From Alphaproteobacteria bacterium (lineage in GTDB: Bacteria > Pseudomonadota > Gammaproteobacteria > Burkholderiales > Burkholderiaceae_C), in the NCBI GenBank assembly GCA_030054175.1, contig JASGCM010000005.1:1-64000 (forward strand): a DNA stretch of 64,000 bases. Direction: 5' to 3'. Positions 1-64,000 of this stretch are shown piece by piece (positions within the stretch are counted from its first letter, which is position 1; every line of letters begins with the position of its first letter). A model generated the notes under the pieces. That model was not told where the DNA came from and made no database searches. It was given only the letters and a program-made list of their open reading frames with translations. The translations under genes were made by a program, and so were the position numbers.

Positions 1-15
1 GGCGGAGCAGGGGCT

Positions 16-1095
16 TTAAGCCACGACCAGTCGCGCGCCCAGGGCTTCGGCCTGGGCGATGTGCCCCACCTCGGCGGCATCGGCAAAGCCGTGTTTGTGA
101 AAGGTGGCCATGACTTCGGCCACTGATTCGGGCGCACAGGCGACCAGCAAGCCACCGCTGGTTTGCGGGTCGGTCAACAGGTCTTGATCGACCTGACTCA
201 GTTTGGAAGCCAAACTGACCTCGTGACCAAACGCCGCCCAGTTGCGCCTCGACGCGCCGGTGATCAGCCCTTGGGCCGCCAGCTCTCTCACGCCCGGCAA
301 CAGCGGAACGCGGTCCATGCTCAGATGGATGCGGGCTTGGGCACCACGGGCCATCTCCAGCGCATGACCGGCTAAACCAAAACCTGTGACATCGGTCAAT
401 GCGTGCACGCCCTCAATTCCCGCCAAGTTGGGACCGGGTGTGTTCAGGCGTGTGGTGTTGGCGATCATCTGTGCGTATTGCTCGGGGCTGAGCACTTCTT
501 TCTTCAAACCGGCCGACAACACGCCCACGCCCAGGGGCTTGCCCAACACCAAGCGGTCACCGACGCGAGCGTCGGCATTGCGTTTGACGCGCTTGGGGTG
601 CACCAGTCCCATGACCACCAAGCCATAGATGGGCTCGACCGAGTCGATGGTGTGCCCGCCGGCAATTGGAATGCCCGCAGCACGGCAGACCGATTGCCCG
701 CCGTCCAGAATCTGGCGGATGGTGTCGACCGGCAGCACGCTGACGGGCATGCCCACCAGCGCCAGCGCCATGATGGGTTGTCCGCCCATGGCATAGACAT
801 CGCTGATCGCGTTGGTGGCGGCGATCCGACCAAACTCAAACGGGTCGTCGACGATGGGCATGAAGAAGTCGGTGGTGGCGATCAGCGCCTGTTCGTCATT
901 GAGTTGATACACCGCTGCATCGTCAGCGGTCTCGATCCCCACCAACAGTTGAGGCGGGATCGGCATCGCCGTCGTGCCTTTCAATATCTCGCTGAGCACG
1001 CCAGGGGCGATCTTGCAGCCGCAGCCACCGCCATGCGAGAGGCTGGTCAAACGGGGGGTCGAGGGCAGGGAAGTCATGGGGTTCTCGTTCTTCAT
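16..1095 (-). CDS. selD: Selenide, water dikinase (selenophosphate synthetase)
   Basis: The enzyme makes selenophosphate from selenide and ATP. The 359-residue product is full length. The N-terminal loop HGGGCGCKI (residues 21-29) holds the catalytic Cys25 and Lys28, so the position that is Sec in some SelD proteins is Cys here and needs no UGA recoding. The AIRS-type nucleotide-binding core follows, including AISDVYAMGG and VTGFGLAGH. The start codon overlaps the senB stop by 4 nt (ATGA), making it the last gene of egtD-senB-selD. In selenoneine loci this gene is called senC and feeds SenB. No selA, selB or selC lies in the window, so a role in selenoneine synthesis is favoured; a shared role in selenoprotein synthesis cannot be excluded. 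Confidence 0.95.
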   Translation of the reverse strand: MKNENPMTSLPSTPRLTSLSHGGGCGCKIAPGVLSEILKGTTAMPIPPQLLVGIETADDAAVYQLNDEQALIATTDFFMPIVDDPFEFGRIAATNAISDVYAMGGQPIMALALVGMPVSVLPVDTIRQILDGGQSVCRAAGIPIAGGHTIDSVEPIYGLVVMGLVHPKRVKRNADARVGDRLVLGKPLGVGVLSAGLKKEVLSPEQYAQMIANTTRLNTPGPNLAGIEGVHALTDVTGFGLAGHALEMARGAQARIHLSMDRVPLLPGVRELAAQGLITGASRRNWAAFGHEVSLASKLSQVDQDLLTDPQTSGGLLVACAPESVAEVMATFHKHGFADAAEVGHIAQAEALGARLVVA

Positions 1096-2099
1096 ACAGG
1101 GTTCAATGATTCATGCACCAAGCGGCACAGTTCGGCGGCTTCACGCTCAGGGGCGAACAAGGGAGCTCTTAAGGCACATTGTGCTTGCAAATGGGTCAAC
1201 CTGGGGGCCTGGCCATCAGGGCTGGCGATTTGGCTGCGACGACACTCGCGCAGCAATTCGGTAGCGGCGGCGGCATCGCCCCAATCGAAATAGCCATCGT
1301 AGTCCACGCCGAGCATGCCGATGTTGCCCGCGACTTTGGATGCCAGCACTGGCGTGCCGCAGGTGATGGCTTCCATCACCACATGCGCACCGCCTTCCAT
1401 CTGACTGGGGTGCAGCAGCAAGTGAGCGCGCTGGATCTGGCGCCGCGACTGGGCATGGCTTACGCCGCCCAACCAACGGTAATGGGGACAGGCTTGCATG
1501 GTCGCGATTGCGGCCTCGCCCAAGGCGGGGTCCAAGGCCACGCCCAAGTGATCCAATGTGATGCCGTCTTGCGGGGTCAGGCGTTGGGCGATTTCCCACA
1601 CCGTTTGCGGTGATTTTTCGCTGCGCAGATGCCCCACCACCACCACTCGCAAGTGCCGAAGGGATTTGCCCAGGGTCAGTCGTGAGGTGCTGGATTGAAA
1701 CACCACCCGGCACTTGGCTCGCAGCGGTTCAGTTAACTCCAACGGTCCGGCCTCTTGCAAGACCACCAGCCGATTGGCCAGTTGCAAAGAACGCTGGGCA
1801 CTGGCGTCGGTCAGAATGTCTCGGTAAAGATCGGTGCCGGTCAAGGCCACGATCAGTGGGCGTTTGGGGTGCCGTTCGGCCCAGGCGGCAATCGAAGACG
1901 CCGAGCGGCGCGCGTGCAAGGCCAGTAAAACATCCAGTTCAGGGGCCTCTTCATCCGGCCAGCGGCTGAGCAAATGCACCCGGCAAGTGCCCGACAACAT
2001 GCGCGACCAACGGCGAGCCGTTTGCCAGTTCCCGTTGTTGGCGTCGGCCAGCGCGGGCGTGACGATTCCCACCCGGGGGCGGGTAGCACCCGGGCTCAT
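1092..2099 (-). CDS. senB: Selenosugar synthase, GT-B glycosyltransferase
   Basis: This 335-residue GT-B glycosyltransferase matches the group that sits beside senA and selD. Members couple selenophosphate to a UDP-sugar to make a 1-seleno-sugar, the selenium donor for selenoneine. The N-terminal half opens with RVGIVTPALADANNGN; the C-terminal half has a GT4-like nucleotide-sugar motif, SQMEGGAHVVMEAI, followed by GTPVLAS. The ATG at 2099 was chosen because it overlaps the egtD stop (ATGA); a longer upstream reading in the same frame only runs antiparallel-shadow sequence inside egtD. Its own stop overlaps the selD start. The assignment rests on the family look and on the neighbours egtD, selD and senA; a plain glycosyltransferase is the alternative. 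Confidence 0.88.
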   Translation of the reverse strand: MSPGATRPRVGIVTPALADANNGNWQTARRWSRMLSGTCRVHLLSRWPDEEAPELDVLLALHARRSASSIAAWAERHPKRPLIVALTGTDLYRDILTDASAQRSLQLANRLVVLQEAGPLELTEPLRAKCRVVFQSSTSRLTLGKSLRHLRVVVVGHLRSEKSPQTVWEIAQRLTPQDGITLDHLGVALDPALGEAAIATMQACPHYRWLGGVSHAQSRRQIQRAHLLLHPSQMEGGAHVVMEAITCGTPVLASKVAGNIGMLGVDYDGYFDWGDAAAATELLRECRRSQIASPDGQAPRLTHLQAQCALRAPLFAPEREAAELCRLVHESLNPV

Positions 2100-3097
2100 G
2101 AAGACACCTTGGCCCAGACGATGCTGAACCAGTTCTGCTCGTCGCTCCAAACGCCGCTGGGGTGAAACCCGGCTTGCTGCAACAAGTCGGCGAATGCCTC
2201 GGGCGTCCATTTGTACGAGTTTTCCGTGTGGATGCGTTCGCCGGCTTCGAAAGTGCGTTCGCCCCCAGGCCAGCGCACCATCTGTCGCTGACGGCTTTCC
2301 AGGTGCATCTCGATGCGTGACTCGACGGAATTGAAAAAAGCCACGTGCTCCCATAACCTGGGGTTGAAGTCGCTGCCTAAAATTCGGTTGGCGTGTGAGA
2401 GCACATTGCGGTTGAATGCGGCGGTCACGCCCAAGCTGTCGTCGTAGGCGGCTTGCAGCACAGCCACGGCTTTGGCCCGATCCACGCCGATCAGCAAACC
2501 TCCATCGGGCCCGCCTTGTTGGCACAGGGCGTGAGCCTGACGCAACAAACTCAGGGCTTCATCGGGGGCGAAGTTGCCGATGCTCGAACCAGGGTAGAAC
2601 AACAAGCGACCTTGTCGTTCGGCTTGCTGAGCTGTGAGCCAGTCCTGTGCTTGGGTCGGCCAAGACAGTGTGTTTGAGAAATCCATGCCCAGGCCCAACA
2701 TGGGCAGGGCGTCGTGCTGTTGCGCCAAAGCGTGCAAGGTGTTGCGCAAGAATTCAACCGAAATGTCGACCGCCACATAAGCCTGGGGTTGAAAGACCGG
2801 GAACAGACGCGCGGCTTTGGTGCAGCAACCGGCACCCAGATCGATCATGACCGATTGCGCCGGCACATGGCGCGCCATGTCCGCACCATGCCGGGCGAAG
2901 ATCGACGCCTCTGTGCGGGTGGGGTAGTACTCGCTCAACTCAGTGATGGCATTGAATAGCCTGGATCCCAATTCGTCGTAAAAGAACTTGGGCGCTACAC
3001 TGGCGGCAGATTGCCTCAGTCCAACATCCAGCTCAGTCGCGGTGTCAGCGGTCTGAGCTTGATGGATTTGAATGAATGTGGGGTTGTAGGTACTCAC
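2096..3097 (-). CDS. egtD: L-histidine N-alpha-methyltransferase
   Basis: EgtD trimethylates histidine with three SAM to give hercynine, the shared precursor of ergothioneine and selenoneine. The 333-residue length is typical. Visible hallmarks are the N-terminal PKFFYDELGSRLFNAI, the SAM-binding DLGAGCCTKA, FYPGSSIGNF in the middle, and the C-terminal ENSYKW. It is the first gene of a three-gene operon whose members overlap by 4 nt. A divergent start lies only about 120 nt away (phnD at 3222), so both promoters must sit in 3098-3221. No egtC or egtE is present, so hercynine most likely goes to SenA. Confidence 0.95.
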   Translation of the reverse strand: MSTYNPTFIQIHQAQTADTATELDVGLRQSAASVAPKFFYDELGSRLFNAITELSEYYPTRTEASIFARHGADMARHVPAQSVMIDLGAGCCTKAARLFPVFQPQAYVAVDISVEFLRNTLHALAQQHDALPMLGLGMDFSNTLSWPTQAQDWLTAQQAERQGRLLFYPGSSIGNFAPDEALSLLRQAHALCQQGGPDGGLLIGVDRAKAVAVLQAAYDDSLGVTAAFNRNVLSHANRILGSDFNPRLWEHVAFFNSVESRIEMHLESRQRQMVRWPGGERTFEAGERIHTENSYKWTPEAFADLLQQAGFHPSGVWSDEQNWFSIVWAKVSS

Positions 3098-3221
3098 GCA
3101 GTCATTTTACGGTGCGCAACGCATTCCAGCCTGTCTTGCTTCAGATGTCCCCAGAGATCTCTCTGAAAAGAGCAATCGGGTCTAATTGGATTTGATCTTC
3201 ACATTTTTTCAGGCCCTGACC

Positions 3222-4028
3222 ATGAAACCCTTTTCCATTCTCCGTCGCAACCTGCTCATGTGGACCGTGCTGGCGACCTTCGGGATGTCTGCCGCCCATG
3301 CTCAGTCTGTGCTCAAAGTCAGCACCATCCCTGAAGAGGTCGCCACCGAGCAGATTCGCAAATTCACGCCGCTGGCCGAATACCTGACCCAAGCCCTGGG
3401 CATGAAGGTCGAGTTCACCCCGGTCAGTGACTACCCGGCCGCCGTGGAAGCCTTGGTCAACAAGCGCATCGATCTGGTTTGGTTGGGTGGCTTCACCCAT
3501 GTGCAAGCCAACCGCCGTTCGGGCGGCAAGGTGATTGCATTGGCGCAGCGCGAGGAAGACACCCGTTTTCAATCGGTGTTCATCGCCAAGACCAATTCCG
3601 GCATCCAGACCTTGGCCGATTTGAAAGGCAAGCAAGTCTCCTTTGGTTCGGCCAGCAGCACTTCGGGGCATCTGATGCCGCGCAGTTTTTTGTTGTAAGC
3701 CTCCATCACCCCTGAGCGCGATTTCAAACGGGTGGCTTATAGCGGTGCACATGACGCCACCATCGCCTCGGTGGTCAGCGGACGCGTTGATGCGGCCGCT
3801 TTGGACATCACGGTCTGGCGCAAATTCGTCGACGAGAACAAGGTCGACACCCGAGCCGTGAATGTGTTCTACACCACCCCCCCGTACTTCAACTACAACT
3901 GGTCGGTGCATGCCGACATGCTGCTCACTGGGCTGTACCAACACCACGAGCACGAACTGACCGGCGCTGCCCCCATCGCACAGACCGAAGTTCAGGCTGA
4001 GTCGCCAGCGGTCATGCACTGCCGCTGA
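3222..4028 (+). pseudogene. phnD: PhnD-type ABC substrate-binding protein, nonsense codon, fused to PhnC tail
   Basis: The frame encodes a periplasmic binding protein of the phosphate/phosphite/phosphonate class. A signal peptide (residues 1-27, ending SAAHAQ) precedes the PhnD-like LKVSTIPEE, DLVWLGGFTHV and GKQVSFGSASSTSGHLMPR. A TAA at 3696-3698 interrupts it in frame after RSFLL; the same frame resumes with ASITPERDFKRVAYSG, so a CAA-to-TAA change is plausible. Homology to PhnD stops near 3917 (SVHADM). The last ~35 codons (LLTGLYQHHEHEL onward) look like the C-terminus of a PhnC ATPase. The reading is that the end of phnD and nearly all of phnC were deleted, leaving an in-frame fusion. 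Function is doubtful. Confidence 0.7.
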
Positions 4029-4040
4029 AGCATATCCTCA

Positions 4041-4880
4041 ATGAGCAAGGTCAGCACTGTATCTCTGGCGCCCACGCGTGATCCGGCCTGGCTGGGGCGC
4101 GTCTTCGGCTTGAGCGTGGTCTTGGTGTTGCTGTGGCCCATGCTGGTCGCCACCGAATTCAAGCCTTGGGTGTTTTTGGAGCCCGACAACCTGCGTGTCA
4201 GCGCTTCTTTCATCGCCAGTTTCTGGCCCTTGGCGCACGACACCGAATTTCTGCAACTGGTGCTGCTGAAGACATGGCGCACATTGGCCATGGCCACGGC
4301 GGGCATCACTCTGGCCTTGGTTTTGGCCATTCCTTTGGCGCTGATCAACAAACGCGTGCTCTCGATTTCGGCCCTTTCAGGCCGCATGGCCGCTTGGCCT
4401 TGGTGTATGCGGCAGGCTGCACGCTGGCTGTTGATCGTGTTGCGCAGCATCCCCGAGTTGGTTTGGGCCCTGGTCTTCGTGCGGGTGGTGGGCCTGGGTC
4501 CGGCGGCCGGGGTGCTGGCCATCGCGCTCACCTATGCCGGTATGTTGGGCAAGGTATACAGCGAAATTTTCGAAAGTGGCGATCCGCACGCCACCCAGAC
4601 CTTGTTGCGATCAGGCAGCGGACGTTTGCAGGCTTTTTTCTATGGCTTGTTACCTACCCACGCCGCCGAACTGACCAGCTACACGGTCTACCGTTGGGAA
4701 TGCGCCATCCGTTCCTCGGTGGTGCTGGGTTTTGTCGGGGCCGGTGGTTTGGGCCAGCAGATGGACAACGCCATGAAAATGTTCAACGGCGGTGAAGTGG
4801 CAACCTTGCTGTGCGTATTTGTGGCCCTGGTGGCCATTGCCGATCGCGTCAGCGCAGAGCTCAGAAAGGCCCTGGGTTGA
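4041..4880 (+). CDS. phnE: Phosphonate-type ABC transporter permease 1
   Basis: This 279-residue inner-membrane permease has the expected length for PhnE. Several transmembrane segments are obvious, for example FGLSVVLVLLWPMLV and the stretch after TWRTLAMA. It carries the BPD-permease coupling region around SIPELVWALVFV, and FVGAGGLGQQMDNAM near the C-terminus is typical of PhnE. It starts 12 nt after the phnD/C remnant and its stop overlaps the next permease. The substrate could be phosphonate, phosphite or another oxyanion; its position between egtD and senA raises the idea of a selenium species, which is inference only. With no phnC gene left, the transporter looks inactive unless an ATPase is supplied elsewhere. 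Confidence 0.85.
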   Translation: MSKVSTVSLAPTRDPAWLGRVFGLSVVLVLLWPMLVATEFKPWVFLEPDNLRVSASFIASFWPLAHDTEFLQLVLLKTWRTLAMATAGITLALVLAIPLALINKRVLSISALSGRMAAWPWCMRQAARWLLIVLRSIPELVWALVFVRVVGLGPAAGVLAIALTYAGMLGKVYSEIFESGDPHATQTLLRSGSGRLQAFFYGLLPTHAAELTSYTVYRWECAIRSSVVLGFVGAGGLGQQMDNAMKMFNGGEVATLLCVFVALVAIADRVSAELRKALG

Positions 4881-5338
4881 GTGCGCCCTTCGTTGCGCGG
4901 GTGGCTTGGGGTTTTGTCGAGACCTTGGCCATGTCGCTCCTGGGTACCTTGTTGGCGGCCGTGGCCGGCTTGGCCTTGGCGGTGCACACCACCGGTGTGC
5001 TGGGTCGTTTGTTTGCCGAGGCGATCGAGAACGCCCCAAAGGGACCCGCTGAGGCTTTGCGGGCTCACGGCATCGACGATGTGCGTTTGTTGGGCTATGC
5101 CCTGTTGCCACAGGTCTTGCCTCAGTTGCTCAGTTACACCTTGTATCGATGGGAGAACAACATCCGCGCAGCGGCCATTTTGGGCGTGGTGGGGGCGGGA
5201 GGTCTGGGCCAGTTGCTGTCCTTCCACCTGGGTTTGTTTCAGATGGACAAAACCGCCACGGTCTTGCTGGCCATGTTGATCATGGTGGCCTGGGTCGACG
5301 CACTCAGTGCATGGGCGCGACGCTGGTTGACCCGCTAA
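4877..5338 (+). pseudogene. phnE: Phosphonate-type ABC permease 2, internally deleted
   Basis: The frame starts at a TTG overlapping the phnE1 stop (TTGA) and gives 153 residues, against about 260 for the family. The N-terminal membrane segment (TLAMSLLGTLLAAVAGLALA) runs straight into HTTGVLGRLFAEAIEN, which in full-length PhnE lies well downstream. The C-terminal part, including GVVGAGGLGQLL, is normal. An in-frame deletion of the middle, including the region equivalent to SIPELVWA in the first permease, is the simplest reading. The repeated TTGGCCTTGGC-like sequence at the joint would suit slippage between short repeats. The stop lies 25 nt from the convergent senA stop. Confidence 0.65.
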
Positions 5339-5363
5339 AGACCGGGGCCATCGGTAGCCCCAC

Positions 5364-6533
5364 TCAGCGCATCGCCAAGGTGCGAAAGCCCACCAGCATA
5401 TCGGTGCGATGAGGCATGAAGAAATTTCGAAACCGGGTATCGAGCAAACACTCGGGTGTTGCCCAAGACGCCCCTTTCAGTACCCGATGCGTGCCCCACC
5501 AGGGGGCCGAGTAGTCTTGATAGGCGTGAGCCACAAAACCCGGAAAAGGCTCAAAGGGGCTGGCAGTCCATTCCCACACCTCGCCCCAGATGAATTCTGG
5601 GTGTGCTGCGGCAGCGCACCACTGGGCTTCCGTGGGCAAGCGCCGTCCCGCCCACTCGCACCAGGCTTGCGCGTCGGTGGCGCTCAGGTGCACGGCCACT
5701 TCGTCGACCGGCAAAGGCAGCCAGCGATCAAATCGCCGCACCTCCCAAGCCCCCTCGTGTTGGCGCAAGACTTGGGGCAGCGGGTGCCCGGTGTCGGTCA
5801 AAAAATCCAAATACGCCCCCCAGGTCACTGGCCGAACGTCGATCTCGAAGGCGTCCACCTGCAAGGTGTGCGCTTGGCATTCGTTGTCAAAGGCAAAGCC
5901 CGGCCCCCGATGCCCCAGCAACACCGATGTGGCCTCGACTCGCAATGTGGCCTTGGCAGCCTTTGTCTGCAGATCCGTGGATTCGCGTCGTTCCGGACTC
6001 AGCGGCCATGACAAGCCCAGGTGTTGCGCCATATAGACCGAGGCCTCCACATGCATGGCTTCGTGAAACAGGGCCAGACGCCAGAAATACATGCTGTCGT
6101 CGCTGTCATTGGGGGCAGTGCGCAAGCCAGACAGGCTCAGTTCGTTGACTTGTTGCAAATAAGCCAGCGTTGCATCCCCATCGGGCAGGGGCAAGACCCA
6201 GCGGCGGTCATGGGCCACGTTGCTTGAGTTGTACAGCGCATCAGCCCCGGCAAGGATCGAGGGCCCAAAACCTGACCCCTCGCTGGGGCTGTGTCTGCCG
6301 CCATAGCGGTAGGCATTGCGCACCGTCCACCATTCCTGAAACCAGGCGACATGACCCCATTCCCAAATTGGCGGGTTCAACACCGACTCTTGGGGCACGG
6401 CCAAATCGGGCAAGGCCTGACGCCAAGCCCGAATCAGCGCCAGGTGTTGCTCTCGCAGATGCGTCAAGGCTTGAGCCAATTGGGCTGGGCCGGCATGACG
6501 TTGGGGGCTGTGAACGCTACGGTGCATCAGCAA
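5364..6533 (-). CDS. senA: Selenoneine synthase, EgtB-like non-heme iron enzyme
   Basis: SenA joins hercynine to a selenosugar by oxidative C-Se bond formation, using non-heme iron and oxygen. The 389-residue product has the two-domain EgtB-type layout: an N-terminal DinB-like bundle with iron ligands His61 (WEWGHVAWFQEWW) and the pair His157/His161 in HEAMHVE, then a C-terminal FGE-sulfatase domain (RPVTWGAYLDFL, GRRLPTEAQW, EVWEWTASPF, VLKGASW). The end VGFRTLAMR is typical. It is called SenA rather than EgtB because of senB and selD nearby and the absence of egtC/egtE; sequence alone cannot fully separate the two. It is transcribed in the same direction as egtD-senB-selD but separated from it by the phn genes. 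Confidence 0.85.
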   Translation of the reverse strand: MLMHRSVHSPQRHAGPAQLAQALTHLREQHLALIRAWRQALPDLAVPQESVLNPPIWEWGHVAWFQEWWTVRNAYRYGGRHSPSEGSGFGPSILAGADALYNSSNVAHDRRWVLPLPDGDATLAYLQQVNELSLSGLRTAPNDSDDSMYFWRLALFHEAMHVEASVYMAQHLGLSWPLSPERRESTDLQTKAAKATLRVEATSVLLGHRGPGFAFDNECQAHTLQVDAFEIDVRPVTWGAYLDFLTDTGHPLPQVLRQHEGAWEVRRFDRWLPLPVDEVAVHLSATDAQAWCEWAGRRLPTEAQWCAAAAHPEFIWGEVWEWTASPFEPFPGFVAHAYQDYSAPWWGTHRVLKGASWATPECLLDTRFRNFFMPHRTDMLVGFRTLAMR

Positions 6534-6672
6534 ATCATAGACGCTGTAGGCATTATCCTGCGCTTGACACAGAACCGCTGCTTGTCGCCCCTAGCATTGA
6601 CTTGATACAGGGCGGGGGTTAGATTCACGCCGTCCGTGGCAGTTGCGGCGGGCACAATCGCAGGAGAATTAC

Positions 6673-7638
6673 ATGATCCGTCCCCTGGTAGCGGCTGTCG
6701 CCGTCGCCCTGTGTTCGACCGCCCCCGTTCTGGCTCAGGTGGCTCACTTCCCAAGCAAACCCATCCGCATCATCGTGACCACGCCAGCTGGCTCGGGTGC
6801 CGATTTCTTCGCCCGCACCTTGGCGCAGGGTTTGGCCGACACCGACAAGGGCGTTGCGCCTGTGGTGGAAAACCGCCCTGGAGCCGGCGGCATCATCGGT
6901 GCGTGAAGTGGCCAACGCCGCACCTGACGGCTACACCCTGGGTGTGGCCTCGACTGCTCACGTGGTCTCGCCCATGTTACAGGCCAACCCGCCCTACAAG
7001 CCCCTGGCCGATTTCACGCCCATCGCCCAATTGACGGCTTTGCCCTTTATTCTGGTGGCAGCCCCCACCGTCCAAGCCAAGAACCTGCCCGAATTGGTCA
7101 GCGCCATCAAGGCTGCGCCCAAAAAGTACAACTTCGGATCGTTGGGCAACGGCACCGCACCCATCTGGGCGCTGAAATCTTCAACGCCGCCGCCGGTGCC
7201 GACGTGGTTCATGTGCCCTTCAAAGGCGCGTCTGATTTGTACACCGCCCTGATCTCGGGCGAGGTGCACTACGCGGCCCTGTTCGTCCCCACTGCCGGTG
7301 TCTTGCGAAGCGGCAAAGCGCGCGTGCTGGCTGTGACCGGAAAATCCCGCAATGTCGCCCTGCCTGAGGTGCCCACTGTGGGCGAGCAGGGACTGCCTGC
7401 TGCCGAAGCCGAAGCCCTGATGGGCATCGTGGCCCCTGCCGGAATGCCGCCCGAGTTGGTGCGCAAACTGCATGCCGACATCGTTGCCGTGCTGCGCAAA
7501 CCCGAGACACGCGAGAAATTCGCTACCCAAAGCGGCGAGCCCACCCCCGAGGTCTCCAGTGCCGACTACGCCGCCAAGCTCAAGGCCGAATACGAGCTCT
7601 ACCAACGCCTGTTGCCCCGCATGGGTTTGAAGCCCTGA
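6673..7638 (+). pseudogene. Bug-family (TctC) periplasmic receptor with two frameshifts
   Basis: Three collinear segments make one Bug receptor. The first (from ATG 6673) has a signal peptide ending PVLAQ and the family motif FPSKPIRIIVTTPAG, and stops after GAGGIIGA. An extra base near 6902 (GCG-T-GAA) shifts the frame into EVANAAPDGYTLGV. A compensating shift near 7155-7163 restores the original frame before HLGAEIF, followed by HVPFKGASDLYTALI and the end MGLKP. Summed length is normal for the family (about 320 residues). Both indels could be sequencing errors. It is divergent from senA and 6 nt upstream of the CocE fragment. Ligands of Bug proteins are usually carboxylates and cannot be read from sequence. 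Confidence 0.8.
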
Positions 7639-7644
7639 ACCATC

Positions 7645-8139
7645 ATGCGATTTGAACAAGACGTGGCCATCGAGGCCAGTGATGGTCTGCTGCTGCGCGC
7701 CAACGTGTTTCGTCCCGACGCCCCTGGCCGCTATCCGGTGGTGATGGCCCACGGGTCCTATGGCAAAGATATGCACTTCTCGCACGCCTTCAAGCCCCAA
7801 TGGGAAAAGCTCAACCGCATCTACCCGGGTCTGGGGACTCAGGGCTCCAGCGGACGCTACTTGCGCTGGGAGACCGTGGATCCCGAGCGATGGGTGCCCG
7901 ACGGCTATGTGGTGGTTCAAGTCGACTCGCGCGGCACTGGCAAATCACCCGGTTACCTCGACCCCTTTTCACCGCGTGAAATTCAAGACGACTTCGACTG
8001 CATCGAATGGGCCGGTGTGCAAGACTGGTCCAACGGCAAAGTGGGTTTGCTGGGCGTGTCGTACTACGGCATCGAGCAATGGCAAGTGGCCGCCTTGCGC
8101 CCGCCTCATCTGGCGGCGATTTGCCCTTGGGTTTTGTGA
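7645..8139 (+). pseudogene. CocE/NonD-type serine hydrolase, N-terminal fragment
   Basis: The 164 codons match the start of an X-Pro dipeptidyl-peptidase/cocaine-esterase type hydrolase: DGLLLRANVFRP, VVMAHGSYGKD, VVQVDSRGTGKSPG and the nucleophile elbow GLLGVSYYG. Full-length relatives have about 550-650 residues; here homology ends at HLAAICPW near 8130, and the next bases belong to an ABC permease in another frame. The Asp and His of the catalytic triad and the C-terminal domain are lost, so no activity is expected. The gene begins 6 nt after the Bug receptor stop, suggesting they were once co-transcribed. Confidence 0.8.
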
Positions 8140-8504
8140 TCGGCATGAGCCCCTTGCTATCACGCGCATTTGACCCGTTCATCCAGGTGCTCAAGCCCAT
8201 CAGCCCGTTGGCCTGGATGCCTCTGGCGCACTACCCCATCAAAGACTCGTCGATATCTGGTGTGTTCGTGATCTTCATCTGCTCGGTGTGGCCGATGTTG
8301 ATCAACACCGCGTTTGGCGTCGCATCGGTCAAGCGCGACTGGCTCAATGTGGCCCTGACGCTGGAGGTCTCTCCCTTGCGCAAGGCCTTTCAAGTGATCC
8401 TGCCGGCCGCCGCGCCCACCATTTTGACGGGCATGCGCATCAGCATGAGCATCGCCTGGTTGGTGATCGTCGCCGCCGAGATGCTGGTGGGTGGCACGGG
8501 CATT
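8130..8504 (+). pseudogene. Nitrate/cyanate ABC transporter permease fragment (NtrB/CynB-like)
   Basis: In a different frame from the hydrolase fragment, the sequence reads as the second half of an NtrB-type permease: GFVIGMSPLLSRAFDPF, SPLAWMPLAHYPIKDSS, VFVIFICSVWPMLINTAF, SPLRKAFQVILPAAAPT and AWLVIVAAEMLVGG. There is no start codon or N-terminal half. Homology stops at GGTGI, where the leader of cynS takes over, so the permease C-terminus and the expected ATPase gene are missing as well. It looks like a piece of a cyanate-uptake operon joined by two deletions. Confidence 0.7.
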
Positions 8505-8535
8505 GACATTTTTTTGAACCAACCGGAGTGTTTGA

Positions 8536-8979
8536 ATGAACCGCAACGACGTCACCGAAAAAATCATCGGCACCAAAGTGTCCAAGGGCATGAAGTGGGA
8601 TGCCATTGCCAAGAAGGTGGGGGAGTCCAAAGAATGGACCCCCGCCCTGTGCATGGGGCAGATGACCGCCACGCCCGCACAAGCCAAGGCGCTGGGCAAG
8701 TTGTTTGGATTGACCGCCGAAGAACAAAAGTGGCTGCAAGTGGTTCCCTACAAAGGTTCCCTGCCCACGCCCGTGCCCACTGACCCGCTGATTTACCGTT
8801 GGTACGAAATCGTCAGCGTCTATGTCACCACCATCAAGGAACTGATTCACGAAGAGTTCGGCGACGGCATCATGAGCGCGATTGACTTCAGTATGGACAT
8901 TCAACGCGAGCCCGACCCCAAGGGCGACCGCGTGAATGTGGTCCTTTCGGGTCAATTCCTGCCCTACAAAACCTACTGA
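8536..8979 (+). CDS. cynS: Cyanate hydratase (cyanase)
   Basis: Cyanase converts cyanate and bicarbonate to ammonia and CO2. The 147-residue product is of normal length and clearly homologous to E. coli CynS throughout. The catalytic Arg and Glu are in IYRWYEI and the catalytic Ser is in GDGIMSAIDF; the C-terminus FLPYKTY fits the family end. A good ribosome-binding site (CGGAG) precedes the ATG. Upstream, only a fragment of an NtrB-type permease remains of the usual cyn transport genes. The gene itself looks intact, so detoxification of internally produced cyanate is still possible. Confidence 0.95.
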   Translation: MNRNDVTEKIIGTKVSKGMKWDAIAKKVGESKEWTPALCMGQMTATPAQAKALGKLFGLTAEEQKWLQVVPYKGSLPTPVPTDPLIYRWYEIVSVYVTTIKELIHEEFGDGIMSAIDFSMDIQREPDPKGDRVNVVLSGQFLPYKTY

Positions 8980-8991
8980 TCCATTCGTTGG

Positions 8992-9008
8992 CCCCCTTGA
9001 TTAGGGGG
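8992..9008 (+). terminator. Possible hairpin after cynS
   Basis: A CCCCC/GGGGG stem with a 7-nt loop lies 13 nt after the cynS stop and about 55 nt before the Rieske gene. There is no clear T-run, so its role as a terminator is uncertain. Confidence 0.3.
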
Positions 9009-9063
9009 TCGCCACTCCCTGGCCAGCCATGTAAACTGTGGTGCATCGCGCTTCGGAGGTGGC

Positions 9064-10443
9064 ATGAAAGCCGAACAAAACGAAATCATCACCCGGGTTG
9101 GTCCCGGCACCGCCTGCGGGAACTTGCTGCGGCAGTATTGGCAGCCCGTCGCCCTGGTCGATGAATTCGACCCCCGCATTGATCCGCGCATGGCGCAACG
9201 CCCACTCAAAGCCCTGCGCTTGTTGGACATGGATTTGGTCTTGTTCAAAGACGGGCAGGGCCGCTGGGGTTTGCTCGATCGCGATTGTCCGCACCGCAAC
9301 GCCGACTTGGCGTTTGCCCGCCACGAGGGCGACGGCATACGCTGCCCCTTTCATGGCTGGAAATTCGACACCCAAGGCACTTGCCTGGACACCCCCGGCG
9401 AGCCCTTGGGCAGTACCTTGTGTCAGCGCGTGCGCCAAGGGGCTTACCCCGTGATCGAACGCTCGGGGGTGCTTTTTGCCTGGTTGGGTCAGCCCGATCA
9501 GGCCCCGCCCATGCCCGAATTCGATTGCTTTCGTGCGCCCCAGACCCACACGTTCGCCTACAAGGGCATGTGGCAGTGCAATTGGTTGCAGGCCTTCGAA
9601 GTCGGCCTCGATCCGGTGCACACCTCGTTTTTGCACCGCTTTTTGAATGACGCGCCGCTGGAGGATATTGGTGACAACGCGGCCGGCAGGCAGTTTCGCA
9701 GCGCCAGCGCGGGCGACTTCGCCGGCGAGCGCTGGCCCATGACGCGCGTCATGCGCGAGTTCCATCGCCCCGACATCCGTTGCGAACCGCGTCCCTGGGG
9801 CATGCAAATCACCACTTTGCGCGCCATGACCGAGGCGCTCACCCATGTGCGCATCACCCACAGCATCTTCCCCCACACTTTCGTCATTCCGCTGTCCGAG
9901 ACTCTGACCATCACGCAGATGCACGTGCCCGTCGACGACACACACACCTACTGGTATTCGTTTTTCACCAGCTTTGACAAGCCCGTTGACAAAGAGGCCA
10001 TGCGCTTGCAGCGCGCTCAATTCATCCCTGGCCCCGACTACATCCCCAAGGCGGGACGGCACAACGATTGGGGCTTTGACGCCCAAGAGCAGCGCACCCA
10101 GACCTTTTTGGGCATGGGTGAGGAAGACATCAATGTGCACGACCAATGGGCGGTCGAGGGCATGGGTGCCATCCAGGACCGCACGCGCGAGCACCTGGGT
10201 ACCACTGACAAAGTCATCATGGCCAACCGACGCATGTTGCTGGCGGCCATCGAGGCCGTGGCCCAAGGCCAAAAACCGCCCGGCATGGCCGACCCGGCGC
10301 TGCATGCCCAGATGCTGGGGCCCGACACGGTCGATGGCATCGCGCCTGCCGGTTCTTGGAGCACTTGGTGGGTCGAACAAACCCAGGCCAAACGGCGTCT
10401 GGCCCCTTGGGCCGTGCGCGACCGCGCCGACGCCAAAGCATGA
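9064..10443 (+). CDS. Rieske non-heme iron oxygenase, terminal oxygenase component
   Basis: The 459-residue product is a single-chain ring-hydroxylating or demethylating oxygenase of the phthalate-oxygenase/LigX type. The Rieske [2Fe-2S] ligands are Cys75/His77 (CPHR) and Cys94/His97 (CPFHGWK). The mononuclear iron site is seen in LDPVHTSFLH (Asp183, His186, His191). It begins a three-gene set whose second gene overlaps its stop (ATGA) and whose third gene is a ferredoxin, the likely electron donor. No NAD(P)H reductase is present. The substrate is unknown; pairing with a gamma-glutamyl-ligase-like enzyme suggests an amine or its glutamyl amide. Confidence 0.9.
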   Translation: MKAEQNEIITRVGPGTACGNLLRQYWQPVALVDEFDPRIDPRMAQRPLKALRLLDMDLVLFKDGQGRWGLLDRDCPHRNADLAFARHEGDGIRCPFHGWKFDTQGTCLDTPGEPLGSTLCQRVRQGAYPVIERSGVLFAWLGQPDQAPPMPEFDCFRAPQTHTFAYKGMWQCNWLQAFEVGLDPVHTSFLHRFLNDAPLEDIGDNAAGRQFRSASAGDFAGERWPMTRVMREFHRPDIRCEPRPWGMQITTLRAMTEALTHVRITHSIFPHTFVIPLSETLTITQMHVPVDDTHTYWYSFFTSFDKPVDKEAMRLQRAQFIPGPDYIPKAGRHNDWGFDAQEQRTQTFLGMGEEDINVHDQWAVEGMGAIQDRTREHLGTTDKVIMANRRMLLAAIEAVAQGQKPPGMADPALHAQMLGPDTVDGIAPAGSWSTWWVEQTQAKRRLAPWAVRDRADAKA

Positions 10444-11918
10444 GCGATTTCGACGCCCTTTGCGGGCTGCGCAACCCCGGGCGCGAAGCGGCCCTGCAAG
10501 CCGCGGCCGAGCGCATCCGCCTGGGGCATTTTGATCAGGTGCGCATCATGTGGTGCGACTTGCATGGCCTGACGCGTGGCAAGGCCCTGATGCCCAGTGC
10601 TGCGCTGCGCGCGTTGCGCAGTGGCATCAGCATGGTCAGCACCTTGATGCTGAAAGACACTTCCGATCGCACCGCTTTCAAGGTCTTTGAGCCGGGCGGC
10701 ACCGCCTCGTTGCCAGGATTTGGGCAAGCCAACAACCTCATGCTCATGCCCGATCCGGCCAGCTTGTGCGAGTTGCCCTTTAGTCCAGGCAGTGCCTGGA
10801 TGCGTGCGCAGCCATTTTTCCAAGACGGTACCCCGGTCGATCTCGATCCAAGGCAGGTGTTGCAGCAGGCCTTGCAGCGCCTGGCCCAAGAAGGTTATGG
10901 ATTGCGCTGCGGTTTGGAGGTCGAATTTCACATCTACCGCATCACCGATGACTCGGCCCAGATGGACCCCGCGCGGGCCGAATGGCCAGGCGTGCCGCCC
11001 GAAGTGGCATTGATCCACCCAGGCTACAAGCTCTTGTCCGAAGACTGGTACGACATGGCCCAGCCCGCTCTGCAAATCGTGCAACAAACGGCACTGGGTT
11101 TGGGCTTGCCTTTGTCCTCGCTGGAACTCGAAATGGGCCCCTCGCAAGTCGAGGCAGTGTTTGACGCCACCGACGCGCTCAGCGCGGCCGACCACATGGT
11201 GCTGTTTCGCAATGCCGTGCGCATGGCCTTGCGCCGGGCGGGCTATCACGCCAGCTTTGTCTGCTTGCCACCTTTCGGCAACCTCATGTGCAGCGGTTGG
11301 CATTTGCACCAATCGCTGGTGCGCCTGTCCGATGGCCAAAACGCCATGCGCCGCGACGCGCCCGCGCCTGGCGCAGCGGTGCAAGACGCTTCTTTCTCGC
11401 TGTCGGACGTGGGCGAGCATTGGCTGGCCGGTTTGCTCGCGCATGCCCCGGGCATGACCGCTTTGTGCGTGCCTACCACCAATGGCTATGGGCGCTTCAG
11501 GCCCAATGCCTTGGCGCCGCAATCGGTGCTGTGGGGGCGTGACAACCGGGGGGCTTTGCTGCGCGTCATTGGGGGGGCGAGTGACCCCGGCACCCGCATA
11601 GAGAACCGCATGGGTGAACCGGCGGCCAACCCATACCTCTACCTGGCGGCGCAAATCCATGCGGGGCTCGATGGCATCGAACACGGTTGGCGCGCACCGC
11701 CGGGCACCGACGATCCCTATGCTCCGGCGGCCCAACGGTTGCCCACCAGTTTGGCGCAAGCCTTGCAGGCTTTGGCCGATGACTCGGCCATGGTGCAGGG
11801 TTTAGGGGCTGATTTTGTCGCCTACTTCAGTCGCATCAAAGCCGCCGAGGTGGCCCGTTTCGAGGCTGCGCAAGATCCCATCGAATTCCAACGCAGCGAG
11901 TATTTTTCGCGTTACTAA
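10440..11918 (+). CDS. Glutamine-synthetase-family ligase (putative gamma-glutamyl-amide synthetase)
   Basis: The 492-residue product has the GS fold. The metal/ATP site residues are in GLEVEFHIY (Glu160, Glu162) and LELEMGPSQVEAVF, the ATP-site histidines in GWHLHQS (His288, His290), and the conserved arginines in NGYGRFRPNALAP and GTRIENRMGEPAANPY. It is too divergent for a nitrogen-assimilation GlnA. Relatives such as those in aniline and isopropylamine catabolism attach glutamate to an amine. It overlaps the Rieske gene by 4 nt and is followed 15 nt later by a ferredoxin, so the three are almost certainly one operon. The amine is unknown, and no glutaminase-type amidotransferase partner is seen. 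Confidence 0.85.
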   Translation: MSDFDALCGLRNPGREAALQAAAERIRLGHFDQVRIMWCDLHGLTRGKALMPSAALRALRSGISMVSTLMLKDTSDRTAFKVFEPGGTASLPGFGQANNLMLMPDPASLCELPFSPGSAWMRAQPFFQDGTPVDLDPRQVLQQALQRLAQEGYGLRCGLEVEFHIYRITDDSAQMDPARAEWPGVPPEVALIHPGYKLLSEDWYDMAQPALQIVQQTALGLGLPLSSLELEMGPSQVEAVFDATDALSAADHMVLFRNAVRMALRRAGYHASFVCLPPFGNLMCSGWHLHQSLVRLSDGQNAMRRDAPAPGAAVQDASFSLSDVGEHWLAGLLAHAPGMTALCVPTTNGYGRFRPNALAPQSVLWGRDNRGALLRVIGGASDPGTRIENRMGEPAANPYLYLAAQIHAGLDGIEHGWRAPPGTDDPYAPAAQRLPTSLAQALQALADDSAMVQGLGADFVAYFSRIKAAEVARFEAAQDPIEFQRSEYFSRY

Positions 11919-11933
11919 ATCAACAGCCGTTCC

Positions 11934-12269
11934 ATGCCCACATTGCACTTTGTCCGAACCGCGCCCGACGGCGCCACCACCACGGTTGATGTCGAATGCG
12001 CCAGTGGGCGCAGCGTCATGCAAGCCGCCATCGATGCCGATTTGCCAGACATTGCCGCCGATTGTGGCGGCACATTGACATGCGCCACTTGTCATGTCTT
12101 TGTCGACCCTGCTTGGGCTGAACGCTTGCCTGCGCCCGTTCCCGACGAGGACACCATGCTCGACTTCACCGCCGTCGCGCGTCAAGCCCAGAGCCGTTTG
12201 TGTTGCCAGCTGCGAGTCACCCCGGAGCTCGACGGCCTGGTGTTGCACCTGCCTGCCAGCCAATACTGA
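11934..12269 (+). CDS. [2Fe-2S] ferredoxin, adrenodoxin/putidaredoxin type
   Basis: This 111-residue protein has the vertebrate-type ferredoxin ligand pattern: Cys44 (DCGGTLTC), Cys50, Cys53 (CATCHVFV), and the fourth ligand in RLCCQL (Cys91, with Cys90 in place of the usual Ser). DEDTMLDF is typical of the group. It is the third gene of the Rieske/GS operon and is the probable electron donor to the oxygenase. No reductase gene is nearby, so reducing power must come from a reductase encoded elsewhere. Confidence 0.92.
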   Translation: MPTLHFVRTAPDGATTTVDVECASGRSVMQAAIDADLPDIAADCGGTLTCATCHVFVDPAWAERLPAPVPDEDTMLDFTAVARQAQSRLCCQLRVTPELDGLVLHLPASQY

Positions 12270-12378
12270 TTTTTTATATATAGACAGTCGCTCGTGTGTC
12301 CATGCGGGCTTTCATCCGATTGACTCTGATTCGGGTCACGGCTAGATTCCAAAGCCTTGTTGTTCAAAGGGGGTTGCC

Positions 12379-13359
12379 GTGAAACGTCGGATGAGTTTGA
12401 TTGGGGCTGCTTGTTTGTGTTTGGCTCCTTGGGGCATGGTTGCGGCGCAAAGCGCCAACTGGCCTGCCAAACCCATCACCCTGGTCGTGCCGTTCCCGCC
12501 TGGTGGTGTTACCGATTTGGTGGCGCGTGAATTGGCCAAGCACCTGACCGAAGGCCTGGGCCAAACGGTCGTGGTGGACAACCGCGCTGGCGCAGGGGGC
12601 AATATCGGCACTGCCGTGCTGGCCAAGTCCAACCCTGACGGCCACACCCTGGGGGTGATGACGGTCAGCGCCATGTCGATCGCACCGCACATCCACAAGT
12701 CGTTGAACTTCAACCCCGGTCGCGACTTCACGCCCATCACCAACTTGGTCAATACGCCCGGTGCCATTCTGGCCGGCGTCAAGACCTCTTACAACACCTT
12801 GCCCGAAATGATCGCGGCGGCCAAAGCGCAACCCAACAAGATCACCTACGCCAGTGTGGGGCAGGGTTCATTGCCACACCTGATCGCCGAGAAGCTGGCG
12901 TCGGATGCGGGCATCAAGATGACGCACGTGCCATATAAAGGCGCCGCGCCAGCCATGCAAGATCTGTTGGCCAACGTGGTCGATCTGTCTTTTGAGAGTT
13001 CACTCACCAACACCGTCACCAATTTTCAGGCGGCTAAGCTGAAAGTTCTGGCCACCACTGGATCGGTGCGTGTGCCGATTTTGGCCAACGTGCCCACCGT
13101 CGCCGAATCGGGCTACCCCGGCTTCGTCGCCCAAGGTTGGTTTGGTTTCTTTGGACCGGCGGGTCTGCCAGCGCCCATCGTCAAACGCCTCAACGAGCTG
13201 GCCACCCAAATGCTGCGCGACAAGGCCGTGATCGAGCGTTTTGAGAAACTGGGCATCCAGCCCGACCCCTCAGGCCCCGAGCAATTCGCTCGCTTCTTGC
13301 AAGAGCAAGACCGCATCTGGGCCGCCACTGCCAGGGGCCTGAACCTGCAACTGGATTGA
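12379..13359 (+). CDS. Bug-family (TctC) periplasmic solute receptor
   Basis: This intact 326-residue receptor has a signal peptide ending MVAAQ and the Bug motifs WPAKPITLVVPFPPGG, GGNIGTAVLAKS, DGHTLGV, HVPYKGAAPAMQDLL and GFFGPAGLPAPIV. It stands 110 nt after the ferredoxin gene on the same strand and may capture the substrate of the Rieske/GS system. There are no tctA or tctB genes beside it, as is common for orphan Bug receptors in Burkholderiales. The ligand is unknown. Confidence 0.9.
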   Translation: MKRRMSLIGAACLCLAPWGMVAAQSANWPAKPITLVVPFPPGGVTDLVARELAKHLTEGLGQTVVVDNRAGAGGNIGTAVLAKSNPDGHTLGVMTVSAMSIAPHIHKSLNFNPGRDFTPITNLVNTPGAILAGVKTSYNTLPEMIAAAKAQPNKITYASVGQGSLPHLIAEKLASDAGIKMTHVPYKGAAPAMQDLLANVVDLSFESSLTNTVTNFQAAKLKVLATTGSVRVPILANVPTVAESGYPGFVAQGWFGFFGPAGLPAPIVKRLNELATQMLRDKAVIERFEKLGIQPDPSGPEQFARFLQEQDRIWAATARGLNLQLD

Positions 13360-13404
13360 ACGCGGGGGCTTGGGCGACGCCATCTCGGAGTTGATCAAGC
13401 CGGA

Positions 13405-14694
13405 TCAATCGGGCCGATTCAACTCTTCAAACTTGGTTGCCATGGTGGGGTTGCCCCGAGTCAGTTTTTTGATGCTGACATCCTGAGCCTTGTCGTTGGC
13501 CAAGCGCAAATTGCGGTCTGCCCCCACCAAGGCGTCGCGGGTCTTTTGTAAGTGCTTGATCGACTTGTCGATCTCATCGATTGCATCTTGAAAGTGCTTG
13601 TTGGTCAGTTCGTAATTGCGCGCGAAGGCCGATTTGAACGACTCCAGCCGATCTTCAAAGTTCGTGATGTCGATGTTTTGCGCTTTCACCAGGGCCAACT
13701 CGGTTTTGTACTCAACCGCATTGAACGCCGCGTTGCGCAGCAGGGTGATCATGGGGATGAAGAATTGCGGCCGAATCACGTACATCTTGGGGTAACGGTG
13801 ACTGACGTCAACGATACCCGTGTTGTAGAGCTCGTTGTCGGGCTCCAGCAATGACACCAGCACCGCGTACTCGCAGCCTTTCTCGGTCCGGTCTTTGTCC
13901 AGTTCCTTGAAGAAGTCTTCGTTCTTCTTTTTGGTCGCAGTGCTGTCGTTTTCGTTCTTCATCTCGAACATGATCGAGACGATTTCGGTCTTGCCATCGG
14001 CCAGATCGCGGAAGATGTAGTCCCCCTTGCTGCCGCTGCTGGCGTCGTTGTCTTTCTCAAAAAAGGCTTTCGGGAATGCGGTGGCGCGCAACCGGTCAAA
14101 CTCGGTTTGGCAGTGTTGCTCCAGGGTCTCGCCGACCATTTTGGTAGACAATCGCACCTTCATGTCGCGCAAGCGCTCTATGGCCTCGTCGCGGTCCTTG
14201 ATCTGGGTTTCGTACTTGTCGCGCAGCGACTGCTCGGCCAGCTTTTTTTGCAGCTCATTGGCCGCGAGCTGGGCTTTGAGTGCATCGCGCTCCTTCTCGA
14301 CCGAACCCAGCGCTTGCGTCACCGCCAGTTGCTTTTCCAATTCGCTGGATTGAAGTTTCGCCTTGAGCGCATCGCGCTCCTTCTCGATCGACCCCATAGC
14401 CTGGGTGATGGCCAGCTGTAACTCGCTTTGGCTGGCTTGCAGTTTCGATTGCAAGGCGGCGATTTCGGCGTCTTTGCCCGCTGCGTTTTGCACCAAAGCC
14501 GCTTGCGCTTGCGCCTGAGCCAGCTTCACCGCATTTTCTTTATCGGTGTGCGCGGCGTGCAAACGTTCTTGCAATTGTTGTTGAAACTCTTTGTCACGCA
14601 CCTGTTTCAAAATGTCGGCATAGTCGGCCTCATCGACTTTGAAGGCTTTGGCGCAGTGTGGGCAGATGATGTCGTGCATGTGGGACCTGTGCAT
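13405..14694 (-). CDS. DUF2130 coiled-coil protein with nuclease-like domain
   Basis: The product is 429 residues from the ATG at 14694, or 424 from the ATG at 14679 (MHDIICPHC), which may be the true start. It begins with a CxxC zinc-ribbon-like motif, continues with a long coiled coil (about residues 30-175) containing two near-identical copies of a segment with [12 protein letters not shown] / [12 protein letters not shown], and then the DUF2130 domain. That domain contains GDYIFRD and FEMKNEND, an acidic-ExK arrangement resembling PD-(D/E)xK nucleases. The C-terminus is again helical. The function of DUF2130 proteins is not established as far as I know. It stands alone, convergent with the Bug gene. 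Confidence 0.8.
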
Positions 14695-14784
14695 TCAGAG
14701 CGATCATTATTGCCTGCAATTGTGTGCAGACACAGGCTCATGGGCTGAGCCTGAGGGCAGCAAACGCCAAAGTCATCTTCGGGA

Positions 14785-14873
14785 TCAAATAATTGGGGTC
14801 AGACCCCAATTATTGGGGTCTGACCCGATAATTGGGGTCTGACCCCAATTATTTGACCCCAATTATTTGACAG
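14785..14873. repeat. Tandem GGGGTC palindromes upstream of hpaH
   Basis: Three palindromes follow each other. The first and third are perfect (AATTGGGGTC-A/T-GACCCCAATT); the middle copy has one mismatch (GACCCG). Two further half-sites, TTTGACCCCAATTAT, lead to within 10 nt of the hpaH start. Such elements resemble the REP-like repeats found next to RAYT (Y1_Tnp) transposases. No transposase gene was found here. Confidence 0.85.
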
Positions 14874-14881
14874 GATCATCG

Positions 14882-15697
14882 ATGCTGAGCGAAGAACACA
14901 TCTGGCAATTGGCGCAAGAGCTCAACGAAGCCGAGAAGTGCCGGACCCAGGTCGAGCACTTCTCCAAGCGCTATGCGGACATGACCATCGAGGATGGTTA
15001 CCGCATCAACCGCGCCTGGATGCAACTTAAATATGCTGAGGGGCGAACCGCCATCGGCCACAAAATCGGATTGACCAGCCGCGCCATGCAAGTGTCCAGC
15101 CAGATCGATGAGCCCGACTACGGCACCTTGCTCGACGACATGCTCTACACCTGTAGCCCGGGGCTGGTGTTGGAGATTCCGCATGATCGATTCATTGCTC
15201 CGCGAGTCGAAGTCGAGTTGGCATTTGTCTTGAAAGCCGATTTGCGTGGCCCAGATGTGACGCTGCAGCAGGTGCTTGACGCCACCGATGTCGTGACCCC
15301 GGCCATCGAGATCATTGATGCGCGCATCGAGCAATTCGACCGCCACACCAAAGCCCCCCGCAAGGTGTACGACACCATCAGCGACAACGCCGCCAACGCT
15401 GGCATCGTCGTTGGGGCCAAGCGGGTGAACCCGCACCTCACCGACTTGCCTTGGTGCGGTGCTGTCCTTCGGCTCAATGGGGTCGTTGAAGAAACCGGAT
15501 TGGCTGCCGGCGTGCAAGGCCACCCAGCGATTGGCATCGCCTGGCTGGCCAACAAACTGGCCCCTTGGGGCGAACACCTGAGCGCCGGTGAGATCGTGCT
15601 GGCCGGGTCGTTCACCAAACCTGTTCCCGCACGCCGTGGTGATGTCTTTCAAGCCGACTACGGCCCGTTGGGACAAATCGAATTCCGACTGGTTTGA
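14882..15697 (+). CDS. hpaH: 2-oxo-hepta-3-ene-1,7-dioate hydratase
   Basis: HpaH hydrates 2-oxohept-3-enedioate in the homoprotocatechuate meta-cleavage pathway. The 271-residue product has the hydratase/decarboxylase-family motifs [33 protein letters not shown] and [10 protein letters not shown], and the end [13 protein letters not shown] 14882 (MLSEEH) was preferred over an upstream in-frame start that lies in the repeats. No other hpa/hpc genes flank it; instead both sides carry GGGGTC palindromes, and no clear ribosome-binding site survives because the repeats run almost up to the start. A related vinylpyruvate hydratase (MhpD/DmpE type) is the alternative. Confidence 0.85.
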
Positions 15698-15698
15698 A

Positions 15699-15742
15699 GG
15701 AAATGGGGGATCGACCCCAATTTCTGACCCCAATTTCCTATA
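15699..15742. repeat. GGGGTC-type inverted repeat downstream of hpaH
   Basis: Directly after the hpaH stop, AGGAAATGGGG is followed by GACCCCAATTTC and a second GACCCCAATTTCCT, forming nested inverted repeats (GGAAAT...ATTTCC). The core matches the palindromes upstream of hpaH, so the gene is bracketed by related elements. Confidence 0.75.
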
Positions 15743-16220
15743 AATGCGTTCAGTCTCCCTGACTGAGCAGTCTCTCGGCCAAAGGGGGGCCTTTAAACAA
15801 GGCTGGGCACATGCCTTGGGTCAAATCGATTGTGCGTGGGTCGTGATTGACCATGACTCAGTTAATGAGCTGGGCACGCGAGCCTTGGCTGTTGACGAAT
15901 CGACTCACCATGGCCATCACGCCTAATCTCTCACCGCCCCAATTCAGCGCGAAGCTATGCTGAGCCCTTGCACCACAAGGTACTTGATGGCGGGTAGTCT
16001 GCGGATAAATTCGTTAGAACTCTCGCACTCAGTCAGGGTCATGAACTCGACGCGCTCTACTTGCGGCAAACTGCCCAGCCATGCACGGCCCCATGGCGGT
16101 TAAACCGACGCTGCGCATGGCACCAGCGGGAAGGTGCGGCAGCGTTCCTCGGACATGCACGCAAGTCTCCAGACAAACTTTATCAAGCCCCATGGCCACA
16201 TCTTGACATCCGAGGCCCTA
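15743..16220. other. Gene-poor stretch with possible relics
   Basis: I find no convincing complete gene. On the minus strand, a readable stretch without start (about 15957-16106, ending KYLVVQGLSIASR and a stop) and a short frame near 15750-15925 interrupted by TGA (RAQLIN-stop-VMVNHDPRT) look like relics of small genes. I do not recognise either. The GC content is slightly lower than in the neighbours. Confidence 0.4.
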
Positions 16221-16871
16221 TCACTCCGCTTTTTCAGTGCTGAACCACTGCTGGTGCAAGTCGGGGAAGTGGTGCTCGGGCTGTGCCTTGGGTCTGGGGA
16301 CTTTGGGCGGGTCTTGTGTGGGGGCTGCCAGCAATGTGTCCAGTGTGGGGTAGGCGTAGTCTGACAAGGCAAAGACCCTCCCTTGGCTTTCAGCCAGGGT
16401 GCTGACATGGGTTTGCCCCTGTTGGGTCAGCAGGTACCAGGGGGCCAGGTGTGTCAACCCCGTGCCGCGCACATACAAGCGCACGGCTTGGCCTTCGCAA
16501 GTGCCTTCCAGCAGGCTGATGCCCGCTGGGGCAGTCAGGGTGGTGACGCGCTGACAGTCCAAGGGTGTCCAACGGGCTTGTATCAGCAATTGGGTCACGC
16601 TGGGTCGTGTCGGCGGCAGGGTGAGACGGATTTGGGTGATGTCGCGCAGGAATTCGCCTGTGCTGCAGGGGTGCGGGGTCCAGGGCGGGCCCCACAGGTT
16701 GTATGCACCGATCGCGCCCGATGGTGTTCGGTACATGCAGATGTCTCCCAAGCAGTTGGGACAATAGGCGTTGTACTGGTCTGGCGCGTGTGGCCGTATG
16801 GGTTGCTGGGCCGTTCCAGGCTGCAGAAAGATGGGGGTGCTGTCAAAGCGTTTTGGCGGTTTATTGCGCAT
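16221..16871 (-). CDS. Hypothetical protein with CPNC...HPC zinc-site-like motif
   Basis: I do not recognise this 216-residue protein. ATG 16871 (MRNKPPKRF) was chosen because AGGAAA lies just upstream; an in-frame ATG at 16973 has no such site. Near residues 37-68, CPNC and a later HPC could bind a metal, with GAIGAYNLWGPPWTP between them. The rest has regular beta-like segments (GQAVRLYVRGTGL, VFALSDYAYPTL) and a proline-rich, charged C-terminus. No signal peptide or membrane segment is seen. It lies in an otherwise gene-poor region next to a WYL regulator and REP-like repeats, which suggests an accessory gene. Confidence 0.55.
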   Translation of the reverse strand: MRNKPPKRFDSTPIFLQPGTAQQPIRPHAPDQYNAYCPNCLGDICMYRTPSGAIGAYNLWGPPWTPHPCSTGEFLRDITQIRLTLPPTRPSVTQLLIQARWTPLDCQRVTTLTAPAGISLLEGTCEGQAVRLYVRGTGLTHLAPWYLLTQQGQTHVSTLAESQGRVFALSDYAYPTLDTLLAAPTQDPPKVPRPKAQPEHHFPDLHQQWFSTEKAE

Positions 16872-17345
16872 GGGGTTTCCTGTGAGTAGGTCTGTAAGGG
16901 ATGCTGGGCGTACCGCGATGCCCGCCATGCCATGGTATGGACTTCTGGGGTTTTTGCGATGTAAATAGTTCACAAGCGGGGAGCGCTAACTAAGGCAGTC
17001 TCAGGCCATGAGTTCGGGGACTTTAAGGCGAGGCAGGTTATGTCGTGTGCTGCCCCAATCGCACCAGCCAATGAGGTGAGATGTCTCGGGTCAAATTCTC
17101 TTCCTTATCGGCTGTAAGGCTCATGATCGGCCGACATCGATCCGGTGGTGCGGCAACTCAAGCCTCATGATGAGCGCCACCAGGTTGTCCAGTTTGGCAA
17201 GACGCCTGGGGCTTTGTCGACGGATATCCACCAGAACAAAGCGATGTTGCAAGCTGTTGCGCAACCAGCCGTGGGGCATGTGCCTCAAGTGATCGGCCAA
17301 TCGGTGACTCCCGCCCCAACGGGAAACCCCCAGGGAGAAATCTGC
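16872..17345. other. Gene-poor stretch upstream of WYL regulator
   Basis: No clear gene is present. On the minus strand an open stretch at about 17127-17320 without a good start reads RLADHLRHMPHGWLRN ... RIDVGRS and a stop; it has plausible composition but I recognise nothing. It may be the end of a degraded gene. Confidence 0.35.
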
Positions 17346-18317
17346 TCAGCGATACGACTCATACTGTTGCATGGCCGCGCGCAAGGCCCGCTGCACATGG
17401 GTGCGCAGCGACTGCGGACCCAATACCTCCACTTCGGGGCCGTGGCGCATGATTTCGCCGATCAACTCACGCTCATCGCTGTAGGGGACTTTCAGTCGGT
17501 AGCTGCCGTCCTTTTCCATCTTTGCCTCTTGCTCAGGGTGCCACTGCTCGCGTTCGACCCAGCGGGTGCGCTCGGGTGTGAAACGCAAATCGGCCCACTG
17601 CACGTCTTTGCCGCTGAAGATGCCGTAACCCTTTTGTACCTCGGCTTCGATTTCGCTCAAAGGCACCTCACGGGCTGCCAGATCGAGCATCTCGCACTGG
17701 GTGATGGCGTCGACTGAGAACTGGCGCAGGCCATCGCGCAAATGGCACCATGCGTCCACATACCAGTTGTCGCGGTAGTACACCAGTTGCTGGGGCGAGA
17801 TCGCCCGCTCGATGGTGTCTCCGCTTTGCCGGTTGTAGTGGTGGATGTTCAGGCGACGGCGATGAAGCGTGGCCATGGCCACGGTCTGAAACGACTTCAG
17901 CGGCAAATCGCGTTTGCCAGCGTGTACCAGCTTGACGCGTCGCGTCAGCACGTTGGCATCGGTCCCTTGGCTGGCCACAATCTCGGCCAGCCGCTCCTGC
18001 AAGGGGTTGAGCTTGGGGCTGAGCAGCCCCGGTTCGAGCTGGTTGATCATGTTGTGGATGGTCAGCAGAGCCAGAATTTCCTCTTGGCTGAACCACAGCC
18101 CCGGCAATTCGGTGTGCGGGTCGTCCTGCTCCAGCAGATAGCCACCCCGGTCACGGTCAAAAATCACGGGCAAACCCACCCGCTCACGCAGCTTGGCCAA
18201 GTCGCGTTTGAACGTGGCGGGGGAGATTTCCAAGGCTTGGAGAAGACTTTCTCGGCTGACGGCACGGCGGGCCGACAACAACGTGCGGTATTTCATCAAA
18301 CGGTCGAGTTCTGTCAT
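17346..18317 (-). CDS. HTH/WYL-domain transcriptional regulator (YafY type)
   Basis: The 323-residue product has an N-terminal winged helix (LDRLMKYRTLLSARRAVS...SPATFKRDLAKLRERVGLPV) and a C-terminal WYL domain (ISPQQLVYYRDNWYVDAWCHLRDGLRQFSVDAI), followed by the WCX-like extension. WYL domains sense nucleotides or other small ligands and occur in DNA-damage and phage-defence control as well as in metabolism. ATG 18317 (MTELDRL) aligns with the usual family start; an in-frame GTG at 18353 would add 12 residues. It is divergent from the MarR gene. No defence genes were recognised next to it, so the target is unknown. Confidence 0.85.
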   Translation of the reverse strand: MTELDRLMKYRTLLSARRAVSRESLLQALEISPATFKRDLAKLRERVGLPVIFDRDRGGYLLEQDDPHTELPGLWFSQEEILALLTIHNMINQLEPGLLSPKLNPLQERLAEIVASQGTDANVLTRRVKLVHAGKRDLPLKSFQTVAMATLHRRRLNIHHYNRQSGDTIERAISPQQLVYYRDNWYVDAWCHLRDGLRQFSVDAITQCEMLDLAAREVPLSEIEAEVQKGYGIFSGKDVQWADLRFTPERTRWVEREQWHPEQEAKMEKDGSYRLKVPYSDERELIGEIMRHGPEVEVLGPQSLRTHVQRALRAAMQQYESYR

Positions 18318-18491
18318 GGCAGGTTGTCCAGGGGATGAATTAATTTTTACCACTATTGTGATCAGGGTCGAGCCAAAGCCGTGAGCCTGTCGGCCTGATC
18401 TTTCATACAGCGTCCCATGCTGAAGTGCAATCCAACCCCAAGTAGGGGTGATTTCATCTCGTGAGTGTGCTTACAATCGATGGGGTAGCTG

Positions 18492-18989
18492 ATGAATCTC
18501 ATGGCCCCGAACAACCCCATCCTCTGTGCAACCACCGAAGCATTGCCGCGTATGCCGGGGCATTTGATCCGCCGTTTGCAGCAGATCGCGGTGGCGATTT
18601 TTTTGGAGGACACGGCATCGTTTGGCATCACCCCTGTGCAGTACGCGGCGCTGCTCAGCCTGAACGACCACCCTGGCGTGGATCAGCGCACGCTGGCGGC
18701 CTTGGTGGGTTTGGACGCCTCGACTTTGGGCGGGGTGGTGGATCGGCTGGAGACTCGGGGCTGGTTGCAGCGCCAACCTTCACCCACCGATCGGCGGGTG
18801 AAACTGCTCAATATCAGCCCGGAGGGGCGTCGTTTGCTGCAAGACATGGCAAGCTCAATCGAGGCATCTCAGCAGCGCATACTGGCACCCTTGCCAGCGG
18901 TCAAGCAAGCACAGTTCATGGCCATGCTGGCCGAATTGGTCGACAAGAACAACACGCTCAGCCGCGCGCCCATTCCGGGCGAGGACTGA
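18492..18989 (+). CDS. MarR-family transcriptional regulator
   Basis: This 165-residue winged-helix regulator shows the MarR pattern: an N-terminal dimer helix (HLIRRLQQIAVAIFLE), ITPVQYAALLSL, the recognition region DQRTLAALVGLDASTLGGVVDRLE, and the wing with LQRQPSPTDRRVKLLNIS. It usually represses a nearby aromatic or lyase gene until a ligand binds. Its stop is 6 nt from the convergent aldolase gene, and the divergent WYL regulator is upstream. The target may be the aldolase/SDR pair; this is inference from position. Confidence 0.9.
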   Translation: MNLMAPNNPILCATTEALPRMPGHLIRRLQQIAVAIFLEDTASFGITPVQYAALLSLNDHPGVDQRTLAALVGLDASTLGGVVDRLETRGWLQRQPSPTDRRVKLLNISPEGRRLLQDMASSIEASQQRILAPLPAVKQAQFMAMLAELVDKNNTLSRAPIPGED

Positions 18990-18995
18990 ACCCCT

Positions 18996-19754
18996 TTAGC
19001 GCTTGTAGCCGTCGTCGATGCGGTTGACCTGGCGCACCAGGGCGTTGAAGAGGTCGACCCCAACGCCGCCTTGTTTGATGTCGAATTGCAGAGAGTCGCG
19101 GGTGCATTTGGCGGCAATGTCCTCGGGCACGGGCAGGGGCTGCCCCATGCTGAGGGTGGCCATTTGAATTTCGCAGGCCCTTTGCAGCGTCCACAGCACG
19201 GCAAAGGCTTCTGGCAGGGTGGTGCCCCAAGACAGCAGGCCGTGATTCTTCAGAATCACCGCAGGTTTACGGCCGATGCTGCGCAATACGCGCGGGCCTT
19301 CTTCCATGTGAACGGTGATGCCCTCGAATTCGTGATGAGCCACCAGATCATGCAGTTGCGCCGAGTAGAAATTGCTTTGGGACAGCCCCGAGGCCAGACT
19401 GGCCACGGCCACGCCGGCGGTGGTGTGGGTGTGCATGACCGCATGTGCGCCCTCGATGCCGCCATGGATGGTGCTGTGCAGCACATAGCCGGCAGGGTTG
19501 ATGGGGTAGCGCGAAGAACCGATGATGTCGCCAGCCAGGTTGACTTTGACCAGGTTCGACGCGGTGATCTCGGTGTAATGCAAGCCAAAGGGGTTGATCA
19601 GAAACTGCTTGTCGTCACCGCTTGCCGAGTCGGGCAACCGCAGCGTGATGTGGTTGTAGATCATCTCGGTCCAGCCGAGCATGGCAAAAATGCGGTAGCA
19701 AGCCGCCAGTTGCTGTCGGGCGGCCCATTCGTCAGGGTGCATGTCAGGGGTCAT
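18996..19754 (-). CDS. Class II aldolase/adducin-family protein
   Basis: The 252-residue protein has the class II aldolase fold. Metal ligands are seen in HTHTTAG and in the later His of LKNHGLLSWG; IYNHITLRLP and INPFGLHYTEIT are family motifs. Members are zinc-dependent aldolases or decarboxylases acting on sugar phosphates or hydroxy acids. The exact substrate cannot be read. It follows an SDR gene on the same strand with a 57-nt gap, so aldolase and SDR may form one catabolic operon. An alternative start is ATG 19742. Confidence 0.88.
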   Translation of the reverse strand: MTPDMHPDEWAARQQLAACYRIFAMLGWTEMIYNHITLRLPDSASGDDKQFLINPFGLHYTEITASNLVKVNLAGDIIGSSRYPINPAGYVLHSTIHGGIEGAHAVMHTHTTAGVAVASLASGLSQSNFYSAQLHDLVAHHEFEGITVHMEEGPRVLRSIGRKPAVILKNHGLLSWGTTLPEAFAVLWTLQRACEIQMATLSMGQPLPVPEDIAAKCTRDSLQFDIKQGGVGVDLFNALVRQVNRIDDGYKR

Positions 19755-19811
19755 GGGCAGGGTGCTCAGGGTGAAGTGGCAAGCCTCATTGTGCCTTGAA
19801 GTCCTGTCGCT

Positions 19812-20576
19812 TCAATAGGCCGTCAGTCCGCCATCCAGGTGCAGGATTTGGCCGGTGATGTAGTTGGCCTGTGGGCTTGCCAGGTAGGCAACCGCTTGGC
19901 CCATTTCATCGGCTTGACCAAAGCGCCCCAAAGGGATGCGCCCCAGCATGGCGTCGCGCTTGCTCGGTTCGCTCAGCCGAGGCGCGCGGGTTTCGGTCAG
20001 CGTGGTTCCCGGTGCAATGGCATTGACGCGGATGCCATGGGTGGCCCATTCAATGGCCAGCATGCGCGTCATGTGGCTGATGCCTGCTTTCGAGATGCCA
20101 TACACCGAGGCGCCGGCCAGACCGACGCTGCCGTGCGTGGAACTGAGGCTGACCACGGCACCGCCACGACCGCGCTCGATCAGCCAAGCGCCAAAGGCGA
20201 TGGTCAGCAGGAAGGTGCCTTCCAAGTTGATGTTCATGACGGCATCCCAATCGGCCGCACTGGTTTGTGTGGCCGGTTTGGACAATGAGGGCACCCCCGC
20301 GTTATTGACCAGCAAGCCCAGATCGGGGCACCGGCGCCCCACATCCGCGACCCAAGCGGGCAGGGCATCGGCGTCATTCAAGTCCAACGCCATCGCTTGC
20401 ACCGAGACGCCCAGCGCTTGCGCTTGGGCGACGACGGGGGCCAAGGCGTCTGGATGGAGGTCGGTCAGAACCAGGTACCAACCCTGTTGAGCCAGTGCCA
20501 GTGCACTGGCGCGCCCGATGCCATAAGACGCGCCGGTGACCAAGGCGGTGCGGATACTGTGGTCTGAAGTGTTCAT
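19812..20576 (-). CDS. Short-chain dehydrogenase/reductase
   Basis: The 254-residue product is a classical SDR. It has the cofactor motif TGASYGIGRA, the NNAGVP structural motif, catalytic Ser in SLSSTHGS, YGISK as the YxxxK active site, and the C-terminal GQILHLDGG. TDLHPD after beta-2 has an Asp that favours NAD over NADP. The substrate is unknown. It is upstream of the class II aldolase on the same strand and divergent from the Bug-cupin chimera. Confidence 0.92.
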   Translation of the reverse strand: MNTSDHSIRTALVTGASYGIGRASALALAQQGWYLVLTDLHPDALAPVVAQAQALGVSVQAMALDLNDADALPAWVADVGRRCPDLGLLVNNAGVPSLSKPATQTSAADWDAVMNINLEGTFLLTIAFGAWLIERGRGGAVVSLSSTHGSVGLAGASVYGISKAGISHMTRMLAIEWATHGIRVNAIAPGTTLTETRAPRLSEPSKRDAMLGRIPLGRFGQADEMGQAVAYLASPQANYITGQILHLDGGLTAY

Positions 20577-20710
20577 GCGAACTACCCATTTACCCTAGAG
20601 GCTCTGACTTATCGAACTTGCTTTTGTTAGAACAGCGCAGCGATTTTGTAGGGTTGTGACGACCGATCATCGTCGCACACCGTGTTGGTTTCATCAAGAG
20701 GAGCATTGAC

Positions 20711-21793
20711 ATGCAAACAGCGTGGTTCAAAGCGGGTTCAGGTTTAACATTTTTTGGCGGCCGCAGGGCCTGCTTGGCGCTGGCGATGTTGTGGGCTTGC
20801 GCCACGGGCGCATGGGCACAAGAGTGGCCCAACGCCCCCATCAAACTCATCATCCCGTTCGCCCCGGGCGGTGGCAACGACGGTGCCGGGCGTTTGCTGG
20901 CCAAGGCCTTGGAAGACCGATTCAAGGTGCCGGTCGTGGTGGAAAACAAAGCCGGTGCCAATGGCACCATCGCCATGAATTTTTTGCGTCAATCCAAGCC
21001 GGATGGCTACACCCTGTCGCTGGTTTCGACCGGCGCACTCGATGTGAATCCCTGGCTGATGAACTTGCCTTATGACCTGGCCAAAGACTTCACTTACTTG
21101 GGCACCATCGTCAAATTCCCTTTGTTTTTGGCGGTGTTGCCCTCCTCGGGCATCAAGAGCGTTTCCGAGTTGGTGGCCAAAGCACGCGCCGAACCGGGCA
21201 AGATCACCTACAGCTCGGCGGGCATTGGCAACAGCATCCATTTGGCTGGCGCATTGCTGGCTCACATGACGGGCACCCAAATGACCCATGTCCCTTACAA
21301 AGGAGCGGGTCCAGCCGCCACGGCCTTATTGGGCGGAGTGGTGGCGCCGGCCGGTTTGCCTGCCGACATCACCGCCAAGTTGAGCAATACCATCAAAGAG
21401 ATCATCGACTCTCCCGACATGCAGCAAAAAATCAATGGATTGGGCATGTTGCCCATTTCAGCGACCGGCAAGCAGTACGAAGCCATGGTCGCCAAAGACC
21501 GCGAGAAATATGGCAGTCTGATCAAAGCCGCGAACATCAAGGCCGAACCTGGCAACGGCCCTTTGCTGCACAACCACGACACCAACGAGACCTTCGTCTG
21601 TTTGGAAGGCCAATGGAAGATCATTTGGGGTCGACACGCCGAGCATTCAGTGGTGTTGAACAAGTACGATGTCTGTTCGGTGCCGCCCTTTGTGCCGCGT
21701 CGCTTTGAATGCGTGCAGCCCGAACCGGGTCAGAAAGAGGGCTTGCTGCAATCCATCCAGCCCGGTGACGAGCCCAAGGTCGAGTGGATCTGA
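20711..21793 (+). pseudogene. Chimera: Bug receptor with internal deletion fused to a cupin
   Basis: One 360-codon frame joins parts of two genes. Residues 1 to about 210 are a Bug receptor (signal peptide ending GAWAQ, WPNAPIKLIIPFAPGG, DGYTLSLVS, THVPYKGAGPAATALLGG). At LLGG/VVAPAGLPADI about 70 residues expected in the family are missing. The receptor resumes up to about residue 278 (AANIKAEP) and is then replaced by the second half of a small cupin: GPLLHNHDTNETFVCLEG, VPPFVPRRFECV, LLQSIQPGDEP. Both joints keep frame. A natural Bug-cupin fusion would not lack the receptor core, so two deletions or assembly joints are the simplest reading. Confidence 0.7.
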
Positions 21794-21891
21794 ACCCCTT
21801 CGCCACGGCTTTGTCACTGCGGTAAACCCCTGCTCAGTGCTTGGCGGCGTGCCACCAAAATCAGTTCATCTATATGGACTGAAGGTGAGAC

Positions 21892-22872
21892 ATGAAGCGA
21901 CTGATCAAAGGGTCCCCATTGTTTTTGGCCGCAGTCCTGGGCCTGATGGCGTTGAGTGCATGGGCCCAGGCACCGGCTTGGCCCAGCAAGCCGATCCGCT
22001 TGGTGGTGGGCTTTCCTCCGGGGGGCTTGACGGATGCCTACGCGCGTCAATACGGCGACCACCTCAGCCAGAAGCTGGGTGTGACGGTGGTGGTCGAGAA
22101 CAAACCCGGTGCCGGAGCGATGATTGCAATCGACACCGTGGTCAAGTCGCCTCCGGATGGGCATACGCTGCTGGTGACCACCTCGGGCACCGTCTGGCAA
22201 AACCGGGTGCTCTACAGCAAGTTGCCCTACAACCTCGACAGAGACCTGACCCCCGTGGTGCTGTTCCCCTCGGGGCCGCTGGTGATGGGCGTCAACGAGA
22301 GGGTGCCCGTGCGCAACCTGAACGAATGGATCGACTGGGCCAAGAAGAATCCCAGCTCGATGGGCACCTATGCGCCGGGGTCTTACCCGCACATGGTGGC
22401 CGACCAGATGAGTCGCCAGCACGGCTTCAATCTGCAGCCAGTGCATTACAAGGGTGAGGCGCCAATGTGGCTCGATGTGGCCTCGGGCCAGCTCCAAGTG
22501 GCCATTGGCAGTTTTCAGTCCTTCAATGCGGTCAGCAGCCGGGGTGTGCGCGCCATCGGTGTGACCGGTGCTTACCGCTCACCCCGCTTGCCCGATGTGC
22601 CCACGCTCACCGAGCAGGGCAACACCGATCGATTGGTGACATTAGAGGGTGGCTTGCCCGTGATGGCGCCGAGCGGCACACCCGAGCCGGTGTTGAGGCG
22701 TTTGAATGAGTTGGCGCTGGATTGGGCCAACACCGAACGTGCGGCGAAGTTGCGCGAGACTTTCGCCATTCCCAATAAACCGCACGATTTGGCGCAAACG
22801 CGACAGCATTGGGAGACCGAAGTGCCTGTCTGGATCAAGTTGGCGGTCGATTTGGGCATTAAACTCGACTGA
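21892..22872 (+). CDS. Bug-family (TctC) periplasmic solute receptor
   Basis: This intact 326-residue receptor has a signal peptide (cleavage after SAWAQ) and the motifs WPSKPIRLVVGFPPGG, VVENKPGAGAMIA, DGHTLLVTT, HYKGEAPMWLDVASGQ and LPDVPTLTEQG. It lies upstream of the broken BKACE gene by 18 nt, so the pair was probably co-transcribed and may have handled a beta-keto acid. The ligand is unknown. Confidence 0.9.
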   Translation: MKRLIKGSPLFLAAVLGLMALSAWAQAPAWPSKPIRLVVGFPPGGLTDAYARQYGDHLSQKLGVTVVVENKPGAGAMIAIDTVVKSPPDGHTLLVTTSGTVWQNRVLYSKLPYNLDRDLTPVVLFPSGPLVMGVNERVPVRNLNEWIDWAKKNPSSMGTYAPGSYPHMVADQMSRQHGFNLQPVHYKGEAPMWLDVASGQLQVAIGSFQSFNAVSSRGVRAIGVTGAYRSPRLPDVPTLTEQGNTDRLVTLEGGLPVMAPSGTPEPVLRRLNELALDWANTERAAKLRETFAIPNKPHDLAQTRQHWETEVPVWIKLAVDLGIKLD

Positions 22873-22890
22873 TCCAAACAGGAGCAGTCC

Positions 22891-23828
22891 ACGGCTTATC
22901 GCCCGAAACGCAAAGTCATCATCACCTGTGCCGTCACTGGGGCCATCCATACCCCGACGATGTCACCCCATTTGCCGATCACCCCGAAAGAAATCGCCGA
23001 TGCGGCAGTGGGGGTGGCCGAGGCGGGCGCGGCCATCGTGCACCTGCACGCTCGTGACCCACAAACCGGTCAGCCTACTCAAGACACCAACTACTTTCGG
23101 AGTTTGCAGTCGACATCAAGTCGCGTTCGGACGTGGTCATCAACTTCACCACGGGCGGCGCACCCACCATGCTGGTGGAAGAGCGCCTGCAACCGACCTT
23201 GCTGCTCAAGCCCGAGGTGGCGTCTTTGAACATGGGGTCGATGAATTTTGGCCTGTATCCCATGCTCAGCCGCTACAAGAATTGGCAACACCCCTGGGAA
23301 GAGCCGTACTTGGCAGGCTCTGACGATCGCATTTTCAAGAACACCTTCAAGGACATCCAGTAAATCCTCGAATCGTGCCGCGCCAATCGCACACGGTTTG
23401 AGATCGAGTGCTATGACCTGGGGCATTTGTACACCGCAGCGAATTTTCTTGAGCGTCCGTTGCTCGAACCGCCCTTGTTCATCCAGTCGGTATTTGGCAT
23501 TTTGGGTGGAATCGGCCCGCATCCAGAGCATGTGATGCAAATGAAGCAAACCGCCGATCGCTTGTTTGGCAATGACTATGTGTGGTCGGTGTTGGGCGCG
23601 GGGCGCCACCAAATGGCCACTGCCAATATGTCGGTGATTCTGGGTGGCAACGCGCGGGCGGGTCTGGAAGACTCGCTGTGGGATGCGCCTGGACAATTGG
23701 CGCACAACAATGCGCAACAGGTGCAGCGCATCCGCTCGATCATCGAAGCGCTGTCGCTGGAAGTTGCGTCGCCCGATGAGGCGCGAGAAATGTTGCAGCT
23801 CAAGGGCGCAGCGAACGTCGGCTTTTAA
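22891..23828 (+). pseudogene. BKACE-family (DUF849) beta-keto acid cleavage enzyme, broken
   Basis: BKACE enzymes cleave beta-keto acids with acetyl-CoA. Recognisable parts are RKVIITCAVTGAIHTP, GAAIVHLHARDPQTG (metal/substrate site), DVVINFTTGG, ASLNMGSMNFG and GILGGIGPHPEH. There are three lesions: the position expected for the start codon is ACG at 22891, correctly spaced from an AGGAG site; a frameshift near 23097 links TNYF to EFAVDIKSRS; and a TAA at 23361-23363 interrupts KDIQ-ILESC. Without these the protein would have about 312 residues, normal for the family. It probably gives no product. Confidence 0.8.
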
Positions 23829-23835
23829 TTCGTAT

Positions 23836-24081
23836 TCAAAACACCGAGTGCTCGCCCAAGTCGGTGCGTGATTCACCGCTGAGCAATTGCGCATAGTGCG
23901 CACGCAAAGTGTCATGGCCCCATTCAGGGGTGGATCGGCCCTGGGTGCTGGGCCGCTGAAAGCTGAGCACCTGGTGGCCCCGCGACAGCAGGGCGCGCAA
24001 AGTGGCTTGACCGATGGTGCCGGTGGCCCCAACCATGAAGATCCGCCGAGGGTTCAGAGGGCTTGGCGGCAGGGTGCTCAT
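23836..24081 (-). pseudogene. Remnant resembling divinyl-chlorophyllide 8-vinyl reductase (BciA-like)
   Basis: The 81-codon frame starts with a Rossmann motif, RRIFMVGATGTIGQATLRALLSRGH, and after about 45 residues changes to TPEWGHDTLRAHYAQLL and ends LGEHSVF. The two halves look like the N- and C-terminus of an atypical SDR; the end resembles that of BciA, which reduces the 8-vinyl group in (bacterio)chlorophyll synthesis. About 250 residues would be missing, again with frame kept. The start overlaps the amidohydrolase stop (ATGA). The BciA identity is tentative; another NAD(P)-binding protein is possible. Confidence 0.45.
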
Positions 24082-25776
24082 CGGGCCGGGGCAGGATAGA
24101 CCACACGACCGCCCACCAGGGTCAGCACCGAGTCGATATCGGCCATGTCTGCCAGAGGCACTTGAAATTAGTCTTTGCTGAGCACGGCCAAGTCAGCCCA
24201 TTTGCCCACTTCGAGCGTGCAGCGCAAGTGATCCTCTTTGGCCAACCAGGCGCTGCCGGCGGTGTACATCTTCAAGGCTTGCAAGCGGGTTGGGATTTCA
24301 TGGCTGGCACGCAAGGTGCGACCCGAGGCAGATTTGCCGTCAAGCATCCATCGCAAGGCGATGAATGGGTTGTAGTCGGCCACGCGGTGGGCATCAGTAC
24401 CGGCACCGATGCGCACGCCCACCCGAAGCGCGGTATTGAGCGGCGGCATGCGCTCGATCATTTTTTCGCCATGTGCGGCCAGGCGACGATCGCCTTCCAA
24501 GTACATGGCGTCTTGCATGGCCCAGCCCACGCCGAGAGCCTTCATGCGCTGCAAGTTCGCTTCGGTGGCGTCATTGAGGTGAGCTATCGACCAGCGCAAA
24601 GGAGCGATTGGGATTTCACGATTGACCCGCTCGAATACATCGAGCAAGCGGTCGACGGTCTCAGACTCGTGCCAGTGCTGGGCAGGGTATAGCCGTTTTG
24701 TGCCGCCCAGCGGGCCACGCGATAAAACGTCTCCTGATCGGCCGGTTTGGGGTTCAGGTTGTTGTACATCGAGAAGGTGACGCGTTCGCCGATGCCGTGA
24801 AAGCGCAGCATGTCGTCCCCAAAGCCCATCGGCAGCAACTGGGTGAGATCTTTGAACTCTTCGAACTCCTGCTCTTTCTTCTGCGCGAAGTAGCTGTAGC
24901 GCACACGCACGCTTAATTCACCTTGGCGCCAGACCTGAAATAAGGGTTGGTATTCGCCCGGGTCCATATTGAAACCACCCGGGTCCATGACTCCGGTGAT
25001 GCCAAAGCGATTGAGTTCGCGAAAGAACTGCCGCGTGCCAATCACTTTTTGCTCGGCGTTGGGTTTGGGCAGTTTGTCAAACAAGGGCACGATTCCGCCG
25101 ATGACCGCTCCAGTGGGCTGTTGATTGGCATCCAATTGAAACTTGCCACCTCCGGGCAGATCGGATTCTTTCTGGATGTTCAGAGCCTGGTAGGCAGCAG
25201 GGGTCATCATCGCCCATCCATACATCCACTGAACATACACAGGGTGATGGGGGGCGGCGGCCAGAAGTTCGGCCTGAGTCGGGCGACGGCGCTCGGCAAA
25301 TTGTTCTTCGGTCCAGCCGCCGGCAACGATCAACCATTGACCCGGTGTGGCATTTTGGGCCGCGGCCTTCAAGCGTGCCAAGGCTTCGGTCAAGGAACGT
25401 GCGCCGATCCAGTTGACCTCGGTGGCAAAGCTGAGCGCGGCACGGATGGCATGCATATGCGAGTCGATCAAGCCCGGAATGACGGTTCGCCCTTGCAGGT
25501 CTTGGACCCGGGTTTTAGGTCCAATATAGGCAGCCATGCTGGCGTGACTGCCCAAGGCCAGGATCCGTCCATCGCGCACGGCCACGGCTTGGTGCACGGT
25601 GTCAGCGTCGCTCAAGGTATGGATCTTGCCGTGGGTCAGCACCCAATCGGCTGCCGCATGGGCCGGGGCGTTTTGAGACCAAGCGCTGGTGGCTGCAATC
25701 AGGCCCAGCATCAGGGTCACAAGGAAGACCGCAAATGGTCGGCGTCGTTGGCCGCCATGGGGGGGGTCGGGTTCAT
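24078..25776 (-). pseudogene. YtcJ-like metal-dependent amidohydrolase, multiply frameshifted
   Basis: Collinear frames give an exported amidohydrolase of the amidohydrolase-3 type: WVLTHGKIHTLSDAD, GRTVIPGLIDSHMH (metal ligands), VYVQWMYGWAMM, GITGVMDPGG, RVGVRIGAGTDAHRVADYNP. From ATG 25776 (after GGAG) a run of eight G on the plus strand (25759-25766) must lose or gain a base to reach the signal peptide ending SAWSQ. A second frameshift lies near 24640 (between NGYTL and LLDVFERV). A TAA at 24168-24170 interrupts VLSKD-FQVPLADM before the true end. Restored length would be about 560 residues. Some of these may be sequencing errors. Confidence 0.75.
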
Positions 25777-25854
25777 GTTGTCTCCTTCTTGGTGAGGGCC
25801 TCGTTCGGTGTTTTTTTTTGAGGGGCAGTCGAGCGGTTGCGTCTTGACGCGCCC

Positions 25855-26457
25855 TTAACGCAAATTGGGTGGGGCATCGGTGTCGTTTGGGGCAACCTCG
25901 ATCAAGATTTCATTGCGCCGGTTCCAGGGCAGGGTGAAGGGGTCGTTGTAGCGCGCCACTTGTGGCGGGCCCACCAAGGTCAGCTGGCGCGATTGCGCCC
26001 AGTCGCGCAGTTGCTGTGTATGACGTTCGATCGAGGCCTGGGTGGTGAAGCCGCTGAAGACCACGGTGGCCATGCGGTGCTCGGGCACTTGCCGCAAGCG
26101 CACTTCGGGGTTGACGGGTTGCGGCAACTGATTCAAATTCTCTTGGCTGGGCAAGACGAAGTGCAGCCGCCAACCGTCTGCTTTGGGCGTGACCGTCACC
26201 GGCGCGGTCATGGCGATCTTGCGGCTGTCTCCAGTAGGTTGACGGTTGTCGCCAAAGATGTAGCCGGCCACGCGACGAAACCCGCTGCGGCTGGCGCTGT
26301 CAAAGTCGCCTTGCAACTCGGTCTCGGCGACCACGAAGCTAGGGTAGTGGCGCACCTCAAAGGGGGGGTCGGATTGCAAGACCCGATGGCTGGGTTCTTC
26401 AATGGCCATGGCTTGCGTGGCCCACAGGGCCAATGCGGAAATCAAGAGTTTGAGCAT
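25855..26457 (-). CDS. SOUL-type heme-binding family protein
   Basis: This 200-residue protein has a signal peptide (residues 1-18, ending TQAMA) and the SOUL/HBP domain: FEVRHYPSFVVAET, GFRRVAGYIFGDN, KIAMTAPVTV, WRLHFVLPS, and an end region YNDPFTLPWNRRNEILIEV. SOUL proteins bind heme or tetrapyrroles; bacterial roles are poorly known. The signal peptide places it outside the cytoplasm. It stands alone, transcribed in the same direction as the amidohydrolase pseudogene and the hydroxylase upstream. Confidence 0.88.
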   Translation of the reverse strand: MLKLLISALALWATQAMAIEEPSHRVLQSDPPFEVRHYPSFVVAETELQGDFDSASRSGFRRVAGYIFGDNRQPTGDSRKIAMTAPVTVTPKADGWRLHFVLPSQENLNQLPQPVNPEVRLRQVPEHRMATVVFSGFTTQASIERHTQQLRDWAQSRQLTLVGPPQVARYNDPFTLPWNRRNEILIEVAPNDTDAPPNLR

Positions 26458-26701
26458 GGTTCATCCGTGGCGTTCTGTGATGTCTTCAGCGGCTCGCTTC
26501 AGCAAGAGGGTCAAAGCTGGTGGTCGATCACTGAACACAAAAATAATACCCCGCTTTGCGGATTTGACCGAATGAGCGCCGCAAGTCCGACCATTCATGG
26601 GGTAATCCTGCATCACTTAGACAAGCGCCATGCCAATCGACCAACCGATGCAAGGCGGCAATGGGCAGACTGGCATCGGGTTTGTCGTTCATGCCGCATT
26701 T

Positions 26702-28204
26702 TCAGTGCACCGGGGACAGGGCTTGCGACAACAGGGGCCACAGCCCCTGCAATTGGGCAGGATCGTTGGCGACGCCGGCCACATAGCGGTCGGGGCGCAC
26801 AAGCACCGCTTGAACGCCTTGGGCACGCAGCACATCGGCCAGCGCAGGGTGGCGGTCATCAAGCACAGTCACGCCGGACTGGTTCCAAGCGCGGCATGCC
26901 GCTTCATCGACTTGGTCCCACAGGCTGCGAGTCACGAGCAGACCAAAACCCAAACCCAAGGCAGAGTCCATCAGCCTGCCATCGGCCAAAACGGGTTGGG
27001 GGAACACTTGTCCGCTGCTGTTTTCCGGGTTGTGCCAGCAGCCCGGGCCCAAGCGCGGCGTTGGGAAGTGGAAGATTTCGGGTTGTCCGCAACGGAATCG
27101 GGCATCGCGTTCTTGGGCCGCTTGCGGGTCGGTGGTTTGGATGATGTCGCCGAGCTTGACGGCCAATTCGATGAAGGCCTGAACATGCGGTAAACGCTCT
27201 GTGCCGTAGCTGTCCAACAGCGCATCGCTGGCTTGCCCGCGCAGCACGGCATGCAGCTTCCAGGCCAGGTTGGCAGCGTCGCGGATGCCCGCGCACATGC
27301 CCTGACCCAGAAAGGGCGGGGTCTGGTGGGCGGCGTCACCGGCCAGAAACAAGTGGCCTCGGCGCCAGGTTTGGGCGATGACCGAGTGAAAGGTGTAGAT
27401 GGCGGCACGCTCGAGTTCGGCATCTTCGGGGTGCACCCAACGCGAGACCAGGGACCACAGGGTCTTGGGTTGCACCAGTGCTTCAGGATCGTCGCCGGGC
27501 ATGAGCATGATCTCCCAACGGCGCCGGTTACCGGTGACATTGCAATAGGTCATGGGCCGGGCCGGGTCGCAGTGCTGCACGGTGTATTCAGGCAAGCCGG
27601 GCAAGGGGGCTTTGAGGCGCACATCAAACACCAACCAAGGTTGGTGCAGCCCCAGGTCGAGCATGGGCGAGTCAATGATTTTGCGAACCAGCGAGCGCGC
27701 GCCGTCACAGCCCACCACATAGCGGGCCTGTGTCTCCAAGCGCCGACCGCTGGCCAGCTCTAGCAGGTGCAGCGTGGCGCTATTGGCGCCATCCACGACA
27801 TCTTGCACCTCGTGGCCAAGCCGCACCTGAACATGAGGGTAGCGCCGCAGAGCATCGCGCAACACCGCTTCCAATTCGGGTTGGTGAAAGTAATGGTTGT
27901 TGGCACAGCCGTGCGGTCCATTGGCGCTGGAGCCGGCGCGAATCAGCAGGGTCTCACCGTCGGCATTGTTGAAATGCATGCCCACCTGCCCCGGTCGGGA
28001 GATGGCTTCGATTTGCTCGCGCAGGCCCAAGGTCTCGAACACCCGCATGACTTCGCCGTCAAAGTGAACGGCGCGCGGCAAGGGGTAAATCTCGGTGTCG
28101 CGCTCGATGACCAGCACCGACAAGCCGTAAGCCCCCAGCCAGTTGGCCAGGCAAGCGCCTGCCGGGCCCATGCCGATGATCGCAACATCGAAATCTGGGC
28201 TCAT
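26702..28204 (-). CDS. FAD-dependent aromatic hydroxylase, MhpA-like
   Basis: The 500-residue product is a group A flavoprotein monooxygenase close to 3-(3-hydroxyphenyl)propionate hydroxylase. It has the FAD motif IIGMGPAGACLANWLG, the DG motif VVGCDGARS, and [21 protein letters not shown]-terminal sequence (VTVLDDRHPALADVLRAQG) is thioredoxin-like as in MhpA relatives. ATG 28204 overlaps the VOC gene stop (ATGA), so hydroxylase and dioxygenase-like protein are translationally coupled, suggesting hydroxylation followed by ring cleavage. The substrate is not known. Confidence 0.87.
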   Translation of the reverse strand: MSPDFDVAIIGMGPAGACLANWLGAYGLSVLVIERDTEIYPLPRAVHFDGEVMRVFETLGLREQIEAISRPGQVGMHFNNADGETLLIRAGSSANGPHGCANNHYFHQPELEAVLRDALRRYPHVQVRLGHEVQDVVDGANSATLHLLELASGRRLETQARYVVGCDGARSLVRKIIDSPMLDLGLHQPWLVFDVRLKAPLPGLPEYTVQHCDPARPMTYCNVTGNRRRWEIMLMPGDDPEALVQPKTLWSLVSRWVHPEDAELERAAIYTFHSVIAQTWRRGHLFLAGDAAHQTPPFLGQGMCAGIRDAANLAWKLHAVLRGQASDALLDSYGTERLPHVQAFIELAVKLGDIIQTTDPQAAQERDARFRCGQPEIFHFPTPRLGPGCWHNPENSSGQVFPQPVLADGRLMDSALGLGFGLLVTRSLWDQVDEAACRAWNQSGVTVLDDRHPALADVLRAQGVQAVLVRPDRYVAGVANDPAQLQGLWPLLSQALSPVH

Positions 28205-28761
28205 TCGCAGTAACCCATCAGGCGTTCCATGTCGGCCATCCACGCTTCGCGGCTTTGGAATTTGGGGCGGCTGCGGGCCAGCGCCTCGGCGGCGGCCATG
28301 ATCGCTTCGTCGCTTAGATCGAGATCGATCACCTCGCGCAGAGGTTGTTCGCAGTACCAGGGCGTGTCAATGAAGACTTCCAGGCGGTTGCCTTCGGGGT
28401 CGCGGAAATAAATGGAGATGGCGTTGCCGTGGGTGGCGCTGACCAACTCGGTCACGTCGGGGTCGGTTCGTACGCGCCGACGCACTTCGCGCAATACCCC
28501 CAAATCACTCACTCGCAATGAAATTTGATTGATGACGCTGAACGCCAAATCGGCGGGGCGGCCCGAGGCCAGAACGATCTGGTGGTGCTCGCTGGGGTCG
28601 CGGCTGAGGAAGACCAATTGCGCGCTGCCCAACTGGCCACGGTCGGTGATGAAAAAGCCCAGCATCTGGGTGTAGAAGCGGGCCATGCGTTCGATGTCGC
28701 GGGTGTAAAAGCCCATGTGGCTGAAGGTCAGGGCGTTGCGGCGGGCGAGGGGGGTGCTCAT
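28201..28761 (-). CDS. VOC-family protein, putative extradiol dioxygenase
   Basis: The 186-residue protein has one VOC module pair with likely metal ligands in FSHMGFYTRD (His), HHQIVL (His) and GNRLEVFIDTPW (Glu), the arrangement of one-domain type I extradiol dioxygenases and glyoxalases. Its start matches ATGAGCACC after a GGATCC-containing leader. It is the first gene of a coupled pair with the MhpA-like hydroxylase, which favours catechol ring cleavage; a lyase or isomerase function remains possible. Confidence 0.85.
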   Translation of the reverse strand: MSTPLARRNALTFSHMGFYTRDIERMARFYTQMLGFFITDRGQLGSAQLVFLSRDPSEHHQIVLASGRPADLAFSVINQISLRVSDLGVLREVRRRVRTDPDVTELVSATHGNAISIYFRDPEGNRLEVFIDTPWYCEQPLREVIDLDLSDEAIMAAAEALARSRPKFQSREAWMADMERLMGYCE

Positions 28762-28819
28762 GGGGATCCTTTGCCGATGTGATTTTGCTATTTTCTCGTT
28801 TTGTGAAAAAAATCAATTT

Positions 28820-29044
28820 TTATCGGTCGCTGAGCTCGTTTTGAGGTCGGTGTTGCACCCAGGGGATGAACAAGCCCCAGAACAGCCCCAGAAAAATCCA
28901 AGCCGTCAGCATTTGCGGCAAGCTCAGCGCCCCCATTTCAGCGGCCGCCTGGTACGACAGCACGCCCGAGACCGCGCACTGGGGGAAGGCCCAACGCGAC
29001 AAGGAGGATTGAGGCAAATTCACGGGGAGTGTGGGATGGTTCAA
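28820..29044 (-). CDS. Small hypothetical membrane protein
   Basis: A 74-residue frame with one strong hydrophobic segment (MLTAWIFLGLFWGLFIPWV) and a short charged tail. I do not recognise it. It could be a real small membrane protein between the DapA-like and VOC genes, or the C-terminal fragment of a larger one. A GGAGG-like site is not obvious. Confidence 0.4.
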   Translation of the reverse strand: MNHPTLPVNLPQSSLSRWAFPQCAVSGVLSYQAAAEMGALSLPQMLTAWIFLGLFWGLFIPWVQHRPQNELSDR

Positions 29045-29106
29045 GAGGCACTTCAGAGCGGGTTGCTGCCGCCGATCGCAAGCAGGTTGGTCACGAAGGA
29101 CACCCT

Positions 29107-30045
29107 TCAGGCCAGTTGATGGGCGTTGGGCATGACGAAGCCGGTTTGATCAAGCGCTTGGCCCAACAGCGCACGCTGTTCGTCGCTCAACTCGACCAGT
29201 GGTGGCCGGACGTGAACCCAGTCCATGCGGCCGGTTTTGAGGGCGATGGCCGATTTCATGGCCGGGATCATGGGAAATTTGGCGAAGGCGGCGCGTTGCT
29301 CGTCGAGTTTTTTCTGCTGCGCATCGGCGTCGGCGTTTTGCCAACTGTGGTACAGGCGCACGATGGCGCCGGGGTTGACGTTGCCGGTGGCGGTGATGCA
29401 ACCGGCGCCGCCACCGCGCATGGTGGCCAAGAGGTAATTTTCGCTGCCGGCAAAGACGTCAAAACCCTGCGGCTGAAAACGCTCGAGTGTGGCCGAAGTG
29501 TGGGCCCAGTCACCCGAACTGTCTTTGGTGCCAGCGATGATGCCCGGGAAGGCTTTGAGCAAACGCTCGATCAGCGTCAGGGTGATGGGCACGCCCGAGA
29601 CTGGGGGGATGTGATAGAGGTAGATGCGCAGTCGATCGTCGGCCACGGCATCGATCACCTGGGCGAAGGCCCGAAACAGTCCTTCGTCGCTGACGCCCTT
29701 GTAGTAAAAAGGCGGCAGCATCAGCACGCCGGCGCATCCGGCACGCACGGCGTGACGGGTCAACTCAACGGCGTCGGGCAGGGCGCAGGCCCCGGTGCCC
29801 GGCATCAAACGGGCGGCCGGAATGCCAGCATCCAACAGGCGTTCAAGCATGTCGCGCTTTTCAGCCACGCTCAGCGAGTTGGCCTCGGAATTGGTGCCAA
29901 ACACGGCCAGGCCCACGTCTTGGTCGATCAACCAGCGGCAGTGGCGGATGAAGCGATCAGGATCAGGGCTGCCGTCGGCATGAAAAGGGGTCAGAACTGG
30001 CGAGAGGATGCCTTTGATGCGGGGTGTGGTTTGGGTGGTGCTCAT
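29107..30045 (-). CDS. DapA-family (dihydrodipicolinate synthase-like) aldolase/lyase
   Basis: The 312-residue product is a class I aldolase of the NAL/DHDPS superfamily. The Schiff-base Lys is in IIAGTKDSSGD, the catalytic Tyr in IYLYHIP, and GTNSEANSLSV matches the carboxylate-binding motif (GTTGE in DapA), so the specificity differs from true DapA. ATG 30045 (MSTTQTT) fits the family start. Non-biosynthetic members cleave or dehydrate keto acids. Its place between aromatic catabolism genes and an amidase suggests a catabolic role. Confidence 0.88.
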   Translation of the reverse strand: MSTTQTTPRIKGILSPVLTPFHADGSPDPDRFIRHCRWLIDQDVGLAVFGTNSEANSLSVAEKRDMLERLLDAGIPAARLMPGTGACALPDAVELTRHAVRAGCAGVLMLPPFYYKGVSDEGLFRAFAQVIDAVADDRLRIYLYHIPPVSGVPITLTLIERLLKAFPGIIAGTKDSSGDWAHTSATLERFQPQGFDVFAGSENYLLATMRGGGAGCITATGNVNPGAIVRLYHSWQNADADAQQKKLDEQRAAFAKFPMIPAMKSAIALKTGRMDWVHVRPPLVELSDEQRALLGQALDQTGFVMPNAHQLA

Positions 30046-30188
30046 GGCAGTAGCGATCAAAAAGGCCAATGAAAGAAACCATTTTAGGCCTCAGTCGATG
30101 CAACCCTGTCAGGGTCATGTCGCCCCCGTCATCCAGCCCCACGGCCTTAGGCGCTTGGTCGCACCGGTAGGCCGTGAGGGCGTGTGGC

Positions 30189-32486
30189 TCAGGGGAACAT
30201 CGGAGGCGCGACGCGTCGACGCGCTGCTTTTTCGTAGGCCGATGCAATGCGCAGCGAGATATCCTCTTTGCCGGGTTCGGCCCGAAAGACCAGCGAGAAG
30301 GGCAGGCCCGGGGCATCGAGCGCAGTGGCTTGATCCGAGGCAACGCTGACATAGCGCTTTTTGTCGGCACTCAACGCGAAGCGGGCGTCAAAAGCCACTT
30401 GTACATACCCAGCGGGCACCAGAATTTCGGTCAGACCGGCGTTCGGACCGTACAGCATTTCCTGGCGCAGGCGCTCGAGCAAGCCGGGCACTTCGGCCCC
30501 GCCGATCAGCGCCGGGGGCACCGGCGTGTGCAAGCGCACCAAGGCGTCGAGTTTGTTCTCGTAAATCACCATCATGTCGACTCGGCGCAGCAGTTCGCGC
30601 AACATGATGCGCTCGTCCACACCCTGACGGCCACCCAGCGGGTTGCGGGGGTCGCGCACTTCTTCCCAATTCAGGAAGGCCGAGCGCTGGTCATCGCCCC
30701 AGAATTTCGAGCGTTCGTTCAGTTGCCGCCAATCGCGCAGGGTTTCAGTTTGTCCCACGGTGGCCCAGTCGTTGGCGCGCCGGCTCAGGTATTGACCGAT
30801 GTGATAGCGGAAACTGTTGGCCAGGATCTGATGCTGCACCGTCGAGACATCCAAATTGGTGGGCGGCGTGATCAGACCGTCGGCCAAGGCGACCAGATAG
30901 TCCATGGGGGTGAGCTTGCCGCTGCCATGGAAGACGCCGGGGGCGAACTCGGTGCGCTCGATTTGGGCGGCGAAGTCAGGGAAGACCGGTGTGCCGTCGG
31001 CGTTCAGGCGGAACAACAACTCGGGCATGAACACAGGCACCAGACGCGCCAGCGCGGTGCGGAAATCGACCTTCATCGACTCGCAGCGTGGGTCTGGCGT
31101 CCACAACGGGTCGCCCGATTCGACCAAGGTCGCGCCCAGCTTTTCGGCCAACACAGTTTGCACCTCGCGCGCAGCGGCTTGGGTGATGGGCTCGGCGGCC
31201 TTGCTGCCCCCGCTCAACATCGATTCGCGCACCACGCCCAGCCGCGTGCCCCGCAGGCTGCCTGCTTCACCGTGCGGGCTGACATGGACGCTGTAGCTGG
31301 GCAACACGCTTGAGCGGGGCACGGTGGTGTAAGGGTCTCGCGGGTCGTAGTAGCCCTCGCTGGGGTCTTTCAGCGCGTCGAGCACGGTGGCGCAATCGTC
31401 CAGCGTGCGGCACAAAATACCGGTGCGGTCACAATAAATGTCAGCGCCGATGGCGCCGCCGTCAAACCCCAACACGGCCTTGTGCGGCAGGATCAAGGCC
31501 ACCGCATTGTGATTGGCCGGTCCCCGGGTGGACATGCGAGTTTCTTCGCCCAGGCTGGCCATGACCAGATTGGCGCTGACCGATACGCCCGAACCTGAAC
31601 TGGAGCCCAGCGAGGCTGAACGAGCGGTGTCGTAGGGGTTGACCGGGTTGCCGCCCCAGGTGCTGCGCTGAAAGCCCAGCGTGGTGTGCAGCACTTTCTC
31701 GGGGCGGTGCCGGCCGCCGGGGTCACCGGCGCGGCCGTTGTATTCGGTCATCAGGGCTTTGGCGTAAATGATGGCACCCTTGTGGCGCAGTTGCTCAACC
31801 AGGATGTGGTCGCGGGCGGGGAAGTCGATGTCGTACTTGGCGTCACCCCCACCGGTCGATCGCATGTCTTTGGTATCGAAGGCGTCTTTGAATGAGAACA
31901 CCACCCCGTACAGAGGCATTTGTTCCAAGTCGGGGTTGCGTCCCCACTGGACGTCCAGTGCGGCGGCTTGCTCCAGGGCGTCGGACAGGTGCCGAAATCC
32001 TTCGCAAGCCGGTGGGGCGCCGGGGGGCAGCGGGCCCAGGCTGGGGTGGCGATCGTATTCGCCCCGGCAAGTGACCGAGCGTTCGCCCCGGATGTTCAGG
32101 GTCGACAAGGCATTGAGCTGGCCCGAGCGGGGAATGCCGCGCACCCAGCCGAATTGTTGCTGCACTTCCGGGTCCGAGGCGGTGGGCTCCATGCGGCCAT
32201 ACTCGATATCGAGCCCTTGGTATTGGTCCAAATCAGGCAACAGGCTGTCAGCGCGCGTCGTTTGGCGCGGGAACTGCAGTGGGGCTTGGGCACGCACCAC
32301 GCCAGGCATGGGCGCGGGCCAGTCGGCACCGTCGCGCGTCAACAGTTGGGTCGAAACGCCGTTGTATCGGCGGGCACGCTCGATGTACTGCTGCACCACC
32401 TGCACGCAGGTGATCTGGCCGCTGCGGATGGCCGCATGCAGCTGGGCGATGGTGGCTTCTTGAAGGACAAATGCCGACTGACTCAT
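30189..32486 (-). CDS. Amidase-signature hydrolase, unusually long
   Basis: The product has 765 residues from ATG 32486, which follows a strong GGAGG. The amidase-signature elements are present: Lys in VFSFKDAFDTKD, the Gly/Ser motif ASLGSSSGSGVSVSANL with the cis-Ser and nucleophile Ser, and GAIGADIYCDRTGIL. Typical amidases have 450-550 residues; here there is about 130 extra before the catalytic core and a long C-terminal part (about residues 500-765) rich in Arg and Asp. No signal peptide is seen. The substrate is unknown. An enoyl-CoA hydratase gene lies 13 nt upstream in the same direction, suggesting an operon. Confidence 0.85.
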   Translation of the reverse strand: MSQSAFVLQEATIAQLHAAIRSGQITCVQVVQQYIERARRYNGVSTQLLTRDGADWPAPMPGVVRAQAPLQFPRQTTRADSLLPDLDQYQGLDIEYGRMEPTASDPEVQQQFGWVRGIPRSGQLNALSTLNIRGERSVTCRGEYDRHPSLGPLPPGAPPACEGFRHLSDALEQAAALDVQWGRNPDLEQMPLYGVVFSFKDAFDTKDMRSTGGGDAKYDIDFPARDHILVEQLRHKGAIIYAKALMTEYNGRAGDPGGRHRPEKVLHTTLGFQRSTWGGNPVNPYDTARSASLGSSSGSGVSVSANLVMASLGEETRMSTRGPANHNAVALILPHKAVLGFDGGAIGADIYCDRTGILCRTLDDCATVLDALKDPSEGYYDPRDPYTTVPRSSVLPSYSVHVSPHGEAGSLRGTRLGVVRESMLSGGSKAAEPITQAAAREVQTVLAEKLGATLVESGDPLWTPDPRCESMKVDFRTALARLVPVFMPELLFRLNADGTPVFPDFAAQIERTEFAPGVFHGSGKLTPMDYLVALADGLITPPTNLDVSTVQHQILANSFRYHIGQYLSRRANDWATVGQTETLRDWRQLNERSKFWGDDQRSAFLNWEEVRDPRNPLGGRQGVDERIMLRELLRRVDMMVIYENKLDALVRLHTPVPPALIGGAEVPGLLERLRQEMLYGPNAGLTEILVPAGYVQVAFDARFALSADKKRYVSVASDQATALDAPGLPFSLVFRAEPGKEDISLRIASAYEKAARRRVAPPMFP

Positions 32487-32499
32487 GGGACCTCCGGTT

Positions 32500-33225
32500 T
32501 CAGGCTTTTTTACGCGCCGCCTGCGTGGATAGGGCGAGCGCCAACAGATTGCTGGCCATGGGGCGCACTGCGGGACCACTCTCGGGGGCGTAGGCCATGT
32601 ATTCCTTGATGGCCATGACCGACATCAGGTCGCGGCTGGTCAGCGTGGCCAGCAAGGTCTGCAAGGCTGTATCCAACTGGCCCTTGGCCACCACGGTATT
32701 GACCAGGCCGAGGCCTTGGGCAGCGTGGGCGTCGATTTTGGTGATCGAGTAGGCCATGAAGCCGGCGGCTTTTTTGCCAACGCGCTCGACAATGGCCGAG
32801 ATCGCCAGCGTGGGCGGCAGGTTGTATTCCATTTCGGGCAACTGGAACACGGCGCTCTCATTGGCCAGGGTGATGTCACAAATGCCAGCAATCGCGCAGC
32901 CCAAGCCCAGGGCATCGCCCTGAACGGCGGCGATCACGGGTACGGGACAAAAGCGAATGGCATCGTACAGGCCCATGATGGGCGAGAGCACGCGATCGCG
33001 CAAATCAATCGGGCTGGGCTGCGGGCCAGCGGTCGAGGGGTCTCGACCGCGACAGAAATGAGGGCCAGCACCGCGAATGACGACCGCGTGGCCTTGTTGC
33101 CCGGCCAAGCCGAGCTGGCGCGTCATTTCGTGGATCATGGGCAGATCAAACATATTGCCCGCCTGCTCGCGATGGATGGTGAGGGTGGTCACGCTGGCGT
33201 CGATTTGGACTTGGATTTCGTTCAT
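32500..33225 (-). CDS. Enoyl-CoA hydratase/isomerase-family protein
   Basis: The 241-residue crotonase-fold product has the oxyanion-hole segments HAVVIRGAGPHFCRGRD and AVQGDALGLGCAIAGICD. The usual Glu positions fall in LANESAVFQLPEMEYNLPP, with Glu in place for hydration. ATG 33225 (MNEIQVQ) is the likely start. It is upstream of the amidase by 13 nt and divergent from the molybdenum hydroxylase gene. The CoA-ester substrate is unknown. Confidence 0.85.
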   Translation of the reverse strand: MNEIQVQIDASVTTLTIHREQAGNMFDLPMIHEMTRQLGLAGQQGHAVVIRGAGPHFCRGRDPSTAGPQPSPIDLRDRVLSPIMGLYDAIRFCPVPVIAAVQGDALGLGCAIAGICDITLANESAVFQLPEMEYNLPPTLAISAIVERVGKKAAGFMAYSITKIDAHAAQGLGLVNTVVAKGQLDTALQTLLATLTSRDLMSVMAIKEYMAYAPESGPAVRPMASNLLALALSTQAARKKA

Positions 33226-33355
33226 GATGGGGGAAAGGTTGATCAAAAAATGTGGCTAATGATCGCTTGAAAAATAAACCTGACTTCTCGGTATTATCCC
33301 GAGTGAAAGTCTCCGATGATCCTGCCATCATCTGGCACCAAATGGGAGTGATGTC

Positions 33356-35683
33356 ATGTCTGACACGGGTTACAAGTTTTCCAGCGCCCAAGCCGGCGAC
33401 CACGATGAATTGAATGAATTGGTACAAGGTCGGGGCACCTACACCAGCGATATTTCTTTGCCCGGCCAATTGCACGCCTGTTTCGTGCGCAGCCCCTGGG
33501 CGCACGCGCGCATCACGACCCTGAGCACCGAGGCCGCGTTGGCCCTGCCCGGGGTGCGTGCCGTGGTCACGGCGCGCGACGTGGCCCAAGCCGGTTTGGG
33601 TTCCATTATGCCCCTGGTGATTTTGAAAGGCAGCAACGGCCAAAACATGCATTGCTCGGGCATGCCCCTGTTGGCCGAGCACGAGGTGCGCCATGTGGGC
33701 GAACCCGTGGCCCTGGTGGTGGCGGAGACGCTGGAGCAAGCCATGAATGGCGCCGAAGCGGTGGTCATCGACTATGACCCCTTGCCCTGCGTGACCGATT
33801 TGCGCGCCGCCGTGGCCGCCGATGCCCCCCAGGTCCAGTCGGTGGCACCGGGCAACATCGCCATGGATTGGTCTTTGGGCGAGACGGCCGAATTGCAAGC
33901 GGCTTTCGCCCAAGCGCACCATGTGCAAGAAATCGAGTTGGCCGACCCCATGCTGACTGGGGCCCCCATGGAGCCCAAGGCCGCCTTGGCTCAATTTGAT
34001 GCCTCCAGCGGCCGCTACACGCTGATTGCCAGCACCCAAGGCGTGAAAAACATCCAGCATGTGCTCAGTCAACAGGTCTTCAAGGTGCCAGCCGAGCAAG
34101 TCAGGGTGCTCACCCCCAAGGTGGGCGGTGGTTTTGGTCTGAAGTCGCAGACCTACCCGGAACAGGCGGTTTTGCTGCTGGCGGCACGCCTGACGGGTCA
34201 GCCGGTGAAGTGGACCGCGACCCGACTCGAGTGCTTCCTGACCGATACCCACGGACGCAACACCCACATCAAGGGGCAGATGGCCTTTGACGCACAGGGC
34301 CGCATCACCGCCTTGCGCGCTGACTTCTTGTGCGGCGTCGGTGCCTACACATCGGGTTACATCGGTGTGGTCAGCACCATGAACATCTACAACTGCCTGT
34401 CCAGCGTGTACCGAATGCCAGTCTTGTCGATGCGCTCGCGTCTGGTGCACACCCATGTGATGGCCGGCGGTCCCTACCGGGGTGCAGGAAGACCCGAAGC
34501 GATTTATCTGGTCGAACAATTGCTGGATGCCGTCGCGCCTCGCTTGGGCCTGGATCGCATCGAGTTGCGTCGACGCAATCTGGTGCCGGTCAGCGCCATG
34601 CCTTACAAGGCGGCCAATGGCCAGACCTACGACAGCGGCGAGTTCGAAGCCATTTTGGACAAGGCCTTGGCCTTGGCCGATTGGTCCGGTTTCGAGGCCC
34701 GTCGCCAGGAATCTGCCCGTCGCGGCCTGCTCAGAGGCATTGGGGTGTGCTGCTTTTTGGAAGTGGCCGGTGGCATTTTGGAAGAGCCTGCCGACATTCG
34801 TTTCACCCCCGAGGGCAAGGTGGCTTTGCACTTGGGTTCGCAGGGCATGGGGCAGGGCGTGCATGCCATTTACCCCAAGTTGGTCGCACAAAAACTGGGG
34901 GTGTCGCTGTCAGATGTGATTTTGGTCACGGGTGATAGCGACATCGTACCGGGCTCGGTGCCCACTGTGGCTTCGCGCACCACCATGATGGCGGGCACCG
35001 CCACCACATTGGCTTGCGAAGAGTCGATCCGGCGTGGCCGGCCTTGGGCGGCGCGCGCTCTGGAGGCTGCGGCCGATGATTTGCGATTTGAATCTGGACG
35101 CTACGTGGTGGCGGGTACCGACCACGGCATCGATCTGTTGGAAGTGGCGCGTCAGGTGCGCCAAGCCACCCAAGTGCCAGAAGGTTGGTCCCCGACCCTG
35201 GACAATATCAGCGTCTTCAAAGCCCCTTCGCTGAATTACCCCAACGGTTGCCACATCAGCGAAGTAGAGATCGACCCCGAAACCGGGGTGGTTGACTTCG
35301 TGGTGCACACGGCCGTTGACGATGCGGGTGTGATGCTCGACCCGGTGCGGGTTGAGGGGCAGATCATGGGGGGCGTGGCCCAGGGCTTGGGCCAGGTGAT
35401 GGGCGAGATGCTGCACTACGATGAGCAGGGCCAGTTGCTCAATGCCAGTTACATGGACTACCCCATGCCGCGCTCAGACAACGTGCCTCCGATGCGACTG
35501 GCACACCACGAAGTACCTTGCACCACCCACCCGCTGGGCGTGAAAGGTGCTGGTGAGTCGGGCGTGGCCGGGGCATGGCCGGCAGCGGTCAGCGCCGTGC
35601 TCGATGCCTTGCGCCAACGTGGCGTTGAGCACATGGACCTGCCTTTCACACCGGATCGGGTCTGGAGGACCTTGCAGGGTTGA
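33356..35683 (+). CDS. Molybdenum hydroxylase large subunit (xanthine dehydrogenase family)
   Basis: This 775-residue subunit binds the molybdenum-pterin cofactor. Motifs include GRGTYTSDI, GQPVKWTATRLECFL, VGGGFGLKSQ, GGPYRGAGRPEA and the C-terminal GVKGAGESGVAG with the catalytic Glu. GPYRGAGR marks it as the form II/XDH type, not a true CO dehydrogenase (which has AYxCSFR). Normal partners are an FAD subunit and an iron-sulfur subunit; neither lies next to it, so it must borrow partners from elsewhere, possibly the 2Fe-2S protein at 55923. It is divergent from the enoyl-CoA hydratase. Confidence 0.88.
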   Translation: MSDTGYKFSSAQAGDHDELNELVQGRGTYTSDISLPGQLHACFVRSPWAHARITTLSTEAALALPGVRAVVTARDVAQAGLGSIMPLVILKGSNGQNMHCSGMPLLAEHEVRHVGEPVALVVAETLEQAMNGAEAVVIDYDPLPCVTDLRAAVAADAPQVQSVAPGNIAMDWSLGETAELQAAFAQAHHVQEIELADPMLTGAPMEPKAALAQFDASSGRYTLIASTQGVKNIQHVLSQQVFKVPAEQVRVLTPKVGGGFGLKSQTYPEQAVLLLAARLTGQPVKWTATRLECFLTDTHGRNTHIKGQMAFDAQGRITALRADFLCGVGAYTSGYIGVVSTMNIYNCLSSVYRMPVLSMRSRLVHTHVMAGGPYRGAGRPEAIYLVEQLLDAVAPRLGLDRIELRRRNLVPVSAMPYKAANGQTYDSGEFEAILDKALALADWSGFEARRQESARRGLLRGIGVCCFLEVAGGILEEPADIRFTPEGKVALHLGSQGMGQGVHAIYPKLVAQKLGVSLSDVILVTGDSDIVPGSVPTVASRTTMMAGTATTLACEESIRRGRPWAARALEAAADDLRFESGRYVVAGTDHGIDLLEVARQVRQATQVPEGWSPTLDNISVFKAPSLNYPNGCHISEVEIDPETGVVDFVVHTAVDDAGVMLDPVRVEGQIMGGVAQGLGQVMGEMLHYDEQGQLLNASYMDYPMPRSDNVPPMRLAHHEVPCTTHPLGVKGAGESGVAGAWPAAVSAVLDALRQRGVEHMDLPFTPDRVWRTLQG

Positions 35684-35707
35684 CCCCAGCCCGACTCAAG
35701 GGGGTCA
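35681..35707. terminator. Palindrome spanning two convergent stop codons
   Basis: TGACCCC (35681-35687) and GGGGTCA (35701-35707) form a 7-bp stem with a 13-nt loop. The arms contain the stop codon of the molybdenum hydroxylase on one strand and of the DUF692-DUF2063 gene on the other. It could work as a bidirectional terminator, but no T-run follows. Confidence 0.35.
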
Positions 35708-37378
35708 CCCTGGTGTGCGGTGCATCGTTGGTGCCACCAGCAGTTCCAGTGACAACCAACGACTGAGGCAAGAGGGCAGAAAATCAGGTTCGGATGTCGC
35801 CAATGCTTCGCTGGCCAATTCGCAAGCGTTCGAGATGCTGTGCCCATCCAGCAAATGCCTGATCAGGATGGCTTCCAAAGCACTCAGACTGACAAAATGA
35901 GGTTGTTGGCCTTTGCGCCAAATGAGCAAATCAGTCGGTTCAGCCAATGATTCCACGGCGGGCACATCCACATCCCGATCTATGGCGTTCCAGATTTGGG
36001 TCACCGAGCGAGTCACTGTCATGATGCGGGCATGGGCGGGCATGGGGCGCGGATGTTTCAGCCATGACAACTCCGTGTCTGAAGCCAGATCGGACTGCCT
36101 CAGGGGCGTGGTGTTGGGCGCCACATAGACTGCGTGCAAATGCCATTCCAGGGTAACCAGTTCAACCAGTTCCGGATGATCGGGATAAGCCTGGGCCAGA
36201 GTCGCGGCAAAGTCTTCTCCGTACTCGTTCAGATTCATCACCTGGGGCGGAGACTGCATGGCATGCCTTCTGGCATGCACATCAAACAAATCACTGCCCA
36301 TATAGAGCAGGGTCTTGGGGTAGGTCTGAGCCAGCGCCTCGGCCAGTCTTGAAGGATAGGCCTGTTGATACACATCGAAACAGTGCCCCGGTTTCAGTCG
36401 ACTCAGAATAGGGGGGGCAGTGTCTGCGGATTCCGAGAGTATGGCCTGAACCCACTCTTGCTGGATGCGGCTGGGCCAAACCGGGTCGGCGTCTTTGTCT
36501 TTCAGACAAAGCGCAGGCGTGTGGGGTGCTGGCAACGCATGGTCCTGAGGTGGCGCCGTGTCCCTGCTGATTTCGCGCGCAGTTTGCAACTCGGCCAATA
36601 ACTCGGGCAGCGGCGGAATATGGTCATCCCGTTCGATCATGGTCGCCACAGGCCCCCAAAGTGCGCAAGCTTGAGCGTAGAGTTGCCAGACCTCCGCACA
36701 GACGGGGTGGTCGTGCGTGTCAATGATCACATGCGGGTGTCGCGTATGTCCGGCCAGATGGATTTGCTGGATGCGGTTTGCGGGCAAGGACCGAAGGTAT
36801 TCGATGGGGTCAAAACCGTGGTTGACCGAACTGACATACACATTGTTGACGTCGAGCAATAAAAGACAGTCGGCCTCATTGGCGACGTGGCTCAGAAATT
36901 GCCACTCGCCACATGCGCTGTCGGCGAACTCGACATAACTGGACACGTTTTCGACCACCAGACGGCGTCCCAAGACGTCTTGGGCGCGTGTGATCGACTG
37001 AATCACACGCCGAGCACTTTCCTCTGTGTAGGGCATGGGGTTCAAATCATGCAGGCGCTTCGAACGCCAGCCTGTCCAGCACAGATGATCGGAAATCCAT
37101 GCCGGTTGAATCCGGTCGGCCAAATCTTTGAGCCGAATCAGGTAATCATGATCCGGGCCATCCACCGAGGCGAGCGACATCGCCACGCCATGCATGACCA
37201 TGGGATATTCGGCGCGCAAACGATCGAGCAAAGTCAATGGCTTGCCGCCAGGCACCAAAAAGTTGTCTGAAATGATTTCCAGCCAATCGAGCGCTTGCCG
37301 TTGGCCCAGAAAATCAGCGTAATGGGGTGTGCGCAAACCCAGTCCAAAGCCCAGGTTGCACAGAGTCAGATCTGTCAA
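35705..37378 (-). CDS. bufBC: Bufferin maturation fusion: DUF692 (BufB) + DUF2063 (BufC)
   Basis: The 557-residue product joins two proteins that are usually separate. Residues 1 to about 265 are a DUF692/MbnB-type TIM barrel multinuclear iron oxidase; candidate ligands are His63 (MHGVAMS), Asp97/His98 (SDHLCW), Glu143/Asn144 (VENVSSY), Asp176/Asn178 (LDVNNVY), His207 and His211 (IHLAGH), Asp220/His222 (IDTHDH) and Glu249 (IERDDH). A linker (about 266-300) leads to a DUF2063-like partner domain, with CFDVYQQAYPSRLAEALAQTYPKTL at 333-357 resembling its core. In bufferin and methanobactin systems such pairs bind a Cys-rich precursor and convert its cysteines to heterocycles. It lies 15 nt after bufA, in one operon. 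Confidence 0.85.
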   Translation of the reverse strand: MTDLTLCNLGFGLGLRTPHYADFLGQRQALDWLEIISDNFLVPGGKPLTLLDRLRAEYPMVMHGVAMSLASVDGPDHDYLIRLKDLADRIQPAWISDHLCWTGWRSKRLHDLNPMPYTEESARRVIQSITRAQDVLGRRLVVENVSSYVEFADSACGEWQFLSHVANEADCLLLLDVNNVYVSSVNHGFDPIEYLRSLPANRIQQIHLAGHTRHPHVIIDTHDHPVCAEVWQLYAQACALWGPVATMIERDDHIPPLPELLAELQTAREISRDTAPPQDHALPAPHTPALCLKDKDADPVWPSRIQQEWVQAILSESADTAPPILSRLKPGHCFDVYQQAYPSRLAEALAQTYPKTLLYMGSDLFDVHARRHAMQSPPQVMNLNEYGEDFAATLAQAYPDHPELVELVTLEWHLHAVYVAPNTTPLRQSDLASDTELSWLKHPRPMPAHARIMTVTRSVTQIWNAIDRDVDVPAVESLAEPTDLLIWRKGQQPHFVSLSALEAILIRHLLDGHSISNACELASEALATSEPDFLPSCLSRWLSLELLVAPTMHRTPG

Positions 37379-37393
37379 ATCAATTCGGTGGAA

Positions 37394-37681
37394 TCAGGAC
37401 TTGATATCGCCAATTACGCCGCCCTTGCCCAAGCAAGATTTGGCTGTTTCACCCTTGAAGCCTTGGCCTTTGCAGCTGTTTTGCCCTTTGCACGGATTGT
37501 CTGTTGTCTTGCAATCGGCCGTGCCCTTGCAGCTGTTGACGTTGTAGCAATGGACTTTGTCGTCGGCGCCGACGGCAGCACCCGAGGCCCCCTTGGGGGT
37601 GGGGGCGGCAAAAGCGCTGGATGCCAGGGCGAGGGCGGCACTGGCCAAAGCGAGCGCAGTGGTGGATTGGATTGAGGACAT
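37394..37681 (-). CDS. bufA: Bufferin precursor, Cys-rich exported metal-binding peptide
   Basis: The 95-residue precursor has a signal peptide (residues 1-25, cleaved after SSAFA) and a small core with six Cys (45, 51, 57, 64, 70, 83) in [29 protein letters not shown] and SCLGKGG. This pattern matches bufferin precursors, peptides whose cysteines are modified by the DUF692/DUF2063 enzymes so they chelate copper in the periplasm. ATG 37681 is preceded by GGAGAC; upstream codons in the same frame are not protein-like. The next gene is the enzyme fusion. A SigF-type promoter lies about 125 nt upstream. It most resembles the class with regularly repeated C-K-G-Q motifs; the exact subfamily is uncertain. 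Confidence 0.85.
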
Positions 37682-37806
37682 GGATGTCTCCGTAAAAAAT
37701 GAAATTTGCATCCGGTTGGATGCCCCTGAAAGTGCTACAAAGCCCCATGCGTCATGTCGTCCCATCAGGATGGCGCAGAGAGTTTTGCAGTACTTCCACA
37801 CTCTAA

Positions 37807-37832
37807 TTCGATCGGTGCAGACAAAAAGTTAC
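37807..37832 (-). promoter_or_regulatory. Predicted SigF (ECF) promoter of the bufferin operon
   Basis: On the minus strand, GTAACT (37832-37827) is followed after exactly 16 nt by CGAA (37810-37807). This matches the Caulobacter SigF consensus (GTAACC-N16-CGAA) as I recall it. It points at bufA, leaving a leader of about 120 nt. The sigma and anti-sigma genes start just beyond on the other strand. Confidence 0.65.
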
Positions 37833-37965
37833 AGTCAATTAAATTTTTAACATAAAATAATTTAAATTGGATTTCCATAGATGGTCGCCAATGCGATGCT
37901 GAAGTCCAAGTCGCTTCCAAAATGCGCCTAAAGGGAAACCTTAGCTCATTATCACCTGATTCATC

Positions 37966-38526
37966 ATGTCGTTCACATCTGGTTCTGAGGTTGAAGAGCG
38001 ACTCAAGCGTCTCTGGTTGGACGCCATGGACGGATGCGACGACTCCTATCGTCAATTTTTGCTGGGTCTTACCCCTTTGTTGCGGCGTTTTTTCGCCAGA
38101 CGGCTCTCTCAGCACTGGGAAGATGCAGAGGACTTGACCCAAGAGGTGTTAATGGCCGTACATCGCCAGCGCCATCGCATCGACCTCGCTTATCCGGTGA
38201 CGGCTTGGGTTTATGCGGTGGCCCGATACAAGTTGATCGATCATTATCGTCGCCTGTCAAGGCAACCCGAGGTCATTGAACTCGACGATTCAACTCTGTC
38301 GCTGGACGATGATTCGTTATTTTCTGCCCAGGATGACACCGACTTGACGGTGTTGCTCGATGAATTGCCCAACGGACAGCGCGATGCCATCCGCTTGGTG
38401 AAATTGGAGGGTTGGAGTGTGCGGGATGCGTCGCAAATGACCGGGCAGTCTGAGTCTTTGGTCAAAGTCAACATCCATCGCGGCGTCCAACGATTGATAA
38501 ACGGCTACAAGAGGGTGACCGAATGA
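37966..38526 (+). CDS. sigF: ECF sigma factor, SigF type
   Basis: The 186-residue product has sigma region 2 (WEDAEDLTQEVLMAVHRQRHRIDL, with TAWVYAVARYKLIDHYRR) and region 4 (LPNGQRDAIRLVKLEGWSVRDASQMTGQSESLVKVNIHRGVQRL). Paired with a DUF1109 anti-sigma factor in the next gene, it fits the SigF/NrsF group, which in Caulobacter responds to metals and switches on DUF692/DUF2063 operons. It is divergent from bufA, whose promoter carries the matching -35/-10 motif. I did not find the same motif upstream of sigF itself. Confidence 0.9.
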   Translation: MSFTSGSEVEERLKRLWLDAMDGCDDSYRQFLLGLTPLLRRFFARRLSQHWEDAEDLTQEVLMAVHRQRHRIDLAYPVTAWVYAVARYKLIDHYRRLSRQPEVIELDDSTLSLDDDSLFSAQDDTDLTVLLDELPNGQRDAIRLVKLEGWSVRDASQMTGQSESLVKVNIHRGVQRLINGYKRVTE

Positions 38527-39161
38527 AGACCGAAGAGTTGATCGAGCACCTGTCGGCTGAAGCAGGTAAGGGTTGGCGCTATAAACCGTCGACATCCTGG
38601 ATTCCGATGTGGGGCGGTGCCGCAGTGACTGCCGCCTTGTTTGGGTGGAGGTTCCACATGGCGTCACATGCCTATGGCGTTTTCCCGGACTGGCCCCTGG
38701 CTTGGCGTGTGCCAGTGTTGTTGATCTTCGCCCTGATGTTGTTCCGGCTGGTTGTCCGGCTGAGTCGTCCTGCCCTGGCCTGGCGGGTGCGCCTTCAGCC
38801 TTTGCTGCTGATTCCAATCGGTCTTTTCTCGGTGGCATTGATACGAATCATCTGGGCCCATCCCCAAGATCGATGGGACATGCTCATGGGGCGCAGCGCC
38901 AGCAGCTGTTCGGCGTCCATTTTTCTCTTGTCTTTGCCTTTGTTATTTGGGGGGGTACTGGTGGCACGCCAATGGGCCTTGACCCGCCCCGAATTGACCG
39001 GGGCAATGCTGGGCTGGTCATCGGCCAGCCTGACCGCCATGATCTACACCCTGCATTGCACCGAAACCGAGCCCGCTTTTGTGCTGGTTTGGTATGGTCT
39101 GGCTGTGCTTTTATCGGGTGCTTTGGGGGCGTATTTGGGGCGGCGCTATTTGCGTTGCTGA
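38523..39161 (+). CDS. nrsF: DUF1109 anti-sigma factor, NrsF type
   Basis: The 212-residue inner-membrane protein starts with the short cytoplasmic part MKTEELIEHLSAEAG and has about six transmembrane segments. It overlaps the sigF stop (ATGA), as expected for a coupled sigma/anti-sigma pair. Cys129 (SASSCSAS) and Cys179 (TLHCTET) are 50 residues apart, the same spacing as the two cysteines needed for metal sensing in Caulobacter NrsF. It probably holds SigF at the membrane until copper or another thiophilic metal reaches these cysteines. Confidence 0.88.
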   Translation: MKTEELIEHLSAEAGKGWRYKPSTSWIPMWGGAAVTAALFGWRFHMASHAYGVFPDWPLAWRVPVLLIFALMLFRLVVRLSRPALAWRVRLQPLLLIPIGLFSVALIRIIWAHPQDRWDMLMGRSASSCSASIFLLSLPLLFGGVLVARQWALTRPELTGAMLGWSSASLTAMIYTLHCTETEPAFVLVWYGLAVLLSGALGAYLGRRYLRC

Positions 39162-39186
39162 AAAAAAAACGGGCCCGAAGGCCCGT
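39161..39186 (-). terminator. Rho-independent terminator of the TRAP operon
   Basis: On the minus strand, ACGGGCC-TTCG-GGCCCGT forms a perfect 7-bp stem with a UUCG tetraloop, followed by a run of T. It lies 24 nt after the dctP stop. It starts right at the nrsF stop on the other strand and may serve both directions. Confidence 0.9.
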
Positions 39187-39209
39187 GATTTGACTGCAAG
39201 CGCCAGCCA

Positions 39210-40286
39210 TTATTTCTTGGCGTTCTCGGCCTCGTACTTTTTGCGGGCCTGGGTGTAGTAGTTCACCACCTGGCGTACATTCTTGGCGCCTTCGCCTTCG
39301 ATCTTCTTGAAGTAGCTGTCGTTGGCGTCGTTACCGGCTTTTAAGATGATCTGCTCGTCCGCAGAGGTCGAGAAGGTGAACTTGATGCCATTCTTTTCGC
39401 CCCATTGCTTTTTGATGGCGTCTTCAGCGGTCATCATCTGTGTGGCGTAGCGGACACCGTATTCATTGCGCAGATCGACCAGCATTTTTTGGGTGGCCGG
39501 GGGCAGGGTGCGGAACTTCTTGCCCGACATAAAGAATGCCGAACCGACCACGCCGCCGTTGCCCTTCAATCCAGGCGGGTTCATCATGTGGACGTGCTTG
39601 ACGACTTCGTTGAGTTTGAACACATTGGAGAGCAAAATCACCAATTCGCCCAAGGCGTCCAAAGTGCCACGATCCATGGCCGGGTACATGTCGGGGAAGA
39701 CCATGAACACGGGGTTCCAGCCCAGACCCTTATAAAAGTCGGTGCGGGCGCCGCCATAGGTGCGCAGGGTTTTGCCTTTGAGCACATCCATATTGCTCAA
39801 GGGCACTTTGGTTCCGACCGGGGCCAAGCCGCTGATGTGCGACATCAGGGGAACGATGTCGTTTTTGGTCATTTCGGCCTTCAGATCCGGCTGGTTGTCC
39901 AGGGCGTCCAAGGCGGCCTTGACGGCAGCCACGTAGTCGTCACCGTAGTTGAACATGTGATCCAGCGCCATGTAGTTGGGCAACTGGGCAGGGTGGTACG
40001 AGCTGCTGATCCAGGCGGCGTCGGCGATACCGGCTTGGATGCCTTGCAGGGCGTCGGCCCACTTGACCAGCGAGTCAGACCAGAAAAACTGAATCTTGAT
40101 CTTGCCGCCCGAACGCTTCTCGACTTCGCTACCCCACCATTTGTGCAGTTCTCCAAACCAAGACTTTTCCGCCGTGGGGACAGCGACCTTCCAGGTCTGC
40201 TGTTGCAGCTCTTGGGCCGAGGCTGCCGTGTGGATGGCAAACGCGGTCAGCACGGCGGCTGCGGTTTTCAAAATCAATCTTCTCAT
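39210..40286 (-). CDS. dctP: TRAP transporter periplasmic receptor
   Basis: The 358-residue DctP-type receptor has a signal peptide ending HTAASAQ and the family features TWKVAVPTAEKSWFGE, DALQGIQAGIADAAW, GKTLRTYGGARTDFYKGLG and the signature Arg in KTLRTYGG that normally binds a ligand carboxylate. It is listed last in the order maiA-dctM-dctQ-dctP on the minus strand. The ligand is probably an organic acid; the neighbouring zeta-class GST hints at a gentisate or homogentisate pathway intermediate, which is inference. Confidence 0.92.
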   Translation of the reverse strand: MRRLILKTAAAVLTAFAIHTAASAQELQQQTWKVAVPTAEKSWFGELHKWWGSEVEKRSGGKIKIQFFWSDSLVKWADALQGIQAGIADAAWISSSYHPAQLPNYMALDHMFNYGDDYVAAVKAALDALDNQPDLKAEMTKNDIVPLMSHISGLAPVGTKVPLSNMDVLKGKTLRTYGGARTDFYKGLGWNPVFMVFPDMYPAMDRGTLDALGELVILLSNVFKLNEVVKHVHMMNPPGLKGNGGVVGSAFFMSGKKFRTLPPATQKMLVDLRNEYGVRYATQMMTAEDAIKKQWGEKNGIKFTFSTSADEQIILKAGNDANDSYFKKIEGEGAKNVRQVVNYYTQARKKYEAENAKK

Positions 40287-40324
40287 GATGACTCCTGTGG
40301 TTGAAATGACTTTGCAAAAAAAAA

Positions 40325-40870
40325 TTAGCCCAGACCAGGGTCTTCGGCTTTGGGCATGGCGCTGATGCCGGCATAGGTTTCACGCCCGGCAGCCAGATAG
40401 AAGGCTTTGATGACGTTGATCACCAGTTGCAAGGCCATCAGGCTCAGTCCGAACGCAAACAAGGTTTTAAACGGCCAGAGAGGAAAACGCAAGACGGCAA
40501 GCCGATACTCCATCAACTTGATGGAGTTTTCGGCAATCAGCCAGGCCGAGAACGACAAAAAGATGAAAGCGAATGCGGCCAGCAGGTTGCACATGCCATC
40601 CAGGAAGTGGCGGGCTCGGTTACTGAGGTTGTCGGTGGCAAAAGTCACATTCACGTGACCGCCCTCCAGCGCCACCAGAGCGACGCCAAAATAGACCGAG
40701 ACCACCAGCAAAGCCTCGACCAATTCCACCGTGACGGGGAAGGGCATGGAGAGCTTGCGGCCAAAGACGTTGATGAAGATCACCACTGTCATGATCACCA
40801 GAGGGAAGGCGATCAGATAGGGAATGAACCGACGGTAGAAGGCCTCGTAGCCGATGATGAGTTTTTCCAT
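40325..40870 (-). CDS. dctQ: TRAP transporter small permease subunit
   Basis: The 181-residue protein has four transmembrane helices (for example YLIAFPLVIMTVVIFINVFGRK and LVVSVYFGVALVALEGGHVNV), the DctQ pattern, and the characteristic EGGHVNV. It lies between dctM (14 nt upstream) and dctP (38 nt downstream) and forms the membrane complex with DctM. Confidence 0.92.
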   Translation of the reverse strand: MEKLIIGYEAFYRRFIPYLIAFPLVIMTVVIFINVFGRKLSMPFPVTVELVEALLVVSVYFGVALVALEGGHVNVTFATDNLSNRARHFLDGMCNLLAAFAFIFLSFSAWLIAENSIKLMEYRLAVLRFPLWPFKTLFAFGLSLMALQLVINVIKAFYLAAGRETYAGISAMPKAEDPGLG

Positions 40871-40884
40871 TTCATTCTCCCGCT

Positions 40885-42204
40885 TTAACGCATGTCTTTC
40901 ATCAGGTCGGGCAACCAGGTGACAATCTCAGGAAAGACCGTCATCAGTGCGACCGTGATGAGCATGAGGAAAACGAAGGGCAGCGAACCGGCGAAGATGT
41001 CACTCAGTTTCACTGAGTCACCCAGGGCGCCTTTCATGACAAAACAGTTCAAGCCCAGTGGCGGGGTGATGGTGCCAATCGCCATCATCACCACCACCAC
41101 CACACCGAACCACACCAGACTCATGCCGGCATCGGTGATCAGCGGGGCCAGGATGGGCATGGTCAGCACCATCATCGAGATTGCGTCCAGGAAGCAACCC
41201 AAAAACAGGTAAAGCACGACGATGCCGACCATCAGCGCCCAGAAGGTCAGATCCAAGCCCTTGATCCAGCCCGTCATGGTCGAGACCACGCCGGTGGTGG
41301 AGAGGAAGGTGGCGAAGATGTAGCCCGAGCCGAGCAGCAAAAAGATCATCGCGGTGACTTTGGCGCTGTCGATGAACGAGAAGCGCACCCGCTCCCAAGT
41401 CAGGTTGCCGCGCACCCAGACCAGGAACAAGGAGCCCACCACGCCCACGGCGGCAGCTTCATCCGGGGTGGCGATGCCGGTGTAAATGGATCCGAGCACC
41501 ACGGTGAACAAAATCGCGGCAGCCCACAGACGCTTGAGGGTCGCCAGTTTGGCTGACCATGAGGTATCCAGCTCGCTGGAAATGGGAGCGGCTGAAGGAT
41601 TCATGCGTGCATAAATCGTCACCCCGGTCGCCATCAGCACAGCAGTCAAGATGCCAGGCACGATGCCGGCAATCAGCAACTGGCCGACCGAGGTCTCGGT
41701 GATGATGCCGTAAAACACCATCAGGATGCTGGGCGGGATCAGCACATCCAAACAACCGGCTGAGGCAACCACGCCCAAAGCGAGTTTGGGGTTGTAATTG
41801 GCACGCTGCATCTCGGGCACGGCGATTTTGGAGAACACCGCAACCGCCGACAGCGAGGAGCCGGAACAGGCCCCAAAAATGGCCGAGGAGTACACCGTGG
41901 CCACACCCAAGCCGCCCGGGACCCGACCAAACCAGGCTTTGGCGGCGTCGTAGGCGTCTTTGCCTATGTCGGCATAAAACGCCAGCGTACCCATCAGGAT
42001 GAAGAGTGGCAGCGCGGACAGGGTGAAGTTCGAGGTGTAACTGAACAGGCCAATCGGGATGAATTTGAAAGCCGCATCCAGTGGATAGACCAGCATCATG
42101 CCGCCCAAGCCGACGACTGCCATGCCATAGGCAATGGGCATGCGCAGCATGGTGAGCACGATGAACAGGGCAAAGCCCAGCAGACCGATGGTAAGTTGAT
42201 CCAT
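40885..42204 (-). CDS. dctM: TRAP transporter large permease subunit
   Basis: The 439-residue protein is a DctM-type sodium-coupled transporter subunit with about twelve membrane segments. Typical motifs are GMAVVGLGGMMLVYPLD, FGACSGSSLSAVAVFS, IPPSILMVFYGIITETS, FLGCFLDAISMMVLTMP and TPPLGLNCFVMKG. It follows the GST gene by 13 nt and precedes dctQ by 14 nt, so all four genes are one operon. Confidence 0.94.
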   Translation of the reverse strand: MDQLTIGLLGFALFIVLTMLRMPIAYGMAVVGLGGMMLVYPLDAAFKFIPIGLFSYTSNFTLSALPLFILMGTLAFYADIGKDAYDAAKAWFGRVPGGLGVATVYSSAIFGACSGSSLSAVAVFSKIAVPEMQRANYNPKLALGVVASAGCLDVLIPPSILMVFYGIITETSVGQLLIAGIVPGILTAVLMATGVTIYARMNPSAAPISSELDTSWSAKLATLKRLWAAAILFTVVLGSIYTGIATPDEAAAVGVVGSLFLVWVRGNLTWERVRFSFIDSAKVTAMIFLLLGSGYIFATFLSTTGVVSTMTGWIKGLDLTFWALMVGIVVLYLFLGCFLDAISMMVLTMPILAPLITDAGMSLVWFGVVVVVMMAIGTITPPLGLNCFVMKGALGDSVKLSDIFAGSLPFVFLMLITVALMTVFPEIVTWLPDLMKDMR

Positions 42205-42217
42205 GAAAACTCCGTTG

Positions 42218-42874
42218 TTATTTGGGCGCGCCCGGTTGATTTTGTGGTAACGAAGACTGGAGGGCGTCGAGCTTCATCAACGCGTTGAAGATGGACATGA
42301 CTTGCGGCGTGCCACTGAAGTCGGTGCAGCCAAAGAGTTTGGCCCCAACCACTTGCGAAGCCAGACACAGGTCAGCCACAGTCACTTGGTCGCCATGGCT
42401 GTAAGCGCCGGGGCGGGGGTCGAGCGACAAGGCGCGCTCGTAGGCCAGCAGGGCCTGCATGGTGAAGTGCTGCAGCCAGGTGTTGCGGGTCGCCTCGTCG
42501 AGTTGCAAGGTGTTTTGCAGGTAGTTGCGCACACGCGGTACCACCAGGGGGTGGCCGTCACTGGCGCATAGGTGGGCCAAGGCCAGCACGCGTGAGCGAT
42601 CAACGGGGTCGGCGGGCATCAGCGCAGGTGTGGGGTGCGCGTGGTCCAGGTAGTCGAGGATGGCCATTGACTGGAAGAGGGGACGACTCAGACCGTCGAC
42701 CACCAGTGCGGGCACCGCGCCTTGCGGATTGATTTTCAGGTACGCCGGGTCATGCTGCTCGCCGGCAAGGAGGTTGACCGAGTGCTCAACAAAGGGCAGT
42801 CCTTTGAGTTTCAAGGCGGCACGCACCCGGTATGCGGCCAACGATCTCCAAAAGCCATAGAGCTGTAGCGCCAT
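42218..42874 (-). CDS. maiA: Zeta-class GST, maleylacetoacetate/maleylpyruvate isomerase
   Basis: The 218-residue protein has the zeta GST layout: MALQLYGFWRSLAAYRVRAALKLKGL at the glutathione site (the usual SSCSxRVR is SLAAYRVR), NPQGAVPALVVDG with QSMAILDYLD, and GDQVTVADLCLASQV. Such enzymes isomerise cis-trans ring-cleavage products of homogentisate or gentisate. The Ser-Cys of the motif is replaced by Ala-Ala, so activity is less certain. It is the first gene of an operon with the DctPQM transporter, which may import the aromatic acid. Confidence 0.82.
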   Translation of the reverse strand: MALQLYGFWRSLAAYRVRAALKLKGLPFVEHSVNLLAGEQHDPAYLKINPQGAVPALVVDGLSRPLFQSMAILDYLDHAHPTPALMPADPVDRSRVLALAHLCASDGHPLVVPRVRNYLQNTLQLDEATRNTWLQHFTMQALLAYERALSLDPRPGAYSHGDQVTVADLCLASQVVGAKLFGCTDFSGTPQVMSIFNALMKLDALQSSLPQNQPGAPK

Positions 42875-43155
42875 GTCAGAGGTTTCCTTTGAGTGAAAAA
42901 GACCAGAAAAAGACAGGGAAGCCGGCAGTCTGCGTGGCCAGGTTTGAACTCAAATCGTGGCTGCTGCAGTCGGTGCTGCGTTCGAAAGCCATCGGCGCTC
43001 CCTCGAAGTGATCAATTGACCAACAATCAGTATGATAGTAGGGGCTTGAAGTCTATCCACTCGGGTAAACCCGAACCGAGTCACATCGGGTTGCAAAACC
43101 CGCAGTTGTCGCAATCAGTCTGTCGCGTCAAGCGAGCGTGACAGCGGCCTTGTAC

Positions 43156-43989
43156 TTAGAGTCCGGTCAGAAAATCGCCCAACAGGCGGTTGAAGAGCGC
43201 CGGTTCTTCGAGGTTGATGCCATGCCCACTGTTGGGCAGCACGGCCATGTGGGAACCCACAATGGTGCGCTTGAGCATCAGCGAAGTGTCCAAGCAAGGT
43301 TCATCGCTATCACCCACCAGAATCAGCGTCGGGGCGGCGATACGGGCGATCTCGTCTTTCAGGGCGTACAGGCTGGGTCGGCGGCCTTGGTAGCCCATCG
43401 AGGTCAAGCCCGAACCGGTCGCTGAGTGCTCGCAAAATTGCCGCAGGAATTCGGCATGACCGCGAGGGTTTTTGCGCAAAAAAGGCAGGCGGGTCGGGCC
43501 GTGGCAATAGGCCTCACCGGCCTGGGCCATGCCGTCGCGGCACAGTGCTTCGCCCAGCGCGACCGAGTCCTTTTTAAAAGCTTCGTGCACTTCAGGGGGC
43601 GAACCCGTGCCGCAACCGGCCAGCGTCAAGGACAAGGCCCCGCTGGATATGGGGTCGTGTGCATACCGCATGCCGAAGTGCAAGGTGGCGAAGGCCCCCA
43701 TGGACAGTCCAACCACATGGGCGCGTTGCACTTGCAGACCTTCGATCATGCAGCGTATGTCTTCGCTGACGCGCCACTGGGAGTAGTCGTCCACCGATTC
43801 GGGAACGCTGGAGGGCAGGTAGCCTCGGGCACTGTAAGCGACGCACCGAAACCGGCGCGAGAAATACCGCATTTGGGGTTCCCAACTGCGGTGGTCGCCA
43901 GCAAACTCGTGCACGAAGAGCAGGGTGGGGCCGCTGCCTGCTTCTTCGTAATACAGGCGCTGGTGGTCGTCGGTGGTGATGTAAGGCAT
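43156..43989 (-). CDS. Alpha/beta hydrolase
   Basis: The 277-residue protein has a full alpha/beta-hydrolase triad: nucleophile Ser in VVGLSMGAFA, Asp in ILVGDSDEPC and His in PNSGHGINLEEP, with the oxyanion region FVHEFAGDHRSW. ATG 43989 (MPYITTDD) is the usual start. It resembles 3-oxoadipate enol-lactonases and esterases such as those in meta-cleavage pathways; the substrate is not known. It is not clearly linked to a neighbour: upstream is a small His-rich frame on the same strand. Confidence 0.85.
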   Translation of the reverse strand: MPYITTDDHQRLYYEEAGSGPTLLFVHEFAGDHRSWEPQMRYFSRRFRCVAYSARGYLPSSVPESVDDYSQWRVSEDIRCMIEGLQVQRAHVVGLSMGAFATLHFGMRYAHDPISSGALSLTLAGCGTGSPPEVHEAFKKDSVALGEALCRDGMAQAGEAYCHGPTRLPFLRKNPRGHAEFLRQFCEHSATGSGLTSMGYQGRRPSLYALKDEIARIAAPTLILVGDSDEPCLDTSLMLKRTIVGSHMAVLPNSGHGINLEEPALFNRLLGDFLTGL

Positions 43990-44054
43990 GACGCTATTAT
44001 GAACACCAGAGTGGGCATTAACGCATGTCAGACAGGCGACAAACCGATACCCGA

Positions 44055-44268
44055 CTAGGGATGACCAGAGGCCAGCCGCACTGCCACGTCCAGTAGCATG
44101 CGCATCATGACAAGCACAAATGGTTGACGGTCGGTTGCGGCCATGATGGCCGCCATGAAGGTCAGCGCCATCGACATGGCCATCAGCCGTTTGTCCCTGT
44201 CGCGCGTCTCGCGAGCCATCTGGCCCATGGTGCTGGCCATGCTCGTGGTGCTGATGCTGACCACCCAT
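44055..44268 (-). CDS. Small His-rich/hydrophobic protein, possibly frameshifted
   Basis: From ATG 44268 (after GGAG) one frame begins MGGQHQHHEHGQHHG and then becomes non-protein-like. The frame shifted by one base, open from GTG 44264, gives RLMAMSMALTFMAAIMA and LVMMRMLLDVAVRLASGHP and a stop at 44055. A single small protein with a His-rich start and one membrane segment, broken by one indel, would explain both. I do not recognise the family. The rest of 43990-44453 holds nothing I can support. Confidence 0.35.
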
Positions 44269-44453
44269 GTGCCTTCCTTCTCCTTGTTTTTTCACCGTTG
44301 ATCGAACTCACGACCGCATGTGCGCACCGGATGAACCTGGCAGGCTTGGATCTTCACGCTGGAAGGTGACTTGAGCCATGTCGACTTCATTCAAGTGCTT
44401 GAGTTTTCGGGTTTACTGCCGATTCCCGATATGACCTGAGAAGGAAAGCGGGA

Positions 44454-45216
44454 ATGTTGCGTTGTGAGTGCCAAGCTCGCCTGGGTCGCGGATGGCTTTT
44501 TTGTGAAGCTTGTGGCCGACCAGTGACTTTGGTCGCCGCGGAGCCGCGCGCGGTGAATACCCTCCCTCCTGGGGCTGAGGTAGTGACCCCTGAGATGGTC
44601 ACTCCAGAACCTGCTGATACGGCGGTCATTGAGCGCCAATTCAGCGATGAATCGGGGCCGGCACCGACCTCGGCCTCGGCGCTGAAACCGCCGGCCGTCC
44701 TGATCGGTTGCTTCGATCTGCGTTTTCTGATGTTGCCTTTGCTCACAGGGGCTCTGGGGGGCTTGTTGGTGGTTTGGTTGACGCCATGGGCCTTGTTGGC
44801 GGGCATTGTTTTTGGGGGGGCTGTGGGGCTTGCGACGCTGGCAAGCCATCCGCTTGGCTCTACAAGGGTTTGAGCACGAGTGGGTGTTTGACAAGGTGGT
44901 GGCCTATGGGGCCTGTGCCTTGGGTGCGCGGGCCTGGTGGCCCACCGGCATCTTGTATCTGACAGACCAGACACTGAAGTTCAAACCCTTCAATCACACC
45001 AACGAACGCGAAGTCAGCTTGGACCGGCGCGCTTGATGGGGACAGATTCCCCCCCCCAATTTCAGTTGGCCCGCCGATTGGCGTTGTTTGATGGTAGCGT
45101 CCAATTACGGGCCGGTCTTTGGCACCATGAAGGTGTTTGACCGAGTCGTTTGGGTGCAGGTGCTGAAAGACGCCAAGGCCAGGGCCATGGCCGCACAAGC
45201 CACGGAGGTGTCATGA
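44454..45216 (+). pseudogene. Zinc-ribbon membrane protein with GRAM-like domain, frameshifted
   Basis: The first frame has a possible zinc ribbon (CEC...FCEACGRP, residues 4-22), a variable linker, and two membrane segments (LMLPLLTGALGGLLVVWL, WALLAGIVF). At a run of eight G (44813-44820) the frame must shift to continue as GGLWGLRRWQAIRLAL and AWWPTGILYLTDQTLKFKPF, which looks like a GRAM/PH-type domain. A TGA at 45034-45036 interrupts it; the same frame then runs through VASNYGPVFGTMKVFDRVVWV to a stop overlapping the next start. Restored, it would be about 253 residues. Function unknown. Confidence 0.5.
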
Positions 45217-45454
45217 CCCGACGCAGCAAAAGCACCGAAAGCCAGCCCTTGAAAGCGCCCTCGAAAAAAAAATGGCGGCTTCGACCCCGCCGCCGCCGCC
45301 ACCACCGCCGCCACCGCCGCCGCCGCCACCTCAGGTGTGGGATCCGGTGCCGCATATCGAGCTTCGCATGGCTGAATTGGCCCAATTGAACGAGCGCGTC
45401 AAGCCCCGTCTGGTCCGGGCCGAAATGGTCAAGCGCCGGGTTCCCAAGCCCTGA
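45213..45454 (+). pseudogene. Small protein with 15 consecutive prolines, frameshifted at A9
   Basis: ATG 45213 overlaps the stop of the GRAM-like gene (ATGA). The frame runs MTRRSKSTESQPLKAP to a run of nine A (45264-45272). One more or two fewer A would join it to STP followed by fifteen Pro codons (mixed CCG, CCA, CCT), then QVWDPVPHIELRMAELAQL and a basic end, about 80 residues in all. Such a proline tract would stall ribosomes and need EF-P. It is probably the coupled partner of the preceding gene. Function unknown. Confidence 0.5.
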
Positions 45455-45466
45455 GGGTCAGACTGT

Positions 45467-46948
45467 TCAAGCCAAGGGCGGGTGCATGTCACGCAATTCG
45501 CGCTTGAGCACTTTGCCTATTTCGCTGCGCGGCATGGCGTCGAGATAAACCAACGAAGCCAGGCGTTGGACTTTGCCCACCCGTGCGTTGAGCCATTGCA
45601 TCAATTCGGTTTCGCGGGGGATGTCCACCGCATCGGCGCGGTGAACCACATAGGCCACGGGAGTCTCGCCCCAGGCGCGCGAGCTCACACCCACCACGGC
45701 ACATTCTTTGACACAGGGGTGCTGACGCAACACGCTTTCGATGTCGACCGGGTAGACATTGAAGCCGCCTGTGATGATCATGTCTTTTTTGCGGTCACCC
45801 AGAATCAGAAATCCGTCTTCATCGAATCGACCCACGTCACCCGTTCGGATGAAGCGTTTGCCGCTGGGGTCGAACCATTCGACTTCGCGGGTTTTGTCGG
45901 GCATGCGGTGATAGCCTTTCATCATCGCACCAGAGCTGCCCACCACTTCACCCGATTCGCCGGGATGGACCTCGTTGCCATGTTCGTCGATCAGGCGGAT
46001 GTCATGGCCTTTGGCCGGTCGTCCCACGCTGTGCAGTTTGTCGGGGTGCAGGTGGCAAGGCAGTTCGGTTCGGCCACCGCCTTCGGTCATGCCGTAGTAC
46101 TCGGTCAGCCCGCCGGGCCAGCGGCGCAGGATGTCTTGTTTGAGTTCGGGCCGAAATGGGGCGCTGGTGCAGAACTTGGCGCGAAAGGCGCTCAGGTCAT
46201 AGCGGTCAAAGTCGGGGAAGTCCATCAAGCGCTGGTACTGCACGGGCACCAGCATGGTGTGAGTGACCCGGTGGCGTTGCGCCAATTCCAGGTAGCTGCG
46301 CACGTCGAATTTTTTCATCAGCACCACGGTGCCGCCCAGGGTCAGCGTGGGTATCAGGCTGACCAAGGTGGTGTTGGAATACAGCGGAGTCGAGGTCAGG
46401 CAGATGGTGTCGGGTCCATAGCCGTTGTCCCGGGCGCGCTCGATTTGCGTCCAACGCATGCCAAAGGGCTGCATGATGCCCTTGGGCACGCCGGTGGTGC
46501 CTGAAGAGTAAATCAGATTGAAAGGCCAGTCGGCCTGGGGCTCCACCGCAGGCGGGGGCAGGGTGGTCTCTAGCCAGTCGTTCCAGGGGCGGCCCACGCT
46601 GGACTCGTCCAAGGCGATGCGCGGCAGATCGGCATGCGCGGATGGCAAACGGTCGATGGTTTCGGCATCGGTGAATAACAGTTTGACTTGGGCATTGTCC
46701 AGCATGGCTTGCAAATGGTCTGCGGTGCTGGATGGGGCCAAGGGGGCAACCACCACGCCACATTGCACGCAGCCCATGAATGTGACGGCATAGGCCAATG
46801 AGGTGGCACCGCAAATGGCGACCACGTCACCGGGGCGCAGGCCGTCGCGGTGCAAGGCGGCGGCCACTTGGTTTTTCAGGGTCTGAAAGCGGGCGTGGCT
46901 GATTTGATCTTCGGCCAGAATCAGGGCAGGCTGTTCCAATGCATTCAT
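45467..46948 (-). CDS. AMP-forming acyl-CoA synthetase/ligase
   Basis: The 493-residue enzyme activates a carboxylic acid to an acyl-CoA through an acyl-AMP. Motifs are the P-loop NLIYSSGTTGVPKGIM, the adenine site TEYYGMTEGGGR, RTGDVGRFDEDGFL and the hinge GDRKKDMIITGGFNVYPVDIE; the C-terminal Lys is in RSEIGKVLKREL. The specificity is not clear; a fatty or aromatic acid is likely. It is divergent from an MFS transporter gene 36 nt away, which might import the substrate. Confidence 0.92.
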   Translation of the reverse strand: MNALEQPALILAEDQISHARFQTLKNQVAAALHRDGLRPGDVVAICGATSLAYAVTFMGCVQCGVVVAPLAPSSTADHLQAMLDNAQVKLLFTDAETIDRLPSAHADLPRIALDESSVGRPWNDWLETTLPPPAVEPQADWPFNLIYSSGTTGVPKGIMQPFGMRWTQIERARDNGYGPDTICLTSTPLYSNTTLVSLIPTLTLGGTVVLMKKFDVRSYLELAQRHRVTHTMLVPVQYQRLMDFPDFDRYDLSAFRAKFCTSAPFRPELKQDILRRWPGGLTEYYGMTEGGGRTELPCHLHPDKLHSVGRPAKGHDIRLIDEHGNEVHPGESGEVVGSSGAMMKGYHRMPDKTREVEWFDPSGKRFIRTGDVGRFDEDGFLILGDRKKDMIITGGFNVYPVDIESVLRQHPCVKECAVVGVSSRAWGETPVAYVVHRADAVDIPRETELMQWLNARVGKVQRLASLVYLDAMPRSEIGKVLKRELRDMHPPLA

Positions 46949-46984
46949 GTGCCATTATCGGGCAATCGGTCTTAAACTCGGGGC

Positions 46985-48226
46985 ATGTCTGCCGTCTACG
47001 CGCCTGCCGAAGTCATCGATTCCCCACTGGCCCTTCGCCGCCTGCTGGCCACGCTGATCATCATTGCCTTGGGCAGTGGCGTGATGTACGTGATTTCGGT
47101 GGTCTTGCCTGCAGTCCAGGCCGAATTCGGTGTCAGCCGTGGCGATGCGTCGTTGCCCTACACCATGCTGATGGTGGGCTTTGGGGTGGGCGGCATGGTG
47201 ATGGGCAAGATCGCTGACCGCCATGGCGTCTTGCCACCCTTGGTCTTGGGCGGTGCGGCCACCTGCCTGGGCTACATCTTGGCGGCACAGGCGCAAAGCT
47301 TGTGGACCTTCAGCCTGATTCACGGGTTGGTGTTGGGCTTGATGGGCAGCGCTGTCACTTTCGCACCGCTGATGGCCGACACGGCCCAGTGGTGGAACCG
47401 GCGGCGCGGCATTGCAGTGGCGGTGTGCGCCAGCGGGAACTATCTGGCCGGAGCGTTCTGGCCCACGGTGGTGCAATGGGGCGTGGCGAATTGGGGCTGG
47501 CGCGACACCTACATGGCCCTGGGGATGATTTGTGGCGGGGGTATGTTGTTGCTCTCGACTCTGTTTCGCATGCGCCCGCCTCGCCCGGTGACCGCTGCAG
47601 CAGCATCCAGTCAGGCGCCTACCGCCTGGGTCAGCGAGACCCCCCTGGGGTTGCCCCGTTGGCGTGCCATGGCTTTGTTGAGTGTGGCGGGCGTGGCCTG
47701 TTGCGTGGCCATGTCGATGCCGCAGGTGCACATTGTGGCCTATTGCACCGATCTGGGTTTCGGCCCGGCGCGTGGGGCCGAGATGCTGTCTCTGATGCTG
47801 GCTTGTGGCATCGTCAGTAGGCTGGTGTCGGGCCACATCAGCGATCGCATCGGCGGCTTGCGCACGCTCTTGTTGGGTTCGTTTCTGCAAGGCACGGCCC
47901 TGTTGCTGTTTTTACCTTTCGAAGGGATGGCCGCGCTGTACCTGGCCTCGGCCTTGTTCGGTTTGTTCCAAGGGGGCATCGTGCCGTCTTACGCCATCAT
48001 CGTGCGAGAGTACTTCCCGGTCGCGCGGGCCGGGGTTCAAACCGGCACGGTGATCATGGCCACGCTTTTGGGCATGGCCTTGGGTGGGTGGATGTCGGGG
48101 GCTATTTTTGACCTGACGGGCAGCTACAGGGCCGCTTTTTTGAACGGCATCGCTTGGAACGCATTGAACTTGTCTATTGCGATTTACTTTTATCGCCGTG
48201 CGCGCGCCATGGGCCAACTGCGCTGA
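46985..48226 (+). CDS. MFS transporter
   Basis: The 413-residue protein has about twelve transmembrane helices. The conserved loop GKIADRHGVLPPL lies between helices 2 and 3, and a second copy (GHISDRIGGLRTLL) between helices 8 and 9. It resembles monocarboxylate/oxalate-formate type transporters of Burkholderiales. It is divergent from the acyl-CoA synthetase, which suggests an acid substrate. Confidence 0.9.
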   Translation: MSAVYAPAEVIDSPLALRRLLATLIIIALGSGVMYVISVVLPAVQAEFGVSRGDASLPYTMLMVGFGVGGMVMGKIADRHGVLPPLVLGGAATCLGYILAAQAQSLWTFSLIHGLVLGLMGSAVTFAPLMADTAQWWNRRRGIAVAVCASGNYLAGAFWPTVVQWGVANWGWRDTYMALGMICGGGMLLLSTLFRMRPPRPVTAAAASSQAPTAWVSETPLGLPRWRAMALLSVAGVACCVAMSMPQVHIVAYCTDLGFGPARGAEMLSLMLACGIVSRLVSGHISDRIGGLRTLLLGSFLQGTALLLFLPFEGMAALYLASALFGLFQGGIVPSYAIIVREYFPVARAGVQTGTVIMATLLGMALGGWMSGAIFDLTGSYRAAFLNGIAWNALNLSIAIYFYRRARAMGQLR

Positions 48227-48240
48227 CCCAGGGCCTGATC

Positions 48241-49332
48241 TCAGGCGGCTTGGCGCAGCACTTGGGTGACGCGCTCGCAAAAGCCGGCAAAATGCCCTGA
48301 GTCGATCCAGCGCACCACGATGACGGCGTCGAAGGCCGGTTCGATCCAGACGTAGTTGCCTCCCGCGCCCACCATGAACCAAGCTTGTTCGCTGGCGCCG
48401 GGAAAATTGTGGCCATGCGGATTGAGCCAAGTCAGCATGCCGTAGAAGGGGGCCAAGGGGCAAGGGCGCGTCATGGACTGCACCCAATCAGCGGGCAAGA
48501 GTTGGCGCATTTGGCCTTGCACCGGGACGCGGCCGCCTTGCAAGAGCATTTGTGCGATGCGGGCTTGATCCAATGAAGAGATTGATACCCCGGCACCCCA
48601 ATGTGTTCCGCCGGGTACCGATTGCACGCGACGCGCAGGCCGACCGCCTTTGGCGGGCAGATCCACCCAGGCTTGGTCATAGCCGCGCCACGCAAAGCCT
48701 TCACCAGCCCCCAAGGGTTGCAAGATCTCACGCCGGAATACGTCGGGCAGGGGTTCGTTCCACAAGTGCAAGAGCGCCAACGACAGTTGGTTGATGCGCA
48801 CGTCGTTGTATTCCCAATAATGACCGGGGGCTTGCAAAGGGCGTGCGCTGCCTTTGACGCCTTCGACCTTTTTCGGATCGTGGGCGACTTGACGGTAACG
48901 GTCCACGGTATCTGGCAAGCCCAGACAGCGGCCTTCCCATTCGCTGACCTGGGTCAGCAAGTGGGTCCAGGTGATGCTGCGGTTGTGCGGATCATCAAAG
49001 CCGATGCCCGGCAGCAGGTCTGCCACCGGACGGTTGGGGTCGGGCATCAGACCGTTGCGGTAGGCCAGACCAGCCAGCAGGGCCAAATAGGTTTTGGCCA
49101 CGCTGAAGGTCAGGTCGGCGCGCTCGGGCGTCCCCCAGCGGCAAAGCTCTACGTTGCCTTGCATGACCAAGCCGCTGACGCCGCCGCGTTCATGCACGGG
49201 CCCCAGCAGTTGGTTGTATGGGGCTGGGTCTTCGTGGTGCACGCCCCAGCGTGCCGGCTCGGCTGTGGGGTTGCGTGGCCAGTTGACTTCATGAGCGATG
49301 GCGTAGTCGATCGCGGTTTGAAAACGATTCAC
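48241..49332 (-). CDS. Serine hydrolase, class C beta-lactamase-related
   Basis: The 363-residue protein has the SxxK nucleophile motif in LTFSVAKTYLALL and a Tyr motif in YWEYNDVRINQ. Members are esterases, peptidases or beta-lactamases. The late HxG motif expected near the C-terminus is not obvious. No signal peptide is seen. It starts at a GTG that overlaps the SDR gene stop (GTGA), so the two are coupled. The role may be ester hydrolysis in the same pathway as the SDR. Confidence 0.87.
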   Translation of the reverse strand: MNRFQTAIDYAIAHEVNWPRNPTAEPARWGVHHEDPAPYNQLLGPVHERGGVSGLVMQGNVELCRWGTPERADLTFSVAKTYLALLAGLAYRNGLMPDPNRPVADLLPGIGFDDPHNRSITWTHLLTQVSEWEGRCLGLPDTVDRYRQVAHDPKKVEGVKGSARPLQAPGHYWEYNDVRINQLSLALLHLWNEPLPDVFRREILQPLGAGEGFAWRGYDQAWVDLPAKGGRPARRVQSVPGGTHWGAGVSISSLDQARIAQMLLQGGRVPVQGQMRQLLPADWVQSMTRPCPLAPFYGMLTWLNPHGHNFPGASEQAWFMVGAGGNYVWIEPAFDAVIVVRWIDSGHFAGFCERVTQVLRQAA

Positions 49333-50075
49333 AGGGCTTGTCCTGCGTCAACAGCCAAGGTTTGGCCGGTGATCCAACTGGCCAGGTCACTGACCAAAAA
49401 CAGTGCGGCCTGGGCCACTTCGTCAGGTTGTCCATAACGCCCCCAAGGGATGCGGGCCAAGGTGGCCTCATACAGCTTGGGGTTCTCGCGCTCAGCCACT
49501 TCCCAAACGCCGCCTTGGAAGTAAATCGAGCCTGGGGCGATGTTGTTGCCCCGGATGCGTTTCGGCGCCAGCACCACGGCTTGGGTTTTGGTGTACTCCA
49601 TCATGGCTGCCTTGATCGCCCCATAGGGCGCGCTGCGCGGGCTGGCTTTGAGGCCGGCGATCGAGGTGATGTGCAAAATGGCGCCACCCTGCGTCATGTG
49701 CGGGACGACCAGATGACTGACGCGCACGCAGGCCATCAGGTCGACTTGCGTGCTGGCGGCCCAACCGGCTTCATCGTCGCTGCGGCCAAAGCCCGAGGCG
49801 TTGTTGACCAGAATGTCGATGCCGCCCAATTCAGAGCGGGCTGTTTCGACCCACCGCGCCAAATCCTCAAGACGGCTCAGGTCACAGGTGCTGGCGCTGA
49901 TGTGCGTGCCATGCGCTTGCAGCTGCTCGCGGGCCTGTTGCAGCCCGGCATCGTTGCGGGCGCAGATGGCAACATCGGCGCCGGCGCGCGCCAGAGCATG
50001 AGCAATGGCCAGACCGATGCCACGGCTGGCACCTGACACCAGGGCTTTTTGACCTTGCAAGCGGATGGGCACCAT
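49329..50075 (-). CDS. Short-chain dehydrogenase/reductase
   Basis: The 248-residue classical SDR has SGASRGIGLAIA, NNASGFGR, HITSIAGLK for the catalytic Ser and APYGAIKAAMME for YxxxK. The end ITGQTLAVDAGQAL is typical. Arg in CARND suggests NADP. It lies between the luciferase-like oxidoreductase (upstream by 10 nt) and the serine hydrolase, all on the minus strand, so three genes form one operon of unknown substrate. Confidence 0.92.
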   Translation of the reverse strand: MVPIRLQGQKALVSGASRGIGLAIAHALARAGADVAICARNDAGLQQAREQLQAHGTHISASTCDLSRLEDLARWVETARSELGGIDILVNNASGFGRSDDEAGWAASTQVDLMACVRVSHLVVPHMTQGGAILHITSIAGLKASPRSAPYGAIKAAMMEYTKTQAVVLAPKRIRGNNIAPGSIYFQGGVWEVAERENPKLYEATLARIPWGRYGQPDEVAQAALFLVSDLASWITGQTLAVDAGQAL

Positions 50076-50085
50076 GCCTGACCTT

Positions 50086-51213
50086 TCAAGCCGTCGCGAC
50101 GGCGTTGGTTTCCGAACCCAGTCGCAGGGCCTCGTTGACGCGCGGCATGACTTGGTGCGCCATCAGATCCATGGAGCGGCGACCCAAGGCAGGTTCCACC
50201 AGGTCCATGCCGGCATAAACGATTTCACCAAAGTCGCCGACTTGCTCGCGCAGAGCCAGAATTTGATCGACCACTTCATTGACGGTGCCGCAAATCACCA
50301 GCTCGTCGAGCAAGCGGTCCAAAGTGACGTGGCTGTCGTCCTCATCGACATGCTTTTTAAAGATGACGTGACGCTTGGAGATCATCATCTTGGTCAGCAT
50401 TTGCCGGTAGTAATAGCGGTAGGGGCTGCGCGGGTCGCTGCGGCCATAGCGCTGAGCGGTGGCACTGTCGTCAGCGACGAAGATGGTGCGGGCCACGCGC
50501 CAATCGGTGTTGCGTGCCGTCTGTCCGGCCAAGGCCTTGCCTTGCTTGTAATTGTCCCAATGGCTGTTGAGCCAATGCGGCAACAGGAAGTTGGCCGACA
50601 TGGGGTGGAAATCACGCTGGCCCATGGCGATCACGCCTTTGGAGTGGGGGGCGACCACGGTGCCGACGATTTCAGGCAACGGTTGCTGGTAGGGCTTCAT
50701 CAGAATGCCACGGCCGATCTCGGGGATTTGGGTGCGGCGCGTGCTGACCTTGAAGCGGTTGTCAGGAAACTCGATGTCGTAGGGCGGCTCGCCTTTCCAG
50801 ATCGCCAGAATGACGTCGATGACTTCGGCGAAAATTTTGTTGCGGTCTTCGTCCAAGATGCCCAGGGCTTCAGCGTCCGAGGCCAGCGCGCCGGGCGAGA
50901 TGCCAAAGATGAATCGGCCTTTGGCCAAGTGGTCGAACATCGCGGCTTGCGAGGCGATCAGCGTCGGGTGCGAATGCGACAGGTTCGAGGTGCCCGAACC
51001 CAGCTTGATGGTTTGGGTCTCGGGCAGCAAAGTCGCCAGGAACATCAGACTGTTGGTGACGTTTTCGGCCTTGTCGGTCAGGTGCTCGCCTACAAAGGCA
51101 TCGTAAAAGCCCAGGCGATCGGCGTAGATGATGGTCTGCCGATCTTCGTGCAGGGTTTCTGTGGTGTCACGCTCCAACGGGTGTAGCGGCATGGTGAAAT
51201 AACCCAGTCTCAT
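50086..51213 (-). CDS. Luciferase-like (LLM) flavin-dependent monooxygenase
   Basis: The 375-residue TIM-barrel flavoprotein belongs to the bacterial-luciferase family: MRLGYFTMPLHP, GFYDAFVGEHLTDK, IKLGSGTSNLSHSHP, GRFIFGISPGAL and the C-terminal VICGTVNEVVDQIL. It uses reduced FMN from a separate reductase. ATG 51213 is preceded by AAGGAG. Heading an operon with SDR and serine hydrolase, it could do a Baeyer-Villiger oxidation whose ester is then hydrolysed; that order of steps is inference. Confidence 0.9.
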   Translation of the reverse strand: MRLGYFTMPLHPLERDTTETLHEDRQTIIYADRLGFYDAFVGEHLTDKAENVTNSLMFLATLLPETQTIKLGSGTSNLSHSHPTLIASQAAMFDHLAKGRFIFGISPGALASDAEALGILDEDRNKIFAEVIDVILAIWKGEPPYDIEFPDNRFKVSTRRTQIPEIGRGILMKPYQQPLPEIVGTVVAPHSKGVIAMGQRDFHPMSANFLLPHWLNSHWDNYKQGKALAGQTARNTDWRVARTIFVADDSATAQRYGRSDPRSPYRYYYRQMLTKMMISKRHVIFKKHVDEDDSHVTLDRLLDELVICGTVNEVVDQILALREQVGDFGEIVYAGMDLVEPALGRRSMDLMAHQVMPRVNEALRLGSETNAVATA

Positions 51214-51396
51214 GGCATGGCTCCTTGTGCGATGACCTGATTGTCTGTCGATGTCAGACTCCATTGTCCTTAAATTGTCACTTGATCATCAAACAGGGGT
51301 TAAAACTGGGGGAAACCCGATCCCTTTTTACAGTGAAAACCGATTCAATCTCGGGGGTGTTGAATCGGTATCCATGTTTTTGACGGAGTTGCTCGC

Positions 51397-52377
51397 ATGA
51401 AGACTTACAAGATACTCGGAACGCTGTGCTCGGCTTGGGTGTTGGCTTTCACAGCCACCCAGGCGCAGGCCCAGCCCGCAGGTTATCCCAACAAGCCGAT
51501 TCGCCTGATCGTGCCGGCCGGTTCCGGTGACAGTTGCGACATCTTGTCGCGTCTGATTGCGCCCAAATTGGGCGAGCGTTTGGGTCAAAACATCGTGGTT
51601 GACAACAAACCTGGCTCGGGCGGTCAGTTGGGCCTGACTTTGATCAAGCAAGCCCCTGCCGATGGCTACACCCTCGGTTGTGGCCAAGGCGGCAACATGG
51701 TGGTCGTCCCCCTGGCCTATGCCAAGGTGGCTTATGACTCGCGCAAGGATTTCGCTCCTGTGTCGATGATGGCATCGAACTTCCTGGCCCTGATGGTGCG
51801 TCCAGATGCGCCCTTCAAAACCACCCAGGAGTTGATCGCGTTCGCCAAAGCCAATCCGGGCAAGGTGACCTTCGGCACCAACGGTGAAGGCGCTTTCCTG
51901 CACTTCGCCACCGAGCAACTCAGCCAGATGGCGGGCTACGAGTACCTGCACGTACCCTACAAGTCGATGTCTGACGTCTTCACCCAGATGTTGGGCAACC
52001 AGATCGATGCCACCTTGGCCTCTTATATTTCGGTGCAACCCATGGCGGCCAGCGGCAAGATGCGCATGCTGGGCATAGCCCGCTCGCAGCGACTGCCCGA
52101 CGTGAACGATGTGCCGACCCTGAATGAAACCGTCTCAGGGTTCACCTCGGGGGGGTGGTTTGGCGTCATTGCCCCGGCCGGTACCTCAAAAGAGATCGTG
52201 GCCTTTTTGAACCGCGAAGTGAACTGGGTGCTGCGCCAGCACGATGTGCAACTGCGCATGAAACAGTTGGGCTTGGACATCCACAACGACACGCCAGAGT
52301 TGTTCACCCAAATGCTCGAACGAGACTTTGTCGAGTGGGGCAAGGTCTTGAAGAAAATGAACTTCAAGCCCATGTGA
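51397..52377 (+). CDS. Bug-family (TctC) periplasmic solute receptor
   Basis: This intact 326-residue receptor has a signal peptide ending QAQAQ and the motifs YPNKPIRLIVPAGSGDSCD (Cys in place of the usual Asp/Thr), VVDNKPGSGGQLG, DGYTLGCGQGG and YLHVPYKSMSDVFTQML. It is divergent from the LLM/SDR/hydrolase operon, so it may bind the substrate of that pathway. It ends 25 nt before a clear terminator. Confidence 0.9.
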   Translation: MKTYKILGTLCSAWVLAFTATQAQAQPAGYPNKPIRLIVPAGSGDSCDILSRLIAPKLGERLGQNIVVDNKPGSGGQLGLTLIKQAPADGYTLGCGQGGNMVVVPLAYAKVAYDSRKDFAPVSMMASNFLALMVRPDAPFKTTQELIAFAKANPGKVTFGTNGEGAFLHFATEQLSQMAGYEYLHVPYKSMSDVFTQMLGNQIDATLASYISVQPMAASGKMRMLGIARSQRLPDVNDVPTLNETVSGFTSGGWFGVIAPAGTSKEIVAFLNREVNWVLRQHDVQLRMKQLGLDIHNDTPELFTQMLERDFVEWGKVLKKMNFKPM

Positions 52378-52401
52378 GTCGGACCAGATTCAAGTTCGTT
52401 T

Positions 52402-52426
52402 AAACCCGCCCATGTTGCGGGTTTTT
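52402..52426. terminator. Rho-independent terminator between Bug and EamA genes
   Basis: AAACCCGC and GCGGGTTT form an 8-bp stem with a 7-nt loop, followed by TTT on the plus strand and with A-rich DNA on the other side. It lies between two convergent genes and can serve both. Confidence 0.85.
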
Positions 52427-53322
52427 CATGTGGGTTTGCGCGGGGTCAACACCAAGGCCATGGCCAACAAGATGAAGCCCAAGGCCATCAGGTCTTCACG
52501 GGCGATTTGCTCGCCAAGTGTCACTGCGCCACCAAAAACGCCAACCACGGGCACCAGCATGATGGACAAGCCACTGGCCACCGGCGAGAGCTTGCGTGCC
52601 ACCTGGAACCATGCCACATAGCTGACGGCAAAAGTGATCACGCCTCCATAGGCCACGGCCAGCCACTCGGTCCAATCGGGCCAGCGCCAACGGTCCATTT
52701 CCAGACCGATGGCAAAGCAAGAGAAGATGATGGTGCCGCACAGCAGCGACCAGAAGGTGAGGGCCACGCTGGAGATCGATAGCGTGGCGTTCTTCATCAT
52801 CGCGTTGCCGATGCCCCAGGCGATGGCAGCGCCAAAGATATAGAGCAGGCCCAGGGGTTGTCCGGCAAAGTGTGACAGCTCATGCCATGCCAGCAGCAAG
52901 GTCGCGGTGATCGAGCAGGCCACTGCCATCAGGGCGCGCGAGGTGAGTTTTTCAGAAAAGAAAATCACGCTGGCCAATAAGGTCCACACCGGCATGGTGT
53001 AGCCAATGATCGCGGTGCGGCCCGAGTTGAGCAGGGTAAGCCCATAGACTAGGCCCAAATGCCACATGACCATATTGGGCAAACTCAGGCGAAAGGTCAG
53101 CCAGCGTTCGCCACGGGGCACCACCAGCGATTCTTTTTTGTACCAGGCGTAGAGTCCGATGGATAAAGTACCCAGGATAAAGGTCATGGTGCGGAAAGTG
53201 GTCGGCGGATATTGCATGACCACGTACTTCATCACGGGGTAGTTCATGCCCCAAGTCAAGGTCACGGTCAAGATCAGCAACAGGTCGATGCCGGTGATCT
53301 GGTTTTGATGGGGCGAACTCAT
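52426..53322 (-). CDS. EamA/DMT-family transporter
   Basis: The 298-residue membrane protein has ten predicted helices in two EamA repeats: the first from LLLILTVTLTWGMNYPVMK to AVACSITATLLL, the second from GLLYIFGAAIAWGIGNAMMK to FILLAMALVLTP. Family members export metabolites or amino acids. The substrate is unknown. It lies alone between the Bug receptor (convergent) and the HTTM-like gene. Confidence 0.9.
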   Translation of the reverse strand: MSSPHQNQITGIDLLLILTVTLTWGMNYPVMKYVVMQYPPTTFRTMTFILGTLSIGLYAWYKKESLVVPRGERWLTFRLSLPNMVMWHLGLVYGLTLLNSGRTAIIGYTMPVWTLLASVIFFSEKLTSRALMAVACSITATLLLAWHELSHFAGQPLGLLYIFGAAIAWGIGNAMMKNATLSISSVALTFWSLLCGTIIFSCFAIGLEMDRWRWPDWTEWLAVAYGGVITFAVSYVAWFQVARKLSPVASGLSIMLVPVVGVFGGAVTLGEQIAREDLMALGFILLAMALVLTPRKPT

Positions 53323-53353
53323 GACATGAGTTTAAACGCTGTTCATCAAATGA

Positions 53354-54184
53354 TCAGTACATCAGAGACAGACCTACCTCGCTCACGGTGTAGAGCAGGG
53401 CGGGGTAAGTGACCAGCCACGACCAAAAGAACCGATTCAATCCAAAGTACCAAAAGACCATGAAGTGAAACAAAGTGCCGATGGCGCAAGCCATCCAAGC
53501 CAGTCGGATGTCCAGATACACGAAGGCGAACAGGCCCTCCCACAGAATGAACGCCCAGCTGACCGCACGCGTGACCCAGGCTTGCCGCAACAGGCTGTTG
53601 GATGGCAAGGGACCATAGATGCCAGTGTCCAGAAACAAGGGCAAGGTGCTGCCGTTGCGCCAGCCCTGGTGCTTCAGTTTGACCCAGCCCGACATGAAAT
53701 ACGAGGTGATGAGTTGCAGGCTGAGCCACCACAGCGCGGCGCGCCAGGCCGTGACGTGGCCCCACCAAGGGCTCAGCAGGTCTGCGATCAGCAAGCTGAT
53801 CAGGGCCATCAGGGTCATGAAGTCGCTGCCGCCGTTGAAGGCCCCGCGCCAACGAAAGAGCAGCAGCACGGCCATCAGCATCAGCGGTAGAGACAACCAC
53901 AATCCGTGCAGACCGCCGAGCAGCGCCAAGGACAACGCCAGACGCAACACCAGCATCGCTTGATAGGCCCGAGGCTGAAACAAGCCCCGCAGCAAGAGCC
54001 GCAAAAAGCCCGTGTAGTCCGGGGTCTCGTGTCATTGCACATCCCAGCGCATGATGTGATCGCGCCGCTCGATCACCCAGTACTCCAGCGTTTGCAAGCA
54101 AAGGCTCCAGCCCAGCAAGGCCATGAAAGCCCGGCTGGCTTGTTCCTGATTCAGACCGTGCAACCACAAGTCTGTCATTGTCAT
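53354..54184 (-). pseudogene. HTTM-like integral membrane protein with in-frame UGA
   Basis: From ATG 54184 (overlapping the upstream stop) the frame reads MTMTDLWLHGLNQEQASRAF with a first membrane segment, and after HIMRWDVQ meets TGA at 54032-54034. The same frame continues with HETPDYTGFLRLLLRGLFQPR and several membrane helices (LVLRLALSLALLGGLHGLWL, ISLLIADLLSPWWGHV, WAFILWEGLFAFVYLDIRL) to YTVSEVGLSLMY. The total of about 276 residues resembles HTTM/DoxX-like membrane proteins. The UGA sits where Trp or Gln would be natural. Nonsense mutation or base error is more likely than recoding. Confidence 0.6.
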
Positions 54185-54567
54185 GGTCGGGGTGGGCTCG
54201 AGGCCCGAGAGGCGATCACGCTCCAAGGGGCGTTCAGCGCGATTTCGGTCTGCTGCCGGATGGGGTGAATGAGGTGAAGTTGCACCTGAAACTGCGCGTC
54301 GGATTGCAGGCCTTGCGCCAGCAGGTGGTGGGCGTGTCGTTGTCGGCGCGGATAGACCATCTGCCATTCGCTGGGCTCGGCTTCGGTGGTCCTTCGGTGG
54401 CGGACCATCAATCGCGGCATTCAGCCCACCGCATGGTAGAACTTCCAATTGGGCCAGAAGGCGCGCAGGTGAAACCACCAGGGGCCATCGAATTTCAGGC
54501 CGGTTTGGCGCAAAGCCCAGACCAGCACGGCCGCATAAGCCAACAACAGCAACAGGCCGAGGCTCAC
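54181..54567 (-). pseudogene. Small membrane-anchored protein with in-frame UGA
   Basis: A GTG at 54567 overlaps the stop of the SAF-domain dehydrogenase (GTGA). The frame gives one membrane helix (LGLLLLLAYAAVLVWAL) and PWWFHLRAFWPNWKFYHAVG, then TGA at 54421-54423, directly followed in frame by MPRLMVRHRRTTEAEPSEWQ and a soluble part ending SSPPRP, whose stop overlaps the HTTM-like start. As one gene it would have about 128 residues with a Trp codon changed to TGA; as two genes, the second lacks its own ribosome site. Unrecognised family. Confidence 0.45.
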
Positions 54568-55901
54568 GCGCGGTAAGTCTCCAGCTCGCGCCGCAATACC
54601 ACGGCTGGCATCTGGGGGTCGATTTGCACGTCGTCCCAACTCACGCATTGGCCGCGCGCGACCGGGCGCAACAGCTTGATCTGGTTGGCCAGACCCAGCG
54701 GCAAGCCCCGGATGGCCAGGGATTTCTCGGCCGGTAGCAACTTGCCCCAGACGGTGTAGCCCCCCTCGCCATCGAGCATTTCGCCCGCCTTCAGGTCGCG
54801 CTTGGCCGTAGCGACCACGTCGGCCACCCACTGCGTGGCCACACCTGTGGCTTCACCGCGCAAAGCGACGCTGGCCACGCTCAGACCCACCTCCAGGCCG
54901 ATCAAGTGCCAGCGTTTGTACAACGTGAAGTAGCGGCCGCTCGGATCGGTGTGGGCGTTGTATTCTTCAAAGCAGTGGCGGATATAGTCGGTTTCGCCTT
55001 CGACAGTGACCCAAACGCCCATGCGGATGTCATAGGGGATGGTGCGGCCATCGGGTTCAAGACACGAGATGACTTCCACCATGCCTTTGCGCTCGAGCAC
55101 GCCACCCTCGGCGCGTGGTCGGGTCACAAAAGGGATGTCGGCGATGCTGGCGGGTGGATAGAGCAGGCCATCCGAGGGCACGCCCAGACCGGTGGCGTTG
55201 GCCACTGCGGCGCTTTCAATCGAGGGTTTCGAGCCATCGAGAAAACTGTTGAACATTTTCGGGTTCAGGCCACCTCGTGCGGCTTGCTCGGGCGTCAGGC
55301 CGTAGTAGCCCCAGACGGTTTCGGGCGTAGAGGCACTGAAGTGCGGCAACCACTTGTGGCCCCGACCGGCCGCCACCACGGGAAATCCGCAGGTTCGGGC
55401 CCAATCGACCAGATCACAAATCAATGCCGGTTGATCGCCAAAGGCCAACGAGTAAACCACCCCGGCGGCTGCGGCGCGGCGCGCCAGCAAGGGCCCGCAG
55501 AAGGCGTCTGCTTCGACGGTCACGTTGACCACGTGTTTGCCGTGCGCGAAGGCGTGCAAGATATGCTCAACGGCGTGCGGTGGTGAGCCAGTGCATTCGA
55601 CCAATACGTCCAGCGCCGGGTGCTCAACCAGGGCCTTCCAGTCGTCACTGATGTGGGTGGATTGCTCTTGGATGGCGTGATCCAAACTGCGCGCCTGAAA
55701 GGTTTCAGGCTTCCAACCCACCAGGGACAAGTTGTCGCGGGCACGCTCCGGGCTGAGGTCGGCAATGCCCATCACATGCACGCCCGGTGTGCGGGGCACC
55801 TGCGAGAGGTACATCGAGCCGAACTTGCCGGCGCCGATCAAACCGACCCGAATGGGTCGGCCCTGTTGTTGTCTTTCTAGCAATTGGGCGTGCAGGCTCA
55901 T
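54564..55901 (-). CDS. NAD(P)-dependent oxidoreductase with C-terminal SAF domain
   Basis: The 445-residue protein has an N-terminal Rossmann fold (RVGLIGAGKFGSMYLSQV) as in homoserine-dehydrogenase-like proteins, then ALDVLVECTGSPPHAVEHIL, a central substrate domain, and a C-terminal SAF domain (DLKAGEMLDGEGGYTVWGKLLPA...LPLGLANQIKLL). Such proteins are annotated as homoserine dehydrogenase-like or SAF-domain oxidoreductases; their reaction is not well known. It starts a coupled operon with the small and HTTM-like genes and follows the molybdenum hydroxylase genes by 21 nt. Confidence 0.85.
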   Translation of the reverse strand: MSLHAQLLERQQQGRPIRVGLIGAGKFGSMYLSQVPRTPGVHVMGIADLSPERARDNLSLVGWKPETFQARSLDHAIQEQSTHISDDWKALVEHPALDVLVECTGSPPHAVEHILHAFAHGKHVVNVTVEADAFCGPLLARRAAAAGVVYSLAFGDQPALICDLVDWARTCGFPVVAAGRGHKWLPHFSASTPETVWGYYGLTPEQAARGGLNPKMFNSFLDGSKPSIESAAVANATGLGVPSDGLLYPPASIADIPFVTRPRAEGGVLERKGMVEVISCLEPDGRTIPYDIRMGVWVTVEGETDYIRHCFEEYNAHTDPSGRYFTLYKRWHLIGLEVGLSVASVALRGEATGVATQWVADVVATAKRDLKAGEMLDGEGGYTVWGKLLPAEKSLAIRGLPLGLANQIKLLRPVARGQCVSWDDVQIDPQMPAVVLRRELETYRA

Positions 55902-55922
55902 GTCATTCTCCTGCCCTAGAAC

Positions 55923-56381
55923 TCAGGCGGCGGCTTTTTGTATGGCGCGGATGATGCGTTCGTGCGCTCCGCAACGGCACAGGTGTTTTTCCAAACCGGC
56001 GATGATGTCCTCGCGGCTGGGACGGGGGTTGTCGCGCAGCAAGGCGGCGGCTCGGGTGATGATGCCACTCAGGCAATAGCCGCACTGGCCAGCGTTTTCC
56101 TCGATGAAGGCGGTTTGCAGGCGGTGCGGCAGGCCATCGGTACCCAAGCCTTCCAGGGTGGTGATTTTCTTTCCTTTCACATCCCACAAAGGCAGGTTGC
56201 AAGAGGTCTGGGGTTGGCCATCGACGAGCACGGTGCAGGCACCGCATTCGCCTTCGCCGCAGCCCAGTTTCGGGCCATTCAAGCCCAGTTCTTCGCGCAG
56301 GCTTTGAAGCAAAGTGCATTGCTCGGGCAATGCGCTGGTGTGAGGGCGGGCGTTGACTTCAAACATGATGGAATTCTTCAT
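55923..56381 (-). CDS. iorA: [2Fe-2S] subunit of molybdenum hydroxylase (IorA type)
   Basis: The 152-residue subunit has a plant-type cluster motif (GCGEGECGACTVLVDG...TSCNLPL) and a second C-terminal cluster (GQCGYCLSGIITRAAALL...HLCRCGAHERI). It passes electrons from the molybdenum site to an acceptor. Its start overlaps the stop of the large subunit (ATGA). The pair lacks an FAD subunit, as in isoquinoline 1-oxidoreductase types, which often use a c-type cytochrome. The exact substrate is not known. Confidence 0.93.
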   Translation of the reverse strand: MKNSIMFEVNARPHTSALPEQCTLLQSLREELGLNGPKLGCGEGECGACTVLVDGQPQTSCNLPLWDVKGKKITTLEGLGTDGLPHRLQTAFIEENAGQCGYCLSGIITRAAALLRDNPRPSREDIIAGLEKHLCRCGAHERIIRAIQKAAA

Positions 56382-58498
56382 TGCTCGTGCAGGGCTCGAA
56401 GGATATGGTCTTGATTCAAGGGCAGGCGGCGAACGCGCACCCCAAGGGCGTCAAACAGGGCATTGCCCAAAGCGGCAGCAACCGGACCTTGGGTCCCTTC
56501 GCCGGCCCCCAGGGCGGGTTGCTCGGGGCGGTCGATGACATGCACTTTGACCAAGGGCATTTCACCAAAACGCAGCACCGGATAGTCGCCCCATGATCGC
56601 GACAGCACCCGGGTGCGATCGAATTGCACCGCTTCTTTCAGCGTCCAGCTGACGCTTTGCAAAGCGCCGCCTTCGGTCTGATTGATCACGCCATCGAGGT
56701 CGATCACCTGACCCACGTCGACCGCCAGATCGAGGTTGAGCACGCGCAAGGTTTCGCCGGCCCGCACCCGGGCAGCGACGGCGCACCAAGAGCCGGAGTT
56801 CTTGTAACGCGCCCAGGCCAAGCCCCGACCCACGCCTTCCTCGCGAGGCTCGTTCCACCAGGCGCAGCGTTCTACGACGGTCTTGAGCACATCGATGGCG
56901 CGCTCGTCAGTCAGATGGCGCAAACGAAACGTCAGCGGATCTTGACCGCTGTGGTGGGCCAGCTCATCCATGAAGGACTCGATGGCGAACACATTCGCAT
57001 AGCCGCCCAAGGCCCGCATGGCGGAAGTGCGAAGCGGCATCTCCAGCAAGCGATAGGTGGTGATGTCGAAATGGGGAAAGGCATAGCCCGGAACGGCGTT
57101 GCGATCCCCCCCTCCTCCTGCCGCCAAAGGCGGGTTGATGGCCACCGGTGGCGTTTGTCCACCCGGCAAGTGTGGCGCCGCCAGCAAGACCGACACCGCC
57201 GATCGGCCCGGCCGAGAGCTGTAACCATTGGCCCAGAGTTCGTGGCTCCAGCGTTCTATTCGCCCATCGGTGCTCAAGGTGGCTTGCATGTCGACCAAGT
57301 GCGCCGAGCCCAAGGGTGCGTTGGCCAGCTCTTGTTCGCGGGTCCACAGCACCCGCACCACATGGCCGGGTTGGTGCAAGGCCATCAAGACGGCATCGAA
57401 AGCAACGTCATCGGCTCCGTTGTGTCCGTAGCAACCGGCGCCTTCGACGTGGTGCAGGGTGATCTGATCATTGGTCAGGGGGTTGGGACCATGGGCCAAG
57501 GCGCGCACGATGTCGTCGCGCAAATTGTGGATGCCTTGACTGTGGGTCCAGATCTCCATTCGCTGTCCGTCGAAGAGCGCCAGGGCACAGCACAGACCGA
57601 TGGAGGCGTGCGCCAAATAGGGTTTGAGGTAGGTCGCGCGCAGCGTGGCCGATTGGGGCGCCGGGCCGCCTTCTCCCGCATGTGCTGTGGCTTGGGTGTC
57701 GCACTGGGCTTGACGCAAAAAGCCTTCCAGGTCGTGCACGTCAGGCAAGGTCTGGGGCTCGTCCCAACGCGCCAGGGTGCTCAGTTTGTCCAACGCTTGC
57801 TGGGCCTGCCATTCTTGCCGAGCCAGCAAGCCGACAAAATGCCCCAGAACCACGCAACGCACCCCCTCGGGCAACGCGGCTTGCAGTTCGGCCTGAGTGG
57901 AGACCAGACGGGCTGCCGGGCTGGGCAGACGCAGGATTCGCGCATGAATCAAGCCTTCGGGGCGCATGTCCTGTATGAAGCGGGCTTGACCCAGCACTTT
58001 GGCGGGCAAATCGACGCGTTGTACTTTGGCCCGGCCGCTCAGACGCCGTTGGCTGGCCGGCAGGGTGGGCGCCAGATCAGCGGGTTCGAAGTCGAGCGAG
58101 ACACCCTGCAGGGCACTCCAGTAGTCACCGCCGTCCAGGCCCGTCAGGCGACGGACTTCGGCACAGGCTTGGCGAATGGCCGAGCCCGAGTCTTGCACCG
58201 ACAGGCTGCCCGAGGTCATTCCTTCGTCGGGGCCTTGGACGGTGCTGGCGCTGATGACTCGAATTTGGGCCAGGTCGAGCTTCAGTTCATCGGCGGCAAT
58301 CATGGCCAGCGCGGTCAAGATGCCTTGTCCCAACTCGACTTTGCCGGTGTGAACGCGCACCACACCAGGTTCAGAGAAATCGAGCCAACGGCTGAGGCGC
58401 CGATTGACATGCATGCTGCCGGGTAATTTGGCTTGACCGTCACCACGGTCTATGACGAAACCGCGCGGGTTGGCTTGGGGTGCAGTGGAGGTGCTCAT
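56378..58498 (-). CDS. iorB: Molybdenum-cofactor subunit of hydroxylase (IorB type)
   Basis: The 706-residue catalytic subunit has VRVHTGKVELGQGILTALAMIAADEL, SGSLSVQDSGSAIRQA, GHNGADDVAFDAVLMAL, MRALGGYANVFAIESFMDELA and the C-terminal GAGEGTQGPVAAALGNAL with the catalytic Glu. This layout fits the isoquinoline 1-oxidoreductase beta/nicotinate dehydrogenase B type. ATG 58498 (MSTSTAPQ) was chosen over an upstream ATG at 58513. It probably hydroxylates an N-heterocycle or oxidises an aldehyde, but the substrate is unknown. Confidence 0.9.
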   Translation of the reverse strand: MSTSTAPQANPRGFVIDRGDGQAKLPGSMHVNRRLSRWLDFSEPGVVRVHTGKVELGQGILTALAMIAADELKLDLAQIRVISASTVQGPDEGMTSGSLSVQDSGSAIRQACAEVRRLTGLDGGDYWSALQGVSLDFEPADLAPTLPASQRRLSGRAKVQRVDLPAKVLGQARFIQDMRPEGLIHARILRLPSPAARLVSTQAELQAALPEGVRCVVLGHFVGLLARQEWQAQQALDKLSTLARWDEPQTLPDVHDLEGFLRQAQCDTQATAHAGEGGPAPQSATLRATYLKPYLAHASIGLCCALALFDGQRMEIWTHSQGIHNLRDDIVRALAHGPNPLTNDQITLHHVEGAGCYGHNGADDVAFDAVLMALHQPGHVVRVLWTREQELANAPLGSAHLVDMQATLSTDGRIERWSHELWANGYSSRPGRSAVSVLLAAPHLPGGQTPPVAINPPLAAGGGGDRNAVPGYAFPHFDITTYRLLEMPLRTSAMRALGGYANVFAIESFMDELAHHSGQDPLTFRLRHLTDERAIDVLKTVVERCAWWNEPREEGVGRGLAWARYKNSGSWCAVAARVRAGETLRVLNLDLAVDVGQVIDLDGVINQTEGGALQSVSWTLKEAVQFDRTRVLSRSWGDYPVLRFGEMPLVKVHVIDRPEQPALGAGEGTQGPVAAALGNALFDALGVRVRRLPLNQDHILRALHEQ

Positions 58499-58545
58499 GC
58501 GAATAACATACAACAGTTATGTCAAGGATCGGGTGCAGAGGTTAG

Positions 58546-59811
<1,266 letters not shown>

Positions 59812-59833
59812 TGAACGTGGCTGTACCCTGGTT

Positions 59834-60766
59834 TCAGGCCTGAGGTGGGGTGCTTGGGCTGGCCGGGGCCATGGGCTCGACCGTCACCCTGACCTCGGGG
59901 GCGGTAGCGCTGCCGCCGCGCAACACCCCGCGCAGGGGCGAGACGTCGCTGTAATCACGTCCCATGGCCAGCACCACATAGTCTTCCCCTGGCGAACCCC
60001 AGCCATGGCGAGCATTGGTGGGGTCCAAATGCAACCAGCCACGGCTCGGGTGGTCGTCCAAGCCCGGCACTTGCAAAGCCACCCAGGCGTGGCTGGCATC
60101 GGCACCGATCAAACGCGCTTGGCCTGGCGGTGGTTGAGTGAGCAGGTAGCCACTGACATACAGGGCTGCTTGGCCCATTTGGCGCAATCCCCCCAGCATG
60201 ATGTGGGCGAAATCTTGGCATACCCCTCGCCGCTCTCGAAGGGCGGTCAAGGCGGGCGTATCGACTTGGGTGCTGCGCGGGTCATAGGTCAGTTCGGCAC
60301 GCATGCGGCGCATGAAGGCCACAGCGGCTTCGATCAGTTCGCGCTCAGGGTGCAGATCGGCACGCGCGTGATTGGCCAGTTCCCGGTGTTGTGGCACCAG
60401 TCGACTGGGGTAGGTCCAGCGCAGCGCGGACTCTGAGGGGTGCATGGGCTGCAGTTGCCGCATGGCCGCTTGGCCGCAGGTGATGGGCGAGACCCCTTGC
60501 GGCAGCGTATGGGTTTCGACCTGGGTATAAGCCGAAACGCGCAAGCAATCGTGGGCTTGCGCCAGATACCATCGGCTGATCCGATTGCCCCACACATCCA
60601 GATGCTCCGAGGCATCGGTGGCCCTTGGTGCCGGATCGATCAGCAGTTGGTGCGACAACACAGTTTGCTGCGCCCCAGTCAGCGGCGACAAGTGACCTTG
60701 ATGGTGCGAGGTGTCGACCCGCCTGCCGTAGCGGTAACGCGTTTCGTGCGAGATCGACAGCCGCAT
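59834..60766 (-). CDS. Transglutaminase-like cysteine peptidase
   Basis: The 310-residue protein starts with the bacterial transglutaminase N-domain (MRLSISHETRYRYGRRVDTSHHQGHLSP) and has the Cys-His-Asp triad in GVCQDFAHIML, ASHAWVALQV and LHLDPTNAR. Members are thought to act as amidases or peptidases with an ATP-grasp and an alpha-E partner. Its start lies 5 nt after the stop of the ATP-grasp-like gene. The alpha-E gene is missing. Confidence 0.9.
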   Translation of the reverse strand: MRLSISHETRYRYGRRVDTSHHQGHLSPLTGAQQTVLSHQLLIDPAPRATDASEHLDVWGNRISRWYLAQAHDCLRVSAYTQVETHTLPQGVSPITCGQAAMRQLQPMHPSESALRWTYPSRLVPQHRELANHARADLHPERELIEAAVAFMRRMRAELTYDPRSTQVDTPALTALRERRGVCQDFAHIMLGGLRQMGQAALYVSGYLLTQPPPGQARLIGADASHAWVALQVPGLDDHPSRGWLHLDPTNARHGWGSPGEDYVVLAMGRDYSDVSPLRGVLRGGSATAPEVRVTVEPMAPASPSTPPQA

Positions 60767-60771
60767 CGGAT

Positions 60772-61890
60772 TCAGTGCCTCCAAGGCAAGGTTTGCGGCG
60801 TGGCTGTCATAGCCATGGGGGCTGGTCTGGGCCCCAGGCACCACGCATCCCCTTGTCTATCGGGGGTCAGCAGGGTCAGCACCCGCCAGGGCGTTTCGCC
60901 CGTCCAGCGACTTTGCACCGTATAGCTTGGGCCGTCGTTGCGCATGCGATAGGCCCAGGCCGAGCGTTGCACATCTGACAGGGCGTCGACGCTTTGGGGC
61001 TGGAAGGCAGGTCGCAGGCCGTCATCGGGGTAGGTGGGGATGATCCAATGATCGCGGCCACGTGCCAAGGCCGTGTCACGCACATCGGAATCGCCGCACC
61101 ACCAACTGGTGACAGAGGGCAGCATCAGGTCCTCGCCCAGCATCCGTTGGGTCAATGCGGGCAGAAAACCCAGCCAGCCCGGCGAGTCGAGAAAGACCAT
61201 GCCAGGGGGGTTGAGCAGCAACACCTGCTGGCGACGCAAAACTTCAAACAGGCCGGCGATGCCTTGGTCGAGGTCGCAGGCTTGTTCCAGCGGGTCCAGG
61301 GCGTCGTGCCCTTGCAGATTGATGACGCCATGCACGTGTTGTGCGCCATCGGCGCCCTGCATGAACAGTTGCTGGTGGCTGACCCACAGGTCGCTGGCGC
61401 GCGCCGGGCTGATGCCCCAGGCCGCCCATTCATGGGCCAATTCATTGAGGTCGATTTGCACTTGAGGCAACAGCACCACCCAGCGCGGGGACTCGCCGGG
61501 GTTGATCGGACACAGGCTGAGCCATTTGCGCAAGCCATTCAGAAACCCCGTCGGCGGCTGGGCTGGCGACCAGGGCAGGGCGGCACGGCTGCATTGCCCC
61601 AGCACCCACCACAGACCCTGAGTGTCGCGAGCGATGTCGAAGGTCATCAGACCCAGGAAAGTGTCGCCCAGCGGACGCCAGCCATGCAGCATGGGCAAGT
61701 ACGCGTCATGACCCCGGGTCAGGGCGCCAGGCAGGGGGCTGATTGGGGTCGAATCAGCGGGAGCATAAACCTGTCGCGCCATCGCGTCGAGCAGTCGCAT
61801 GCGCTGGACCAGGCCCCGTGTGATGTGGGCCCAGGTCTCTGGGTCGGCCCCCGTGGGCAAGGACTGGACGGCGGGGCGGTCTGCGCTCAT
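60772..61890 (-). CDS. Shortened circularly permuted ATP-grasp-like protein
   Basis: The 372-residue product matches the middle of circularly permuted type 2 ATP-grasp proteins: WAHITRGLVQRMRLLDAM, HGWRPLG, PRWVVLLPQVQIDLNELAHEWAAWG, FLDSPGWLGFLPALTQRMLGEDLMLPSV and TSWWCGD. It lacks about 100 residues at the N-terminus and the end of the ATP-grasp fold, as well as the alpha-E domain found in fused forms. The place where relatives have VIKPAF reads WIIPTYP, so the nucleotide-contacting Lys seems lost. It overlaps nothing and directly precedes the transglutaminase gene. It may be an inactive or degenerated partner. Confidence 0.65.
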   Translation of the reverse strand: MSADRPAVQSLPTGADPETWAHITRGLVQRMRLLDAMARQVYAPADSTPISPLPGALTRGHDAYLPMLHGWRPLGDTFLGLMTFDIARDTQGLWWVLGQCSRAALPWSPAQPPTGFLNGLRKWLSLCPINPGESPRWVVLLPQVQIDLNELAHEWAAWGISPARASDLWVSHQQLFMQGADGAQHVHGVINLQGHDALDPLEQACDLDQGIAGLFEVLRRQQVLLLNPPGMVFLDSPGWLGFLPALTQRMLGEDLMLPSVTSWWCGDSDVRDTALARGRDHWIIPTYPDDGLRPAFQPQSVDALSDVQRSAWAYRMRNDGPSYTVQSRWTGETPWRVLTLLTPDRQGDAWCLGPRPAPMAMTATPQTLPWRH

Positions 61891-61990
61891 GCGGGTATTG
61901 TCGTTGGTTTGTTTTCAAGCAAATGATTAAATCAAATGCTATGATGCGATCCTGACACAGAACACCTCAGGTTCCCACGGAGTATTGAAC

Positions 61991-62590
61991 ATGAATTTCG
62001 GACTGACGAGCGAACAACTGGCCCTGCGCGACCATGTGAAGAATTTGCTCGACAAGGAATGCTCGCTGGATTACGTGGCCCGATGTGACGAGATGGGGCA
62101 ACCCCCGCGCGAGGCCTTCAAAGCCTTGGCCGATCATGGCTGGGCGATTTGTGAGGACACCCTGCGCTACGAGCGCCTGTGTTTGTCGGCAGCGCGCATT
62201 GGCGCTGCCCGCCAAGCTTTTGAGTTCGCACTGGATTACTCCAAAAACCGCATCCAGTTTGGCAAGCCCATCGGCAGTTTTCAGGCCATCCAGCACAAAT
62301 TCGCCGAGATGAAGGTGATGCTCGACAGCGCCCAGACCATGGTCTTGCGTTACGCATGGTTGATGGAGCATGGTCAAGCCGAGCGCGGCGACACGGCGGT
62401 CTTGAAGTATTTGGTGGGCGAGACCTACAAATCGATTTCCGATCAATGCTTGCAGGTCTTGGGTGGCTACGGCTATTGCAATGAGTACCCCATGCAACGC
62501 TTCTTCCGAGATTCCCGTTTGGCCACCATCGGTGGGGGCACATCGGAGATTCAGAAAAACATCATCGCCGGCTCACTCGGCCTGCGTTGA
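61991..62590 (+). pseudogene. Acyl-CoA dehydrogenase with large in-frame internal deletion
   Basis: The 199-codon frame has the N-terminus of an acyl-CoA dehydrogenase (MNFGLTSEQLALRDHVKNLLDKECS...AFKALADHGW) joined at about residue 50 to the C-terminal domain (LRYERLCLSAARIGAARQAFEFAL, RIQFGKPIGSFQAIQHKFAEM, QVLGGYGYCNEYPMQRFFRD, IGGGTSEIQKNIIA). About 175 residues, including the FAD-binding beta domain, are missing and the frame is kept. The catalytic base region is partly present, but a working enzyme is unlikely. Its stop lies 1 nt before the convergent enoyl-CoA hydratase end. Confidence 0.75.
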
Positions 62591-62591
62591 T

Positions 62592-63215
62592 TCAGCCTGG
62601 GCCCACAGCGGCCCGGCTGAGAGACTGCCGCGCCTCGTTCACAACCTGCGTCAGCGGGTCTTGCGCCACCACCTGATGCACCAGACCCCAGCGCTGGGCC
62701 AGTCGGGCATCGATCAATTTGCCGCTGAGCGCCATATAGGACAAGGCTTTACGGGGCACGACCTGACCCACCGCCTTGATGATTTGGCCCCCCGGGACAA
62801 AACCGAAGTTCAGTTCGGGCAGTCCGAACTGTGCGCCAGCGTGGGCCACCACATGGTGCGAGGCGGCCACAATGGGCATCGCCCCCCCCAAACAGTAGCC
62901 CTCGATGGCGGTGTAGACGCGCTGCGGCAGTTGTCGCACCAGGTGGCATCGCCACTCTTCAGTCGCGGCCCGTGCCAGACGCAAGCTGGCGGCATCGCGA
63001 TCGCTGCCGTCGAAGAAGTCTTTCAAATCCATGCCTGTGCAAAAGTGTCCGCCCAAGCCATGAAACACCACTGCGCGGATGTCAGGTCGTGAGATCAATT
63101 CCCACATGGCGTCACGCAATGCCCAAGTCATCTCCACGCCGATGGCGTTGCGTTTGGCGGCGCGATCCAGACCAATCAGGCGCAATCCGGGGCAAGGGTC
63201 TTCGATGCGCAGCAC
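62592..63215 (-). CDS. Enoyl-CoA hydratase/isomerase-family protein
   Basis: The 207-residue crotonase-fold protein has IRAVVFHGLGGHFCTGMDLKDF and AIEGYCLGGAMPIVAASH for the oxyanion hole and FGLPELNFGFVPGG for the catalytic Glu region. It starts with GTG 63215, 2 nt after the upstream gene's stop. It is about 50 residues shorter than usual at the C-terminus and ends RQSLSRAAVGPG, so part of the trimerisation helices may be missing. It is coupled to the next hydratase-like gene. Confidence 0.75.
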   Translation of the reverse strand: MLRIEDPCPGLRLIGLDRAAKRNAIGVEMTWALRDAMWELISRPDIRAVVFHGLGGHFCTGMDLKDFFDGSDRDAASLRLARAATEEWRCHLVRQLPQRVYTAIEGYCLGGAMPIVAASHHVVAHAGAQFGLPELNFGFVPGGQIIKAVGQVVPRKALSYMALSGKLIDARLAQRWGLVHQVVAQDPLTQVVNEARQSLSRAAVGPG

Positions 63216-63217
63216 GG

Positions 63218-64000
63218 TCAGCCTTTCAAGCCGGGTTTGCTTTGCCCGGACAAAAATCCGGCGATGGCGTTGGAGCGGGTCGAAGGCCCCCCCTGTTCGG
63301 CTTGGCGCGCCTTGATCTCGGCGAACTTGGCGGCCGTGAAGCTGACGCTGACATCCCAACCCATGTCGCCCACCATGGCCAAGGTTTCTTTGGTGAATTG
63401 CAGAGCCAGGGGGTCTTTCGCCATGAGCGAAGCGAGCAACTCTTGCAGGGCTGGATCCAGCCCTTCGACCGGGTGACAGAAGCTGACCCAGCCTTGTGAC
63501 AGCGCATGGGCGGCGTCATGGGTGTGCGGATCGAGCAACAAGTCCAAGCCATCGGCAGTCGAGGCTGGCGCTTGAAAACGCGCAGTGTCGGCGGCCAGGG
63601 CGATGTCGCTGGCGTGTACCAAATCCAGCGCCGTCCCCCGGCAACGGCCGTCGACGACGCTGATCACGGCCTGCGGCAGCACACGGCAGGTGTGCTCGCG
63701 CCAGCGCCGGATCCGTTGCAAGGCCTGGCGGGTGCGCACGGCTTGTTCGGTCAGCATGTGCTGGAAGTGCGCCAGATCCAAGCCCAGTCCAAAGTCGGGC
63801 TCACCACGCAAGACCACCACCCGAACCTGCGCACATGTGGGCAGCTCTTGGAAGATGTAAGCCAAGGTTTCTACAAAATCGAGGTCCCAGCCGATGTCGC
63901 CCGCAGAGCGCATGCGCAGGACCAGAACCCCTGCTTGAAATTCGGAGTCGATCAAGGGGTGGCGGGCTGCCTCCCAGGGGGCCAGATCGGAGGGATTCAT
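63218..64000 (-). CDS. Enoyl-CoA hydratase/isomerase-family protein (reaches window edge)
   Basis: The frame gives 260 residues from an ATG at the very edge of the window, so the true start could lie outside. Crotonase motifs are weaker: VRVVVLRGEPDFGLGLDL and AVISVVDGRCRGTALDLVHASD. The C-terminus WDVSVSFTAAKFAEIKARQ and IAGFLSGQSKPGL resembles the extended end of hydroxycinnamoyl-CoA hydratase/lyases. The Ala-Gly-rich oxyanion loop is altered (RGTALDL). It forms a pair with the following hydratase gene. Confidence 0.7.
   Translation of the reverse strand: MNPSDLAPWEAARHPLIDSEFQAGVLVLRMRSAGDIGWDLDFVETLAYIFQELPTCAQVRVVVLRGEPDFGLGLDLAHFQHMLTEQAVRTRQALQRIRRWREHTCRVLPQAVISVVDGRCRGTALDLVHASDIALAADTARFQAPASTADGLDLLLDPHTHDAAHALSQGWVSFCHPVEGLDPALQELLASLMAKDPLALQFTKETLAMVGDMGWDVSVSFTAAKFAEIKARQAEQGGPSTRSNAIAGFLSGQSKPGLKG

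Follow-up and report, generated by a model that had tools for sequence, protein, structure and literature searches.

A predicted selenoneine locus with a senA gene of separate ancestry and a decayed putative selenate transporter

Genes at the locus

The window is the whole 64,000-nucleotide stretch of DNA analysed here, from a betaproteobacterial genome, and it starts at the first base of a 163,237-bp contig (C13), with the 3′ side of selD ending at the contig edge. On the minus strand, selD, senB and egtD follow one another, with ATGA overlaps at 1092–1095 (senB/selD) and 2096–2099 (egtD/senB), and an intact senA follows 2.3 kb upstream on that strand (Table 1); an earlier note on this DNA had placed the four genes and both overlaps correctly. 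It had also described a complete gene set leading from histidine and selenide to selenoneine, a selenium antioxidant, and all four products scored above curated NCBIfam cut-offs, far beyond chance, with SelD/SenC found in the same locus as senB and senA, as in a sen locus. Since the gap at 3098–5363 between egtD and senA contains, on the plus strand, the decayed genes of an ABC transporter of TIGR04553/PhnE type, senA stands outside the egtD-senB-selD run. These three genes are probably co-transcribed and translationally coupled, and, under the explanation favoured overall, senA is a separate unit. A scan of 1–7200 gave one promoter-like match (shuffle mean 1.5), on the wrong strand for senA, and nine terminator-like matches (7.8 in shuffles), with no enrichment of either. 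Three ORF fragments at 6643–7638 received no NCBIfam name.

Table 1. Features of the locus in window coordinates, with bit scores and family cut-offs
Feature	Product	Position	Strand	Remarks
selD/senC	Selenide water dikinase	16..1095	−	359 aa; Cys form GGGCGCK; NCBIfam NF002098 547.8 bits (cut-off 299), TIGR00476 436.6 bits (cut-off 125)
senB	Selenosugar synthase	1092..2099	−	ATGA overlap with selD; TIGR04348 419.2 bits (cut-off 300), profile positions 1–309 of 310
egtD	L-histidine N-alpha-methyltransferase (hercynine)	2096..3097	−	GTG start; ATGA overlap with senB; TIGR03438 355.6 bits (cut-off 290.9)
Binding protein gene, decayed	Substrate-binding protein, putative selenate ABC transporter (TIGR04553)	3186..3920	+	In-frame TAA at 3696–3698; C-terminal part gone
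ATPase remnant	Transporter ATPase, about the last 34 residues	3924..4028	+	Fused to the broken binding protein; tblastn with relatives' ATPases
First permease	PhnE-like permease, full length	4041..4880	+	TIGR01097 194.3 bits, below cut-off 216.7; 78% identity over 282 residues to L082
Second permease	Permease, N-terminal part and inner segment deleted	4871..5338	+	Alignment to L082 permease
senA	Selenoneine synthase	5364..6533	−	389 aa from TTG; alternative ATG start two codons inside; NF041186 427.3 bits (cut-off 420)

Decay of the transporter

Read across its stop, the binding protein scored 288.3 bits against TIGR04553 (cut-off 250) over profile positions 1–206 of 266 with one TAA inside, and the binding protein of a related locus (L106) aligned to the remnant over residues 31–239 of 294. 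The ATPase remnant corresponds by tblastn to residues 243–276 of 276 in two relatives (L082, L106) and 259–294 of 294 in a third (L144), and the second permease, compared with the 283-aa permease of L082, starts at about residue 76, lacks about 50 residues and then runs to residue 283. The TIGR04553 binding protein is thus recognisable, and the full set of binding protein, ATPase and two permeases is not intact. Among 132 genomes positive for TIGR04553, the window match was the only one with an internal stop. "Putative selenate" is NCBIfam's existing name for this transporter family. Neither the transporter remnant nor the separate origin of senA described below appeared in the earlier note.

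The damage could be an artefact of assembly, with an intact importer in the living cell, since the assembly consists of 39 contigs, with an estimated contamination of 4.91%, and one stop and three deletions in a single operon is much. This is unlikely: whole gene parts are gone and what remains runs together in open frames, which is not the pattern of base-calling errors, and the genes at 7645–8783 are truncated too, with the flanking senA and egtD open throughout. When 14001–32000 was compared with 30 other genomes, two genomes from other families scored highest at the DNA level (702 and 619 bits, 70%), the best within-genus match being 593 bits at 78%. A short dispersed repeat of the contig nevertheless recurs in C10, C20, C21, C26 and C34 of this assembly, in matches 31 to 80 bases long and up to 100% identical, and a stray contaminant contig is unlikely.

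Identity of SenA

SenA spans NF041186 profile positions 1–381 of 382, with a score just 7 bits above the cut-off, and scores of this family grade into homologues lying away from senB; because the margin is so slim, a tree was needed for the assignment. By phmmer, the window protein scored 320 bits with SenA, 148 with OvsA and about 90 with EgtB, and its identification as OvsA was rejected. It retains 68 of the 71 columns conserved in linked SenA, including H61, H157 and H161, and departs from consensus in three.

For the SenA tree, 221 ORFs with matches were reduced to 203 by removing spans shorter than 300 residues and loci L149–L160 (stretches already in the set), and then to 188 by removing identical rows, after which two references were added. 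The window SenA grouped with L195, L210 and L144, and the 45-row clade around them includes Variovorax SenA and has zero EgtB rows on its side; a careful tree of 93 rows returned a 44-row clade with support 99/95.

These results bear on whether the SenA-like protein makes ergothioneine in the manner of EgtB, with selD and senB serving some other purpose. The protein is homologous to EgtB (195.4 bits to TIGR03440), senA does not adjoin senB, and NF041186 homologues (E <1e-70) occur in 117 genomes without SenB above cut-off, so that the family name alone is no proof of function. Such a role is very unlikely, since the EgtB score lies far below its cut-off of 360, the tree places SenA with senB-linked and Variovorax SenA and outside a 39-row clade holding 32 of 40 sampled homologues away from senB, and no EgtB above cut-off was found elsewhere in the genome. 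The identification of SenA as EgtB, which the earlier note had named as the grouping that would speak against its reading, was rejected on the score and the tree; a selenoneine locus, with selenoneine as its predicted product, is supported by the family cut-offs and by this tree.

SenB, EgtD and SelD

Comparison with characterised proteins bore out the SenB assignment, with near full-length phmmer matches to solved Se-glycosyltransferases (8k5u, 5.7e-115; SenB entries 8jjq and 8fbx, ~1e-109). The window protein keeps N24, T27, K162, E235 and EGGAHV, the equivalents of N20, T23, K158, E231 and the motif named for SenB in excerpts of PMC10891094. The catalytic lysine is preceded by E161, versus V157 in the solved Variovorax and Ramlibacter enzymes; in the same excerpts, replacing V157 by A, F, I, M, R or K is reported to lower activity, and the mutant set given there does not include E. 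Glutamate at this position was invariant in 11 aligned SenB sequences picked for closeness to the window (L039 left out). EgtD covers TIGR03438 profile positions 3–300 of 301, and matched PDB EgtD at 5.9e-45; no other PF10017 match was found in the genome.

The window selD is the only copy found, with no second SelD above cut-off in the genome. Since an MnmH gene is present on another contig (C14) and no SelA match was found in the genome, this selD probably also serves selenouridine by feeding MnmH. No MnmH match above 120 bits was found in 111 senB loci.

With selD as sole copy beside an MnmH gene and the adjoining importer dead, the locus might yield a selenosugar or merely supply selenophosphate for MnmH, selenoneine synthesis being a relic; in 11 of the 110 genomes with SenB, matches to both SenA and EgtD were lacking, including L082 and L126 from the window's SenB clade (the L126 genome being just 73% complete). 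This is highly improbable, since random decay would be expected to hit egtD and senA as well, and both are full length among decayed neighbours, with nearly all conserved positions of senA kept. With its surroundings decaying, the enzymes could nonetheless also be on their way out.

Gene order among sen loci

The window gene order was unique among 112 sen loci. An egtD was present in 46 of these and absent from 66, and directly abutted senB in 20 of 192 loci (overlapping sets of 112 and 80 loci that share genomes, window included); a SelD match was found in 102 of the 112. The earlier statement that sen clusters often lack egtD is borne out, and the suggestion that egtD within the cluster is exceptional was rejected on these counts. 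The order transporter / egtD / senA / senB / selD, found in L098 and L106, is taken here as canonical.

Separate ancestry of senA

The window SenB, SelD and EgtD each group with L098 and L106 (support 99, 98 and 99, respectively), and the SenB and SelD groups also take in L082 and L126. Constraining the window SenA with L098 and L106 was rejected (p-AU 2.27e-05; rows picked from the SenB, EgtD and SelD trees, yet after the first SenA tree was known), and so was constraining the window SenB with L195 and L210 (AU test, p = 0.0106; rows picked from the SenA tree, 94 of 174 used). By these sequence comparisons, the ancestry of senA differs from that of egtD, senB and selD, and the original senA was therefore probably lost and replaced by one of another lineage. 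Should the trees be correct, the contribution of this locus is evolutionary, with SenA exchanged for that of another lineage and SenB, SenC and EgtD retained.

TIGR04553 and selenium uptake

Of 110 genomes with SenB above cut-off, 84 carried TIGR04553, versus 48 of 189 others. Of 20 transporter loci without senB sampled from those 48 genomes, 10 had a selD match in the same 5–15.5 kb stretch, and one (L307, in genome G291, 58% complete) belongs to a genome in which a contig end interrupts a SenB fragment. According to excerpts of a 2026 review (PMC13188914), prokaryotes have no identified selenium transport system that is both specific and of high affinity, and no report of testing TIGR04553 as a selenate transporter was found in open-licence papers. 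We tentatively suggest, at somewhat less than even odds, that the TIGR04553 system serves sen and selD loci as their dedicated selenium importer and that this genome is a natural importer-minus mutant with the pathway kept and partly re-acquired. If so, its selenoneine pathway would depend on selenium taken up by a general route, and the locus points to TIGR04553 as a testable candidate for a selenium importer.

Proposed pathway and history

The favoured reading, to which we assign a probability of about 0.86, is that of a locus for the known selenoneine pathway of Variovorax type, with senA replaced and the importer lost. By analogy with the steps given in PMC9814287 and in excerpts of PMC10702425, PMC10891094 and PMC10903977, EgtD would trimethylate histidine to hercynine, SelD/SenC would form selenophosphate from selenide and ATP, SenB would transfer the selenium to a UDP-sugar, yielding a selenosugar, and SenA, an iron enzyme, would join selenosugar and hercynine in an adduct that decays to selenoneine. 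The pathway itself is already known, and selenoneine production here is predicted from the genes. Here one enzyme gene, senA, seems to be of other lineage, and the neighbouring candidate selenium importer is decayed.

The ancestor probably carried the canonical cluster. The original senA would have been lost from the egtD-senB interval, with the senA of other lineage now beyond the transporter. This linked candidate importer would have been destroyed, so that selenium would have to enter by another route; the lone selD would feed MnmH as well.

The slim SenA score margin, the three departures among 71 conserved columns, E161 of SenB, the distance of senA from senB, the wrong-strand position of the single promoter-like match and the decay around the genes all count against a selenoneine locus.

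Comparison with known systems

EgtB (TIGR03440) shares its superfamily and three histidines with the window SenA, which differs in scoring well below the EgtB cut-off and in occupying a separate region of the tree. OvsA (PDB 8u41, 8ux5), named for selenoxide synthesis, is related to the window SenA, with at most 148 bits as against 320 for SenA. The full-length cluster common in the family, transporter< egtD> senA< senB> selD> (for example in L098, L106 and L161), has the same genes as the window; in that cluster senA lies between egtD and senB, whereas the window senA is elsewhere and the window transporter is wrecked. The sen cluster (senA, senB, senC) of Variovorax paradoxus DSM 30034 (Kayrouz et al. 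2022, as given in PMC9814287 and in excerpts of PMC10702425 and PMC10891094) likewise holds the SenA, SenB and SelD/SenC families in one locus, and its key SenB residues are kept in the window, but the window senA, which shares the strand of senB, lies past a broken transporter, the window egtD overlaps senB directly, and the window senA is of a different lineage from its egtD, senB and selD.

Gene content and integrity

The coordinates proposed in the earlier note for egtD, senB, selD and senA were borne out, all four products scoring above their NCBIfam cut-offs in a profile search with matches spanning almost the full length of each model, and the sequence carries both claimed ATGA overlaps, one common to egtD and senB, another to senB and selD. 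Window base 1 is the first base of the 163-kb contig, where the view ends just past selD.

Coordinates of the selenoneine genes and other features in the window
Feature	Position	Strand	NCBIfam score (bits)	Cut-off (bits)
selD	16-1095	minus	547.8	299
senB	1092-2099	minus	419.2	300
egtD	2096-3097	minus	355.6	290.9
In-frame TAA, binding protein	3696-3698	plus		
senA	5364-6533	minus	427.3	420
Damaged neighbour genes	6643-8783			
Cyanase, intact	8536-8979			
Imperfect palindrome	14781-14860			

Se-glycosyltransferases of known structure were aligned with window SenB almost end to end. Window SenB retains N24, T27, K162, E235 and EGGAHV, the equivalents of N20, T23, K158, E231 and EGGAHV, which are reported as decisive in PMC10891094. 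E161 precedes the lysine, where solved enzymes carry V157; lower activity is described for other V157 mutants in that paper (PMC10891094), and glutamate at this position was invariant in 11/11 aligned SenB. The SelD motif is GGGCGCK, versus GAGCGCK in the closest solved SelD, and EgtD residues 23-326 were aligned with solved EgtD.

Identity of SenA

Window SenA keeps 68 of 71 conserved columns (kept in ≥97% of 86 senB-adjacent SenA), including H61, H157 and H161, the probable iron ligands as in EgtB. At the remaining three it has M for L, W for F and F for Y. Since its score was just 7 bits above cut-off, and the SenA model matched 214/299 family genomes at E < 1e-70 (108 of the 214 above cut-off), a tree was required. 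The input comprised SenA encoded next to senB, Variovorax SenA, OvsA, 40 homologues encoded away from senB and 25 EgtB (all above the TIGR03440 cut-off), giving 190 rows once repeats were removed, and the tree was rooted on EgtB. Homologues away from senB (loci L241-L280) exist above or below the SenA cut-off.

Window SenA fell within a 45-row clade (SH-aLRT 94) of 41 senB-adjacent SenA, 2 near senB, Variovorax SenA and itself, and was absent from a 39-row clade made up of 32 of the 40 senB-distant homologues, 6 senB-adjacent SenA and 1 near senB. The earlier note had named grouping with EgtB as the result that would count against SenA; none of the 158 rows on the window SenA side was EgtB, and the SenA reading is upheld. 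A more careful analysis restricted to the inner 93 rows placed the SenA of loci L195, L210 and L144 nearest (97/89), inside a 44-row clade (99/95). A SenA-model match was also found in 117 genomes without SenB above cut-off, and the NF041186 name may have been given to enzymes using another selenium or sulfur donor.

Ancestry and gene order

The window was grouped with loci L098, L106, L082 and L126 in the SenB tree (support 99) and the SelD tree (support 98), and with L106 and L098 in the EgtD tree (support 99). The SenA of L098 and L106 lay together (100/100), in a different clade from window SenA. Forcing window SenA to join them cost 79 log-likelihood units, and this grouping was rejected (p-AU 2.27e-05); the reverse constraint, placing window SenB with L195 and L210, was rejected less strongly (p 0.0106). 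The simplest history, we infer, is that an old senA was lost from between egtD and senB, which would have left these two overlapping, and that a foreign senA arrived on the far side of the transporter. In the three other genus members of the first draw, SenB above cut-off, SenA or EgtD (E < 1e-70), and TIGR04553 (E < 1e-60) were not found.

SenB was above cut-off in 110/299 sampled family genomes, from which 111 SenB stretches were fetched (each ≤ about 17 kb, many ending at contig ends), making 112 loci with the window. SelD was present in 102, SenA in 80, a TIGR04553-type binding protein in 63 and EgtD in 46, so that many sen loci do lack egtD nearby (66/112), as the earlier note stated, but carrying it is common; anywhere in the genome, EgtD was matched (E < 1e-70) in 97/110 SenB genomes. 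egtD lay immediately upstream of senB (gap ≤64 bases) in 20/192 loci (window counted; the sets overlap), 3 of these 20, again with the window, having a 4-base overlap. The top order with all genes, transporter< egtD> senA< senB> selD>, occurred in 18/112 loci; the window order, senA> transporter< egtD> senB> selD>, occurred in 1/112 and was not found in a second set of 80 named loci.

Broken genes on both sides of senA

Overlooked in the earlier note, remains of a plus-strand ABC transporter lie between egtD and senA, its binding protein belonging to TIGR04553 (putative selenate transporter). The binding protein gene is interrupted by an in-frame stop and has lost its C-terminal end; the ATPase is reduced to roughly its final 34 residues; the first permease is whole, and the second is missing its N-terminal portion along with an internal stretch. 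Among 132 genomes with TIGR04553 (E < 1e-60), a stop inside the match was found only in the window genome. TIGR04553 was present in 84/110 SenB genomes versus 48/189 others (Fisher p 9e-18, which ignores kinship), and 10 of 20 loci fetched from these 48 had a selD match in the same stretch. These associations are suggestive of a link to selenium import; a 2026 review (PMC13188914) states that a specific, high-affinity system for selenium transport has yet to be identified in prokaryotes.

At the outer side of senA, the intact cyanase is preceded by a CocE/NonD hydrolase gene that is cut short and by a piece of an NtrB-type permease. Three ORF fragments there had no NCBIfam match; judged by eye, they are presumably one broken TctC/Bug-like receptor. 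That senA is whole among decaying genes suggests continued use, without being proof of it.

Selenium economy

A single SelD above cut-off was found in the genome by profile search, MnmH was above cut-off on another contig, and SelA had no match in the genome; window selD therefore probably serves both selenoneine and selenouridine, provided that its contig (C13) belongs to the genome. In favour of this, C13 shares a short dispersed repeat with 5 other contigs of the assembly. Counting against it, when window 14001-32000 was compared as DNA with 30 other genomes, the top-scoring matches were in 2 genomes from other families within the order; the highest identity among long matches, 78%, was in the genus. 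The palindrome (37-nt arms, 95% complementary), which we take to resemble a REP-type element, recurs in 5 other contigs of the genome and in other genus members.

Other sen loci and comparison with the known pathway

In 11/110 SenB genomes (G021, G036, G137, G160, G189, G191, G196, G203, G224, G233, G264; loci L082 and L126 among them), neither SenA nor EgtD was matched at E < 1e-70, and the TIGR04553 transporter was kept in 8; from gene content, these are possibly selenosugar-only producers. SelD matches were weak (144-164 bits) in 20/112 sen loci, and in the two examined (L056:8849-11236 and L128:8898-11276) SelD is fused to a TIGR03169 oxidoreductase domain, the fusion gene occupying the usual senC place.

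The window locus is an intact member of an already known pathway, rightly identified in the earlier note; new here are the probably swapped senA, a gene order seen once and a dead candidate importer.
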